From: a virus
Strand: one strand, 5' to 3'
Virus record (IMG/VR): IMGVR_UViG_3300032236_000981
Location: 1 to 49,402 of that record
DNA: 49,402 nucleotides
Numbering within the stretch: position 1 is the first letter of the stretch; each line of letters opens with the position of its first letter. The position numbers and the translations under genes were made by a program. The notes beneath the pieces are model-generated. The model saw nothing but the letters and a program-made list of their open reading frames with translations. It was not told the origin of the DNA and did no database searches. Positions 1 through 49,402 of the stretch are shown piece after piece.

Positions 1-147
1 ACCTTTATAGTTTAAAATAAAATCATCAGTGTTTAAAGAAACAATTACAGTACCATCTGGCCCCGCTATTTCTTTACATTTTTTTAATAAGTTTACGTGA
101 CCACTATGAAATAAATCAAAAGTTCCGCCCGTATATACTATACTCAC
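1..147 (-). CDS. Cytidylyltransferase-like protein, N-terminal fragment
   Basis: Only the first 49 codons are present; the rest runs off the left edge. The GTG start at 147 is followed by a nucleotidyltransferase-fold start: a beta strand ending in YTGGTFDLFHSGH, in which the HSGH is the HxGH nucleotide-binding signature of the glycerol-3-phosphate cytidylyltransferase (TagD), RfaE C-terminal and FAD synthetase-like family. Family members activate a small phosphorylated substrate with CTP or ATP. The gene overlaps the preceding HTH gene by the four bases GTGA, which suggests translational coupling and supports the GTG start. In a phage such an enzyme could supply an activated sugar or polyol for modifying virions or cell-wall polymers; that role is inference. 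The substrate cannot be read from this fragment. Confidence 0.8.
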   Translation of the reverse strand, partial: MSIVYTGGTFDLFHSGHVNLLKKCKEIAGPDGTVIVSLNTDDFILNYKG

Positions 148-317
148 TTAGTCCACTTTCTAGGTTTCTTAATCAATTCAAATCTTTCCAACGCCCGCTG
201 GATTGTCATATGAGAGCATTTCGCTTCCATAGCCATTTGAAGAACGCTCTTTTTTTCAACTACGTATCTTTTAACTACCCAGTCTTTGTTCTCCCAAAGC
301 TTTGTACTTTTAGCCAT
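144..317 (-). CDS. Small helix-turn-helix-like protein (57 aa)
   Basis: This short gene starts with ATG at 317, behind a near-perfect Shine-Dalgarno AAGGAGGT (minus strand, about 320-328). The 57-residue basic product contains a stretch around residues 20-45 (VEKKSVLQMA followed by CSHMTIQRAL) that reads like a helix-turn-helix in which a second helix recognises DNA, as in small transcription-factor-like or excisionase-like phage proteins. It has no transmembrane segment and no cysteine pair. It lies between the RuvC-like gene and the cytidylyltransferase and overlaps the latter by GTGA. A DNA-binding regulatory role is inferred only from the HTH-like pattern. Confidence 0.65.
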   Translation of the reverse strand: MAKSTKLWENKDWVVKRYVVEKKSVLQMAMEAKCSHMTIQRALERFELIKKPRKWTK

Positions 318-326
318 TATACCTCC

Positions 327-884
327 TTACACAATTTCATTTACCGCATACCATGCAATTCCTGCAGCATCCGCCACGTTATCGGACTCAGTTTGGATGC
401 CCAGATTTCTAGCAAAGTCAATTGTTCTTTGCTTTCTACGCTCTCTGATCTTTCCCTTGATCCAGTTGTCGGATTTGTCGGGGAATTCAGCTCTGATTGC
501 ATCTTTTTCCGCCTTGGTATAATTTTTATTCCCTAAATATGATTGCCAAGTTATTGGATGAACCTCAACAACCTCAACATTATCACTTAGTAACTCTCCC
601 ATTATAGCACCAAATACGTATGCCATCTTCATACCAGTATGTACGGATTTAACAGAAATAGCTGCTTCAATAACAACAAAATCATAATCTAATGAATTTT
701 TAAATGATTTTACTTTTTTCTTTGCATCCAGAATTCTTTCATAAACATCTGAGCCAGAGAAATTTATTTCCCCCCATTTTACAGCAACCTTATCTTCCAT
801 TAAGCAAAAGGCTAGGCTGTTTGTGCTGGCATCTATTCCTAAAATTTTATGTACTTTAGGCTTTGCAAGTTTAGCGAGAGACAC
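327..884 (-). CDS. RuvC-like Holliday junction resolvase
   Basis: The 185-residue protein has the RNase H-like fold signature of the RuvC family. The first acidic residue is D18 in the strand LGIDASTNSLAF, the second is E73 in the strand FVVIEAAIS, and the C-terminal pair is D168/D172 in SDNVADAAG. Such enzymes cut four-way junctions made during recombination and replication, and phage versions also debranch DNA before packaging. The start is GTG at 884, since no ATG lies upstream of the first core strand, and this gives a 14-base overlap with the zinc-finger gene before it. It belongs to a recombination run with a Cas4-like nuclease, a PD-(D/E)XK nuclease and RecA. Family assignment is firm; junction specificity is inferred. 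Confidence 0.85.
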   Translation of the reverse strand: MSLAKLAKPKVHKILGIDASTNSLAFCLMEDKVAVKWGEINFSGSDVYERILDAKKKVKSFKNSLDYDFVVIEAAISVKSVHTGMKMAYVFGAIMGELLSDNVEVVEVHPITWQSYLGNKNYTKAEKDAIRAEFPDKSDNWIKGKIRERRKQRTIDFARNLGIQTESDNVADAAGIAWYAVNEIV

Positions 885-1158
885 GTTTTAGCATCTCCAA
901 TAACTCTTTTCTTTCTTTTTCTTTTTGAGCGTTTACACATTTTTCACAAATATTGCTACTGTTATACCTACTCAAAACAACTTCACAACCCTTGTTTTTG
1001 CAGACTCTTTTAGCACCTGAAAGTCTTGCCTTTTTCTCATAATATGCTTGTTTTAATTTTTGATTGGTTGCTATTCTGCAACACTCATCAGAACAATATT
1101 TCATATTATGAGTTTTAGGGGTAAACTCGTTATCACATTCATCTCTATTGCATATCAT
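871..1158 (-). CDS. Small two-zinc-finger protein (95 aa)
   Basis: The 95-residue protein carries two cysteine clusters. The first is C3, C8, C22 and C26 in the pattern CNRDEC...YCSDEC, which resembles the short zinc fingers of HNH-associated or MYM-like proteins. The second is formed by CKNKGC and CEKC around residues 53-75. The C-terminal third is highly charged (KEKERKELLEMLKR) and probably helical. The ATG at 1158 overlaps the stop of the Cas4-like gene as ATGA, and its own end overlaps the RuvC-like gene, so the three are translationally coupled. It may bind nucleic acid or bridge proteins in the recombination module; no specific family is recognised. Confidence 0.75.
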   Translation of the reverse strand: MICNRDECDNEFTPKTHNMKYCSDECCRIATNQKLKQAYYEKKARLSGAKRVCKNKGCEVVLSRYNSSNICEKCVNAQKEKERKELLEMLKRVSR

Positions 1159-1940
1159 TTTTCAAGTACCAAAGCTTCTATGTCAACCTCACCAAGATCC
1201 TTTTTATCTTCCCAGCAGACCTTTTTGACTGGACATCCTTTGCAAGCCCATGTTGATTTAGTAAATTTTCTTTGTGGAAGGGTACCCGCTTCATAAGCAG
1301 AATAAACCCTACGCATCCAATCCCAAACGCCTTCAATAAGCTTTGTATTTCTCTCATCCATATTAATTGGAATAATTAAAAATGAATTATCATTTTTATT
1401 TTCATAAAAGAAGAATCCCTGATCAGCACCACGAATTTTCATATAAGTTAGTAGTTGAATTTTGTGATATGGAAGTCCTTGCATTTCAGCTTGTCTTATA
1501 GCAAAAATTTCTTCTTTGGCAGATTTGATTTCTCCAACAACCTCTTTGCCATTCCACTCTATAAAAGTGTCTGCAAATCCTCTAATTGGTGGATTATCAT
1601 GGGTAACTTCTGTTTCATTTGCTTTGAATACTGGAATTTTAGCCATGACCTTCTGAATACGATCATGAACATACGTACCATTATCCATATTAATGACACC
1701 CATAGCATCGGTTTCATTTTCAAACTCAGCACCAGTAAAAGCAATGAACCAATATCTAGGACAGTTACCATTACCATAGCCAACAGTACTAGGGCTAAAA
1801 GTTTTCTTTTGGGTGAATTCATTTGGTCTTTTTCCACTTAATACTGCCTCCTCATACATTTCTGCAAACTTAATTGGATCAAATCCATCTGGATCTGAAA
1901 TTTTTTGAAATTTTAAGTTTGCTATTATATCTCTGCCCAT
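1155..1940 (-). CDS. Cas4/RecB-like PD-(D/E)XK exonuclease with Fe-S cysteines
   Basis: The 261-residue protein has the layout of Cas4/AddB-type nucleases: C60 in the N-terminal part, H92, D124 in GFADTF, the E137-x-K139 of VVGEIKS, then three clustered cysteines C233, C236 and C242 in CKGCPVKKVC. Together the four cysteines match the ligand set of a 4Fe-4S cluster that clamps the nuclease fold in this family. Family members resect double-stranded ends to give single strands for RecA loading. Phage copies occur without CRISPR loci, and none is seen here. It sits three genes downstream of the PD-(D/E)XK nuclease and five downstream of RecA. End resection during phage recombination is the most likely job. 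Confidence 0.88.
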   Translation of the reverse strand: MGRDIIANLKFQKISDPDGFDPIKFAEMYEEAVLSGKRPNEFTQKKTFSPSTVGYGNGNCPRYWFIAFTGAEFENETDAMGVINMDNGTYVHDRIQKVMAKIPVFKANETEVTHDNPPIRGFADTFIEWNGKEVVGEIKSAKEEIFAIRQAEMQGLPYHKIQLLTYMKIRGADQGFFFYENKNDNSFLIIPINMDERNTKLIEGVWDWMRRVYSAYEAGTLPQRKFTKSTWACKGCPVKKVCWEDKKDLGEVDIEALVLEK

Positions 1941-2266
1941 TATGCTCCATATCTTGCTGAATACTTAAGAGCATCAACCAGTCTATTAATTGCTTCTTCT
2001 GCTGTGTAATATACGTTCTTCTTTTTTGAGTTCTCCCCGCCCTTTTCAAAGGTGGTGTAGAATCTAGACATCATTGCAAATTTTGCAGATAATGCCTGCA
2101 TCTTAACAATAAGATCGGGAGCTTTAGTTGATGGTACATCTGGCTTTGCAATTAACTTAATAATTAAATCAAGAGCATAATCAAGATCTTTATCATTCAT
2201 AAATTCTTTAATATCATTGAACTCTGTAAGTTCACTGACTAAATCAATAACTGGTTTCTCTGTCAT
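1940..2266 (-). CDS. Hypothetical helical protein (108 aa)
   Basis: No family was recognised. The 108-residue product is predicted mostly helical, acidic in its first half and basic near its end (GGENSKKKNVYY). It has no cysteine cluster, signal or membrane segment. Its ATG at 2266 overlaps the previous stop as ATGA, and its stop shares one base with the ATG of the Cas4-like nuclease, so it is tightly coupled to recombination genes. A role as an accessory subunit of the nuclease is possible but rests only on position. Confidence 0.7.
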   Translation of the reverse strand: MTEKPVIDLVSELTEFNDIKEFMNDKDLDYALDLIIKLIAKPDVPSTKAPDLIVKMQALSAKFAMMSRFYTTFEKGGENSKKKNVYYTAEEAINRLVDALKYSARYGA

Positions 2267-2445
2267 TCTAAAATCCTAACGCAAAATGCACATGGGTCTC
2301 CGCCATCATTCCATTCTTGTTCTTCTTCTTCTGACAAATTTGGAACACCATCGTGGGTAGCACAAAACATTTCTGTAATCCAGCCACGATCAACACCGTT
2401 GTTAAACCAAATTAAAAATTCAGCTTGATTTTCATCAGTTATCAT
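2263..2445 (-). CDS. Hypothetical small acidic protein (60 aa)
   Basis: The 60-residue, strongly acidic protein has three cysteines: C28 in FCATHDG, and a C-terminal CAFC pair. Together with nearby His and Asp residues these could hold one zinc ion. It overlaps the upstream PD-(D/E)XK gene by 11 bases and the downstream gene by ATGA. No family was recognised. The compact overlaps on both sides and the codon phase shared with the run support it as a real gene. Confidence 0.65.
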   Translation of the reverse strand: MITDENQAEFLIWFNNGVDRGWITEMFCATHDGVPNLSEEEEQEWNDGGDPCAFCVRILE

Positions 2446-2746
2446 TATTTTTCTCCCAAAACTCTACCATTTGTTCAAACAAAGCCCATTCAATTACAGC
2501 AAGCCTAGTTTTTTGACCTTCCCCGCCTAAAATTAATTTAAGAACTGGATATTTATCCCTGCTGACCTTAAAAGTATCCGTGCAAATTTTTGCCCATATT
2601 TCCTTACTGATGGAAATTGATTTTGAGTACTGTTTATAATCAACAACAAAATCATGCCACTGAGCATCACCTTTTTGATAATCTCCACGTCCAGAGTTCT
2701 TTTGAGCTTTTGCTCCGTCACGTTTTACTTCTCCACGTTCACTCAT
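2435..2746 (-). CDS. Putative PD-(D/E)XK nuclease (resolvase-like, 103 aa)
   Basis: The compact 103-residue protein has the features of a minimal PD-(D/E)XK nuclease: a basic start (MSERGEVKRDGAKAQ), a glycine-rich turn GRGDYQKGDA with a candidate first Asp, then a hydrophobic strand FVVDYK carrying the D-x-K of the motif, followed by SISISKEIW. Archaeal-type Holliday junction resolvases and several phage nucleases share this size and motif order. It overlaps the zinc-ribbon gene before it as ATGA. If active it would be the second junction or flap nuclease in this block after the RuvC-like protein. The motif is visible; the biochemical activity is inferred. Confidence 0.6.
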   Translation of the reverse strand: MSERGEVKRDGAKAQKNSGRGDYQKGDAQWHDFVVDYKQYSKSISISKEIWAKICTDTFKVSRDKYPVLKLILGGEGQKTRLAVIEWALFEQMVEFWEKNNDN

Positions 2747-2934
2747 ATAGCCACACTTGAATTATGTCCATTAGAACAAGTCCAAACTAATCTATTATTT
2801 TCCCTATCAATAAAGCCTTCATGCTCTATTTCATTGCAATCAACATTTTGACAAGCAAATGAACCACTTGCTGGCTCCATTACTTTAACAGTTTTAACAG
2901 TATCTTGATTTAAAAATCTTTCAAGACTTGTCAT
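2743..2934 (-). CDS. Small zinc-ribbon-like protein (63 aa)
   Basis: The ATG at 2934 (MTSLERFLNQ) is chosen over the TTG at 2946, giving a 14-base overlap with the end of recA. The 63-residue product has C29 and C34 (CQNVDC) and a later C54 with H57 (CSNGH), a possible zinc ribbon with beta strands between the pairs. Its stop overlaps the next gene as ATGA. It is one of several small Cys-rich proteins in this replication and recombination block. Function is unknown; nucleic-acid binding is a reasonable guess. Confidence 0.65.
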   Translation of the reverse strand: MTSLERFLNQDTVKTVKVMEPASGSFACQNVDCNEIEHEGFIDRENNRLVWTCSNGHNSSVAI

Positions 2935-3919
2935 ATATTTCCCCAATTAACTTTTCTTGAACATCCTTATTTGCTCTAATATACTCTACGGCTTTAGAAC
3001 GCCCTTGAAAACGTTCTTCTCCAACTGTATACCAAGCTCCACCTTTTTGTACAATACCCATCATTTCTGCTACGTCTAAAATTTCTCCTACACTATCAAC
3101 TCCGACTTGATCCCCTTGAAAGTAAAAATCGTATTGACCTGATAGGCCCATAGGTCCGAGCTTATTGTAGTCAATGATCCAGTTGACGGGTCTACCCACT
3201 TTTTGTTCAATGATCTTGTCACCAACCTGGATTCCAGACTTAATAGCATTTGCATCAGCTTCCGATGCCCAAAGCTTGATGACGGTGCTGGAGAAAAACT
3301 TAACAGCCATCCCTCCAGTGGGTATATGCGATGCATGCATACTGCCAAACTGGTTTCTCTGTTGAGAAATAAGAACGAGTAACGTATTCTTGTTTGCATA
3401 GTTAAGCATTTTGACTGCATGTGTCATATCCTTTGCTTCTGCACCAATTTGTTTGGTGTCTTCTAATTTTTTAAGATCAGAACTATCTTTTTCAAAATAG
3501 ATGGCGGGGAGTAGTGCTGAGATAGAATCTACAACAATAATATCTACTCCCGCCTCCATTAGTTGTTGTGCAACGTCAACCATATCATTAATAGATTTAG
3601 CAGGTGAATAGATTAGAGATTCTGAATCAACACCAAGTTTGGCTGCCCATGCTGGATCATAAGATGCTTCTGCATCAATCCATGCACATGTTTTACCAGC
3701 TTTTTGTGCTTCACCAATCATTTGTAAACAAAATGAAGATTTACCAGCTGATTTATTTCCCCAAATAAGAACTTGACGACCGAAACCCAAGCCACCCTTA
3801 AGCCCCATTGTTAAACCAATGCTAGGTGTCTTTTGCTTTTCTACGCTTACTGTTGTTGCCAGTTGCAGTCTTGACCTTGTTTTTGGATCTAGTTTTGCCA
3901 GAATCTCTTCCGTTATCAT
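2921..3919 (-). CDS. recA: RecA-like recombinase
   Basis: The 332-residue protein has the RecA ATPase core: Walker A GNKSAGKSS at residues 54-62, the catalytic Glu at about E84 in WIDAEAS, Walker B IIVVDS ending at D131, and a Gln-rich L1/L2 region (LISQQRNQFG near residue 190). The P-loop GNKSAGKS differs from the bacterial GPESSGKT and matches what I know of actinophage RecA proteins. It lacks the long N-terminal oligomerisation helix and most of the C-terminal domain of host RecA, which has about 350 residues. It would form the strand-exchange filament with the phage SSB and nucleases nearby. The ATG at 3919 lies 98 bases inside the preceding gene; no later in-frame start would keep the core strand. 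Confidence 0.93.
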   Translation of the reverse strand: MITEEILAKLDPKTRSRLQLATTVSVEKQKTPSIGLTMGLKGGLGFGRQVLIWGNKSAGKSSFCLQMIGEAQKAGKTCAWIDAEASYDPAWAAKLGVDSESLIYSPAKSINDMVDVAQQLMEAGVDIIVVDSISALLPAIYFEKDSSDLKKLEDTKQIGAEAKDMTHAVKMLNYANKNTLLVLISQQRNQFGSMHASHIPTGGMAVKFFSSTVIKLWASEADANAIKSGIQVGDKIIEQKVGRPVNWIIDYNKLGPMGLSGQYDFYFQGDQVGVDSVGEILDVAEMMGIVQKGGAWYTVGEERFQGRSKAVEYIRANKDVQEKLIGEIYDKS

Positions 3920-4076
3920 GTAAACTCTTCTCTAGTTCTATTGCTAATTCTTTAATCTGTTCATTCCGACTTGTTGCCAACAAATCTATTATTGAATAGA
4001 TTGCTTTTTCATCTTCTGCTCTTATGACCAAAAGATATTCGTTTTCCGTACCTTTAAGTATGTAGGAATGACCCAT
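3822..4076 (-). CDS. Hypothetical protein (84 aa) overlapping recA
   Basis: The first 50 residues look like a folded alpha/beta unit (SYILKGTENEYLLVIRAEDE, then a helix IYSIIDLLATS). The last 30 or so residues form an Arg/Lys/Ser/Thr-rich basic tail, encoded in the 98 bases that also encode the RecA N-terminus in another frame. The basic composition of the tail is typical of overprinted sequence. The ATG at 4076 has no Shine-Dalgarno but follows a perfect TATAAT by eight bases, so a leaderless mRNA is likely. No family was recognised. It is scored moderate because the tail could be incidental. Confidence 0.55.
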   Translation of the reverse strand: MGHSYILKGTENEYLLVIRAEDEKAIYSIIDLLATSRNEQIKELAIELEKSLHDNGRDSGKTRSKNKVKTATGNNSKRRKAKDT

Positions 4077-4084
4077 ATACTTAT

Positions 4085-4090
4085 ATTATA
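4085..4090 (-). promoter_or_regulatory. Putative -10 element of a leaderless promoter
   Basis: On the minus strand TATAAT is followed after eight bases by the ATG at 4076, with no ribosome binding site between. No good -35 is seen 17 bases upstream. It would start transcription at or just before the ATG and drive the 84-residue gene and recA. Confidence 0.4.
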
Positions 4091-4095
4091 CAGCA

Positions 4096-4347
4096 TTACT
4101 CTGAGTCTTGTGCTGTATCTTCAGTTGTTTCAACAGGAACTTGAGCATCAGCAAGTGTAAATGCCACAGCCTTTGTCTCAGGATCCTGATTGATAGCAAT
4201 ACTCTTTCCACCATAATTGTTAAGTAGATTTTCAATAGAAACCTCTACTGATCCTAGTGTGTTGATGATTGCTGCACAAATCTGTTCAATACTAATATTT
4301 ACATTATTATTTTCTGCAGGCTGTGTATCAGTTGTCTCTTCAGTCAT
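4096..4347 (-). CDS. Hypothetical acidic protein (83 aa)
   Basis: The product is strongly acidic with low-complexity ends (MTEETTDTQPAE at the start, VETTEDTAQDSE at the end) around a central helical segment ISIEQICAAIINTLGSVEVS. A strong Shine-Dalgarno AAGGAGGTGAT precedes the ATG and overlaps the last codons of the polymerase gene, so it should be well translated. Acidic small proteins beside polymerase and SSB genes can bind other proteins or mimic DNA, but no family was recognised and neither role is shown. Confidence 0.7.
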   Translation of the reverse strand: MTEETTDTQPAENNNVNISIEQICAAIINTLGSVEVSIENLLNNYGGKSIAINQDPETKAVAFTLADAQVPVETTEDTAQDSE

Positions 4348-4351
4348 TTTA

Positions 4352-7300
4352 TTAAATCACCTCCTTGATAAATAATGTTCCATCGTCCATTTTTGATATA
4401 GCGGGGTCACAAATCATTCCCGCCTGCATCTTACCTAATGCTTTAGTATATAATTTTGGAAACGCTATAACACGTTCTAAAATTTTGTCAGCATCAGATA
4501 AAATAATATGTGCCATCATCTTGTTGGCTTTTGTTTTGTAATGTGTAAAATCAAGAACTAATCTTTTTCCATTATCAATCTTTAACTTATCTTTATATAA
4601 CCAATGGACAAAAGGATCATCTATCTTGTTTACCACATCATCAATTGTAACATATTTATGAATGCGATTGTCGCCAACCAAGAAGAAATACATCATCCCT
4701 GGTTCAATCTTTGTGTTTACTTCATGGAAAATACCAACAGATCCTGTATCATCAACAAGTTCAACTCTTGCCCAAGTTGGACCCTTTTTAATTGATTTAA
4801 CCATAGCTAGTAATACAAAGCAACCTTGTTCAAGAAAATCTTGCAATGGATTAACTTGTGCTTTAATCTTAGGGCTTAATTTTCCTGTATCAAATTTAGG
4901 AATGCCAAGATACTCGTAAAGATTTTCATTTTCTGTGCCTTTGCGTTCATTATCTTTAAATGCTGCAGCACCAATCATATTAAGAGAATCTATAGCCCTT
5001 GAATTGATACCGCTACCTTTTTGCTTTGCTTTTCCCGTAAAGTCTTCATATGATTTAAATGGACGTAATGCAGTAATTTTACTACCGATATTATCTGAAA
5101 TATACTTAATGTTAGACAAACCAAAACGAATTGAATTGCCTTGAATGCTAAAATCTAACTCAGACTCGTTAATATGCGGGAGTAAAACTTTAATGCCCAG
5201 CCGCTTAGCCTCAAGTAAATAATCCGTCCTGGCATCTTTGTCTTTCTCATTTTTGAGAATGGCAAACATAAACTCAAGAGGGTAATAATATTTAAGCCAA
5301 GCAGTGTAATAAGACAACATAGAGTAAGCAATAGCGTGAGAACGGTTAAAGGAATAACCCGCATGAGCTTCAAAATCATGCCATAGTTTGAGTGCATCCT
5401 CGCCTGTAATATACTTACTCGCACCTTGAACAAACTGGTCTTTGTAAGCATCAAATTCACTCGCATCCTTTTTCTTACCGATAATCTTGCGAACCTTATC
5501 TGCATCTGCCCAAGACATACCGCCAAGATACACGCAGGCTTGCATAACCTGCTCTTGATATATAATAACACCATATGTGCGTTCTGTAAACTCATGCATT
5601 ATAGGGTGGGCATATGTGACCATCTCTTCACCCTTTTTACGGCGGATATAAGATCCTCCAACCGTATTCATAGCACCTGGACGAACCAATGCGTTAGACG
5701 CTGCAAGATCTTCAAATGTGCTCACACCCATCTTCATGAGAAGGTTTGTGTATGGTGTTGCTTCTGCTTGAAACACACCCTTTGTAAATCCATTAGACAA
5801 CATTTGAAATACCTTTTGATCATCAAGCTTAATCTTTTTAAGGTCAATATCTTCTTTTTTAATATGCTTGATTGTTTTTATAGCATCATCAATAACTGAA
5901 AGAGTTTTAAGTCCGAGCACATCTAGTTTAATTAAACCTAAATCCGCCGTTTGCTCCATATCATATGCAACAACTGGTATACGACCAGATACTGATTCAT
6001 CTGGATCTTTTCTTGTTTCAATTGGAACATATTTGCTGATATCGTCTTTGGCAACTACAACTCCAGCTGCATGCATACCATTGCCACGAATTTTACCACG
6101 CAACATTGAAGCGTACTTGGTTACTTCTGGATATTTCTTTCTAAATTCTTCTGTAGATGAACTTGACTCATATTCTTCAAATGTTTCAACACCCTTAAGT
6201 GCTTTATCAACCTCACCCAGTGGTACTAGGAATGCTCTTGAAACGTCACGAATAACGCCCTTGTCTTTAAAATAAGTGTATGTTGAAATTGATGCAACAT
6301 GCTTAAATTTCTTTTTAAGATATTCTTTTACCTCACCACGACGACGATCCATAAAATCTGTATCAATATCTGGAAAGTCATTACGCTCTGGATTAATAAA
6401 TCGGAAAAACAAAAGGTCAAATTTAATTGGGTCTACATCAGTAATTCCAAGTAGGTAGCATACTAACGATCCTGCTGCTGATCCACGTCCTGGCCCAACA
6501 AGAATTTCATTCTGCTTTGCCCAATTAACCATATCACTAACAACAAGAAAATAACTAGCAAAATTCTTATCTTCAATGACTTTAAGCTCTTCAATAACTC
6601 TTTCCCTATAAACATCATTATCTATTAATTCCATTTCTACTAGTGCTTGGCTGCACATATCTTTTAATGTTTTTAATGCGTTCTTTTTTGGTACTGGAAG
6701 TAAATCAAGGTTTTCATGGAAATCATAGTCTTCAATCTTATCTGATATCTCTACTGATGACTCGTAAATATCTTTTCTTTTAATCCCCGCTTTTTCAAAA
6801 TCCATCTTAATTTCAGAATAGGATTGAATATAAACGTTAATGTCAGCGAAGCTAATAGGGCGATCGGGATAAATATGATTAAAACGATCAATAATATTAG
6901 ATCGTGAACGACCGCTTTCATAGTCAGCTTCTTTGTTTTTGTCGGGCTTTGTTGATAGGATGAGGAGGAGTTCTTCCAAATCCCTCTCCTCTTTCTTTGC
7001 AAAATGACAATCCCCTGTAGCAACTGGTTTTACTCCAAACTCATCTGCCAATTTAAGCAGGGCAGTGTTTAATGATTCTGGATTATGTGCTTGAACTTCA
7101 ATGTAAAAGTCTTTGCCAAAACGATCTTTGAACATCTTGACATATTCTTTTGCTTTTTCATTATCTCCACGCTCAATAGCCTTGGAAATAAGCCCATTCA
7201 TACAACCCGATACTACAATTATACCGTCACCAAACTCCCAAAGGGCATCCATGTCAATTCGTGGCTTATGATAGTAACCCTCAGTCCAAGCAATCTGAGA

Positions 7301-7630
7301 AAGTTTTTGTAAGTTCTTTAATCCTTGATCATTTTTTGCAAGAAGAATGATGTGGTTGTACAAGGAAGTATTGTCATCTCTTTTGGCTACCGCTCTTTTA
7401 TCAAAACGATCTGTTGCCGAGATATAAGCTTCTAGACCGAGTATAGGCTTCATGCCTAATTCTTTGGCAGCAATTTGCATATCTCTATGAGATGACAATG
7501 TTCCATGATCTGTAATAGCAAGACTTGTCTGACCCTGTGCCTTAGCAGCATCTAATAACTCTTTTGGAGTATTAAGTCCGTCCATAAGGGAATAATGGCT
7601 GTGGACATGCAAGTGTACAAAGTCAGACAT
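4352..7630 (-). CDS. dnaE: DNA polymerase III alpha subunit (DnaE type)
   Basis: The 1092-residue replicative polymerase of family C starts with a PHP domain (HLHVHSHYS at residues 6-14, LAITDHG at about 38). The palm has GPGRGSAAGS near residue 380 and the catalytic pair in FPDIDTDF near residue 418; the third catalytic Asp is in IKLDVLG near residue 560. A helix-hairpin-helix region follows and an OB-fold begins near residue 950. It is somewhat shorter than bacterial DnaE (about 1160-1180) at the C-terminus, where the tau- and clamp-contacting parts lie. With phage-encoded primase, helicase and SSB it forms a mostly self-sufficient replisome; no clamp or clamp loader is seen here, so the host clamp is probably borrowed. 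Confidence 0.96.
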   Translation of the reverse strand: MSDFVHLHVHSHYSLMDGLNTPKELLDAAKAQGQTSLAITDHGTLSSHRDMQIAAKELGMKPILGLEAYISATDRFDKRAVAKRDDNTSLYNHIILLAKNDQGLKNLQKLSQIAWTEGYYHKPRIDMDALWEFGDGIIVVSGCMNGLISKAIERGDNEKAKEYVKMFKDRFGKDFYIEVQAHNPESLNTALLKLADEFGVKPVATGDCHFAKKEERDLEELLLILSTKPDKNKEADYESGRSRSNIIDRFNHIYPDRPISFADINVYIQSYSEIKMDFEKAGIKRKDIYESSVEISDKIEDYDFHENLDLLPVPKKNALKTLKDMCSQALVEMELIDNDVYRERVIEELKVIEDKNFASYFLVVSDMVNWAKQNEILVGPGRGSAAGSLVCYLLGITDVDPIKFDLLFFRFINPERNDFPDIDTDFMDRRRGEVKEYLKKKFKHVASISTYTYFKDKGVIRDVSRAFLVPLGEVDKALKGVETFEEYESSSSTEEFRKKYPEVTKYASMLRGKIRGNGMHAAGVVVAKDDISKYVPIETRKDPDESVSGRIPVVAYDMEQTADLGLIKLDVLGLKTLSVIDDAIKTIKHIKKEDIDLKKIKLDDQKVFQMLSNGFTKGVFQAEATPYTNLLMKMGVSTFEDLAASNALVRPGAMNTVGGSYIRRKKGEEMVTYAHPIMHEFTERTYGVIIYQEQVMQACVYLGGMSWADADKVRKIIGKKKDASEFDAYKDQFVQGASKYITGEDALKLWHDFEAHAGYSFNRSHAIAYSMLSYYTAWLKYYYPLEFMFAILKNEKDKDARTDYLLEAKRLGIKVLLPHINESELDFSIQGNSIRFGLSNIKYISDNIGSKITALRPFKSYEDFTGKAKQKGSGINSRAIDSLNMIGAAAFKDNERKGTENENLYEYLGIPKFDTGKLSPKIKAQVNPLQDFLEQGCFVLLAMVKSIKKGPTWARVELVDDTGSVGIFHEVNTKIEPGMMYFFLVGDNRIHKYVTIDDVVNKIDDPFVHWLYKDKLKIDNGKRLVLDFTHYKTKANKMMAHIILSDADKILERVIAFPKLYTKALGKMQAGMICDPAISKMDDGTLFIKEVI

Positions 7631-7655
7631 TTTTATCTTTTCTATTAGTTAACTA

Positions 7656-8336
7656 TTACCACTCAACAGCGGACGATGTTGAAGATTCTGAATCATTAGA
7701 AGAATCAGAAGTAATTCCAAGATAGAATCCTTCTTGCTCAGCATATGCAATATCACGAACTGCTGTTTTTTCTAGATCAAATAGTTCATATTTTTCCAAA
7801 TTAACTGGATCAACATCTGCTGTTGGCAGTGGAATAATAGAATAATTTGTCTCAGTAGCAGTTCCAGTACGCTTTAGCTTCCAAATAAGATTTGAAATAC
7901 TACCTGTTTCTCCTGCATAATTAATAATTTCAGGTGTTGCAGACTTTGGACCTGCTCCCTGTGAAAAAATTGCAATATAAGGATCTTCATTCCCATCGTC
8001 TACTAAAACATTTGCATAGAAACGTGCACGACCCTTCCAGCCAGCTTTTGGATCACGACGATGCTGTTCACAACCAAAGCAACGACCTTGATCTTCAATT
8101 GTGCAAAGTGCTTTACGCTTATAATCCTTTGGGTTTGTATGCTCAACTGCAATAAAAGCAAGTCCAGCCTTCTCAACATAATTTTTTGAATCAGCATCAA
8201 TCTCTTGCATAAAACGAATTTTTACTGATTGTCCATCTTTAACTGTTAGCCATCGTCCCTTTTGTGTATCATTTGAAAACGAAGACTTTTGTTCCATTTG
8301 TTCATTTAAAGCTTTTAAACCTGTTACTATTCCCAT
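7656..8336 (-). CDS. gp32-like single-stranded DNA-binding protein
   Basis: The 226-residue protein resembles phage gp32-type SSBs by layout rather than by strong identity. A short N-terminal arm is followed by a core with a putative zinc site C78-x7-C86-x2-C89-x2-H92, aromatic and basic residues for binding ssDNA (FYANVLVDDG), and a Ser/Asp/Glu-rich acidic tail of the type that recruits replication proteins. It lies between primase and polymerase. It has a strong Shine-Dalgarno (AAGGAGATATACA before the ATG) and its own consensus-like promoter, which fits the high copy number an SSB needs. Host-type SSB with a plain OB fold is excluded by the zinc site. Confidence 0.72.
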   Translation of the reverse strand: MGIVTGLKALNEQMEQKSSFSNDTQKGRWLTVKDGQSVKIRFMQEIDADSKNYVEKAGLAFIAVEHTNPKDYKRKALCTIEDQGRCFGCEQHRRDPKAGWKGRARFYANVLVDDGNEDPYIAIFSQGAGPKSATPEIINYAGETGSISNLIWKLKRTGTATETNYSIIPLPTADVDPVNLEKYELFDLEKTAVRDIAYAEQEGFYLGITSDSSNDSESSTSSAVEW

Positions 8337-8383
8337 TGTATATCTCCTTAGTATAAGGGCTGTTTGATGCCCTGTGTATTTTT

Positions 8384-8412
8384 ATTATATCACTTTAAAA
8401 CAATTTTGTCTA
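8384..8412 (-). promoter_or_regulatory. Sigma70/sigmaA-like promoter of the SSB-polymerase segment
   Basis: On the minus strand TAGACA (8407-8412) lies 17 bases upstream of TATAAT (8384-8389), immediately after the primase stop. This is one of the best consensus promoters in the window. The leader of about 40 bases contains an inverted repeat AGGGC/GCCCT (about 8354-8373) ahead of the Shine-Dalgarno. This could be a site for autogenous control of the SSB, but that is inference. Confidence 0.75.
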
Positions 8413-9381
8413 CTAAATATTTGCATACTCAAAATGAGGAATTGCATTCTTTATACACTGCTTTATTTCTTCATCTGTGAGATCGCCCACATCTTTAGCA
8501 GAATTAGGATAAATTTCATTTTGATTATATCTAGCCCAAAGGACATCTTTATTCCTTAATTTATTAGCTATTGTATTTCCTAATGCTCTGCCTGCTTGAT
8601 CGTTATCTGTCATAATTATTATTTTTGAAGCATACTTATTTAAATGGCTTATATTTATATCAGAAATACTACCACCTAGTGTTGCTACAGCATTTGGAAA
8701 TCCCGCCTGCCATAAACGAATAGCATCAAAACTTGATTCAACAACTATAATTGTTCCACCTTCACGCTTCGCACGATGAAGATTAAACATGGTTTTATTG
8801 CGTGGAAGGTTTGGGCTATTCTTAAATCTTTTTCCACCATCAATAGATCTTCCAATAACACCAACAAGTATTCCGTCTGGCGAATGAAGCGGTACTGTTA
8901 CCATCTGTTGACTAATTGAGTATCCTAATCCAAAATATTCCCAAGCTTCTTGATAAATTTTTCTCATATTAAAATATGCTTGCGAAGCATTTATATCGTG
9001 CAAGACTAAATCCTCATGCAATTTATTTTGAACTGATTGCGGAAATTCTTCAAACTCTGGTTTATCTTGCAATAAGTCTTGAAGTTCTTCTTCAAGTGCT
9101 TGTGCATCAGAAAGTTTGTTTGAAGATATAAATCTTAAAGCCTCAAAACTATTTCTACCAGTTAATTCCATAACTAGGTTCAATATTGTACCCGAGGCAT
9201 TGCAGTTTTGATTATAACAAACATATAATCCTTTTGAATAACTTACTGCAAAAGCTGGTGAATCTGTATTACGATGAAACGGACATAAACATAAAAAATC
9301 AGTCCCAGTTTGTGAAACTATTTCTACATTGCAAGAACGCAAAATAGAGCGGAGATCCGCTTTAGTATATGCATCTGTCAT
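8413..9381 (-). CDS. DnaG-like primase
   Basis: The 322-residue protein has an N-terminal zinc-binding domain (CPFH with C33 and H36, then C55 and C60) followed by a Toprim domain. The latter has the conserved Glu in IIVVESSFDAI near residue 213 and the acidic TDNDQAGR near residue 257. This matches bacterial DnaG but is about half its length: the RNA polymerase domain is compact and no helicase-binding C-terminal domain is visible. It makes RNA primers for the DnaE-type polymerase and probably contacts the DnaB-like helicase encoded two genes upstream. It ends directly at the SSB promoter. Confidence 0.92.
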   Translation of the reverse strand: MTDAYTKADLRSILRSCNVEIVSQTGTDFLCLCPFHRNTDSPAFAVSYSKGLYVCYNQNCNASGTILNLVMELTGRNSFEALRFISSNKLSDAQALEEELQDLLQDKPEFEEFPQSVQNKLHEDLVLHDINASQAYFNMRKIYQEAWEYFGLGYSISQQMVTVPLHSPDGILVGVIGRSIDGGKRFKNSPNLPRNKTMFNLHRAKREGGTIIVVESSFDAIRLWQAGFPNAVATLGGSISDINISHLNKYASKIIIMTDNDQAGRALGNTIANKLRNKDVLWARYNQNEIYPNSAKDVGDLTDEEIKQCIKNAIPHFEYANI

Positions 9382-9383
9382 TT

Positions 9384-9665
9384 TTATCCTTTAGGTATTA
9401 AGCTCTGACCCGAGAATCCTTCATACTTTAATGCTTTAGACTTACCTATATAAATTCCATACATTACAAGATTGAAAGTGTAGTGATCCTTCTCTTCATT
9501 ATATTTTACATTAAATTGTGGCTGCATGTCAAGGACAGGAACATAACCTTTGTCCCGCATTTGCTGAACCAAAAGTCTTTCATAATTCTCCCTTGAGCTT
9601 TGGAATTTAGAATCATCTTTTATGGTTCCACTCATCCAAAAGTCATGTATTTTTCGTGGGTACAT
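9384..9665 (-). CDS. Hypothetical protein (93 aa) between helicase and primase
   Basis: No family was recognised. The product is basic at its N-terminus (MYPRKIHDFWMSG) with a central helix and a beta-rich end. The ATG at 9665 is preferred over the in-frame GTG at 9671 and TTG at 9674 because a purine-rich AGAAAGA precedes it at a usable distance. It is the first gene after a promoter with an overlapping palindrome and lies directly before primase. It may act in primosome assembly, but only its position suggests this. Confidence 0.6.
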   Translation of the reverse strand: MYPRKIHDFWMSGTIKDDSKFQSSRENYERLLVQQMRDKGYVPVLDMQPQFNVKYNEEKDHYTFNLVMYGIYIGKSKALKYEGFSGQSLIPKG

Positions 9666-9679
9666 GATCACCAATCTTT

Positions 9680-9697
9680 CTTGATAATTATATCAAG
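9680..9697 (-). promoter_or_regulatory. Extended -10 promoter inside a palindrome (possible operator)
   Basis: An 18-base inverted repeat CTTGATA-ATTA-TATCAAG covers a TGATATAAT extended -10 (minus strand, 9687-9695). It lies in the only gap between the helicase and primase genes. A palindrome centred on the -10 is a classic arrangement for a repressor operator; the sequence is too AT-rich for a good terminator. Confidence 0.5.
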
Positions 9698-9717
9698 TTG
9701 CAGACTGATTACATAAA

Positions 9718-10944
9718 TTAAGTTAATGGAACATCATAGACTTCTTTAACGATACCCCTATTAAGATCCCAGTCTAGATACATTCCAAACTCCGTGCCGT
9801 GACGATTTTTGCGACTTACTATCTCCATTATATTAGAATCAGGATTCTTATGAACAGCAATAGCCATATCAGCATCGTATTCAATTGCCTTTGACCAAGC
9901 TACTTGATTTAACATTGGTGGAGAATCATGGTCTGCAGATTCTTCTGCTGTGGCAGCGGTAATGTCAATGATAGGAATATTATTAGTCATTGCCAATTTC
10001 TTAAATGACTTTGAAATATTCATATTTCTTTCTGTAGGGCCTTTTGAATTTTGATTATCAGCAAATAGCTGATGGTAGTCAAGAATTACAATATCTGGTT
10101 TATACTGATCAATCTTTCCTTGAATTACATTTGGAGTAACTTCTCCCATACCTTCATTTGATACTAGGATAAATTGATTCTTATCTGTAAACTTTTTTGA
10201 ACCCCAATCATCAAATTGGTCAATATTTACATCTCCTCTTGCAAAGTCAGAAGCCTTAAACAATCCCGACCCCATCATTGTATAAATACGGTCACGCATA
10301 TTTTCAGGTGTCATTTCAAGGGATACAATCATTGGCTTAAAGCCCTGTTCCCAAGCCTTGCAGGCTAAATAAGAGGAGAACCAAGTCTTACCCTTACCTG
10401 GCCAACCAATCATCACTATAAGGTGTCCTGGAGCCATTCCTGTGGGATAGGAATAATCAATTGCTTTAAAACCAGTTTTAATTCCTGGGCTACCGCCCAT
10501 AATATCTGAACGCTCTTTAATCGCTTGAAAATGTTTTTCAGCTTCTTTATAATCAGTTAAATCAACATCTCTAACATTTGAGGTTAGCTTACCTAGTGCG
10601 GTTAATTCGGATTGCATTTGAGATATAACTCTTGAAGATGCCTCTGTTTTTAAACTTGCCCCAGAGGTTAGTAATAGGTTTCTTAATCTTGAAGTCAAGT
10701 ATTCGTTTTTTAACTGATCAAGATAGTATTCAGTTTCACCTTTTACTTTTGTGGGTTCAAAATCTTTAAACTTTTCAACAAGAACAGAAACATCGGGAAC
10801 AGACTTAAACTTTAAATAATAAGATTTTAAACCTTCCCAAACATCTCTATGAGATGTAAAAACCTCATCAACATTTCCAGATAGGACTACTGAAATATCC
10901 TTATTCTGACAAATTGCTGTTATTACTGCTGATTCTGTATTCAT
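9718..10944 (-). CDS. DnaB-like replicative helicase
   Basis: The 408-residue RecA-fold hexameric helicase has an N-terminal helical domain that starts in the family manner (MNTESAVITAIC). It has Walker A GWPGKGKTW near residue 183, Walker B IVILDYHQLF near residue 288, and a KNRHG arginine-finger-type segment near the C-terminus. DnaB normally has about 450 residues, so the N-terminal domain is slightly shortened. It unwinds the fork and recruits primase. It overlaps the preceding 121-residue gene by 44 bases, unusually long for this region, but the start matches family architecture. Confidence 0.93.
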   Translation of the reverse strand: MNTESAVITAICQNKDISVVLSGNVDEVFTSHRDVWEGLKSYYLKFKSVPDVSVLVEKFKDFEPTKVKGETEYYLDQLKNEYLTSRLRNLLLTSGASLKTEASSRVISQMQSELTALGKLTSNVRDVDLTDYKEAEKHFQAIKERSDIMGGSPGIKTGFKAIDYSYPTGMAPGHLIVMIGWPGKGKTWFSSYLACKAWEQGFKPMIVSLEMTPENMRDRIYTMMGSGLFKASDFARGDVNIDQFDDWGSKKFTDKNQFILVSNEGMGEVTPNVIQGKIDQYKPDIVILDYHQLFADNQNSKGPTERNMNISKSFKKLAMTNNIPIIDITAATAEESADHDSPPMLNQVAWSKAIEYDADMAIAVHKNPDSNIMEIVSRKNRHGTEFGMYLDWDLNRGIVKEVYDVPLT

Positions 10945-11266
10945 CGTCTCTTTCTTGAACCATAGATTTTGTTTTTGATCTGATCAATTCTCTGCGAGAT
11001 TTATCTTCTTCTGTTTGCTGTAAAGCTATATCTAATTTTTCAAAGTTATAAAAAAACCAATCTATTGGATGTTTAGATTTATCTAATTTAAAATAATACT
11101 CAAGTAGTATTTTTGCACGATCATATCCTACACTATCAATAACATCTTGCATAGCCCACTTTTCACGATATTTATTTACTATCGCAGGCTTTTTATAATG
11201 CTCTTTATATAAAACACAATAAAAAGATACTAAAGCATATGCAAGCTTTGCTTGATCTTTTGTCAT
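10901..11266 (-). CDS. Hypothetical protein upstream of helicase (121 aa)
   Basis: The product is helical and basic, with aromatic-rich segments (FYCVLYKEHYKK, PIDWFFYNFEKLD) and a charged C-terminal tail. It lies directly before the DnaB-like helicase and overlaps it by 44 bases. Helicase loaders or primosome organisers often sit at this position, but no Walker motif is present, so it is not a DnaC-type ATPase. The ATG at 11266 overlaps the previous stop as ATGA. Function is unknown; a non-ATPase helicase partner is a possible reading. Confidence 0.65.
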   Translation of the reverse strand: MTKDQAKLAYALVSFYCVLYKEHYKKPAIVNKYREKWAMQDVIDSVGYDRAKILLEYYFKLDKSKHPIDWFFYNFEKLDIALQQTEEDKSRRELIRSKTKSMVQERDDEYRISSNNSNLSE

Positions 11267-11478
11267 TTCTTACCTTTATTTACCTTTAACTCTTCTTCAA
11301 CTTCGTTTGATTTTTCAATCAATTTACTTTCTACAAAAGCATACACCCTATTTACAGCTTCGTCAACTGTTTCATGATCTCTTTTAAAATCTTCAACACC
11401 AATACCGATTTTAATACTTTCATAATTTCCTAGGTTGCGAGTGAACTGTAAATCAACTTTAACATTAGTCTGACTCAT
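11263..11478 (-). CDS. Hypothetical protein (71 aa)
   Basis: The ATG at 11478 (MSQTNVKVDLQFTRNLGNYE) is preferred over an upstream TTG at 11544 because AGGAAGAGG precedes it. The resulting 14-base overlap is like others in this run. The product has a beta-hairpin-like start (VKVDLQFTRNLG, then IKIGIGVEDF) followed by a long charged helix ending in GKK. This resembles small phage proteins that bind nucleic acid or other replication proteins, but no named family is recognised. Confidence 0.65.
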   Translation of the reverse strand: MSQTNVKVDLQFTRNLGNYESIKIGIGVEDFKRDHETVDEAVNRVYAFVESKLIEKSNEVEEELKVNKGKK

Positions 11479-11695
11479 CTTGAACCTCTTCCTTTTCATG
11501 AATGGCAAATCCTGGCTTAAACTTTTTAACACTTCCCTCAGCAAGATGTTGATATAAAACCATAAGCCTGTCTGATATTCCTATCATAGCATCAATATCC
11601 TGTTTTTGTACAGCCAGCTCCATTGTGAATTCCAACACTTTGAGTGCTTGATTTAATACATGAGATGCTTTTTTACTCTTATTATCATTTACCAC
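11465..11695 (-). CDS. Hypothetical small helical protein (76 aa)
   Basis: The product is almost entirely helical (VLNQALKVLEFTMELAVQ, AMIGISDRLMVLYQHLAE) with an acidic tail. It overlaps the HTH gene upstream by seven bases and the next gene by 14. No motif or family was recognised. Confidence 0.6.
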   Translation of the reverse strand: MVNDNKSKKASHVLNQALKVLEFTMELAVQKQDIDAMIGISDRLMVLYQHLAEGSVKKFKPGFAIHEKEEVQDESD

Positions 11696-12204
11696 TCGGG
11701 TTGATTCCAGACTGGGATAAACTCCCCATTGTTGTTTTTAACATATAAAATGTTTTCTTTATTCATCATTGCTTCCAACTCTGCTCTTGATGGCATATCA
11801 CCTGGAGTAATCCCGCCGTCAATCCTTGGTCTTCCACGATGTACTGTTTTAAAAAAATCATGCATATCTCTTATGTCATCTTGACTCCAAAAATATTTTC
11901 CTGGAGTTTTATTTCCATTAAGAGAGTAAATTCTTTGAGGAAATCTTATGTCTCCTCTATAAAGATGCCATTTAATTGTATCTTCATGCTTTCCAATTAA
12001 TTGACATACCTCTTTGATGGAATAAGCGTATTGTTTATTTTTATTGACATCAGCCAAACTATAAGCAACACGCTTACCCAATTGGTAATCCCAAGCGATA
12101 ATTAAATCTTCTGCTCTGGAACGACGTAATACTTTGTGAAGCTTATTGTTTAGGTAGAAATACCGTAACCGTGCTGCACTATCTCTTCTCGCCTTGCGAT
12201 CCAT
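11689..12204 (-). CDS. MerR/HTH_17-like DNA-binding protein (171 aa)
   Basis: The centre of this 171-residue protein has a winged-helix or MerR-type HTH: YSIKEVCQLIGKHEDTIKWH around residues 60-80, followed by a wing-like loop and FWSQDDIRDMHDFF. The N-terminus is very basic (MDRKARRDSAARLRYF). The pattern of a SIKEV helix followed by a specificity helix and a W-S-x-x-D step is typical of the HTH_17 and MerR families. It could be a transcription regulator or a replication-origin binding protein next to the helicase. The preceding zinc-ribbon gene overlaps it by 55 bases. Confidence 0.72.
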   Translation of the reverse strand: MDRKARRDSAARLRYFYLNNKLHKVLRRSRAEDLIIAWDYQLGKRVAYSLADVNKNKQYAYSIKEVCQLIGKHEDTIKWHLYRGDIRFPQRIYSLNGNKTPGKYFWSQDDIRDMHDFFKTVHRGRPRIDGGITPGDMPSRAELEAMMNKENILYVKNNNGEFIPVWNQPEW

Positions 12205-12335
12205 GCACCAAACCTATTATCTCTTTTTATCATCCATCTTTTCCCACACATAACACAAAACAATTCAACTCGTAGGTTTTGGGAATAAACCCTATCAACG
12301 AATACTCGTCCTGTGCATTTTTTACAATTGAGCAT
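12150..12335 (-). CDS. Small zinc-ribbon protein (61 aa)
   Basis: The protein starts MLNCKKCTGRVFVDRV and has a second pair, FCVMCGKRW, so the CxxC...CxxC spacing is that of a treble-clef or rubredoxin-like zinc ribbon. The C-terminal part is basic. It overlaps the HTH gene by 55 bases in another frame, which is long, but both cysteine pairs are intact and the pattern is coherent. Zinc ribbons of this size in phages often bind DNA or RNA polymerase. Its partner is unknown. Confidence 0.65.
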   Translation of the reverse strand: MLNCKKCTGRVFVDRVYSQNLRVELFCVMCGKRWMIKRDNRFGAWIARREEIVQHGYGIST

Positions 12336-12350
12336 TATTCAATTATCTTG

Positions 12351-12647
12351 TTACTTAGCTGCCTTTGCAAGTGCCTTTTCAGCATCTGACTGTGCTGCTG
12401 CGACAACATTAGTAAGTACTGCTGCTTCTGGTGCAGACAAGTGCTCTTGCTTTGTTAGCTTTGCAACCAAACCACGTGGGTTAATCTTTGCAAGAACTGG
12501 ACCAATAACTCCATAGATTGCTGCAAATGCAACATGCTTTAGGTTATGGTTTGCTGATCCGCCACGCTGCCAAAGAATGACGGCTGCAGATGCAGTTGCA
12601 TATACGTAGTGCTCAACCAGAGTCTTCTCTGAGTTTGTGATCTTCAT
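12351..12647 (-). CDS. Putative small membrane protein, holin-like (98 aa)
   Basis: There are two weakly hydrophobic stretches, residues 12-27 (VYATASAAVILW) and 37-55 (LKHVAFAAIYGVIGPVLAKI), separated by a short charged loop with Gly-Gly, then an Ala-rich amphipathic C-terminus ending in KALAKAAK. Two-helix architecture with a charged tail is the general look of small holins. However, this gene is far from the endolysin, and a better holin candidate lies beside it. ATAAGGAGACAAA gives a good ribosome site. Other explanations include a membrane anchor for replication proteins. Confidence 0.5.
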   Translation of the reverse strand: MKITNSEKTLVEHYVYATASAAVILWQRGGSANHNLKHVAFAAIYGVIGPVLAKINPRGLVAKLTKQEHLSAPEAAVLTNVVAAAQSDAEKALAKAAK

Positions 12648-12656
12648 TTTGTCTCC

Positions 12657-13460
12657 TTATAGACTAAATAATTTTCCATCAACTACACAAGTGTAGTTAG
12701 GGGAAATTTCCACAATCTGTACGTGAGGATGTTGACCATTCTCAATATGTGCGATTGCGAAACCTTTTTGCCAGTTATGATTTTGAGTGTATTTCATTCC
12801 GTCACTCTTTTCATCACACATATGCCCAATCTCGTATCCACGGATTGTTCTTCCTCCCGTTGAAACTGGCAATTCATAAGTTTGAAAATGCGAAGCAATT
12901 CTGTGTGAATGTCCTCTGATTAAAGAGATTTGTAGATCATCAATATCTTTTCTTACTGCACCTGTGTCTGCAATTGAAAGTCCATGATGCACATGAATAT
13001 CCCCAAAACGGTGCTTAGGTAGTTCATTATAATAAATATAATCGTAACCAAGCGAGTCTAGGGACCATAAAGATTCTGGCGTTATATCACCTAAGTATTC
13101 TGGCATTTTTTTATCTAAATAATCAAAAATTCTAATATCATGATTTCCTAGTGCTGAAAATAACTGAGCGTTGGGAAGCATTTCTCTTGTTTTGGCATAA
13201 AAATCTCTTGCGCCTTTTGCTTCATGTCGCATCATAGGAACAATAAGATCTTTACTGTCATTTTTATGAAGCTGAAGAAATTCTGCAGAACGCCCCTCTG
13301 TATATTTACTATAACATGCCTGATCATCTGTATCTCCAAGGTAATCAACCACGTCTGGCTTCATCCACTTCATTACCTTAAACCACAATTCAATCGCTTT
13401 ATCATCTTGATATGGAAATTGCTGATCAGACGATAGCATCCACTTTAAGTCGTTAGTCAT
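12657..13460 (-). CDS. Calcineurin-like metallophosphoesterase
   Basis: The 267-residue protein carries the ordered motifs of the superfamily: D12 in SSDQQF (the usual DxH is DxQ here), D43 in YLGDTDD, the GNHD at residues 105-108 in ALGNHDIR, a later HVHHG, and the RGHSHR near residue 200. These ligands hold two metals that hydrolyse phosphoesters in nucleic acids, nucleotides or phosphoproteins. The Q in place of the first His may change metal use. It lies at the start of the replication side and has its own promoter. The substrate is not readable from sequence; DNA or RNA end processing is likely. Confidence 0.85.
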   Translation of the reverse strand: MTNDLKWMLSSDQQFPYQDDKAIELWFKVMKWMKPDVVDYLGDTDDQACYSKYTEGRSAEFLQLHKNDSKDLIVPMMRHEAKGARDFYAKTREMLPNAQLFSALGNHDIRIFDYLDKKMPEYLGDITPESLWSLDSLGYDYIYYNELPKHRFGDIHVHHGLSIADTGAVRKDIDDLQISLIRGHSHRIASHFQTYELPVSTGGRTIRGYEIGHMCDEKSDGMKYTQNHNWQKGFAIAHIENGQHPHVQIVEISPNYTCVVDGKLFSL

Positions 13461-13485
13461 ATAATCCTTTTTCTAGGTTTAGTCT

Positions 13486-13515
13486 ATTGTACTGCTATAT
13501 ATCATTATTTGTCAA
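13486..13515 (-). promoter_or_regulatory. Sigma70/sigmaA-like promoter of the replication side
   Basis: On the minus strand TTGACA (13510-13515, perfect -35) is followed after 18 bases by TACAAT (13486-13491). The leader is about 20 bases, with AAAGGA before the ATG at 13460. It lies just downstream of the HNH stop and is the first consensus promoter facing the phosphoesterase, zinc-ribbon and helicase genes, so it is probably the main early promoter of this block. Confidence 0.75.
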
Positions 13516-13772
13516 GCAACGTGTGCTTTATTATGTTCTGCTCTTGAACATAAAAATAGATTAATTAATCTATTATCTTGCTTATCTTTATTTATATGGT
13601 GAACAGTTTCCCATTCCCCCATTATTCTACCTATTTCTTTTTCTATAATAAGTCGGTGTTCATAATACCAACCCATAAAACTTTTTGGATGTTCTGGAAC
13701 TTTTACCAAAACATAGCCCTCACGACTAATTTTCCTATCTCTCTTTGTCCAAGTTTTGATAGGATCGTACAT
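13512..13772 (-). CDS. HNH endonuclease-like protein (86 aa)
   Basis: The ATG at 13772 shares one base with the preceding stop, which supports it over the upstream in-frame start at 13796. The 86-residue protein ends with an HNH motif: the VHHIN pair at residues 57-61, an Asn in DNRLINLF near 67-71, and the final His in RAEHNKAH. No zinc cysteine pairs frame the motif. Short free-standing HNH proteins in phages are either homing nucleases or packaging partners of terminase. This one lies between tail and replication genes, away from any terminase, so a homing-type origin is plausible. Confidence 0.82.
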   Translation of the reverse strand: MYDPIKTWTKRDRKISREGYVLVKVPEHPKSFMGWYYEHRLIIEKEIGRIMGEWETVHHINKDKQDNRLINLFLCSRAEHNKAHVA

Positions 13773-14161
13773 TATGCTGTTCCTATCGCAATCCAATAAA
13801 TTGCTCCAACGGCAACATTGGTTGAAAATGTTACCTGTGTATCATTTTGAGAACTTATCCAGCAGTAAGCTAGTGCTGATCCGCTTGGAGAATATGGAGT
13901 TGCAACAATTGAAGTAAGCTTAGTCATACCTGATATTGGCAATTTAACAACAAAAGATTTTGAAGTAGTTCCACTTGCTGGCTTTTGAATTCCGCCTGCT
14001 GTTTTTATAACTGATACAGACCCATCTCCATTTTTAGTTGATGCCAACCCATTAACCAAATTATTAATTGTTTGTTGCTGCAAATTAACTGCATTAATTA
14101 TTTGATTTATAATACTATAATCAATGACTGCGTTGTCTGTAGGTAATATTAAGCTTGTCAT
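13772..14161 (-). CDS. Probable virion protein, tail tip or fibre end (129 aa)
   Basis: The 129-residue protein has a helical N-terminus rich in Asn and Gln (INQIINAVNLQQQTINNLVN), suitable for a coiled-coil trimer. It is followed by a beta-rich, Ser/Thr-rich C-terminal domain that ends in a hydrophobic strand (AVGAIYWIAIGTA). This coil-then-beta plan is common in the last subunit of a phage fibre. It overlaps the preceding gene as ATGA. No enzyme motif is seen. Assignment is by composition and by its place at the end of the tail region. Confidence 0.5.
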   Translation of the reverse strand: MTSLILPTDNAVIDYSIINQIINAVNLQQQTINNLVNGLASTKNGDGSVSVIKTAGGIQKPASGTTSKSFVVKLPISGMTKLTSIVATPYSPSGSALAYCWISSQNDTQVTFSTNVAVGAIYWIAIGTA

Positions 14162-14550
14162 ATATTATCTCCTTCTTCATGAATAAGAACTTCTTTTTGT
14201 CCCGCCGTAATAATATCTGTATTAAGCCATTCTAGAACATCTGGATCAATTACATGACGACGCTTTGAATCACTTACTAGGTATATTTTACCATCAGAGA
14301 TGTCTTTTATCAAAGTCCCGTCCCTAAACCCTAGGGTTCCAGCAAGAGATATCTTGTTAATCTTTTCTTCTGAGGTTTTAATAACTGGCAGAGACCAAGA
14401 AAGCATTGCTCTCTCTGAAACAAACTTAAACTTTTTGTTTCCTTTAATATAAAAATAACCCTTTTCAGTATAAGCAATTAATCCACTTGGAACTGCAGGA
14501 TTATATATCTTAACAGTCTTTTTTTTCTTCAAGAAGTTTTGAATATTCAT
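14158..14550 (-). CDS. Hypothetical protein with cell-wall-type repeat (130 aa)
   Basis: The start is ATG at 14550, with AAAAGG upstream. The C-terminal half reads FRDGTLIKDISDGKIYLVSD then SKRRHVIDP. This resembles the short DGTLI...VYLV...GKKRPI repeat found in bacterial and phage cell-surface and wall-hydrolase proteins. The N-terminal half has a second similar unit (YNPAVPSGLIAYTEKGYFYI). It may bind peptidoglycan or surface polymers. It overlaps the coiled-coil gene before it by 41 bases and its N-terminus contains a poly-Lys run encoded by A8. The repeat is seen; the function is inferred. Confidence 0.55.
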   Translation of the reverse strand: MNIQNFLKKKKTVKIYNPAVPSGLIAYTEKGYFYIKGNKKFKFVSERAMLSWSLPVIKTSEEKINKISLAGTLGFRDGTLIKDISDGKIYLVSDSKRRHVIDPDVLEWLNTDIITAGQKEVLIHEEGDNI

Positions 14551-14692
14551 CAATAACCTTTTGCATTTCTACTATTTGATCTTGCTGTTGTGTAAATTCT
14601 GCTCTTAATACTGCATTCTGTGTTTCATATGTTGAAACAATTTCACCAATTCTTTGCTGCAAAGCAGTTATAATTAATTCAGCTTTATCCAT
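14510..14692 (-). CDS. Small coiled-coil protein (60 aa)
   Basis: The whole 60-residue product is a heptad-like helix (ALQQRIGEIVSTYETQNAVL then IVEMQKVIDEYSKLLEEKKD) with no other feature. The ATG at 14692 follows AAAAGGA and an extended -10 promoter. It may trimerise and serve as a stalk for the next gene product, with which it overlaps in an unusual way around an A8 run. No family was recognised. Confidence 0.6.
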   Translation of the reverse strand: MDKAELIITALQQRIGEIVSTYETQNAVLRAEFTQQQDQIVEMQKVIDEYSKLLEEKKDC

Positions 14693-14712
14693 TTTAATCC
14701 TTTTTTCATTTT

Positions 14713-14721
14713 ATTATACCA
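14713..14721 (-). promoter_or_regulatory. Extended -10 promoter
   Basis: The minus-strand TGGTATAAT follows the stop of the Cys-rich gene and precedes the coiled-coil gene, with the ATG at 14692. No clear -35 is seen, as expected for an extended -10 promoter. Confidence 0.55.
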
Positions 14722-14723
14722 CA

Positions 14724-14963
14724 CTACCACTTACCCATTGGGCATTTAGAAGACTCAATTTTTGTTTTTAATGTCATAAAACAACCACATTTTTTACATT
14801 GCTTAGTTAAATTAATTAATTCTGGACAAGATTTGCAAACATCAAATCTTTTATTAGAAATTTCATCATTAACTATTTTTTTTTCTGAATTTAAAATATC
14901 CCAGGGTCTGGAGTCTCCTAAATTAGCTTTGTATATTTCCCAAGCTGTTAAATCATTATCCAT
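14724..14963 (-). CDS. Cys-rich zinc-binding protein (79 aa)
   Basis: The C-terminal half has six cysteines in the pattern CKSC...CKKCGC...C (residues 42-76), ending in KCPMGKW. Zinc-binding modules of this shape are common in T4-like and actinobacterial phage proteins of unknown function. The N-terminus is a charged helix. It sits between tail genes and is probably expressed with them. It could fold as a small structural or regulatory unit; no reaction can be assigned. Confidence 0.65.
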   Translation of the reverse strand: MDNDLTAWEIYKANLGDSRPWDILNSEKKIVNDEISNKRFDVCKSCPELINLTKQCKKCGCFMTLKTKIESSKCPMGKW

Positions 14964-14979
14964 ATAAAACCTTTAACTA

Positions 14980-15273
14980 TTAAGAAACTAAAACAAATTT
15001 TGGATCACTGGAATATGCAGCAATCAACATTTTACCCATATCCGTACTATTTGAAACTGTTTGTGTTTTTACAACAACATCATTAATTAAATAATCAAAT
15101 GTTACTGAGTTAGCATCTGAACTTTTTACTATCATTTTTGGATCTTTTAAGTATATGTCAATTAAATCTTGATACTGATTTTTATCAACATAAAAAGACA
15201 AAACAAGATCTGATCCCACCATTAAATTAAAATTAACAGAATTAGATAATTGTGGTGGCAAAGCTGAAACCAT
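14980..15273 (-). CDS. Hypothetical protein (97 aa)
   Basis: The 97-residue product is rich in beta strands (NLMVGSDLVLSFYVD, TFDYLINDVVVKTQTV) with an acidic central turn. It has no cysteine and no membrane segment. It follows the Fn3-rich tail proteins and has its own extended -10 promoter and a clear AAAGGAGAAAC ribosome site. It may be a tail-associated or host-interaction protein, but no family was recognised. Confidence 0.6.
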   Translation of the reverse strand: MVSALPPQLSNSVNFNLMVGSDLVLSFYVDKNQYQDLIDIYLKDPKMIVKSSDANSVTFDYLINDVVVKTQTVSNSTDMGKMLIAAYSSDPKFVLVS

Positions 15274-15290
15274 GTTTCTCCTTTATTTTT

Positions 15291-15299
15291 ATTGTATCA
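15291..15299 (-). promoter_or_regulatory. Extended -10 promoter
   Basis: The minus-strand TGATACAAT sits about 20 bases before the ATG at 15273, in an AT-rich gap after the 368-residue tail protein. A weak -35-like TTGTGC overlaps that gene's last codons. Confidence 0.5.
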
Positions 15300-15311
15300 T
15301 AAATAAAAAAT

Positions 15312-16418
15312 TTATGCACAATTATACGTACTACTTCCATCTGAATATATACATAGTGTTGCCATACCCGAAGGACAACTTGTATCTGTATTAGTGTAAC
15401 AACCTACAAGAGTTACTGTAGAACCTCCGCCCGATGAACCACCGCTTGAACCACCTGACGAACCACCGCTTGAACCACCGCTTGAACCACCGCTTGAACC
15501 ACCGCTTGAACCACCTGACGAACCACCGCTTACAGCAGAATTTTGTACATTTGCAATAGCATCTGCAGAACTTACTGAACTGTAATAATTTAAAGTAACA
15601 GTTCTTCCACCCGCACTTGAATAGAGAGTGTCAGAATTAACACCAGAAGGTAGTGATGTTAATGTTTCAATAACAGTAGGATTTTCCACATAAGTTCCAT
15701 TTTGAACATCGGTAATAGATTGACCATGATAATAGGTAGTGGTAGTACCACCAGTTAATGTGACAGGAGCGGAACTTGTTGTTGTGCCATATGCATTAAT
15801 TGCATCTACAAAGAATATATAACTATTTCCCGCAGTACCACTTACCACTTCAGTTGTCAATGCTGTTCCAGTTAATAAGTTAGTAGTTGTATTTGCTGTG
15901 TTATCATAAAGCCTTGTATTATAAGATGTTGCACCATCTGAACTCCAAGTTGCCGTAAACGACGATGATGTTATATTTGATATGGTAAGTGTAGGTGTTC
16001 CTGGAGCTGTCCCCGCAGGCAACGTACTTACACTATTTGTGCCAGTTGCGGATCCGCTAGAATTTGTAGCAACAACTGTTGCTGTATATGAATGATTTGC
16101 TACACCATTTGTAAAGTAATAAGAAGTTGCTATTGTTGATCCAGAGCTATAAACATTGGTTGATGTTGTATTATCTCTTATTACTAACGTATATGATGTA
16201 GCATTAGTTGAGGACCAACTAACAGTAAATGCAGTTTGAGTTACACCAGAAAATGTAATAACGGGTGTATCTGGCTTTGAAGTAGAAGAATAAAATTTTC
16301 TCCATGTTGATCCATCGCTTATATATCCATCAGTTACATTTCTCCATGTAGAACCATCGCTAATTAATATTTTAGATATATTGCGCCAAATTGATCCATC
16401 ACTAATGTAACCGCCCAT
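15312..16418 (-). CDS. Fn3-rich tail protein with DGSTWR repeats and Cys-rich tip (368 aa)
   Basis: Four parts are visible. Residues 1-45 hold three tandem units of about 13-15 residues built on ISDGSTWRN. Residues 55-135 and 140-225 are two fibronectin type III domains (TFSGVTQTAFTVSWSSTNAT; LTISNITSSSFTATWSSDGA). A beta-rich domain follows, and then a (SGGS)n linker of some 45 residues. The last 30 residues have four cysteines (CYTNTDTSC, LC, NC) that could form two disulfides. DGSTWR repeats and Fn3 domains are typical of actinophage minor tail proteins exposed at the tip. It probably contacts host surface glycans. The linker and terminal knob suggest a flexible adhesin. Confidence 0.75.
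   Translation of the reverse strand: MGGYISDGSIWRNISKILISDGSTWRNVTDGYISDGSTWRKFYSSTSKPDTPVITFSGVTQTAFTVSWSSTNATSYTLVIRDNTTSTNVYSSGSTIATSYYFTNGVANHSYTATVVATNSSGSATGTNSVSTLPAGTAPGTPTLTISNITSSSFTATWSSDGATSYNTRLYDNTANTTTNLLTGTALTTEVVSGTAGNSYIFFVDAINAYGTTTSSAPVTLTGGTTTTYYHGQSITDVQNGTYVENPTVIETLTSLPSGVNSDTLYSSAGGRTVTLNYYSSVSSADAIANVQNSAVSGGSSGGSSGGSSGGSSGGSSGGSSGGSSGGSSGGGSTVTLVGCYTNTDTSCPSGMATLCIYSDGSSTYNCA
15425..15535 (-). repeat. Tandem 12-base repeat encoding Ser-Gly-Gly-Ser
   Basis: About nine copies of a 12-base unit encode SGGS. Copies vary slightly at third positions (two main variants, ending in the reverse complement of CTTGAACC or CTGACGAACC). Such arrays expand and contract easily, so the linker length probably varies between relatives. 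Confidence 0.8.
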
Positions 16419-16427
16419 TATAGAATC

Positions 16428-17708
16428 CTATGCAAATACAAGGTAAATATCTCCTGCACTGGCAACGGCATTCATGTTTCCAACCGTTTTAGTTGCATCA
16501 GAACCTGTAGTTGGAGCAACACTTGACGTAGACATCCATATATTTCTTAAATGTCCATGACTTCCACCATAAGATGGCACACCATTTATTACTGTTGCAA
16601 CAGAACTTGGAGAACTTCCTATCTGTATAGATGTTGATTGAGCATTACTTCCTAATGTTATGCCACCATTTGCTGAAACAATTATGCTTGCGACATTTGT
16701 TGTATTATAAGAAAAATACATAATGTCAGATGTTCCTGCGGATGTTATAGCAAAACCTGATCCGCTGCCAGAAACGGCGTAATTTGGCGAAGTAAATGTT
16801 GATCCAGTAACAGTAGATGCACCGATACTGCCTGAAAAATATGCGTTTCCAGTTGAAGCACTTATCCCAAAGGTTTGGGTTGTTCCACTAAATCCATATA
16901 AACCATTACTGTTAAACTCAACTCTAGTTCCTGAACCCTCTGCTCCTCCTGATCCAGTTCCGTTTGTGTTAATGGTTATACCAGCAGTGCTTATTGCTAC
17001 AACATTATTGTTTGTTGCTTTAAACGTAGTACTTGCTTGAATTGCACTTAATGCTGGACCATAAGCTATTGCACCCAAAGAAGCGTTAGAAATCAATGTT
17101 GACGCTAGTGTCCCACCAATTGTTGCATTTGAATCAACATTGCCTTTAAAATATGCATTACCAGAGGCATCAATTCTAAAGCTTTGAGAGGATATAGCAC
17201 CTTTACTCAAATCAATTAATGTGCCAGCTTGGGAATATTTTGGCTCTGATGATGCAGTTGATGCAGAATAATTTGAGCTTTGAATTGATGGTGCAGTTAT
17301 AGTGCCTGCAAAATATGCTTTTCCACTTCTTGAATCAATATAAAATTCTGGGGTTCCTGATGAATATCCTGCTAACCCATATTGATTTAATACAATTCCC
17401 GATTGACTTGATGTTAATGATACTGGTAAATTATTAGATGAACCATAAAGAGGATCAAATACTCCAGTATTTGTAATTGTTCCAGCATATATGGAACCCC
17501 CGCCCAATTTAATATCTGTTCCATAATTTGTTGTTGATAGATTTGAACCACTACCTGAAAGCGAAGGTGTTGAAATTTGAAGTCTTGGAGAATATGGAGA
17601 TATATGAACTTGTCCTGAAGCATCAGTTTTTGTTGCAAAAACTTCTATAATATAATCTTGATTTGGTGTTAATCCTAAAACTTGTAGACTTTGAGTAGAT
17701 GCTGTCAT
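16428..17708 (-). CDS. Tail fibre-like protein with AYFxG repeats (426 aa)
   Basis: Residues 1-48 look like the second half of a fibronectin type III domain (LQVLGLTPNQDYIIEVFAT, ending in RLQISTP). The rest is a beta-structured fibre with recurring units: SRSGKAYFAGTI, DASGNAYFKGNV and STGNAYFSGSI, each followed by a variable Ser/Thr/Gly stretch. This G-x-AYF-x-G pattern occurs at the C-terminal end of many phage tail-tip proteins and fibres that form beta helices. The final part ends in a hydrophobic strand. It lies between two other tip proteins and probably works with them in host recognition. No enzyme motif is visible. Confidence 0.7.
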   Translation of the reverse strand: MTASTQSLQVLGLTPNQDYIIEVFATKTDASGQVHISPYSPRLQISTPSLSGSGSNLSTTNYGTDIKLGGGSIYAGTITNTGVFDPLYGSSNNLPVSLTSSQSGIVLNQYGLAGYSSGTPEFYIDSRSGKAYFAGTITAPSIQSSNYSASTASSEPKYSQAGTLIDLSKGAISSQSFRIDASGNAYFKGNVDSNATIGGTLASTLISNASLGAIAYGPALSAIQASTTFKATNNNVVAISTAGITINTNGTGSGGAEGSGTRVEFNSNGLYGFSGTTQTFGISASTGNAYFSGSIGASTVTGSTFTSPNYAVSGSGSGFAITSAGTSDIMYFSYNTTNVASIIVSANGGITLGSNAQSTSIQIGSSPSSVATVINGVPSYGGSHGHLRNIWMSTSSVAPTTGSDATKTVGNMNAVASAGDIYLVFA

Positions 17709-17715
17709 TTTATAC

Positions 17716-18657
17716 CTACAACAACTCTACATAATATTCTACATCTAGCGGTACGTTTGGAGTTTTTGGAATAGGGTTTGATAATACTGATTTACTGACC
17801 AATGTTTCTTCAATTGAAATTTCATTTGCACTTGAAACTTTTATAGCATCAATAGTGGCATATGTAGAAGAATCTGTAGATATACTTATTCCCTTAATGT
17901 TACTAAAATTAATTATAGATGAATAATTTGATCCAGATGTAGTCGTATCAAATTTAGTTGATAATACTGAATATCCAGAATTTGCATTAGTTGTAAATAC
18001 TACTGTTTGAGATACACCCGATATATCTGTTAATGTTACACTTATAGTCCCCGCCGTTGTATTAAATGCAAGAATCTGCAAAGAATCAAGTGGTGTGTAT
18101 CCTGCAAAAGGTATATTTGTACTTGAGTTATAATATGTTGTACTTGATGATAAAGATATTGAATTAGATCCTATTCTTGGCGAACTATATCCTTGCGGTA
18201 TATAAGTATTTGGTACAACAGTACCAGAAGATAGTGACCAAGATGACAGGTTTGAAAAATCAGTTAAAAATATATTATTTCTTGTAGATGTTGAAAAAGC
18301 AGAATTACTTACAGCATACAACCCAACTTCATATATATTTGCAGAGATATTTGCTGGCAATGTAGATCTTACAAGAATTAAATCTGGATTAGATCCTGAT
18401 GCTGCAATAAATGTTTTTAGTGCAACTGGATATCTTCCTGTTTCAAAATTAAGTTGTATATCTGTAGATAGTGGAGCTTGACCACTTGTATTTGTTGGCA
18501 TTGCTCCAATTGCCATATCTGATGCCCAATCTTGTCTTGCTGATGATAAATATTGTAAAATCATTGTACGACCATTTGCAGTAATTAAATTACTTGATCT
18601 TCCTATTTCAATTCCGTTTTGTTTGAATACATATGTACCCTTAATGGATTGTGACAC
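17716..18657 (-). CDS. Minor tail protein (313 aa)
   Basis: The GTG at 18657 is chosen as start; it begins VSQSIKGTYVFKQNG, a beta-hairpin start typical of small tail proteins, and overlaps the preceding gene by 17 bases. An ATG at 18738 would add a segment with five histidines that is only the shifted reading of the TCA repeat in the previous gene. The body is Ser/Thr/Asn-rich and beta-structured, with a jelly-roll-like central domain (residues about 110-270). It is probably an adaptor or receptor-binding part of the tail tip. No named family is recognised with certainty. Confidence 0.6.
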   Translation of the reverse strand: MSQSIKGTYVFKQNGIEIGRSSNLITANGRTMILQYLSSARQDWASDMAIGAMPTNTSGQAPLSTDIQLNFETGRYPVALKTFIAASGSNPDLILVRSTLPANISANIYEVGLYAVSNSAFSTSTRNNIFLTDFSNLSSWSLSSGTVVPNTYIPQGYSSPRIGSNSISLSSSTTYYNSSTNIPFAGYTPLDSLQILAFNTTAGTISVTLTDISGVSQTVVFTTNANSGYSVLSTKFDTTTSGSNYSSIINFSNIKGISISTDSSTYATIDAIKVSSANEISIEETLVSKSVLSNPIPKTPNVPLDVEYYVELL

Positions 18658-19555
18658 TGTATGGTACCCCCAATGATGATGATGATGCATAATTAACTTG
18701 AATATTAAATGTATAAGTACCACTAAATAAATATCCACTTTGATTAGTTACTGTAAATGTATAAGTTCCATATCTATCAAGATATGAACTTGCATAAGAA
18801 CTATTATTGCTTGAACCACCTGCAGATGGAACAACATACGTATGAGTATAATTTTGATTTGGAACTCCTGGAATATTATGTCCAGTCATAGTCACACTAT
18901 AAGATACAGCACTGGGTATTAATGACCAACTAATTGATATCATACTTGAAAGAGAGGCTGAGGCTGCCAATGTTGTAGCATCTATATTGTTATTAACATT
19001 AGATGCAGATTGAGTTGATGATGTTGCCGATCCAGAGGATCCCGTGCCAGTAACTACTGGTGTTGAAGGTGCGGGTATTCCAGAAGTTGGGGCAGGCGTT
19101 GTTGATGGTGTTGAAACTGTAGTAGCAGTTGTAGGAACATAATTGACGTGATATGTAAATGAACCATCACCTGGGTCATCTGGTGAAGGATCAAAAGTGA
19201 CAGTAATGTTTTGCAATATTCCTGTATCTGTAGATACATAAGAAATATCTTTAGTATTCCATTTTGGAACACCTGGAGCTTTTAAATCAGATTTAGCATC
19301 ACTATATTGACTTATATCTTCACTATCATTGATTTGAGAAAAATAAGAAGATGAAGATGAAACATCATATTCTTGTCTCAACCATAAAGAATAATCCGCT
19401 TCACTAAGAACTACTATCTGGCCAGGATAAGAATTTATATAGTCTTTATTTGCTCTGTAATCAGACTGAGGTATATAAAGGATTGGTCTTTTTTTAGTTG
19501 CAGCTGCAAGCGAACCACTTACTGGTTTTTTTGTACTTCTTGTTTGTACGACCAT
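18641..19555 (-). CDS. Minor tail protein with Ig/Fn3-like end (304 aa)
   Basis: The basic N-terminus (MVVQTRSTKKPVSGSLAAAT) precedes an alpha/beta segment (RPILYIPQSDYRANKDYINS, VVLSEADYSLWLRQ). A proline/threonine/serine linker of about 45 residues follows, and the last 100 residues form an Ig-like or Fn3-like beta sandwich (SISWSLIPSAVSYSVTMTGH, YTFTVTNQSGYLFSGTY). The linker resembles mucin-like hinges of tip adhesins. It has its own extended -10 promoter and a GGGAGGT ribosome site. The 1845-residue tail-tip gene lies directly upstream. Confidence 0.6.
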   Translation of the reverse strand: MVVQTRSTKKPVSGSLAAATKKRPILYIPQSDYRANKDYINSYPGQIVVLSEADYSLWLRQEYDVSSSSSYFSQINDSEDISQYSDAKSDLKAPGVPKWNTKDISYVSTDTGILQNITVTFDPSPDDPGDGSFTYHVNYVPTTATTVSTPSTTPAPTSGIPAPSTPVVTGTGSSGSATSSTQSASNVNNNIDATTLAASASLSSMISISWSLIPSAVSYSVTMTGHNIPGVPNQNYTHTYVVPSAGGSSNNSSYASSYLDRYGTYTFTVTNQSGYLFSGTYTFNIQVNYASSSSLGVPYSVTIH

Positions 19556-19571
19556 TTTATACCTCCCACCA

Positions 19572-19580
19572 ATTATATCA
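19572..19580 (-). promoter_or_regulatory. Extended -10 promoter
   Basis: The minus-strand TGATATAAT is followed by GGTGGGAGGT and the ATG at 19555. It sits in the 29-base gap after the large tail-tip gene and would let the tip adhesins be made independently of it. Confidence 0.5.
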
Positions 19581-19584
19581 TTTT

Positions 19585-22500
19585 TTAAGCAGTTGCAGTA
19601 GCCGTTACGCTACCAAGCGTAGCTGCACTTGAATTATAAGCTATTACAGTCACTGTATATCCAGCCGTTGGTATTAAACCAGAAAAAGTTATTGATTGAT
19701 TTGAATAATAATTTATATTATTTCCTGGAGAAGCACTTGATGCATTTGGACCAGTTATTGAAACATCGTACCAGGCAGTTCCAGTAGGTGCATTTGCCCA
19801 AGATGCGGATATTGTTCCATATGTTGAACCAGAATTTGCAGTTACATAAAATGATGTTGGTGTACTTGAAGAAGATAATGTGCTTACATTGATTGTTGTA
19901 GTAGAACTAATTCCTGAAGAATTACCAGCATATACATCAACACGATATTGTCTTCCAGATACTAGCCCGCTTAAAATATATTCTGTTGCAACAGTTATTA
20001 GATTTAATTCTTCATTTTGCGTAACAGTATCCGTAACAACGACATTATAATAAGAAGCGTTTGTAGATGCCCAGTCTATTTGGAATGATGATGTTGTTAT
20101 ATTTGATGATGTTATCGTGGGTGTTGTTGCAGACGGTACAACAATTTGTGCACCCGTTGTTCCGAGAACTTGTGCAAACCCAACGACATTTGCATTTGCA
20201 TCTGTTGCAATCATTGTAAATTGATATGGAGTTGAATATGCATTACTTGTCCATGTCATAGAACTTATAGATCCTACTGGGATTGCATTAACATCTGGTC
20301 CCGCCCCATTAACTCCAGCTGGTAGTGGGTTTGGCGGTACTAAAAGATTAACACTTTTTGCACTTGATCCTGTTGGCTCAGTTATTCCAATTCCCAAATA
20401 TTTTGCAGCAGAAGGAACATTAGACCAACTTAGCGTTATTCCTCCACCAGCAACTGGCGTTGTTGTAACTGGGAAATATGCATTTTGCCCCGTATATCCA
20501 AAGAATGTTGCTGCTGTAACCGTAGTGGTACATGAACCCAAAGAATCAAATGAAGAATTATATGCTGTTACAGTAACATTATAAACAGTTCCACCTACAC
20601 CACCAGTAAATGCTTGAGATGTATTTGTAAATTGTTTTAAATCATATCCTGGACTTAAACCTAGGTGACGGTTATTGTCTGCATATATTGAAACCTCATA
20701 CCACGCCGTATATTCTGGCGGATTGTACCAAGATAGGTTAAACGAACCTTCGGTAGAACCAGATACACCCGTTACGCTAAATCCAGCAGAAGGTGCTGGC
20801 ACAGCTGGTGTTGGTGGAACAGCAATTATTGGCGGAGGAGATGAAGGTGGCTTAGTAACTGGAATAGTTGATGTTAAATTAGGTGTAGCAATAGAAGATG
20901 TAGTGCCATAAAGCGGAGCAATATATTGTTGTTTTGGAGAAACAACAGAATTGTTTGCTACCTGATTTAACACGAGAACTGTAACTAAACCTGTATCAAA
21001 TGTTTGAGTAATGCCCTGAACAATATATTTTTGATCAACAATATTTTTTAACGCATAATTAACAACAACAATATCTCCAATTTCAAATAGAGGATTACCG
21101 TATACTGAAAGCGTTGTAGTTCTAGAAAAACCTTCTAGGCCACGGTATATTGTTCTTAAAATAGCTACAGCAGTATTTTTATCTTGAACCCAGCTGCTTG
21201 TTATATCTACAGTTTCATTAATATTTGCTATATCAAAAACCTTTTGTTCTACAACATCATCACCTAAAGTTATAAGTGCTTTTGTGATTAAACTAAAATC
21301 TATATTTATTTTATTTAAAGTGTCTGGAGATTTTTTTAGCCAAACTTGAGAAGGTGAGCAGTTTACTATTGCAAATCTACTTCTAAAGCCTGAATGATAA
21401 ATGGGAGAATAGTTTAATGAATTTTCATCAACTTTTATATATGGAAGATTTGCTATGCTTCCAGTTACTGGAACTTCAACAACATTTCCATTAATAATTT
21501 CTTGCTGTACTGGTATATCTGCAGTTGTATTTCCAGTTGATGTCGGGGCGTTTCCATTTGTAAGATAATACCAATTATAACCCAACTTTAATGGATAAGC
21601 ATTAAGTGATGGGGCATGTTGATCTTGAACATCATAATAGTTTATACCAACAATAGATGGTGATGCTTGAACCATATAACTAATCTCAAATATTTTTTTA
21701 TTGCTTGCAAGCTTTTCTGCAAACCATGGCAATTGATAATGATACCAAATTCCAGGATCATGCAATGCTGTTTGAGTTGCATATATTTCTGAAAATTGTA
21801 TTGTTGCCGTGACATCATTATTTGTAGCTACAAATACTCCATATTTGCCAGACGTATCTAATGTTAGGTTTGGCTTAGTTGTTAATGGAACTTGTGTTTT
21901 ATTTATATAAACTTCAAAAGCATTATTTAAATTTCCACTACCTTTTACAAATTTAAGATTTATAAATTTAGAATAATCTGCAAAAGGAGAATCAGATAAA
22001 TATTTTGCTTGAGAATTTACTATATCTGTTACATCTACATAACCAGCTCCAGACAGGTAACTATTTGTTGCGCTTTGATCAACAAATAATAAATATTGCG
22101 GTTTTCCACTATTAATTAATTGAATAATATATGCACGAACACTGACATTTCCAAACTTATCACACATTAAAATTCCATATTGACAATTTGTTGGGTAATT
22201 AGTATTTGAATTTGGCCCAGCGAGTATCTTTGTAGAAAAAGTATTATAATCATTTATTGTATAAGGATCAAGAACATAAATCTGAGATGTATTTGAATTT
22301 TTAGGAATGTCAGAAACTGCAATAGTATTTATATCTCCAACTGTAATTATTGATGGATTTAATGCTGCTTCAGATATATCAAATCTTTGCTGAATATCGC
22401 TTAAAGTTTTCATTACAATATGAGATGATACTGCTGTATTAAATTGACCTCTATCAACCTGTGTAATTCTACCAGTAGCATGGACTTGGAATGGACTATT

Positions 22501-25122
22501 TTTAGCAAGCCCCGAAATTTCTGCAAAAGTTGATGAAAATTCTGCTGAGTTTGCAACAGATCTTGTCGTATTTACTGTATCTCCAATATAACCAAACTCT
22601 TTATATTTAAATGTTACAATTTCATTTTCAATAATTGCATAACCATCGTGGTCTATTCCATAAGTTCTGAAATTAGTTGTTGCATCTGAGGCAGCTGTTG
22701 CTTCACCCGCAGGAACATAGAAGAATGTATCCTCTGGATTCATAGTTCTTGCTAGGGTATTATACGTTACTGCTTCATCAACAGTTGAACTCCAAATTAC
22801 ATCCGTTGAATCCATAAATGTTGGTGCAAAATCAACATTTAATTTATCATTCAAAAGCCTTGCATCTGAAGAAATAGATTGTTGAATTTGAGGGGATTTG
22901 TAGGTAAATGTAGCTTGTCCAACTTTTGTTCTTGCCGTTTCCGTATATGTATCTTGAACAATATTTGGATAAACTGTAAGATTATTTATATACCCGTTTG
23001 TTGTTAAAACAGGAACTGGATTTGTTGTATCATGAAGCTGTGTACTTATTGGATTACTTGGATCAAATATAGCATCAATATTCAAGAATCTCATTACACC
23101 ATGTGCATCAATATATGCTGCAATTTGATAAGCTTCAAAAATTTCTCTTAATACATCAAATACTTTTTGTTGAGTTCCGTCACAATAGAAGAATCTTATT
23201 CTGATTGGAGCTATTGTGCTATTTGCAGTACCATCAACCATTGGTAATTTAGAAGATGTAATTCTTAAAAGACTATCATAATCGTAATCTGTAAATCCAG
23301 CAAAATCAAGAATATTGCTTATAAGTCTAAATGCGTCTTCAGTTTGTGCAACATAATCTGTTGGTGCAACCAATTGAAGGTATTTGCTTATATCATATGC
23401 AGTTACAACAGTTTTTTCAATATCATTCATATCCCAAGTATCAACATAAAATACACCACCTGGAATAACACGATCTGAATTTGATGCTCCCGCCACATCA
23501 TCTAAAATTCTATAGTTTACATAGCATTTAACATAGTTTCTAAACAAGCCCTTTAAAATTGATGATGTTGAATTATTTGAAAATAAACTTAAAACTTTAT
23601 TGCTGACAGTAAGTGGTACGTTGGTAAGAGTAATAGTTGCCATATTTGATGATATCTGAGATATTGGCAATGGATTCTGTTTATTATCAAGTTCTGCTTG
23701 TGTTGAAACAGACATAGTGTAATAAGATACATCTACCTCTAATCTTGGTGATACTTCAATAACCTGCATTCTCTTAAAATCTTCAGTCTTATCTACAGAT
23801 CCAGTTTGTGTTCCAAAGTTTTCATCAACAGAAACATAAGATGAATAGGCTGAATTTACTGTTGCTGAATTTTGTGTAACCTGTATGGAATTGATTGCAA
23901 CTGTAGCATTTACAGTTCCACCCTTATTACCGCCAAATTTTATGTTTCCACTGAAATCAAATGATGGTGTTTCAGGCATTGAAGTTGTATCTACAGTTCC
24001 CGTCCAGGTACCGCCATTTAATCCTGACTTCCATGTTCCATCAGCCTGATAATAAAGTATGCATGTTCCAGAGGCATCAATATCTGCATTTGTATAAGAT
24101 GCAGAATAATTATAATGCTGTGTATATCCAGTTGCTGCCAAATTTGTTGCACCATTTAATACAACAGAAAATGATGATGGCTTTGAATGTGCCAAATTAA
24201 ATTTAATAACAATTTTATTTACATTAAGTGTTGTATCGTATAAAGCTGATATTGTAGGAGTTGCTGAATCTGCAACAAAATATTTATATCTTGTCCATTC
24301 AGACAATGATCCATTTTTATACACTGGGTTAAATTTATTGGTTCCCAATAATGTTGGGTGATATACAACTGGACTTACTGGCATTGTTTGATTATTCCAG
24401 TTGCTACCGAAACCTAAATCTGTATTTATTTTTCTAAAGTTTGTTGGCAATTGACATAATGAATTACCAGAAGGAACATAACTTTCACCTGGTCTAAATG
24501 CTAAAAATGGTTCGTGTGTTGGCCAAAGATTTCCATATCTATATTCAAAATCAGTTGTCTGATGTATTTCTAATTGATCAATTAATACGCCATATGTTTG
24601 AGTTCCATCAGTAGCACCATGATGTAATGATATTGTTGGATTTGAATAGCTTGTTCCTAATGGTTGCGGACTTAAATAAATTTCAAACTTTGTCCACATT
24701 ACACTATCTATTGTTTGACTTGATGAATGTGCTCTATGATAATCAATATATGCTAATGCTGAAAGATTTACTTGTGCATCCCGATCAACTTTAGCCCAAA
24801 ATGTTATTTTATACGTATTGGTTGAACTTGGAAGGGTAATAGTGGCAGATGAAGTTCCCGAACCATTTGTTGTATTAAAAGAATAACAGCTCCTATTTGT
24901 TTGACCCGCATCTGGCAAAAAAACACTTGTAGTTCTACCCGATTGGACAGTCGTTACATCACCGCTCCAACTTGCAGAAATTGATGTTGGGGTATACGGT
25001 CCACTGAACGTTGCATATGGTGTATAAAATAAATTATAGTTCCACTCAAAAGAAACTTGAGGGCTAATGTAATGTGAATTTCCAGATGAGAAATATTGCT
25101 GTATGGCTTGTGAACCTAACAT
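19585..25122 (-). CDS. Large tail-tip / central fibre protein (1845 aa)
   Basis: The N-terminal third has lectin-like or carbohydrate-binding-like beta domains (residues about 1-430, with YKITFWAKV, a typical strand of CBM-like folds). The middle part (about 440-1350) matches siphovirus tail-tip proteins: a segment around residues 650-690 (VFDVLREIFEAYQIAAYIDA then GVMRFLNID) is the type that ties the distal tail to the fibre. The C-terminal 450 residues hold about four fibronectin type III domains (FNLSWYNPPEYTAWYEVSIY; ISASWANAPTGTAWYDVSIT). The gene shares its end base with the downstream start of the distal tail gene's stop. It probably caps the tail and contacts the host envelope; lytic activity is not evident. 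Confidence 0.8.
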   Translation of the reverse strand: MLGSQAIQQYFSSGNSHYISPQVSFEWNYNLFYTPYATFSGPYTPTSISASWSGDVTTVQSGRTTSVFLPDAGQTNRSCYSFNTTNGSGTSSATITLPSSTNTYKITFWAKVDRDAQVNLSALAYIDYHRAHSSSQTIDSVMWTKFEIYLSPQPLGTSYSNPTISLHHGATDGTQTYGVLIDQLEIHQTTDFEYRYGNLWPTHEPFLAFRPGESYVPSGNSLCQLPTNFRKINTDLGFGSNWNNQTMPVSPVVYHPTLLGTNKFNPVYKNGSLSEWTRYKYFVADSATPTISALYDTTLNVNKIVIKFNLAHSKPSSFSVVLNGATNLAATGYTQHYNYSASYTNADIDASGTCILYYQADGTWKSGLNGGTWTGTVDTTSMPETPSFDFSGNIKFGGNKGGTVNATVAINSIQVTQNSATVNSAYSSYVSVDENFGTQTGSVDKTEDFKRMQVIEVSPRLEVDVSYYTMSVSTQAELDNKQNPLPISQISSNMATITLTNVPLTVSNKVLSLFSNNSTSSILKGLFRNYVKCYVNYRILDDVAGASNSDRVIPGGVFYVDTWDMNDIEKTVVTAYDISKYLQLVAPTDYVAQTEDAFRLISNILDFAGFTDYDYDSLLRITSSKLPMVDGTANSTIAPIRIRFFYCDGTQQKVFDVLREIFEAYQIAAYIDAHGVMRFLNIDAIFDPSNPISTQLHDTTNPVPVLTTNGYINNLTVYPNIVQDTYTETARTKVGQATFTYKSPQIQQSISSDARLLNDKLNVDFAPTFMDSTDVIWSSTVDEAVTYNTLARTMNPEDTFFYVPAGEATAASDATTNFRTYGIDHDGYAIIENEIVTFKYKEFGYIGDTVNTTRSVANSAEFSSTFAEISGLAKNSPFQVHATGRITQVDRGQFNTAVSSHIVMKTLSDIQQRFDISEAALNPSIITVGDINTIAVSDIPKNSNTSQIYVLDPYTINDYNTFSTKILAGPNSNTNYPTNCQYGILMCDKFGNVSVRAYIIQLINSGKPQYLLFVDQSATNSYLSGAGYVDVTDIVNSQAKYLSDSPFADYSKFINLKFVKGSGNLNNAFEVYINKTQVPLTTKPNLTLDTSGKYGVFVATNNDVTATIQFSEIYATQTALHDPGIWYHYQLPWFAEKLASNKKIFEISYMVQASPSIVGINYYDVQDQHAPSLNAYPLKLGYNWYYLTNGNAPTSTGNTTADIPVQQEIINGNVVEVPVTGSIANLPYIKVDENSLNYSPIYHSGFRSRFAIVNCSPSQVWLKKSPDTLNKINIDFSLITKALITLGDDVVEQKVFDIANINETVDITSSWVQDKNTAVAILRTIYRGLEGFSRTTTLSVYGNPLFEIGDIVVVNYALKNIVDQKYIVQGITQTFDTGLVTVLVLNQVANNSVVSPKQQYIAPLYGTTSSIATPNLTSTIPVTKPPSSPPPIIAVPPTPAVPAPSAGFSVTGVSGSTEGSFNLSWYNPPEYTAWYEVSIYADNNRHLGLSPGYDLKQFTNTSQAFTGGVGGTVYNVTVTAYNSSFDSLGSCTTTVTAATFFGYTGQNAYFPVTTTPVAGGGITLSWSNVPSAAKYLGIGITEPTGSSAKSVNLLVPPNPLPAGVNGAGPDVNAIPVGSISSMTWTSNAYSTPYQFTMIATDANANVVGFAQVLGTTGAQIVVPSATTPTITSSNITTSSFQIDWASTNASYYNVVVTDTVTQNEELNLITVATEYILSGLVSGRQYRVDVYAGNSSGISSTTTINVSTLSSSSTPTSFYVTANSGSTYGTISASWANAPTGTAWYDVSITGPNASSASPGNNINYYSNQSITFSGLIPTAGYTVTVIAYNSSAATLGSVTATATA

Positions 25123-25652
25123 TATATCTCCGTAAATTCTATGCTAATATTGACTAAATCAAAATCCTTGTTACGCTTTACAACCTCGTAATCAAATTGA
25201 GTTATAAATACATTGTACACCATATTTCCAGATTGATTTGCAACAAATGATGGTATGTATGTATCTCCAGACGAATATACATTTTTTACTGCAACTGTTT
25301 CTGTTGGAACAAATCCAGATGTTGTTGATATATTTTGAGTATTTACTGATGCTACAGTTAATCTTACATTTATTGGAATAAAGACATTTGCCTCATAGAA
25401 TGATTTCATCCAAGCTCCTGCTTTTCCATTATCTGAAGACATTGTTGAATGACTCCATACATTTTGCCAAGATGCTGTTATTTTATGCTTTCTTGCTATA
25501 ACATAACGACGTAAAGTTCCATCTGCCATACGGCTAGTTTTTTCAATAACTTCATATGCAATTTTAATTGGTTGGCGATTATCATCTGTAAGTGAATACC
25601 AAACACCATCAGATCCTTGAACTTGAATACCAGCATTTAACGTATGAGACAT
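25122..25652 (-). CDS. Distal tail / minor tail protein (176 aa)
   Basis: The 176-residue beta-rich protein lies directly after the tape measure and before the large tip protein, the place of the distal tail (Dit-like) or first minor tail protein in siphoviruses. It has a SLTDDNRQPIKIAYEVIEK hairpin region and a C-terminal strand DFDLVNISIEFTEI, as expected for a ring-forming tail protein. It shares single bases at both ends with its neighbours, so the three genes are coupled. Identification rests on synteny and composition. Confidence 0.65.
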   Translation of the reverse strand: MSHTLNAGIQVQGSDGVWYSLTDDNRQPIKIAYEVIEKTSRMADGTLRRYVIARKHKITASWQNVWSHSTMSSDNGKAGAWMKSFYEANVFIPINVRLTVASVNTQNISTTSGFVPTETVAVKNVYSSGDTYIPSFVANQSGNMVYNVFITQFDYEVVKRNKDFDLVNISIEFTEI

Positions 25653-28600
25653 TAGCTACCCACCTTAGTTATTCTACCACTCATTCTTGCTTTTGCTTCA
25701 ACTTTAGCCATAGCGTCATTTATTGCTTTAGTCATATCAACAGTTGAATCAACTTTTGCTACATTCACATTTACATTATATACGTGATTTGAACTAGTAG
25801 CATTTGTTCTTAAATTACTAGCACTTTCCATTGCGTTTTGTGTAAGATCTGCACCTTCTGTTAATCCAACAAGAGGAGCAAGCATTTTTGGAACTAGTCC
25901 AGCTGCTTTAGCTGGTCCAAGTAACATTGAAGTAGCACCTAAATAATCCCAGCTACTTTGTTTCTTACCCTGCATTAATCTTAATGTCGGGCTAATACCT
26001 ATTGTTTCTAGTACAGTTTTACTTAACCAATCTAAACCGCTTCCAAGCTTGTTTTCTGCTCCTCCAAGTGCACCGCCAATTATTGCATCAACTAATCCGC
26101 CGTCAGCAAAACGTCTAGACTGTCTTGTCATGTGCTGACGATGATATGTTATAGAAGAATTTGTTCTCGCTACTCCTCCTTTAGCAAGACGGCGGGCATT
26201 AAGAGAATCAAACAATCCTGTTCCATAATGTGAAACAGAATCAGCCTTAATTACATACTCACCATTAGAAAGCATCGCTGGAATTGAATCAGATGTTGCA
26301 GACCCTGGACCAGAAACATTTCCTCCACCAACAAATCTTCTTGCTTGTCGGGTCATGTGTTGGCGATGATAAGTTATTGAAGAATTTGTTCTTGCTACCC
26401 CACCCTTGGCATATGCAGTCATAACATTATCTGCGTTTAAAAATGCCCATCTTCCTATTACTTTTCCAGATTTATCAGATACTCTTCCAGTTCCTGCTTC
26501 ATATACATATCCTGTTGTTGGATCAGTATAATCTACAGCTGTAGCACCTCTAAGTTGTTGATTATGTTTTGCCAAAGGGTTGTAGATAATCTTTTCACCT
26601 TTTGGTGCTGCTGCAGGTAATAATGGATTTGCATGTACATCACCTTTATTTAAAGCTTTTGTATTTGCTGCAAGAGCTGATTGTGATGTAGCACCAGATT
26701 TATCACTATATGAAATCTGTCCTCCTGGAAGATTATCTATAGCTGTTTGTAAAGCCGATATTTTTCCATTTAAATTATCTATTGCTGTAGTATTAGTATT
26801 AGTTGCAGTTGTCTGAGCTGAAGTTACTGCAGCATTTGCAGCATCTAATTTTAATCTATTTGCATCTGCGGCTTGTTGTGCTGTATCAACTTTATTTTGA
26901 AGATTATAATCTCTTGTTGTTCCAAGCAACTGTTGTTGCAATAGTTGAGCTTTAAGATTATCTCCTGTGGCTTGAGCCATTAAAATTTGATTCTTAATAT
27001 CTTCTTTTGTTGTGGCATAACTTGTAGCTTGATTTGTTTGTTTTTGCAAATCTTGCAAAGACTTGAGGGTTGCATCAAGAAGTTTTTGTTGTTTTGTTAA
27101 TCCAGATACATTATTTGCTACAGCTGCTGTATTTGCTGCTACCGCAACATTTGTTCCATTTTGTGCAGATGCAAGTTGTTTTTGTAAATCTGCTTGTTGT
27201 TTAAGCAAAGCAGCTCTTTTTGGATCAACATTATTTGTTTCTTTTGAAAGTTGTGATGCAACTTGACCAGGCTTCAAGTTATCAAAAGTAATATTTTGAC
27301 CATTTTGTAATGCTTTTACTGCTGCTGCAACATCTTGTCCAGTGAATCCAGCTCCAGAACTTTGCATCATTGTTATTAATTTAACAACATCTGAATTTCC
27401 TAAAGCTTGGAAATACTTAAGAAGACCAGCTAATTGTTGCTCTGCTGTTCCAGCTGCTTCTCCCAATCCCTTAATATATGTTGTATATTGCGAAAGACTT
27501 GTTGAATTTGCAGCAGCCATAACAAGCTGACCCAAAACACTTGAAAATTGTGATGCATTTGGTAATGCTGCAGCTATCGCTGCTTTAATAGCAGATATTT
27601 GATTTGGAATTATGGCTAATCCGCTGTTTGGATTAAATCCTCCTTGTGACAATAAAAGTTGTTGTAGTTTTTGAGCTTGATCTACACTAATCCCATTTAT
27701 TGCCATTTGCATTGTTACAAAATCATGTGCAAGTTTTGTTGCAGTACCAGAATCTGATGTATCTTTTATTTGTTTTGCAACCAAACTTAACGGATTATCT
27801 TTTGGCAAGCTCTTAAGCATTGTTTCAAAATTTGATAATTCAGATGTTGTATATACTATTCCTTTTGCAAGTACTCCAACACTTTTATTTGTAGAATCTA
27901 TTGATGTTGTAGTAGGATTAATTAATACTGAAGAAAATGCTCTTAATTTTGTGGTTGTATCAACTACCTGCCCACCAACTAATTGAACTGCATCTGCTGA
28001 TGATGAAAAATCTGCTTTAGATTCTGCAGCATGCTGCTTTTCCATATTCATTAATGATTTAATACCACCTGTTACAAGGCCTATTGCAGCTCCCGCTGCC
28101 ATTCCCCAAGGTCCAAAACCTGCGCCCATTCCTGCGCCAGACATTGCATCTGTTATTAAATTACCTCCTGGAATACTACCAAGAAGCGGGGAAGCCATTT
28201 GTGCTGCTGTTGTAATACCCATACCAACACCCATGCGGCCCATCATACCCATACCTGAGAACTTAGACATCAACCCATTAAGTTTTGATCCCGAGCCAAA
28301 TGCGCTATTAAATAATCCTTGTAATTTAGATTGTGCTGAAGCAGAATTCATTCCAGCTCCAACTTGTTCTACTATCTTTTCTCCGTCACGTGCCCATGCA
28401 CCACTTGTAAAATCAATTTCAGTTTGAACAGCTTGCTTAAATGCTTTTCCATCTTTTATTCCAGCTTCTGCAAATTGCGGGGATACTGAAGAAGCTTGTT
28501 GTGCAGCAGCAAGTAATTCCTGATGTATTTCTGATCCAATAGATTTGATAGGTACTAGAACTTCGCCTTTTATATTGGATATAGACTTTTTCATTTCTTC

Positions 28601-31600
28601 AGTAATGCCTGGAAGTTCTAATTGGAAACCTTGTCCAATTCCTTGCGCTAATGGTTTACCAACTTCTTCTTCCCACATTTTTGCAGGACTTGCTATACCT
28701 TCTTTTTGTTTAATTTCTTCTCTTGCTGACAACACTTCTCTAGTAAGCAAAGAACCCAGTTCTCCGCCTTTACTTGAATTAATAATTCCTACTGTATTTG
28801 ATCTTAATTTTGCAATATTTTCTGGAGTCTGAAGCTCTGGATTTTGCAACAAATGTTTTGAATCTATAACAGCTTCATGTTGTGCCCATCCCCTTGCCGC
28901 TGCTTTGTCAATTTGAGCTTGCTTTTTATCCCAAGCTGCTGACCCTGGGGTTAAGTTTCCTAGCGTTGGCAAAGAATTAGAATAATAATCTGTATTAAGT
29001 CTTACACCCAAGGTAGATGAAGTTACAAGTGCTTGTTTTTTATTTTTTTCACTGACTAAATCATTAGATAGAGCATAATCTGTCATTGATTTAATTATTT
29101 TTGCATGTTGCTCTGTATCAGCAACAACATTCTTTTTCATCTTATCAAGCTCTGCAATAAGTTCTTCTTGTGTAATTCCAAAATCGGATGCTTTTATTGT
29201 TCCTTTTATTATTGCATCTTTATATGCAGACATTAAAGATGATTCTTTTCCTCCTCTTTCACTTAATTGAGAGGCAAAAGTATTACTTCCTTCAAATTCT
29301 GGCATAACATCATTAAGATTTGATGACTTTTTCTTATATGGAAGATTAAATGTTGGTGTAGTAACATTTATTGGAGCTACAGTATGTGCTCCAGTTAACC
29401 TTAATTGATGAGAAATTTCTTCTTCAGTATAGCCTGCATCCCTTAATGTTTTTGTTGCAGCTTGCATTTCTGAAATTTTAGATGACCAGTCTGATGATTG
29501 CAAGAAAGATCCTCTTCCTGCTGATCCTCCAAATCCACCCATTCCACTTAATCTTGCTGCATCACTTGTAACGTCAATTCTGTCAGATCCAACACCTACA
29601 CCTCTTGCATGCATGGGAAGAGTTCCATCTATCATTGCATTAATAAATGGTGCATAAGTTTTTGCAGGTCCTGTTGGAATTACCGCTTCCCCGCCCGTTA
29701 ATAGTGCTGGTTGAACATCACCATGAGCTGGATTTCCTGGAACATACCCTCCAGTAGCCATACCCATTGGGGCAATTCTTTCTGCCTCAGCTGCTATTAT
29801 TGGAATTATTCCAGCTGCTTTAGATTCAACTGCTTGAACTATTGAACTTCCTGCACTTGCATTAAGACTATTATTAATTGCTTCAAGGTTTGCAATTAAT
29901 TTTTGTAATGAAAGATTAAGTGTATCTACAGCAGTTATATCTTTTAACATTCCCGCTTCAAAAGCATCTGTTGTAGCTTGAGCAGCAACACTAGCTGGTG
30001 TTAATAAATCTTTCCATTTTTTAGTTCCATCAAATAAACCAACAAATGCTCTACCAGCTCTAATGCCCTGTCCAATTAAGTTTGCAAACAAACCAGTAAG
30101 CATTAGTATTGGTCCAGCTAATACGGTTAACAAGGCAAGTGCAGCTGCTACTGCTTTAATTGGGCCAGGTAGCTTATTAAAGAAGTCTGAAACTTTAACT
30201 GCAAATCCACCTATTGCTGTTCCAATTTTTAATATTTCTTGACCAATAGGATATAGGTCAGCTTTTAAAGTTTCTACAGTTCTTTGCCATTTAGCTGTTT
30301 GAGATTCTGTTGCTTGTTGCATTTCTTGATTTGCTAAAGTTGCTAACTGTGCATTTGTTGCTCCTGCAACTTTTAAAGCATTTTGAGTTTGTGAACCAAC
30401 TCTTCCAAAATTGTCAAGCAATGCTGATACACGAGCAAATTGGAATTTACCAAATAGTTTTTCAATCAATTGTTCTTTTACAAGTGGAGACAATCTTACC
30501 AAGCTAGACTGTAAAGCTTCAATCATTTGTACTGGAGTACCAGCATTTTTAATTGTATCAAGATTAATTCCAAATGACGCAAATTCTTTTGTTGCTGCAG
30601 ATGTTGGAGCAATAATAGATGCCATTGCTGATTTTAATGCGTTAGCAGCTTGAGCTGCTGGTACGCCTGCTTCTTTCATTGCAAGCAACATAACTGCGGT
30701 ATCCTTATAAGTTCCGCCAAGTTGTGCCATAATTGGTCCTACACGTGGTATAGCATCCGTCATATCCATAAGGGACATAGTTGTTTGTTTCTGCATAGAT
30801 GAAAGGAAGTTGACAGCATTTCCTAAATCTTGAGAACTTACTTTATAAACATTTTGAAGTGCAACAACAGTACTGGTTGCCTGTGTAGCATCAATTGCAC
30901 CAAGCTTTGATAATCTTTGTGCTTGCATTGTAACATCAAGAAGTCTTTGACCCTGAATACCCATTGCGGCAAAATTAGCTGCAACCTTTACTGTTTCTGA
31001 TTGGGCAATACCCATTGTGGATGCAATTTGTTTTCCAAGACTTAAAACCTGACCAGATATCTGATTTAGTTGTGCTTGTGATGGAGGTGTAAGACCTTCA
31101 CCATAAAGTCTTTGAAGTCTTGTCATTTCTGTATTTACAGATTTAAATGCTGCTACGGCTTGTTGACCGAAAAGCATGGCGGGAACAGCAAGACCAACAG
31201 TTAACTGACGACCTGCCCATTGTGTATTTTTACCAAAATTAATAAGTTGTTCAGAACCATTTTTAATAGCAAGGTTATAAATATTTTGCTTTGCTGCTGC
31301 AATTTCTGTAGATTTTGAAAGTTCATCAATTTTAGTTGGGGTATATACACTATATACACCTTTATTTGTAATATCTGTTTGTACAATAGAATTATTTAAT
31401 TTAACTTGTTCTACTGCTAATGCTTGAACAGCTTTTTGAGCTTCCCCCGATTTTCCAGTTATTATTTGAAAATACTGTCCGAGTCCAAGCTTTCCAGATG
31501 TCAGTGCTTTACCAAATTTTTCTGTTTCAGAAGTTAACTGAATTGTTTGTTTTGTAAATGCACCAGATGACAACAATGCTCCAGAGAATTCTGATTGAAT

Positions 31601-31750
31601 TCCCTGAAGCTGAGATTTAATATTAGTATTTAGTCCTACGCCAGCAAAACTTTTTTGAAGTGCTTCAACTTGTGTTTGAAGGGCTTTGATCTGAGAATTG
31701 ACACTTGTAAAATCACCAAGTGCAACTATCTTTAATTCAATATTTGCCAT
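25652..31750 (-). CDS. Tape measure protein (2032 aa)
   Basis: This is the longest gene. It has an N-terminal TP901-type tape measure core (residues about 180-520, with WAGRQLTVGLAVPAM and the conserved TQATSTVVALQNVYK), hydrophobic segments around residues 525-560 and 1170-1200 (AAGAAIGLVTGGIKSLM), long helical coiled parts with many Gln and Ala, and several glycine motifs (GGYVPGNPAHGDVQP; SDSIPAMLSNGEYVI). The last occurs in many tape measures and may relate to processing. At about 1.5 angstrom per residue, 2032 residues imply a tail near 300 nm if it is unprocessed. It sets tail length and leaves with DNA during injection. A good AGGAGGG ribosome site precedes the ATG at 31750. Confidence 0.95.
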   Translation of the reverse strand: MANIELKIVALGDFTSVNSQIKALQTQVEALQKSFAGVGLNTNIKSQLQGIQSEFSGALLSSGAFTKQTIQLTSETEKFGKALTSGKLGLGQYFQIITGKSGEAQKAVQALAVEQVKLNNSIVQTDITNKGVYSVYTPTKIDELSKSTEIAAAKQNIYNLAIKNGSEQLINFGKNTQWAGRQLTVGLAVPAMLFGQQAVAAFKSVNTEMTRLQRLYGEGLTPPSQAQLNQISGQVLSLGKQIASTMGIAQSETVKVAANFAAMGIQGQRLLDVTMQAQRLSKLGAIDATQATSTVVALQNVYKVSSQDLGNAVNFLSSMQKQTTMSLMDMTDAIPRVGPIMAQLGGTYKDTAVMLLAMKEAGVPAAQAANALKSAMASIIAPTSAATKEFASFGINLDTIKNAGTPVQMIEALQSSLVRLSPLVKEQLIEKLFGKFQFARVSALLDNFGRVGSQTQNALKVAGATNAQLATLANQEMQQATESQTAKWQRTVETLKADLYPIGQEILKIGTAIGGFAVKVSDFFNKLPGPIKAVAAALALLTVLAGPILMLTGLFANLIGQGIRAGRAFVGLFDGTKKWKDLLTPASVAAQATTDAFEAGMLKDITAVDTLNLSLQKLIANLEAINNSLNASAGSSIVQAVESKAAGIIPIIAAEAERIAPMGMATGGYVPGNPAHGDVQPALLTGGEAVIPTGPAKTYAPFINAMIDGTLPMHARGVGVGSDRIDVTSDAARLSGMGGFGGSAGRGSFLQSSDWSSKISEMQAATKTLRDAGYTEEEISHQLRLTGAHTVAPINVTTPTFNLPYKKKSSNLNDVMPEFEGSNTFASQLSERGGKESSLMSAYKDAIIKGTIKASDFGITQEELIAELDKMKKNVVADTEQHAKIIKSMTDYALSNDLVSEKNKKQALVTSSTLGVRLNTDYYSNSLPTLGNLTPGSAAWDKKQAQIDKAAARGWAQHEAVIDSKHLLQNPELQTPENIAKLRSNTVGIINSSKGGELGSLLTREVLSAREEIKQKEGIASPAKMWEEEVGKPLAQGIGQGFQLELPGITEEMKKSISNIKGEVLVPIKSIGSEIHQELLAAAQQASSVSPQFAEAGIKDGKAFKQAVQTEIDFTSGAWARDGEKIVEQVGAGMNSASAQSKLQGLFNSAFGSGSKLNGLMSKFSGMGMMGRMGVGMGITTAAQMASPLLGSIPGGNLITDAMSGAGMGAGFGPWGMAAGAAIGLVTGGIKSLMNMEKQHAAESKADFSSSADAVQLVGGQVVDTTTKLRAFSSVLINPTTTSIDSTNKSVGVLAKGIVYTTSELSNFETMLKSLPKDNPLSLVAKQIKDTSDSGTATKLAHDFVTMQMAINGISVDQAQKLQQLLLSQGGFNPNSGLAIIPNQISAIKAAIAAALPNASQFSSVLGQLVMAAANSTSLSQYTTYIKGLGEAAGTAEQQLAGLLKYFQALGNSDVVKLITMMQSSGAGFTGQDVAAAVKALQNGQNITFDNLKPGQVASQLSKETNNVDPKRAALLKQQADLQKQLASAQNGTNVAVAANTAAVANNVSGLTKQQKLLDATLKSLQDLQKQTNQATSYATTKEDIKNQILMAQATGDNLKAQLLQQQLLGTTRDYNLQNKVDTAQQAADANRLKLDAANAAVTSAQTTATNTNTTAIDNLNGKISALQTAIDNLPGGQISYSDKSGATSQSALAANTKALNKGDVHANPLLPAAAPKGEKIIYNPLAKHNQQLRGATAVDYTDPTTGYVYEAGTGRVSDKSGKVIGRWAFLNADNVMTAYAKGGVARTNSSITYHRQHMTRQARRFVGGGNVSGPGSATSDSIPAMLSNGEYVIKADSVSHYGTGLFDSLNARRLAKGGVARTNSSITYHRQHMTRQSRRFADGGLVDAIIGGALGGAENKLGSGLDWLSKTVLETIGISPTLRLMQGKKQSSWDYLGATSMLLGPAKAAGLVPKMLAPLVGLTEGADLTQNAMESASNLRTNATSSNHVYNVNVNVAKVDSTVDMTKAINDAMAKVEAKARMSGRITKVGS
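26100..26410 (-). repeat. Duplicated 26-residue module in the tape measure
   Basis: Two near-identical stretches, about 26103-26185 and 26334-26408, encode KGGVARTNSSITYHRQHMTR followed by QARRF or QSRRF. They differ mostly at third positions, so they have been kept by selection on the protein. They flank the IPAMLSNGEYVI segment. Confidence 0.75.
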
Positions 31751-31753
31751 TTA

Positions 31754-32382
31754 TCAACCCTCCTGCAGCATAAAGCCTAGCCCCTCGTTTATTCCAAATC
31801 CTTCTTCTTGAGAAACTCTGGGATTCATTAAGTTTGAAACATCCAAACTTTCTTCATCCTTCTTTTCTTCATTATCGTCAAGATCAATACCTTGCATTGC
31901 TGCTAAGAATTTTCTCTCACGATGCTCTCTATCTCTTGAAGCATTTAATGTTGCCATTAATTCATCTAAAGATAAATTACTTTCAAGCTCGTCATAGTTT
32001 TTCCAATGGCCAAGCAAGAAAACTTCGGACTCTAAGGAGGCTAGATCTAGTTCGTCCCAACTAGACTTGCTCCCAGAAGGTTTGGGTCATTAAGCTTTAA
32101 CCCACCGCAAACTTCAAGAATCTTCATCATTGTTGGAGTATCAATTACCTCTTCAAACATATCTTGATCTGTGGCTAATGGTGATTTTACTGCTTCTAGG
32201 CAAACCATTGCTGCTTTAATAAATACTTCCATTGCTGCATCTTCAGACTCATTTTCTGGAAGTTCCATCTCTTTAATAACAGCCATAAACTTTTTAAGCT
32301 GTTTAATTGGTAGTGGTTTTAGTGTGACCTGTGTTCCGTCACCTAGTTCAATATCTACTACATCATATACGGTTGTTGCCAA
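31754..32382 (-). CDS. Tail assembly chaperone, -1 frameshift fusion (gpGT type)
   Basis: The reading frame open from before 32080 down to 31754 has no good start of its own: the first candidate is an internal TTG at 32017, while coding sequence in this frame extends upstream (SSWDELDLASLE, then FLLGHWKNYDE). It is reached by a -1 shift from the chaperone gene that starts at 32382, at the heptamer CCCAAAC (32080-32086), read C CCA AAC with a shift to CCC AAA. The fusion would be about 209 residues: 101 from the first frame plus 108. Such gpG/gpGT pairs guide tape measure folding and tail tube assembly in most siphoviruses. Position directly before the tape measure agrees. Confidence 0.85.
32047..32382 (-). 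CDS. Tail assembly chaperone, unshifted form (gpG type, 111 aa)
   Basis: The 111-residue protein starts with a beta hairpin (VVDIELGDGTQVTLKPLPIK) followed by helices (LKKFMAVIKEME; AAMEVFIKAAMVCLE). This is the usual plan of the short tail assembly chaperone encoded just after the major tail protein. It ends soon after the slippery site at Pro100-Asn101, with ten unshifted residues. AAGGAGTTAC gives its ribosome site, behind its own extended -10 promoter. The short and frameshifted forms together coat the tape measure before tube polymerisation. Confidence 0.85.
   Translation of the reverse strand: MATTVYDVVDIELGDGTQVTLKPLPIKQLKKFMAVIKEMELPENESEDAAMEVFIKAAMVCLEAVKSPLATDQDMFEEVIDTPTMMKILEVCGGLKLNDPNLLGASLVGTN
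32080..32086 (-). other. -1 ribosomal frameshift slippery heptamer CCCAAAC
   Basis: It is in phase as C CCA AAC relative to the 32382 start (codons 100 and 101), so both tRNAs can re-pair after a -1 slip. The -1 frame is open on both sides of it. I did not establish a downstream pseudoknot or stem. Confidence 0.85.
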
Positions 32383-32409
32383 TTTGTAACTCCTTCTTTA
32401 GTTAGTTAA

Positions 32410-32418
32410 ATTATACCA
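32410..32418 (-). promoter_or_regulatory. Extended -10 promoter of chaperone/tape measure genes
   Basis: The minus-strand TGGTATAAT, with a weak TTGTTT 16 bases upstream of the TATAAT, lies just downstream of the terminator that follows the major tail protein gene. It restarts transcription into the chaperone and tape measure genes. Confidence 0.65.
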
Positions 32419-32440
32419 ATAAAATAAGCATAAACAAACT

Positions 32441-32469
32441 CAAGACCCCGCCATTTCTGGCGGGGCTTG
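32441..32469 (-). terminator. Terminator after the major tail protein gene
   Basis: On the minus strand a CAAG-(C)-CCCGCC arm pairs with GGCGGGG-(T)-CTTG around a six-base AGAAAT loop: seven G-C-rich pairs plus four more beyond a mismatch. A loose T-rich stretch follows. It lies about 35 bases after the stop at 32505. Confidence 0.85.
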
Positions 32470-32504
32470 AATTCTATATTAAGTTGTATTCTAATAAATT
32501 AATA

Positions 32505-33254
32505 TTAGATTGTTCCCCATACACGGTCAATTACGATACCGTATTCTGCACCTGCGTAAGATGGATCTGTATCATCTGGCAAGCAACGGAAGTTAACTGG
32601 GAATACAGTCGCTGCATCACGCTTTAAAGCATGCATTGATGTATCAATTTGAACAACACGACGAGCAATGTAAACACGCTCTTTCTGCTTTAGATCTGAT
32701 GTATGTGGAAGACCTGTGCTTCCACCAGCTCCTGCATTTTGTGAAGGATCATACTGTGCACCGATCTGACGTGGTGCTGAACCTACGAAAACAATTGAAC
32801 GCTCAACTGGAGTATCGCCAACTGCACCTGCTACGAGGTTAAGTTGTGCTGATGTTGAGTTTGTATTGTTCATTGTATAAACTGTTGAACCTGCTGAAGT
32901 TGTCACGAAGTCTGACTGACCCCATGCAATATTTAAGTTCTCAAGAGTACCTTCTGTCAACTCTGTCTTAAGCATAACCTTTAGAGATTGCTTGAAAAGA
33001 CGAGCTGCGTCAAGAAGCTGGTCAACTGTTACTTCACCATATGTTGGTTCATATGAAACTTCAAGTCCAGTAGATGTGTAACCTACCTGACGAAAATCAG
33101 TTCCTGCATTAAGTTGAGCATTAGCTGAAGAGCCTGCTGCAACAATATTTGTTGAAATATAACCTGGAGTTGTTACTGGACGTGCTGCACCATTCTTATT
33201 TGAAAGGTAGACGTTTGCTGCTCCAACTATTACGTTTCTAGTACTTGTAGCCAT
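32505..33254 (-). CDS. Major tail protein (249 aa)
   Basis: The 249-residue protein lies directly before the chaperones and tape measure, the standard place of the tail tube subunit. It starts MATSTRNVIVGAANVYLS and has beta-structured segments, a VGYTSTGLEVSYEPTYGEVT stretch and a helix with LLDAARLFKQSLKVML, which fits the tube fold used by siphovirus tail proteins. High expression is suggested by a dedicated promoter, a long leader, and a strong terminator immediately downstream. Codon usage is less AT-rich than in nearby genes, as is common for abundant virion proteins. Identification is by synteny, length and expression signals. Confidence 0.82.
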   Translation of the reverse strand: MATSTRNVIVGAANVYLSNKNGAARPVTTPGYISTNIVAAGSSANAQLNAGTDFRQVGYTSTGLEVSYEPTYGEVTVDQLLDAARLFKQSLKVMLKTELTEGTLENLNIAWGQSDFVTTSAGSTVYTMNNTNSTSAQLNLVAGAVGDTPVERSIVFVGSAPRQIGAQYDPSQNAGAGGSTGLPHTSDLKQKERVYIARRVVQIDTSMHALKRDAATVFPVNFRCLPDDTDPSYAGAEYGIVIDRVWGTI

Positions 33255-33329
33255 TTTTCTTTCACCGCCTTATTTTATTTTTATTTAATTTTAAAACAAT
33301 ACTAAAGCCTTTTACTTCCCTCATAGAAA

Positions 33330-33357
33330 ATCATAGCACTTATAGGAAATAATTCAA
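33330..33357 (-). promoter_or_regulatory. Promoter of the major tail protein gene
   Basis: On the minus strand TTGAAT (33352-33357), a 16-base spacer ending in TGC, and TATGAT (33330-33335) form an extended -10 promoter with a -35. The leader of about 70 bases is unusually long for this genome. The purine-rich AAGGCGGTGA lies ahead of the ATG at 33254. Confidence 0.55.
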
Positions 33358-33360
33358 ACT

Positions 33361-33873
33361 TTAGATATATCTTCCAGTTCCGCCTGTTTCATCTACTTCT
33401 CTTGTATAAGTATAAGAAAATGATATATCACCGCTCATAAACCCGCCCTCATCAACAAATGGTTGAACAGGATTGGCTGATTCTAGCTTAAAATACAAAA
33501 ATTTAAATGGGCTGGTAGAGTTATTGATATCATAAGCTGAAAGCTCATATCTTCTAAACAGGTCTGTAAGGAAATTTGCTATCTCCAGGATCTTATCATT
33601 GCTTCTTGAAACTATCTGCATAACCATAGTTTCTTCAGATACCCACCATTGAACCCCGTAATTTTTCTGAATAATATCATATGTTATATAGGTTTTTCCT
33701 GGTAATAAATTATTAAATTCTGGAACCTGCTGTGAAGGTATAATTGGAACAAGTGGGTTGGGCATTCCATCAGCATAATAATCTTGTTGATCTAATATTC
33801 CATATTGCTGTAATTGTTGCCATATGGCACTTCTTACATCAAATGCTGCTACTTTTGAATAATCTGTTGTCAT
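33361..33873 (-). CDS. Tail terminator-like protein (170 aa)
   Basis: The 170-residue protein is encoded just before the major tail protein, where siphoviruses carry the tail terminator or completion protein. It contains a helix near the N-terminus (DVRSAIWQQLQQYG), a mid-protein strand pair (GKTYITYDIIQK, WWVSEETMVMQIV) and a helix (ILEIANFLTDLFRRYE), which agrees with the gpU-like alpha/beta fold. The product would form the ring that ends the tube and joins it to the head. It overlaps the gene before it as ATGA. Assigned by position and fold pattern. Confidence 0.65.
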   Translation of the reverse strand: MTTDYSKVAAFDVRSAIWQQLQQYGILDQQDYYADGMPNPLVPIIPSQQVPEFNNLLPGKTYITYDIIQKNYGVQWWVSEETMVMQIVSRSNDKILEIANFLTDLFRRYELSAYDINNSTSPFKFLYFKLESANPVQPFVDEGGFMSGDISFSYTYTREVDETGGTGRYI

Positions 33874-34598
33874 TTAATAGTTGCCCCCACATCAATTTTA
33901 TTTGCAAGATTTGAAACTGCTGTTTTAACTAAAGCTACAGAATTACTAGTAGAGCTTTCTGAATTCAAAGCTCTTGCAACATCACTAGCTAAAGTTTCAT
34001 AAAACCCAGAAGATTCTAAAACTAAATGTGCATTTTTAGTATACCATTCAAGCAAATATGTAGCAAAAGCATTTTTTGTTTGAATACCGCCTGGATGCAA
34101 TATATTAATTTTTGTACCTGGAGCAATAAAAGCAATTCCTTCATTACCCATAAAAGCTAATACTCTTTTTGCTTCAAAAGAAACTGGTGTTCCAGATTCC
34201 ATAACTTGTGCTTTATTAGCAAAAATACTTTTTCTTGTAACTGATTTTCCAGTTCTTCCTGGTTTTAAAAGTTTTGGATTAACTGGAACTGGCATTTTTG
34301 ATGATAAAAATTTTACACCTACTACAAGATCTCCATATAAAATTTTTGATCTTTCAATAACAAAAAGTCTTCCATTTGATTGACCAATTTTTCCCCACTC
34401 ATAAACGTGGTGCATTTTTTTAGGATTTAATCTAGCGTAGTTGTCTACATCAACCATAAATCTTTTTCCAGTAATTGAAAATATTGCTTTTGATAAGTCT
34501 GTCAATACTGAAGGCTTTGTAAGCTCTTCAACTCCGCCCATCCATTCAGATATCTCTTGCCCCATTTGAGCTGCATTAATTTCAAGCTTTATTGTCAT
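33870..34598 (-). CDS. Head-tail connector / neck protein (242 aa)
   Basis: The 242-residue protein follows the stopper-like gene with a 17-base overlap. It is rich in Lys with helices at both ends (NAAQMGQEISEWMGGVEE; SSNSVALVKTAVSNLANKI) and a beta centre. Phage proteins of this size and place are usually minor head-tail joining proteins of the HK97-gp10-like group. No catalytic motif is seen. The assignment rests mainly on gene order. Confidence 0.5.
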   Translation of the reverse strand: MTIKLEINAAQMGQEISEWMGGVEELTKPSVLTDLSKAIFSITGKRFMVDVDNYARLNPKKMHHVYEWGKIGQSNGRLFVIERSKILYGDLVVGVKFLSSKMPVPVNPKLLKPGRTGKSVTRKSIFANKAQVMESGTPVSFEAKRVLAFMGNEGIAFIAPGTKINILHPGGIQTKNAFATYLLEWYTKNAHLVLESSGFYETLASDVARALNSESSTSNSVALVKTAVSNLANKIDVGATIK

Positions 34599-35040
34599 CT
34601 TGCAACTCGGTTCTTAGAAGAACAGCCTCATAATATCCAACTTTGCCAAAAGGATCTAGAACTGCGTGAGATCCCGTAACTTCAAAAATTGTATCTGGTT
34701 GATCATATTTATCTATTTCAATAAAAACTTGTTGATTATCACTTGTTCTGATATTTTGAATACGCCAACGCTTACTTAGTAATTCAAAGCAATATATCTT
34801 TAATTGCATTTTTTCATTATAATCGTGATCTGGACCTTTATCAAATGCTTTATTATCACCACTTGTTGAAGCTCCACGCATTTTCAAAGTACTTATCTTA
34901 CACTGAACAGTTCTATCGTATACCCATTGGCGGGTAATTGCACCTGTATTTGGATCTTGTGCATTTTGTTGAACATAAATATCAGCCTTCATATTGAATA
35001 ATGAAGACATAAAAGATCCGTTTGTGCCCGATGTAAACAT
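34582..35040 (-). CDS. Head-tail stopper-like protein (152 aa)
   Basis: The 152-residue beta-rich protein starts with FMSSLFNMKADIYVQQ and contains WVYDRTVQCKISTLKM and a QLKIYCFELLSKRWRIQNI strand pair. This fits the small beta barrel of SPP1 gp16-type stoppers that close the connector after packaging. Its ATG shares a base with the previous stop. It lies between the adaptor and the connector protein, as expected. Confidence 0.6.
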   Translation of the reverse strand: MFTSGTNGSFMSSLFNMKADIYVQQNAQDPNTGAITRQWVYDRTVQCKISTLKMRGASTSGDNKAFDKGPDHDYNEKMQLKIYCFELLSKRWRIQNIRTSDNQQVFIEIDKYDQPDTIFEVTGSHAVLDPFGKVGYYEAVLLRTELQDDNKA

Positions 35041-35990
35041 TAAATTATAACAATATTTGATTTACGGTATTGATCAAGAATATTATCAACAGTGATATTT
35101 CCTGTACCGTTAAAAGCACCTTTTGCCATTTCAAATGAAATTTCGCTCAGGTTAACTTTTGACAAATACTTGTTCCTCCAGTTATAGTCGTTTGATAAAA
35201 TATCTTGAATTAATAGCATTGAAGCTAACTTAATATCTTCTGGAACATATTTATATCCTATTTGTCCTTGGAAACGATATAGGTATGTATCTCTAAATCT
35301 TCCCGCATAAAGAATTGTTGGATCCATCTCATTGTTCCAGCCCATATCCCAGCCTGGGTACCATATTCTTAGCTGATATCCTGTAGGACTAATTTCAACA
35401 CTTGGCCCAAAAGTATTATAAACTGGATTTTGTGTGTAATCACTAACAAGTATCTGATTCTCCCAAATTCTATCTATAGTTGTCATTTTTTCAGTTAATT
35501 CAATTGTATTTGCACCAATTCCATAAACTTCTTGAAAACCATAATATGTATAAAATTTAACGCCTGTATAACCTTCAATAATTGTTCTTGCTACTTTTTC
35601 TGCACTGGTTACCGTTTTAGGATCCATATAATTAATTTCAGATGGAATGGAATTATATCCTAAAAAGTCCATGGTTTCTGAAACAGTAGAATATGGTGTT
35701 TCTACAGCATAATAATCAGTTTGAGTCACAGGAATAGAATTGATGGTATAAGACCATCTAACTTCTAAAACCCTATTAATATTTGTTATTGCTTGTGTTA
35801 ATAAAAATGAATAGATACCTGGGGGTGTTTCATCATTTGCTGAAAGGTTCTCAAAACCAGCAATAGGAGAAGAATCATTATCGGCATCATATATAGATAA
35901 TGTTGGCAAACTATCTGCTTGAGATAAAACTCCACTTATAAAAACTTGAAGTTCTATTCTTTCTTGACTATTTGTGTTGATTGTTTGCAA
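35040..35990 (-). CDS. Head-tail adaptor-like protein (316 aa)
   Basis: The start is a TTG at 35990, preceded by AGGGGGTG and directly after an in-frame TGA. The N-terminal 110 residues form an Ig-like or beta-sandwich domain (RIELQVFISGVLSQADSL, IYSFLLTQAI). The C-terminal part has the helix-rich layout of gp6/gp15-type adaptors, with a TSAEKVARTIIEGYTGVKFY helix and a late helix IKLASMLLIQDILSND. Adaptors bind under the portal. It is the first head-completion gene after the capsid-associated protein. The N-terminal sandwich is an extension relative to simple adaptors. Confidence 0.68.
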   Translation of the reverse strand: MQTINTNSQERIELQVFISGVLSQADSLPTLSIYDADNDSSPIAGFENLSANDETPPGIYSFLLTQAITNINRVLEVRWSYTINSIPVTQTDYYAVETPYSTVSETMDFLGYNSIPSEINYMDPKTVTSAEKVARTIIEGYTGVKFYTYYGFQEVYGIGANTIELTEKMTTIDRIWENQILVSDYTQNPVYNTFGPSVEISPTGYQLRIWYPGWDMGWNNEMDPTILYAGRFRDTYLYRFQGQIGYKYVPEDIKLASMLLIQDILSNDYNWRNKYLSKVNLSEISFEMAKGAFNGTGNITVDNILDQYRKSNIVII

Positions 35991-36013
35991 TCACAACACC
36001 CCCTATTTATTTT

Positions 36014-36412
36014 TTATGAATAGTATTCTTGAGCCTCACGTGGGGTAGCCAAACGGAAACCCTGCTGAGTATCAAAAATTCTTTGTGCATCATTTTCCGA
36101 CATTGCTACAAAAGGATGCTCTTGTGTAAATTCAAATCCACCTGTTTGATAAGAGTGGTTACTTCTTTCCATCTTAACTAATACCTGGTTAGATGTCTTC
36201 ATAATCTTTTGTTCTCTCTTTTTCTTTTCAATTTCAGGAACTTCAATGTCCTGCTTTTCAGCATTGTCAAACTTAGCATACATTTGCCAAGTAATGCCTT
36301 CTTCTTCTAGTGCTGCAACTACCTCTTGCTTTGTCTTTAACCCTTTAGTTTCAATGGCAAAAGAATCTGCAACTTTTCTTAGTTCTGTAATTTTTAAATC
36401 TGTAAATGACAT
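36014..36412 (-). CDS. SAP/Rho-N-like small protein after capsid (132 aa)
   Basis: The ATG at 36412 is chosen because AGAGGAAG precedes it, and because the promoter -10 lies so close to the alternative ATG at 36430 that the latter would hardly be on the mRNA. The first 45 residues (MSFTDLKITELRKVADSF then GLKTKQEVVAALEE) form the two-helix SAP or Rho-N-like DNA-binding unit seen in many phage proteins next to capsid genes. A charged linker and a beta-rich end (FEFTQEHPFVAMSEND) follow. It may contact packaged DNA or the capsid; its exact job is unknown. Confidence 0.65.
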   Translation of the reverse strand: MSFTDLKITELRKVADSFAIETKGLKTKQEVVAALEEEGITWQMYAKFDNAEKQDIEVPEIEKKKREQKIMKTSNQVLVKMERSNHSYQTGGFEFTQEHPFVAMSENDAQRIFDTQQGFRLATPREAQEYYS

Positions 36413-36435
36413 TTGACTTCCTCTCGTCATTGTTA

Positions 36436-36444
36436 ATTATACCA
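36436..36444 (-). promoter_or_regulatory. Extended -10 promoter after the capsid gene
   Basis: The minus-strand TGGTATAAT lies 13 bases past the terminator hairpin. It restarts transcription toward the head-completion genes from a start near 36429, which selects the ATG at 36412. Confidence 0.6.
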
Positions 36445-36456
36445 GTAAATGGCTAA

Positions 36457-36480
36457 GGGCACTACATTTCTGTAATGCCC
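36457..36480 (-). terminator. Terminator after the major capsid gene
   Basis: The minus-strand RNA forms GGGCA-U-UACA-GAAA-UGUA-G-UGCCC: a ten-pair stem with one U-G wobble and a GAAA tetraloop. The same position is a C/A mismatch on the other strand, so the hairpin is made for minus-strand transcripts. It lies about 20 bases after the stop at 36501. No strong U-run follows, so termination may be partial. Confidence 0.75.
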
Positions 36481-36500
36481 CGCCTTGCAACTAATTAATA

Positions 36501-37652
36501 TTAGTATGTATTTCCGTTAATACCACCTGTTACATTCGCACCGTTAACGGCTGAACCGAATGAAGAAGTAGACATAGTAGAACCTGCAACCTTAATGTTC
36601 TTAACAATAACGTGTGCATCGTAGTTTTCCATTACGCAACCGACACGGATGAATAGTGTATATTCAATTGTGTCCTTCTTTGGCTGGAACAAACGATAGA
36701 CTGTTACGTCACGCTTGATACCAATAATGAAGTTTTGAGGGAATGTCAAGTGAACATCGCCATGATAGCCTGTAGCACCTGAATAATCGCCTGAAACAGT
36801 TTCGTTCATCAACGGAACGTTGATAACTGGAATGCCGAATGCAAATGGAGTTACTGTACCTGGACCACCATCGTTAGCAGCAACATCACCACGGATGATA
36901 CCTGAAGCGATATCAAATGGGTTTCCGTTACCAGCGTTGGCTGTCAAGTTAAACAAATAATCCTGAACCAAGTTAGATCCTGTGAAGAATCGGAGTTGGT
37001 TACGGCGTTGCTTATACTTACGTGGAAGTGTCTTGATAGCTTGGTTGAAAACAGTCTTATCAAGACCATATCCATTAGCATCAACAACGTGAGCGTTGTT
37101 AAGAGCCAATGTACGGAATCCTGCGAATGCTGACATCAAACCTGAACCAGTACCAGTACCGTTAATAAGGGTATCCTCAATATCGTTACCAGCCTGGGTA
37201 GCCATAAGACGTGCAATGTGATCTTCTAGATCTGGACCTTCAATATTATCTTCAAGAGATTCTGCTGAAAGCTCCCAGTCTAGACGAAGCTTGCGAGTTG
37301 TAAGAGAGACTTTATGGAACTGAGCACCCTGTGCTGTAAATGTTGAATTATCAGCATTTGTGTATGTTCCAGAAGCACCAACGTAATCACGTGGATTCTC
37401 TTCTTGTGCAACTGTCATGATACGCTGTCCAACTGCAACACGATCAATCTCGGTTGTGTTTGAACGCATACGGATTGTACGAGCAGCCTTAGCTAAGATC
37501 GTAGCATCCCACATGTAATCTAGGAAACGATTAGCCTGATCTGGGTATAGAAGACCTGTACCTGAACGGGTAACGCCGTCGCCTGAAAGATCAGAACCTG
37601 ATGTTCCAAGATTTGTAGTATCAATTACTTTTTGTAGAAGTTCATTACTCAT
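36501..37652 (-). CDS. Major capsid protein (HK97 fold, 383 aa)
   Basis: The 383-residue protein follows protease and scaffold and shows the HK97 plan: an N-terminal region (residues about 1-45), an extended hairpin with SNTTEIDRVAVGQRIMTVAQ (E-loop), a spine helix in the segment LEDHIARLMATQAGNDIEDT (P-domain), and a C-terminal beta-rich A-domain (FPQNFIIGIKRDVTVYRLFQ). It forms the icosahedral shell. Codon usage is visibly less AT-rich than its neighbours and it is followed by a terminator. These signs point to very high expression. An AAGGTGGTGA ribosome site precedes the ATG. Confidence 0.93.
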   Translation of the reverse strand: MSNELLQKVIDTTNLGTSGSDLSGDGVTRSGTGLLYPDQANRFLDYMWDATILAKAARTIRMRSNTTEIDRVAVGQRIMTVAQEENPRDYVGASGTYTNADNSTFTAQGAQFHKVSLTTRKLRLDWELSAESLEDNIEGPDLEDHIARLMATQAGNDIEDTLINGTGTGSGLMSAFAGFRTLALNNAHVVDANGYGLDKTVFNQAIKTLPRKYKQRRNQLRFFTGSNLVQDYLFNLTANAGNGNPFDIASGIIRGDVAANDGGPGTVTPFAFGIPVINVPLMNETVSGDYSGATGYHGDVHLTFPQNFIIGIKRDVTVYRLFQPKKDTIEYTLFIRVGCVMENYDAHVIVKNIKVAGSTMSTSSFGSAVNGANVTGGINGNTY

Positions 37653-37685
37653 TTTTATTTCACCACCTTGTTTTTTCTGTATTTT

Positions 37686-38207
37686 TTATATGCTTGAAGC
37701 ACTGAGGAAAGCACCTTGCCATATACTTTGTTTTGGTTTTGTTTGACCCATTGGAGCTTCTACCCCAACGGACTTCTGAACTGCAGTAGCTGATTCAAAA
37801 GACTTGAGTTGATGATCAACATACTCAATCTTTCCGAACATGTCAGTTACTGACTTATTTAGTGCCTCATACTTTGTAACGAGATCTTCGTTTGACTTCT
37901 GCACATCCTCATATGCTTTTGACAAACGAGCCATTTCAGCTCTTGTTTCGTTTACAATGTTGTACATGTCCGCTACTGTTGCTGCGTGTGTAGCATAATT
38001 AGTATTGGACTTTTCTAGTGACTCACCAAAGAAGGTCTTAAGGTCTGAGACCATCTTCTCAAAATCATTTGCGTCTTCAACTTCAGAAATTTCTGCAGCC
38101 TTTTCAACTGTAGTATCTGGAGTTTCTGAAACAGCTGAAACTTCTTCGGCTGGAGTCTCTACATTAGCTGCAACTTCTGCAACTTCTGCGATTGTATCTT
38201 CTGCCAT
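37686..38207 (-). CDS. Nested scaffold protein from internal start (173 aa)
   Basis: An in-frame ATG at 38207 (MAEDTIAEVAEVAANVE) is preceded by a full AAGGAGGT six bases upstream (38214-38221), stronger than anything at the start of the full-length gene. It is flanked by a glycine hinge (NEGGNK). The product is an acidic helical protein (EDANDFEKMVSDLKTFFGES, then a long heptad region near 400-450 of the full protein), as scaffolds are. Lambda C/Nu3 uses the same nested layout. That both forms are made is inferred from the ribosome site. Confidence 0.75.
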   Translation of the reverse strand: MAEDTIAEVAEVAANVETPAEEVSAVSETPDTTVEKAAEISEVEDANDFEKMVSDLKTFFGESLEKSNTNYATHAATVADMYNIVNETRAEMARLSKAYEDVQKSNEDLVTKYEALNKSVTDMFGKIEYVDHQLKSFESATAVQKSVGVEAPMGQTKPKQSIWQGAFLSASSI

Positions 38208-39119
38208 TTTGTTACCTCCTTCGTTGAGCGAAATATCATCACTCTTTTTGATCCCGTCCGCAAACTGGATCTTTTGTTTTGTATTTTGATCAGGATAAAG
38301 ATTAATTGAAGCATTGCTATCAATTACATTACCTGCCAAACCTGGAGCTGCTGTCTCCGTTGCTTCATGTGCTGATGTTGGTGCATCATCTTTTTTAAAA
38401 TAAGAATCAATTATCTTTTCAATTGCTTCAAACTTTTCAACATCTGATTGTTCAACCCAACCAATATTTTCCATTTGTGCATCGCACACAACACAATCTT
38501 TTGTTGTTGTAGTTGATGTTGATGCAATTTCATCATTCTTGCACCAGAATACATTTTCAAGAACTACATCTTGAATCATTCCTTTTACAAATGTACTTCC
38601 ATCTGTATTTTTTTCAATAGAGAAAAAGTTTGCAAGTTGATTTGCTGGTGAATCTACTAATGATAGTTCATGTAGATCATAGTCATGAATAACTCTGCGA
38701 GTTTCTTCGTCCCCGTCAACTTTTTCCATCTTTGCATCATTAATGTTTCCACCAATTGAAAAACCTGAATAAGTACCATCTAGGCACTTCTCCCATGCGT
38801 CTTGTGCGCCCTTTGAGATATATGCAGTTACATAAACTCCGTTATAATTCTTTTGTGTTTCTGGATCAAAAAATGTATCATGTTTAAATTTAACCATTTT
38901 GCCAACCGCTGATGGTCCATGCATCTCACGTATATTTCCTCTGAATCTTTCAAAGGCTTTCTTATTTGCATCTGCTGTTACTACATCGCCGTGGCGATCA
39001 ACATTGTCTAGGGAAGCAAAGCCAGATACAAGACGCTTCTCTTTATCAACCTTTGTAATAGGGAAATGAAGCGATGTTGAATATTCGCTATTTTGCCAAT
39101 AAGTTTTTTGAATGTCCAT
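37686..39119 (-). CDS. Prohead protease fused to scaffold (477 aa)
   Basis: Residues 1-165 form an XkdF/S78-type prohead serine protease: SGFASLDNVDRHGDVV near the N-terminus, the His in REMHGPSAVGK, and the Ser in YSGFSIGG, followed by HELSLVDSPAN. Residues 170-300 are a linker with CVVCDA. The C-terminal 173 residues are acidic and coiled (residues about 305-477) like a scaffolding protein. The protease cuts the scaffold and capsid precursors during head maturation. The ATG at 39119 follows an extended -10 by ten bases without a ribosome site. A strong internal start at 38207 would make the scaffold part alone. Confidence 0.88.
   Translation of the reverse strand: MDIQKTYWQNSEYSTSLHFPITKVDKEKRLVSGFASLDNVDRHGDVVTADANKKAFERFRGNIREMHGPSAVGKMVKFKHDTFFDPETQKNYNGVYVTAYISKGAQDAWEKCLDGTYSGFSIGGNINDAKMEKVDGDEETRRVIHDYDLHELSLVDSPANQLANFFSIEKNTDGSTFVKGMIQDVVLENVFWCKNDEIASTSTTTTKDCVVCDAQMENIGWVEQSDVEKFEAIEKIIDSYFKKDDAPTSAHEATETAAPGLAGNVIDSNASINLYPDQNTKQKIQFADGIKKSDDISLNEGGNKMAEDTIAEVAEVAANVETPAEEVSAVSETPDTTVEKAAEISEVEDANDFEKMVSDLKTFFGESLEKSNTNYATHAATVADMYNIVNETRAEMARLSKAYEDVQKSNEDLVTKYEALNKSVTDMFGKIEYVDHQLKSFESATAVQKSVGVEAPMGQTKPKQSIWQGAFLSASSI
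38214..38221 (-). promoter_or_regulatory. Internal Shine-Dalgarno AAGGAGGT for nested scaffold
   Basis: This minus-strand AAGGAGGT is complementary to the 16S rRNA tail and lies six bases before the in-frame ATG at 38207. A chance match of this strength inside a gene next to a suitable ATG is unlikely. Confidence 0.8.
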
Positions 39120-39129
39120 ATGTAAGTAA

Positions 39130-39138
39130 ATAATATCA
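39130..39138 (-). promoter_or_regulatory. Extended -10 promoter, very short leader (protease gene)
   Basis: The minus-strand TGATATTAT ends ten bases before the ATG at 39119, leaving room for at most a few leader bases and no ribosome site. Confidence 0.45.
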
Positions 39139-39160
39139 AGTTTTATAAATAAGTCATAAT

Positions 39161-39511
39161 TTAACTGATATTTTTTATAATGCCAGAATTGATCTTTATG
39201 ACCTTCTTGACATCCGCCCCCTCTGGTTTATAAATATCTGATGAAATTATTTGTTCTGGAACCCCTGAATTACCGTCATTTATGTTATTGACATATGGAG
39301 TTTGTATATGAGAATCTGGCATAACATTTGGGCTATATGAAGAATTATGTGAAGCTAATCCGCCAGTTATAAAGCCCATAATTGGGTACATTAAGCCACT
39401 TATGCTTTTTTGAAATCCAGTAGCTGCCCACATTCCATACGCACCCATTAATGCTATTGCAAGCTGTTTAGCGTCTGAAAGATCAAATTTAAAGTGATGT
39501 TTTAGCTTCAT
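39161..39511 (-). CDS. Putative holin (116 aa)
   Basis: The product has a basic start (MKLKHHFKFD) and two hydrophobic segments, residues about 16-34 (LAIALMGAYGMWAATGF) and 38-54 (SGLMYPIMGFITGGL), with a polar C-terminus of 60 residues. A small protein with two membrane segments, overlapping the endolysin stop as ATGA, fits a class II-like holin that lets the lysin reach the wall. Other small membrane proteins could have the same look, so the call depends on the lysin beside it. Confidence 0.65.
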   Translation of the reverse strand: MKLKHHFKFDLSDAKQLAIALMGAYGMWAATGFQKSISGLMYPIMGFITGGLASHNSSYSPNVMPDSHIQTPYVNNINDGNSGVPEQIISSDIYKPEGADVKKVIKINSGIIKNIS

Positions 39512-40365
39512 AAAAGTCCCTTAAGATTGTCATAAACTATTTGAGGAACTGCTCCACCCTGTACTATAATACCGAGAGCCTTGTCAAACTTTACAAGTCC
39601 TGCTTTTGTTTGAGTATTCATGGTTCCAGTAGCATACTTTGCAAGAAGCATTCCTTTTTTAACAAGAGCTTTTTGTATTGTTAAAACAGCGTCATTAGTT
39701 TGACCTATAGCAAATGAATTTTGGGATGATGGAAATGGTGGTGCAATAAACACTGTTGGACTTGGTGACGGTGTTGTACTTGATGATCCTGAAACAGCCC
39801 CTGTATGCAACATTCCAGTAGCTCCCGCCACTGCTGCACCAGTTCCGCCAACAACTGCTGTCGCTTTCTTACCAGTTGTTATTGGTTTAGTTGGAGCAAC
39901 AACAATAGGGTATTTTGGTCTTATTACTGCAATTACAAAAAGATAATTTCTATGAACTCTCCAGCATCCTTCTTGTGTTGGATCATTTGGATTACCAGTG
40001 TTAAAAGCAATTGTGGTAAATCCTCCAGGACTTGCATTCTCACATAATTCTACGTGATCTGCTACCCCGTCCCCGTTCCAGTCGTACATCACCAAATCAC
40101 CTGGTTGCATTAACATTTTATTAACAACAAGACCTTGCATTTGAAACCAATGCAAGGCTGCGGGATTAAAAGAAAAACCTTTAGGGGTTTGTGCAGCAAT
40201 TAAATGTGATAAACCAACTTGTGCAAAACACCAACTGATTCCCATTGCACAATATGGAGCGTTTGGAACACCATACCAAATACCATATGGACTTTCATTT
40301 GATGCACCTTCATGAAACCCTATTTGGGTTCTGGCAACGTTTATAACATCTAGTGCCGTTGCCAT
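39508..40365 (-). CDS. Endolysin: CHAP-like amidase/peptidase with PG-binding domain (285 aa)
   Basis: The N-terminal 140 residues match a CHAP/NlpC-like cysteine enzyme: C39 in PYCAMGISW, H104 in VADHVELC, and a following polar residue in FNTGNPN. A Pro/Thr/Ser/Gly hinge of about 60 residues comes next, and the last 70 residues form a peptidoglycan-binding domain of the PG_binding_1 type (LTIQKALVKKGMLLAKYATG, then TKAGLVKFDKALG). The enzyme would cleave peptidoglycan at the end of infection. There is no signal peptide, so a holin is needed. Its place between portal and protease, inside the head cluster, is unusual. Confidence 0.85.
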   Translation of the reverse strand: MATALDVINVARTQIGFHEGASNESPYGIWYGVPNAPYCAMGISWCFAQVGLSHLIAAQTPKGFSFNPAALHWFQMQGLVVNKMLMQPGDLVMYDWNGDGVADHVELCENASPGGFTTIAFNTGNPNDPTQEGCWRVHRNYLFVIAVIRPKYPIVVAPTKPITTGKKATAVVGGTGAAVAGATGMLHTGAVSGSSSTTPSPSPTVFIAPPFPSSQNSFAIGQTNDAVLTIQKALVKKGMLLAKYATGTMNTQTKAGLVKFDKALGIIVQGGAVPQIVYDNLKGLL

Positions 40366-40367
40366 TT

Positions 40368-41948
40368 TTAATTGCCTTCTTGTGGACCTTCGCCTTTTGC
40401 GTTACGAGCGGTACCCATTTTATCTGGTGCATTTAAAGTTCTATTTTGATCACGTGTTTTATTACCACTTGCATCAGACGCTGCGTCTTGTGCTACTTTA
40501 GGGTTGATAATTAAAACAGCATCACCACCTTCCAGTGGAGCCATTCCACGACGTGCACGAACTTCATTAGGAGTAATAACTTGATCCTTAAGATAACGAT
40601 CATCAATACGAGATTGTGTTTCTTCATCTGTAAGTGCAAGTTCATTAAATCTCAAAACAAATGCATCAGTAAATTCCTTGATAATAAGATTAATCTTAAA
40701 CTCAAGCTCTTCTTGTCTTGGACGACATACTTGCTCTTTAAATGTTTTATCTGCATCTTTAGCATTTGCCAACGATACATTAGCTGGCATACCTAGTTTT
40801 GAAACTGGTACACGATGTGAAAGAAGAATACGATCTCTATTTTCTACAGCATAGTTTCTGAATGAAGAATCTTGAATTCCCGCTTCAATTGGCTCCATAT
40901 TAAATTCAACACGACCTTGTTCACCATCTGATGGAAGTGGAATATAAAGGGTTCTATGGTTTCTACCTTTGAGTCCAGTTTGGAAGAACTCAAGCAATTT
41001 ACGCTCTGAATCTGCAGTAAGCTTTGCACCCTTTACTGTAATAATGTAACGTGGAACTGCTTTATTTTCAAAGTAGTCTAAATTAAAACGTTGTGCAAAT
41101 TCATCTCCAGCAACTGCGTTCTTTGCTGATAGTACGTCTGGGACGCCATAATAGGTATTTGACGGAGTAAATACCTTAAAGTGAATTACTTCATTTGGCT
41201 GTGGATCTGTTCCAATTTGATCTGGAGTTTCTGTATCCCCGAAGTTTCTAAAGAAGGTGTAACGGTTATAAACAACTTGTACAAAACCATCACGGTGACG
41301 ACGAATACGCATTGTTGTGGTTGGAATATGCCCAACATAACCGATCTTGCCTGTTGATGTACGACCAACTTCCATATAAGCATTTCCAGTTGATTCTAGG
41401 TCAATGAATATTTTTTTCATTGTTTCTGTAAATGAATCATCTGAATTAAGTGACTCTAAAAATGATCTTAGGTCTTCTTTAAGCCCTTCAATTTTTGAAC
41501 GCAACTTGTCAAGAGACTTTGGCTTATCCATAACGCCTTCAATTTTAGCTGTTGTTTTCCATGTGTTTTCAAACTTGTATCCAAGTCCTACTACGTTTGC
41601 AGCCTTAGCATTTACAGCAGAGTGATGATATGGAGATACATCATAAAGTTGTGCTAAATAAAGAATGTTATATGGTGGTTGAACAATTTGAAAAAGAGAA
41701 TATCCTGTAAGATCAAGAGGATCAAGTTTTTTAGATTTTGCGTCTCCAACACCAGTGAATGATTTTTCAAGTCTATTTACTTGACGACGAAAATTAGGAC
41801 TTAGCCCTTCTGATTTTTTAATATCTTCCCATGTAGCATTAAATGGATCACCAAAATCATTTTCTACAGTATGGACTGGGTTATCAGTTTTTACAACAAT
41901 CCCGCCTTCATCTTCATCAAAACTATCATCAACTATTAAATTAGCCAA
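40368..41948 (-). CDS. Portal protein (526 aa)
   Basis: The 526-residue protein has the layout of an HK97/SPP1-type portal: an N-terminal wing, the LYLAQLYDVSPYHHSAVNAK stretch in which portals usually carry conserved aromatics, a stem-like helix region (KLTADSERKLLEFFQTGLKG), and a C-terminal crown ending in an Arg/Asn-rich tail. It builds the dodecamer at the DNA entry vertex. The start is TTG at 41948, overlapping the previous gene by eight bases and preceded by GAGGGAGATG. The following genes are lysis rather than protease. Confidence 0.88.
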   Translation of the reverse strand: MANLIVDDSFDEDEGGIVVKTDNPVHTVENDFGDPFNATWEDIKKSEGLSPNFRRQVNRLEKSFTGVGDAKSKKLDPLDLTGYSLFQIVQPPYNILYLAQLYDVSPYHHSAVNAKAANVVGLGYKFENTWKTTAKIEGVMDKPKSLDKLRSKIEGLKEDLRSFLESLNSDDSFTETMKKIFIDLESTGNAYMEVGRTSTGKIGYVGHIPTTTMRIRRHRDGFVQVVYNRYTFFRNFGDTETPDQIGTDPQPNEVIHFKVFTPSNTYYGVPDVLSAKNAVAGDEFAQRFNLDYFENKAVPRYIITVKGAKLTADSERKLLEFFQTGLKGRNHRTLYIPLPSDGEQGRVEFNMEPIEAGIQDSSFRNYAVENRDRILLSHRVPVSKLGMPANVSLANAKDADKTFKEQVCRPRQEELEFKINLIIKEFTDAFVLRFNELALTDEETQSRIDDRYLKDQVITPNEVRARRGMAPLEGGDAVLIINPKVAQDAASDASGNKTRDQNRTLNAPDKMGTARNAKGEGPQEGN

Positions 41949-42288
41949 GCTTCATCTCCCTCATCTCTTTAACATAATCCATCATTGCGGGGAGATCTTT
42001 TTCATCTGGAACTAATCCCATTTCTAATCTCTGTCTTTGCTCCGCTAATTCTTCGTCTGTTACTGGTCTATGCCCAGACATAAAAAGTGGTTTTCCTTCT
42101 TCTAGTCCGTAATGAGCTGCTGCATCTTTAAGCTTTTTAATCTGCCTAATATCGCCTTTTATGGACGGAATACTTAAATAAGCACCTTCTTCATCCATAA
42201 CAACTTTACCATCTGGCATTTGCCAAACATACAATCCCCAATTTACTTCTTCAACTGGTGTCATTCTCATAGGACTTACTGGTTTCAT
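41941..42288 (-). CDS. Hypothetical protein upstream of portal (115 aa)
   Basis: The product has a beta-rich start (NWGLYVWQMPDGKVVMDEEG) and a helical, acidic and Met-rich end (DLPAMMDYVKEMREMKLG). It is encoded directly before portal with an overlap, where actinobacterial siphoviruses often have a small conserved protein of unknown function. A terminase or packaging accessory role is possible by position. It is expressed from a putative leaderless promoter. Confidence 0.65.
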   Translation of the reverse strand: MKPVSPMRMTPVEEVNWGLYVWQMPDGKVVMDEEGAYLSIPSIKGDIRQIKKLKDAAAHYGLEEGKPLFMSGHRPVTDEELAEQRQRLEMGLVPDEKDLPAMMDYVKEMREMKLG

Positions 42289-42294
42289 ATGCTT

Positions 42295-42303
42295 ATAATA
42301 CCA
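42295..42303 (-). promoter_or_regulatory. Extended -10 promoter, leaderless (115-residue gene)
   Basis: The minus-strand TGGTATTAT ends six bases before the ATG at 42288, so transcription should start at the first base of the codon. The -10 to ATG interval AAGCAT is similar to that before the collagen-like gene. Confidence 0.55.
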
Positions 42304-42338
42304 CGCAAATAGTAAAAACTGTACATTTGACTGCCATT

Positions 42339-44315
42339 TTATTGATTATTCTTATAAAATAGAACCGCTTGGCCATTATTTAACTGTGTAGATGAACCAT
42401 GGTATTCCATAATTTGGCCTATAGACGATATTGAAGAACCTATTGATGTTATGCTGTTGCCAGAGACAACGAAGTTATCATTTGCTATTGATGTAACCAC
42501 AGATATAAATGAAAGATATCTATTTTGAACCTGTGACTGAGTTAATGCATTTGGATATAAGGTGATATACCCATAACTTGCTTCTGATGGCACCTTAGAA
42601 ATATCAGCAGAACCATTCAACAAAATATCATTTGAGCTTGATGCTGGATATACCATAATAATATGATATACCTCACCATCTATAATCGTAATTGGAGAAG
42701 AGTTCCTGTTTATTCCATTGACATATAAGGTTGAGCCAGGTATTGTATTTTGAAGCATATTATTGCTATCTATATGAAGATCTGCATATCCTGGTATTGT
42801 TTCTATAACTGCTGATCCCGTCCCTTCATATCTCATCCAAAATTCTACAGATTGATAAGAAGATTGTGTAAGCTTAGAAATAATTGCATATCCTGGATTA
42901 GATCCTGGATCTTGAGGGGCAAATTTTATACCTAAATTATTACTTCTTCCCAAAATATTATTTGTATCTTTTTTCATCATATATGTAGTGCTGGATGCTG
43001 GGTAAATTTCAAATAGGCCAGAATCCGATATTTCATTAATAGCAGAATAAACTACTATATTTAAATTATCTATTCTTGGTTGATTTTTTAATGATGTATC
43101 TGGTGAAGCAATTGTTACTCTAATAAGACAACTTGCTCCAAATAAAGATCCGTAACTAGACAAGAAATATGGGAAAGCTTTTCCATTTTTAATACTATAA
43201 AATGTTGTACCACCATCATATGAAACATCAACAGTCACATATTTACTTGACATTATTGAATCATATGCACCAGTATCCCAAGATACCTCAATTCCAGAAA
43301 AATTGGAGTACGAAACCATTGATAATGGATATATCCAAGTTCCTACGTTTGGAGCAGAATAAGTTGTTTGCGCTAATGTTAAACCAGTTTTATCTGATAT
43401 AAGGTTTGAAAAAGTACCTGAATTATAAAGAGAATTACTTGTAAACTTTTTAGAAAACACAGTTTTACCTGAAGTATTATCAAATGAAAAATGAGAAACA
43501 TCTGTTTGATTTGAATAATTTGTTGGATCTGAATCTTTTGCTGCCCAGAACATATGGTTTCTTATTTCATTAATTGAAAGTTTTCTATCATATATTGCTA
43601 CCCCATTTATAATAAAATAAGAACTTGCAGTTGCTGGTCCTATACGAAATCTTGTTCTTTCAGAATCTGAATAAAATTTATAATTTGACGGGATTAAAAC
43701 TGATTCATCCGTTATACCATTTACAGATATACTCATGGATAAGTCTTTAATTGATGCAAATACGTGTATTGGTTGATCCCATGAAAATATTTGCTTTTGA
43801 GTTGTTATTGACAACCCGCCCTGAAAATATACAGTAAAGTACAAGATATCATTATTTGCATATATTTGCATTCTTGTATTTGGCCCAGAATGTAGGTCCA
43901 TAATATTAGATTGACCATTTATAGATCCTGGCATCAGGATCCAAAATTCTAACCCGAAAGTTTTATGCTCTTGCCCCTGTTGAAAAACATTGTATAAGTT
44001 TAAAGCTTCTATTCCTACATTTGTATTAATTCTGCAACCATTATATTGTGTATCATAATTTGAATGGCTTATAATTGATGTAATGTCTTGAAAATTTGGG
44101 GATCCCAAAGTATATGCACCATGATTGCCATATCCAGATGAATCTATAATATTTTTTGATCCAACTTCTTGCAAATATGTACTTTCGTTATCTAAATATT
44201 CTTGATATGTAGCATACTCAAGTAAAATTGTTGCATATGTTCTTTGTGTTGAAGCACCATCAAGCATCCATAATGATAATGGATTATCTCTTAATACTGC
44301 TTGTTTGTAAGACAT
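42339..44315 (-). CDS. LamG-like / concanavalin-fold virion protein (658 aa)
   Basis: The 658-residue beta-rich protein contains at least two laminin-G or concanavalin-A-like lectin domains. The first spans residues about 55-255 (GLEFWILMPGSINGQSNIMD, then RKLSINEIRNHMFW). The second is near 430-600 (SVEFWMRYEGTGSAVIETIP, then GEVYHIIMVYPASS). Between them lies a galactose-binding-like segment (TYSAPNVGTWIYPLSMVSYS). Such domains bind sugars or proteins on capsids and tails. It follows the collagen-like gene by 11 bases, so the two are probably expressed together as surface fibres or decoration. No catalytic signature is seen. Confidence 0.7.
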   Translation of the reverse strand: MSYKQAVLRDNPLSLWMLDGASTQRTYATILLEYATYQEYLDNESTYLQEVGSKNIIDSSGYGNHGAYTLGSPNFQDITSIISHSNYDTQYNGCRINTNVGIEALNLYNVFQQGQEHKTFGLEFWILMPGSINGQSNIMDLHSGPNTRMQIYANNDILYFTVYFQGGLSITTQKQIFSWDQPIHVFASIKDLSMSISVNGITDESVLIPSNYKFYSDSERTRFRIGPATASSYFIINGVAIYDRKLSINEIRNHMFWAAKDSDPTNYSNQTDVSHFSFDNTSGKTVFSKKFTSNSLYNSGTFSNLISDKTGLTLAQTTYSAPNVGTWIYPLSMVSYSNFSGIEVSWDTGAYDSIMSSKYVTVDVSYDGGTTFYSIKNGKAFPYFLSSYGSLFGASCLIRVTIASPDTSLKNQPRIDNLNIVVYSAINEISDSGLFEIYPASSTTYMMKKDTNNILGRSNNLGIKFAPQDPGSNPGYAIISKLTQSSYQSVEFWMRYEGTGSAVIETIPGYADLHIDSNNMLQNTIPGSTLYVNGINRNSSPITIIDGEVYHIIMVYPASSSNDILLNGSADISKVPSEASYGYITLYPNALTQSQVQNRYLSFISVVTSIANDNFVVSGNSITSIGSSISSIGQIMEYHGSSTQLNNGQAVLFYKNNQ

Positions 44316-44326
44316 TTATCTTACCC

Positions 44327-45595
44327 CTATATAATCGTTTTTAAGAACTTTATTGTTGCATTTGTAGTTGCAGCATCTGTTATAGTTACCTGAACTATTA
44401 AGTTCCCGCCAGATGTACTGGATGAAATATTAATTCCAGACATTAGACCATTTGTTTCTATAACTGCATACTCTGTGCTGTCTACTACTGAGCCATCTGT
44501 TTGAATTAAAAATTTAGATGTTCTTATTTTTGAACCCTGAACAATTGAAATTCTATATTCTGCCGATGTAAAGCTTGATAGCGGTACTGTATCTATTGTT
44601 GATATTGAATTTGATGATAAAGAAAATGTTCCATTTATTCCGCCAGCTGCTCCTGCTGGACCCTGTATACCTTGTGCAGCATATAAGCCATTTAAACCTT
44701 GTATTCCTTGCAATCCTTGAATACCCTGAAACCCTTGAAGACCTTGTGAACCCTGTAAACCTTGAGTGCCTTGTAGTCCTTGCAAACCCTGTAAACCTTG
44801 AATACCCTGAGCACCTGTGCCAGCTGCTATAGTAAATTGAATTGAATCTGTTCCTATTCTAATGGCTCCATCTGAATTAGAACCATTTGCATATTGAACC
44901 CAAGTTGTGTTGGCATATGTTGTTCCGCTAAGAACAAAAATATAATCTCCATTTTCAACTTGTCCTAGTATGTGATTATTGTAATCTGTAGAGCGAGTAA
45001 GTTGCCAATGAACCGAACTGGTTCCTAATGTTGTTACTGTATAAATTCCATTTTCTATTGCATTTGCACGATTTTTAACAAGTACACGATCATTTAATAA
45101 CCATGTATATCCATCAGTTACAGCAACTCCAAAATTATTACTTGTAATAGTTGCACCTACGCCAGTTCCACTTTCTGCATCTGCAGTTCCTGACGAATAT
45201 GTGGCATTAATAAAATCAACAGATGTTGCAGTATTTACTGCTGCGTGTGCATTTTGTTTTCCAGCCTGTCCCATTGTTCCTTGTACACCCTGTGTACCTT
45301 GCAAGCCTTGTAAGCCTTGAATTCCTTGTAATCCCTGCACACCCTGTGTACCTTGAAATCCAAGTAAGCCTTGAATTCCTTGTGCCCCTTGTACGCCTTG
45401 TAAACCCTGTAAACCTTGAATGCCTTGAATACCTAGTAAACCTTGTATGCCCTGTAAACCCTGAATACCTTGAGGTCCTCTATTTGTTGTTAAATAATTA
45501 TCAATTTCAGAGGCCAAAGCATAGATATCCCTTGGAACGTCGGGAGTATCTGTATATTGCGGGTAGGAAAAACCCTTGCTGGTAAATTGGCTCAT
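44327..45595 (-). CDS. Collagen-like fibre protein (422 aa)
   Basis: There is an N-terminal helical cap (residues about 1-38), then a collagen-like run of about 25 Gly-X-Y triplets (residues about 40-114, 45478-45254). A beta-rich globular domain follows (about 120-255), then a second collagen run (about 260-318, 44820-44640), and a beta-strand-rich trimer-like end. X is mostly Ile, Leu or Val and Y is mostly Gln, with almost no Pro. Gly-X-Y triple helices form trimeric fibres. The promoter sits immediately before the ATG with no ribosome site. It is likely a virion appendage for surface attachment; glycosyl genes lie next to it. Confidence 0.82.
   Translation of the reverse strand: MSQFTSKGFSYPQYTDTPDVPRDIYALASEIDNYLTTNRGPQGIQGLQGIQGLLGIQGIQGLQGLQGVQGAQGIQGLLGFQGTQGVQGLQGIQGLQGLQGTQGVQGTMGQAGKQNAHAAVNTATSVDFINATYSSGTADAESGTGVGATITSNNFGVAVTDGYTWLLNDRVLVKNRANAIENGIYTVTTLGTSSVHWQLTRSTDYNNHILGQVENGDYIFVLSGTTYANTTWVQYANGSNSDGAIRIGTDSIQFTIAAGTGAQGIQGLQGLQGLQGTQGLQGSQGLQGFQGIQGLQGIQGLNGLYAAQGIQGPAGAAGGINGTFSLSSNSISTIDTVPLSSFTSAEYRISIVQGSKIRTSKFLIQTDGSVVDSTEYAVIETNGLMSGINISSSTSGGNLIVQVTITDAATTNATIKFLKTII
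44640..44820 (-). repeat. Second Gly-X-Gln collagen-like repeat block
   Basis: Degenerate nine-base units on the minus strand, of the form GGN-(ATT/TTA/CTT/GTA)-CAA or CAG, encode about 19 triplets. The DNA-level degeneracy keeps a very uniform Gly-hydrophobic-Gln protein pattern. Confidence 0.8.
45254..45478 (-). repeat. First Gly-X-Gln collagen-like repeat block
   Basis: About 25 nine-base units encode GIQ, GLQ, GVQ, GTQ, GAQ or GFQ, with one GLL-type break, GPQ at the start and GTM at the end. It is the longer of the two blocks in the fibre protein. Confidence 0.8.
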
Positions 45596-45603
45596 ATGCT
45601 ATA

Positions 45604-45612
45604 AGTATACCA
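45604..45612 (-). promoter_or_regulatory. Extended -10 promoter, near-leaderless (collagen-like gene)
   Basis: The minus-strand TGGTATACT ends eight bases before the ATG at 45595. No Shine-Dalgarno lies between, so the mRNA must start at or within a base or two of the start codon. Confidence 0.5.
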
Positions 45613-45643
45613 AAATAACAAATAAAAGCATTTATTTTGCCCC

Positions 45644-46216
45644 TTAAAACGTGATATTTGGATCCATTTGCTTAATATTGTGCTGTACTAACATCCTATA
45701 GCTTTCTGGTATATCAATTGTAATAAGATATTTAAATATTGACATAGATTCTTCTTTCCTACCCAGCCCCCAGCCACTTACTGCTTTTTCAAACAATAAG
45801 GCAAATTCTCCAGGGTACTGAACATCGGCTGGTAATGGTTCGTTATTTTTTGAATGCAACAACCCAAGTTCTGAAAACATATAGCATTCTTGCCATTTAT
45901 TTAACCATTCATAATACCTAGCCAACAAAAAATATGCCTCTGGTCTTTTGGGCAAATATTGAATTGCTTGCATTAAAGAGTTTTTTACAGTATGCTTTCT
46001 TCCATCTTGATCAGATATGCATTCTGCTATTTTTAATAGAGAGGTATAAACATAAATTGGGTTTTTATCATATCCATACTCTGCACATCTTAAATAAAAA
46101 GATGTTGCAGAAGCTGTTTGCCCCATCTCATGATATTTTAAACCAATGTTAAAATTTAAAATTGGATTAAACATATCATGGGAAGCAGATTCAATTAAAT
46201 CTTCAATTAGTTCCAT
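45644..46216 (-). CDS. TPR-like repeat protein (190 aa)
   Basis: The 190-residue protein is built of helix pairs with the tetratricopeptide spacing: FNIGLKYHEMGQTASATSFY at about 22-42 (A/G at the helix contact positions), YFLLARYYEWLNKWQECYMF near 95-115, and a last pair that includes ALLFEKAVSGWGLGRKEESM. TPR arrays join proteins in a complex, and in glycosylation loci they are often fused or linked to glycosyltransferases. It overlaps the beta-propeller gene before it by 14 bases, so it is coupled to the sugar-processing genes. Confidence 0.75.
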   Translation of the reverse strand: MELIEDLIESASHDMFNPILNFNIGLKYHEMGQTASATSFYLRCAEYGYDKNPIYVYTSLLKIAECISDQDGRKHTVKNSLMQAIQYLPKRPEAYFLLARYYEWLNKWQECYMFSELGLLHSKNNEPLPADVQYPGEFALLFEKAVSGWGLGRKEESMSIFKYLITIDIPESYRMLVQHNIKQMDPNITF

Positions 46217-47213
46217 AAGAGAGTGCTTCCTTTATCATTTCATCAACTATCTTTTTAGGAGTTTTTAATATAAATGCTGCATTGTCTTGAAAACCAAAAG
46301 ATATAAGCAGATCGTTTTTAAATTTTGCAGCACCCGCAACAAATTCAATTTTGGCATCCAGGAAAGAAAATGGCGACGGGCTAATTCCTATTAGTTTAAA
46401 ATTTTTATCCCATACAACAACTCTATGTCTATATATGCCATCTTTTTGATTTAAATAATTAAAATAAGATATTGTTTCATGAACAATAGCAATATAATAT
46501 TTGCCCCAATTAATTACTTGAGATCCCCCTCTTAAATCAATTGAAGATTCTAATCCTTGCTTAACAAAAATTTGTTCACATTTTGCTGGTAAATCTAAAG
46601 ATGTTTTTACAAGCTCTGTTGGTGATGTCCATTTTACATAATGATATGGTTTATCTAAAACTGGCATCCAATTTTTTTCACAATACGAATCATTATTATT
46701 TGGTGCTGGTATCCTAAATCTTTTAACTTCTTTTACTGTCCAGGAATCTCTGTCTATCTCAATCTCAGAAAGTTCCATTCTTCCTTGACCATCTGGCGTT
46801 GTATCTCTTCTTACACCCGAAATATAATACTTTTCCTCCCATTTAAATAACCTAGCATCTTCTAGGCCTACAAAATCCCAAAGGGGACGGGAATCAAGCA
46901 TCTCAGTATCTATCAAAGAAAAATTTATTATTTTAAAATTTTTATCAAGTCTCATCAAATAATTAGTAGTTACAAGTCTTAAATCTTTTTCTGGATGTAA
47001 ATATGCCAATGGTCCCCAAACTGAAGGGAATTTTTGTGTATTTTCAGAATGATATAGTGTATAGTTAACATGTCTTAAAACAACTAATATATCTTCATTG
47101 TCATCTATAAATACGGAGGGATTCATTAATCCCGTCCCATTTGTTAAACCTTTAGATATAGTTAATGGAATCAATCTTCCGCCATCTAAAACAGATTTTT
47201 GAACTAAGTTCAC
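46203..47213 (-). CDS. GH130/GH43-like beta-propeller protein (336 aa)
   Basis: The 336-residue protein has the five-bladed propeller pattern of families 130, 43 and 32: a first blade with LMNPSVFIDDNEDILVVLR, the central signature VGLEDARLFKWEEKYYIS near residue 115 (the E-D-A/P-R of these enzymes), then the NWMPV segment and RGGSQVINWGKYYIAIVHE near residue 240. GH130 enzymes phosphorolyse mannosides, and others transfer or hydrolyse sugars. Here it lies between two glycosyltransferases and the TPR gene, so sugar trimming or donor synthesis for glycosylation is a plausible role. The propeller pattern is visible; catalysis is not proven. Confidence 0.78.
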   Translation of the reverse strand: MNLVQKSVLDGGRLIPLTISKGLTNGTGLMNPSVFIDDNEDILVVLRHVNYTLYHSENTQKFPSVWGPLAYLHPEKDLRLVTTNYLMRLDKNFKIINFSLIDTEMLDSRPLWDFVGLEDARLFKWEEKYYISGVRRDTTPDGQGRMELSEIEIDRDSWTVKEVKRFRIPAPNNNDSYCEKNWMPVLDKPYHYVKWTSPTELVKTSLDLPAKCEQIFVKQGLESSIDLRGGSQVINWGKYYIAIVHETISYFNYLNQKDGIYRHRVVVWDKNFKLIGISPSPFSFLDAKIEFVAGAAKFKNDLLISFGFQDNAAFILKTPKKIVDEMIKEALSYGTN

Positions 47214-47947
47214 GGATTTAATGTACCTACAAATTCGTATGAACCTACATGAGTTGTTTTTGCATATGGTGCAGCATAGACTTTATTTCCTAATTCCCGC
47301 CACATATAGCAAAAATTAACATCTTCGCCCATCCATTTGCCATCTTTATCTATATTGGTGTTCCAAAATTCATAGATTTTGTCTCCAGGATTTATTCCTA
47401 GTACTCCAGTGCCTGTATAGGTATATGATCTAACTGAAGGTTTTAACTTTTCAAATACAGATTTATGGATTATCATCATTCCCGTCCCAATATGGGAGAC
47501 TTCAAATGATTTTGTAAAATCTTCTGGCTGTTCTTGATCTGGCAATAATGCAAGATTAAATTCCCCGCTAAATTTACATAGCATTTCGGCGGGAACTCCA
47601 TGTTGAACTGCTTGAGATATAGACTCCCAATTTATTCTTTTTTTAGGAACTACTCCACCAATAATATCTTTACCTTCATTAATCATTCTTAAAACATCTT
47701 CTGGTTTAAATGATTGATCTGCATCTATAAAGAATAAGTAGTCACAACCTGAATTAAGAAACATTTGAGTAAATAAATCTCTTGCTTCAGTAATAATAGA
47801 ATTATTATACATATCTCTATATTGAACTTCATAACCTTTATCTAGAAGGAACTTCATAGTATTAAATACACTTTTAGCATATGATCCATGACACATACCG
47901 CCATACATTGGCGTAGCTATAAATACTGATTTAGGTTTCTTTGCCAT
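47210..47947 (-). CDS. Glycosyltransferase, GT-A fold (245 aa)
   Basis: The N-terminal strand KSVFIATPMYGGMCHGSYAK, the DxD-type motif FIDADQSF near residue 75, and the acceptor-site region GEDVNFCYMWRE near 210 mark a GT-A glycosyltransferase resembling family 2 and its phage relatives. These use a nucleotide sugar and a divalent metal held by DxD. It overlaps the propeller gene as ATGA and shares a base with the second glycosyltransferase. The target may be the neighbouring collagen-like fibre, another virion protein, or cell-wall or DNA; sequence alone does not decide. Confidence 0.85.
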   Translation of the reverse strand: MAKKPKSVFIATPMYGGMCHGSYAKSVFNTMKFLLDKGYEVQYRDMYNNSIITEARDLFTQMFLNSGCDYLFFIDADQSFKPEDVLRMINEGKDIIGGVVPKKRINWESISQAVQHGVPAEMLCKFSGEFNLALLPDQEQPEDFTKSFEVSHIGTGMMIIHKSVFEKLKPSVRSYTYTGTGVLGINPGDKIYEFWNTNIDKDGKWMGEDVNFCYMWRELGNKVYAAPYAKTTHVGSYEFVGTLNP

Positions 47948-48657
47948 TATATCTTCTGCTTAAAATTAGTAGGTTGAGTCATTTGTCTAATATGATCCCA
48001 AGAGATAGGTTGTTTTTTCATATGTGTTACTAGTGTATCTGGAATGAAATACAATTCAATTCCCGCCCGAAATGCCTTAACACACCACGAAATATCTTCT
48101 CCAACAGCATCTATAAGATCTGTGCCATCTGGTTTTTCTCCAACTTTTACATATTCATGAGAAAACCAAGGTCTTTGAATTTTTTCAAATACACCCGATT
48201 TCATAGCAACAAATCCAAACCCAAGGCTTTGAACTTTTATTGGATCTTTTAATTTAACTATGTCTGTTGCAGGCATTCCACCTGGTGCTCCCCATGCATG
48301 AATTGTTGTGGTAAATCCATCTGCAAGTAGATAGCATCCAGTTGCCACATCGTATTCTGAATCATAAATTTTAAAAAATTGTTCTGAGGTCCAAGAAATA
48401 TCTGAATCAATCCAAAATATTTTATTATAACTTATATCATTTCCACCTGGACTAATTTGGGCGGGATCTAAATTAAGCCCTTCAACCCCACTTGCAGTTA
48501 ATTCTCTAGCATGATGTACTAAAGATGAATAGCTATTTAACCACTTATAAGTTAAACCACGCTTATTTAATTCTGTTAACGTTAATACTAGACTTTTTAC
48601 ATATTGTGCTTCTAGCATGGCACCTGGTGTTGCAATTAAAACATCATAATGTTTCAT
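47947..48657 (-). CDS. Glycosyltransferase, GT-A fold (236 aa)
   Basis: A paralogue-like companion of the next gene: YDVLIATPGAMLEAQYVKSL at the N-terminus, the DxD motif FWIDSDISW near residue 85, and GEDISWCVKAFRAG near residue 200, the same three blocks in the same order. Two different GT-A enzymes in a row suggest a disaccharide or stepwise glycan. Transcription should come from a strong promoter that overlaps the terminator upstream. The target is not visible in the sequence. Confidence 0.85.
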   Translation of the reverse strand: MKHYDVLIATPGAMLEAQYVKSLVLTLTELNKRGLTYKWLNSYSSLVHHARELTASGVEGLNLDPAQISPGGNDISYNKIFWIDSDISWTSEQFFKIYDSEYDVATGCYLLADGFTTTIHAWGAPGGMPATDIVKLKDPIKVQSLGFGFVAMKSGVFEKIQRPWFSHEYVKVGEKPDGTDLIDAVGEDISWCVKAFRAGIELYFIPDTLVTHMKKQPISWDHIRQMTQPTNFKQKI

Positions 48658-48679
48658 TTAATAATCCTTTGTTTATACA

Positions 48680-48708
48680 ATAATACCAAATAGGGGTTGG
48701 TATGTCAA
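48680..48708 (-). promoter_or_regulatory. Strong promoter with -35 inside a terminator stem
   Basis: The minus-strand TTGACA (48703-48708, consensus) is followed after 17 bases by TATTAT (48680-48685), itself preceded by TGG. The -35 lies in the downstream half of the terminator hairpin. It drives the glycosyltransferase operon. Confidence 0.75.
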
Positions 48709-48717
48709 CCCCTATTT
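48688..48717 (-). terminator. Rho-independent terminator, bidirectional type
   Basis: A perfect 12-pair inverted repeat AAATAGGGGTTG-6-CAACCCCTATTT is flanked by A and T runs. It follows the 114-residue gene's stop at 48736 and precedes the glycosyltransferase gene. Confidence 0.85.
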
Positions 48718-48735
48718 TTAAGTTAATTTGTTTAA

Positions 48736-49080
48736 TTATGTATGCATTGATTTAAAGATTGCATCAAGTGCTTCTTGTGCACTTTGACGATCTTCTGGTG
48801 TTGTAGCATCTTGAATAGCTTTTTGTGCATCTTCAATAGCTTTTAACTGTTCTGCAGTTGGTTTAGGAGCACCAGTTTCTCCTGGATGATTTGGTGCATA
48901 TGGAGCAGCATCATCTGTAATTGATGCAATATAAAGATTTGCCCATGTTTCTGCTTCTGCAGCATCTGCCCATTGATCTCCACCAGGCCAATTTGGTTGA
49001 TAGAGGGATGGTGCTGTAAAATCATCATAAAATATCTTTACAGCATTTGTTCCTTCTTCTATTTCATATCTTACTGACAT
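48736..49080 (-). CDS. Hypothetical acidic protein (114 aa)
   Basis: The first 60 residues have beta strands and aromatic and proline-rich stretches (DFTAPSLYQPNWPGGDQWAD). The rest is acidic and helical, rich in Ala (KAIEDAQKAIQDATTPEDRQ). This resembles small virion or chaperone-type proteins, but no family is recognised. A good AAGGAGAAT ribosome site, an extended -10 promoter before it and a strong terminator after it make it a single-gene transcription unit, which suggests abundant expression. Confidence 0.7.
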   Translation of the reverse strand: MSVRYEIEEGTNAVKIFYDDFTAPSLYQPNWPGGDQWADAAEAETWANLYIASITDDAAPYAPNHPGETGAPKPTAEQLKAIEDAQKAIQDATTPEDRQSAQEALDAIFKSMHT

Positions 49081-49104
49081 TTTATTCTCCTTATTTGTTT
49101 ATAC

Positions 49105-49133
49105 ATTATAACATATTTAATTTGCTATGGTAA
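49105..49133 (-). promoter_or_regulatory. Extended -10 promoter with -35 (114-residue gene)
   Basis: The minus-strand TTACCA (49128-49133) lies 17 bases upstream of TATAAT (49105-49110), which is preceded by TGT. The leader of about 20 bases contains the ribosome site. Confidence 0.65.
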
Positions 49134-49402
49134 TTATCCAATTATACCCGTCACTTACTAATCTTGCAAATTTACCTGCTGTTGCTGCAAGTATTGCAGT
49201 TCCAGCTGTATTTGAGTTTAATGGTTTAACATTTGAAGATGCAGAATTAACAGATTGTGCAGATAAATTTTTTATTGTTATTTCTCTATTTGGATAAGAT
49301 CCTGCATTTGGTAATGTTATTGTGTGAGTTGCAGATGTATTTAAAGTTATATATTTATCATATGGACCTACAGTATATGTTGGAACTGTTATGATATTAG
49401 TA
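49117..49402 (-). CDS. Virion-type protein, C-terminal fragment (94 aa seen)
   Basis: The reading frame enters from the right edge without a start and ends at TAA (49117-49119). The visible 94 residues are beta-rich and Asn/Thr/Ser-rich, with PYDKYITLNTSATHTITLPN, then REITIKNLSA and FARLVSDGYNWIITIAN at the end. This repeating strand pattern and the W/I-rich finish are typical of the C-terminal tip of phage fibre or tail spike domains. It overlaps the promoter of the next gene. The full size and any other domain lie outside the window. Confidence 0.7.
   Translation of the reverse strand, partial: TNIITVPTYTVGPYDKYITLNTSATHTITLPNAGSYPNREITIKNLSAQSVNSASSNVKPLNSNTAGTAILAATAGKFARLVSDGYNWIITIAN

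Follow-up and report, generated by a model that had tools for sequence, protein, structure and literature searches.

A propeller–TPR gene pair of aquatic tailed phages as a candidate glycosylation cassette for an adjacent collagen-like fibre

A GH130/GT108-type propeller protein (PROP) and a TPR protein are encoded by a near-invariant gene pair in aquatic tailed phages, and this pair is the conserved core of the region described here. In the lineage of the freshwater phage analysed, it is followed by the gene of a collagen-like fibre (COL), giving a conserved three-gene order, PROP-TPR-COL. On balance, we favour the reading that PROP-TPR is a mobile cassette for the glycosylation of virion appendages, most likely acting on the adjacent collagen-like fibre. 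The window, i.e., the whole stretch of DNA analysed, is an IMG/VR virus record of 49,402 bases with ORFs extending past both edges. Its minus strand carries, in order, the end of fibre A, O114, GT2b, GT2a, PROP, TPR, COL, LAM, P115, and the portal (Table 1).

Table 1. Coordinates of the features of the window considered in this work.
Feature	Positions	Strand	Basis
Fibre A (putative fibre; large upstream protein), C-terminal end, cut by the contig edge	49117..49401	-	C-terminus common to relatives
O114, small protein, partner of GT2b	48736..49080	-	Near GT2b in most close GT2b relatives
Hairpin AAATAGGGGTTGACATACCAACCCCTATTT with overlapping promoter-like site TTGACA-17-TATTAT	48680..48717	-	Promoter-like match
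GT2b, GT-A glycosyltransferase, PHROG 1574	47947..48657	-	Model and invariant residues
GT2a, second PHROG 1574 protein	47210..47947	-	Predicted GT-A by homology
PROP, GH130/GT108-type propeller	46203..47213	-	Model and invariant active-site residues
TPR protein	45644..46216	-	Near-constant neighbour of PROP; overlap of 14 nt
COL, collagen-like fibre, N-terminus KGFSYPQYTDTPDVPRDIYALASEID	44327..45595	-	Pfam Collagen, PHROG tail fibre
LAM, LamG-like protein	42339..44315	-	Pfam Laminin_G_3; LAM-P115-portal block
P115 and portal, lineage markers downstream of the variable region	40368..42288	-	PHROG portal matches

A sequence-only reading of this region had proposed that the two transferases, the propeller, the TPR protein, the fibre, and the LamG-like protein form one glycosylation system, the first four being coupled by gene overlaps. 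Such overlaps do link GT2b to GT2a (1 nt), GT2a to PROP (4 nt), and PROP to TPR (14 nt). COL begins 48 nt past TPR without any overlap. LAM begins 11 nt beyond COL and lies outside the span 44327–48657 to which that reading was attached. The TTGACA-17-TATTAT site within the hairpin before GT2b is the best promoter-like match of the region (11/12, with TG before the −10 element); the total number of promoter-like matches was not above that in shuffled sequences. Because such sites are not commoner than in shuffles, a single operon running from this site through GT2b to TPR is only a suggestion. Upstream, fibre A ends in ...KFARLVSDGYNWIITIAN, the C-terminus of the ORFs of 569–749 aa that precede O114-GT2b in relatives, while O114 itself gave no match in Pfam and PHROG searches. 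The cytidylyltransferase that had been placed at the left edge is a fragment of 49 aa, and the PHROG that it matches best is that of an HldE-type heptose-phosphate adenylyltransferase, a cytidyltransferase PHROG coming second. Nothing links this fragment to the module, and its supposed role as a supplier of a precursor was dropped.

By sequence, PROP scores 16.0 bits against the Pfam GH130 model (PF04041), below the cut-off of 26. A further search gave no GH130 match at E 0.001, and a sequence-only PDB search with PROP returned nothing useful. An AlphaFold model built from 37 sequences (pLDDT 86.7), by comparison, has the five-bladed propeller fold of GH130, as had been supposed from the sequence. 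The solved structures that it matches best are those of GH130 mannoside phosphorylases, with Z scores of 24.1 (PDB 5ay9) and 24.0 (PDB 9gph) over 272–280 residues. The Leishmania MPT enzymes (PDB 6q4w, 6q4x, and 6q50), which we take to be GT108 members, share the GH130-like propeller and match the PROP fold at Z 17.4–18.0. Some of them are GDP-Man-dependent mannosyltransferases according to their PDB titles, although they are protozoan rather than viral and score Z 18 as compared with 24 for GH130. The modelled fold of PROP is thus compatible with GT108-type nucleotide-sugar (GDP-Man) transfer.

The residues N31, R47, E118, D119, R121, K180, K194, R228, H245, and D310 are invariant in 73/73 aligned PROP relatives. 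Through a weak profile alignment (E about 0.0009) combined with fold similarity, which makes the residue mapping approximate, N31, R47, E118-D119, and D310 fall onto N74, R89, E141-D142, and D363 of BT3780, i.e., its mannose-binding and catalytic residues (PMC4599007). The GH130 catalytic Asp in its E-D-x-R motif accordingly has a counterpart in E118-D119-x-R121, and the Asn and Asp of the −1 subsite have theirs in N31 and D310; on this mapping, the mannose-site residues are kept in all the relatives. Two glutamates of BT3780 have been proposed as the catalytic base (PMC4599007). At the approximately mapped positions, PROP has K194-W-T-S and R228 and no Glu, R228 aligning near one of the two. 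Thus, PROP shares its fold and the mannose-subsite Asn, Arg, Glu-Asp, and Asp with GH130 mannoside phosphorylases and β-mannosidases (PMC4599007), but differs in its low identity (10–14%), on the approximate mapping in the base glutamates, and in being a viral gene fixed beside a TPR gene. Since the hydrolase bases seem to be replaced, PROP is more likely to be a transferase or a phosphorylase than a hydrolase, and our inference is that it does not belong to the hydrolases of GH130 type. Sequence alone cannot tell a phosphorylase from a nucleotide-sugar transferase. PROP could accordingly trim or salvage mannosides as a phosphorylase or a glycosidase, for receptor degradation or energy supply, instead of being a transferase. 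This would suit its closest folds, which are mannoside phosphorylases at Z 22–24 as opposed to Z 18 for the GT108-type enzymes, and R228 and H245 may occupy the places of the phosphate-binding basic residues. Nevertheless, we regard it as rather improbable, as PROP is nearly always paired with TPR and often lies near biosynthetic sugar enzymes, and, for a glycosidase, the base glutamates have no counterpart in the approximate alignment.

The pairing was examined in two scans of viral contigs. The first, with PROP, gave at least 596 confirmed stretches; the second started from the PROP homologue of cyanophage DSL-LC02, and the matches listed for it are likewise a minimum. TPR adjoins or follows PROP in all 80 of the best loci of those at least 596, with an overlap in nearly all, and it adjoins PROP in 66 of the 76 loci left after dereplication at 85%. 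TPR Pfam models match the window's TPR protein below their cut-off and a fused relative above it. Indeed, the TPR protein exceeds 330 aa in 55/75 dereplicated loci, and the long forms carry, in the cases examined, a fused methyltransferase of FkbM type or Methyltransf_24. Between otherwise different phages, PROP-TPR retains 60–70% identity. Among 84,980 cellular genomes, only five had a PROP match, all on MAG or bin contigs of 3–18 kb, one of which (L085) has the phage order O114-GT2b-GT2a-PROP-TPR. For these reasons, the five matches are probably misbinned phage, and a cellular origin of the pair was rejected.

PROP-TPR is often located among tail-fibre genes, and it adjoins tail genes in marine and freshwater cyanophages. 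In Synechococcus phage DSL-LC02, it lies within a tail-fibre cluster with a collagen-like protein alongside, and in cyanophage S-SCSM2R, where its members are annotated as 'MGP protein' and 'CcmH/NrfG', it adjoins a baseplate gene. Methyltransferases, GT25, GT-A, or epimerase genes occur within two genes of the pair in 19/56 loci, as compared with 9% of other positions in the same loci. DNA glycosylation, a known role of phage glycosyltransferases, is another conceivable purpose of the sugar enzymes. We consider that role highly improbable here: the genes are positioned among tail-fibre genes, and the window and seven relatives, most of them partial contigs, contain neither a match to the thymidylate-synthase/hydroxymethylase family nor a Tet/JBP match above cut-off, the one sub-threshold Tet/JBP match being in a contig without PROP. 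The open-access literature, which cannot prove the cassette undescribed, yielded no description of phage GH130/GT108 enzymes or of a propeller–TPR phage cassette.

COL matches Pfam Collagen at 69.9 bits, above the cut-off, as well as PHROG tail fibres. Its association with the pair was counted in dereplicated contigs sharing the window's portal, with pairs located near the portal and by whole-contig searches (three contig groups). A collagen ORF is present in 11/12 contigs with PROP and in 2/14 without it (Fisher p = 2e-4), and in 7/7 and 1/6, respectively, of 13 contigs most of which could be read over most of their length (p = 0.005); the contigs are fragmentary and related to each other, so these p-values overstate independence and are indicative. 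The sole contig among the 13 that has collagen but not PROP begins within a collagen ORF. In most PROP-containing contigs of the lineage, COL directly follows TPR. The fibres found there have a common N-terminus of the type KGFxYPxYTDTPDVPRDIxxLAxxID but dissimilar collagen parts. Among 21 ORFs with this N-terminus, drawn from a set of loci biased towards PROP, 19 stand directly after TPR; the remaining two come a few genes later, behind PROP-TPR-FkbM. Owing to this bias, an independent scan with COL carries weight: the relatives sharing the N-terminus (L401, L402, L441, L462, and L464) follow TPR, while those alike only in the collagen repeats rarely do so. That a glycosylation-type enzyme together with a TPR protein is tied to a collagen-like fibre, as had been proposed, is thus upheld, through the conserved gene order and the co-occurrence within one lineage.

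Strong in the window's lineage, the link is modest across all phages, because collagen lies within two genes of the pair in only 18/56 dereplicated loci, as compared with 15% expected; L112 and L182 have the pair with no collagen adjoining it. A chance neighbourhood, in which mobile morons merely share a permissive hypervariable region and are functionally unlinked to the fibre genes, would account for the strong mosaicism of the region and for the fact that GT2b-GT2a, PROP-TPR, and COL are each found without the others. It would hardly account for the N-terminus common to the fibres after TPR or for the co-occurrence bias, which extends to whole loci (collagen anywhere in the locus in 48/76 for PROP and 0/55 for distant GT2b relatives), and it is in our judgement very unlikely. 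As a possible mark of glycosylation, the Thr content of collagen close to the pair was compared and is not clearly higher (0.60 vs. 0.56 per triplet), and the collagen repeats of the window are Thr-poor, with 0.1 Thr per triplet.

A precedent for this arrangement exists in Clostridioides difficile, where SgtA, a GT-A enzyme with TPRs, glycosylates Thr in the collagen repeats of BclA3 and is encoded immediately upstream of the collagen-like bclA3 gene (PMC7157674). The window and its relatives likewise have a sugar enzyme and TPR immediately upstream of a collagen-like gene. However, SgtA is a single GT-A/TPR polypeptide that attaches O-GlcNAc on the spore surface without a GH130-type propeller, whereas the present TPR protein has its own gene, its partner is a propeller, and the case is a predicted virion one. 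In mycobacteriophages, glycosyltransferases with an O-methyltransferase gene alongside glycosylate the capsid and tail tube (Freeman et al. 2023, as cited in PMC11600133 and PMC12619734). As far as the citing papers relate, this system resembles ours in having phage sugar enzymes beside a methyltransferase gene but differs in its acceptors, and their accounts describe no propeller–TPR pair or collagen fibre. In the favoured reading, the overlapping PROP and TPR genes would be translationally coupled and their products made together. PROP would transfer or process a sugar, with mannose or a similar hexose as the likeliest one. TPR, which in many phages is joined to a methyltransferase of FkbM or class I type, would present the protein acceptor, binding the fibre perhaps at its common N-terminus. 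The likeliest acceptor would be the collagen-like fibre encoded next to the pair; in phages that have no collagen gene there, a different appendage protein would take its place. PROP, alone or together with a methyltransferase, would put the sugar on the fibre before assembly. The benefit may be altered adsorption or shielding.

The enzymes might instead remodel a surface glycan of the host (wall polysaccharide, LPS, or capsule), e.g., to block superinfection or aid progeny release, their place among fibre genes then reflecting a shared host-interaction island. Such a view has been taken of phage glycosyltransferases encoded in fibre islands (PMC7029224), and here the hypervariable region upstream of the portal exchanges its fibre genes together with modification genes. 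Yet the proteins show no evident membrane segment (the highest 19-residue hydropathy is 1.26), and no recurring flippase-type partner was seen; judged by hydropathy only, the flippase and membrane-bound glycosyltransferase of GtrABC-type O-antigen conversion are not apparent. The PROP-TPR-COL order, the single fibre N-terminus, and the TPR–methyltransferase fusions better suit a protein substrate. We therefore consider host-glycan remodelling unlikely, though it and the phosphorylase role are the chief rivals, and retain appendage glycosylation as the preferred reading. A bolder proposal, which we put forward only tentatively, is that PROP founds a phage-specific family of propeller glycosyltransferases, guided by TPR proteins to collagen-like and other fibres and exchanged horizontally as a general coating among many lineages of aquatic tailed phages. 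The spread of the pair and its identity between otherwise different phages suggest strong, general selection. If it sugar-coats fibres, a large share of aquatic phages would carry glycoprotein appendages, which would matter for adsorption, for host range, and for how fast host-recognition regions turn over. A function for PHROG 1574 and for the propeller family is indicated as well, and whether phage collagen-like fibres are glycoproteins becomes directly testable.

The two proteins of PHROG 1574 ('unknown function'; E = 3.6e-35 for GT2a), GT2b and GT2a, form a different unit. GT2 Pfam models match them below cut-off, but the model of GT2b (pLDDT 93.1) has a GT-A fold, with A197 of the archaeal virus STIV as the first match (Z 18.9), followed by LH3, Mnn9, mimivirus R699, and COLGALT1. 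D84xD86, E187-D188, and the C-terminal H212 are invariant in 34 sequences, GT2a included; D84 and D86 would form the metal-binding DxD of a GT-A enzyme, and E187 and D188 its conserved ED. GT2a aligns to GT2b with the DxD, ED, and H retained and is predicted by homology to be a GT-A enzyme as well, in agreement with the two such enzymes recognised earlier. The collagen-modifying group of LH3, mimivirus R699, and COLGALT1 follows STIV A197 among the best fold matches at Z 17–15; as identity to these GT-A proteins is 8–22% and matched domains, e.g., that of LH3, may be non-catalytic, this likeness of the model does not show a common substrate.

O114 lies near GT2b in most close relatives of the latter, in two gene orders, and is the usual companion of GT2b whether or not GT2a is present. 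L114–L116, L140, and L169 have the order large protein-O114-GT2b-GT2a-P115-portal, and no PROP, TPR, or collagen was seen there; the 73-kb contig of L140 lacks both a collagen ORF and PROP. GT2a and GT2b thus occur in relatives without the fibre, an outcome that the sequence-only reading had itself set against its proposal, and since the pair is found with neither PROP nor collagen, the six genes were rejected as one unit. GT2b, GT2a, and O114 are therefore a module separate from PROP-TPR. The window is not alone in combining the two modules, because L182 and the MAG contig L085 also carry O114-GT2b-GT2a-PROP-TPR. In the window phage, O114-GT2b-GT2a would be a second, separable sugar module joined to the pair, and its GT-A enzymes may have a protein encoded nearby, either fibre A or O114, as their substrate or may lengthen the glycan.

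The window's portal is 51–54% identical to those of Streptomyces Stanwilliamsviridae, which would make this phage, judged by that protein, a relative of the Streptomyces phages of this family. In these Streptomyces relatives, neither the pair nor the fibre is annotated before the portal. Among contigs with portals 83–95% identical to that of the window, LAM-P115-portal is common to most, whereas everything upstream differs. LAM matches Pfam Laminin_G_3 at 31.1 bits, above the cut-off, and accompanies P115-portal in most contigs of the lineage; in Stanwilliamsviridae Streptomyces phages, a large hypothetical protein, placed as LAM is here, and a P115-sized protein precede the portal. LAM, which had been counted with the glycosylation genes, was accordingly removed from the module and belongs to the LAM-P115-portal block (head operon).

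The two neighbouring genes GT2a and GT2b belong to PHROG 1574, which is frequent among cyanophages and labelled as of unknown function in the database; this family can now be annotated as a GT-A glycosyltransferase. The similarity of the portal and capsid protease to those of Streptomyces Stanwilliamsviridae places the contig, as judged from these two sequences, near that group, which makes an actinobacterial host probable.

Features of the window and of the compared loci
Feature	Locus	Coordinates	Observation
HldE-type nucleotidyltransferase-like fragment	window	1–147	49 aa, left edge
Capsid protease	window	37686–39119	about 42% identity to Streptomyces Stanwilliamsviridae
Portal	window	40368–41948	51–54% identity to Streptomyces Stanwilliamsviridae
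PHROG 1574 genes	window	47210–48657	
PROP-TPR	L017	1343–2341 (−); 8001–9011 (+)	divergent copies
PROP-TPR	L081 (S-SCSM2R)	11998–14830	
TPR fusion	L082 (DSL-LC02)	12959–15112	
GT25 glycosyltransferase	L073	9439–10170	
ATP-grasp enzyme	L068	8643–9473	

The pair formed by the GH130/GT108-type propeller gene (PROP) and its TPR neighbour occurs twice, in opposite orientation, on a single contig (L017). In Synechococcus phage DSL-LC02, the TPR protein is part of a fusion that also carries a radical-SAM domain alongside an FkbM methyltransferase. In cyanophage S-SCSM2R, PROP and TPR were deposited as “MGP protein” and “CcmH/NrfG”, respectively, names that are probably misleading. In L058–L080, PROP, TPR, and a methyltransferase are followed by a GT25 glycosyltransferase, which a collagen fibre on the opposite strand faces; collagen galactosyltransferases belong to the GT25 family. 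An ATP-grasp enzyme lies downstream of TPR within the cassette of some loci (L060, L066, and L068). In relatives, kinase-nucleotidyltransferase genes (cluster c18) are also close to fibre regions. Finally, a 3.7-kb contig (L085, CAIRTF010000180.1) in a bacterial MAG displays the phage order O114 (a small gene)-GT2b-GT2a-PROP-TPR and is probably a misbinned phage fragment.
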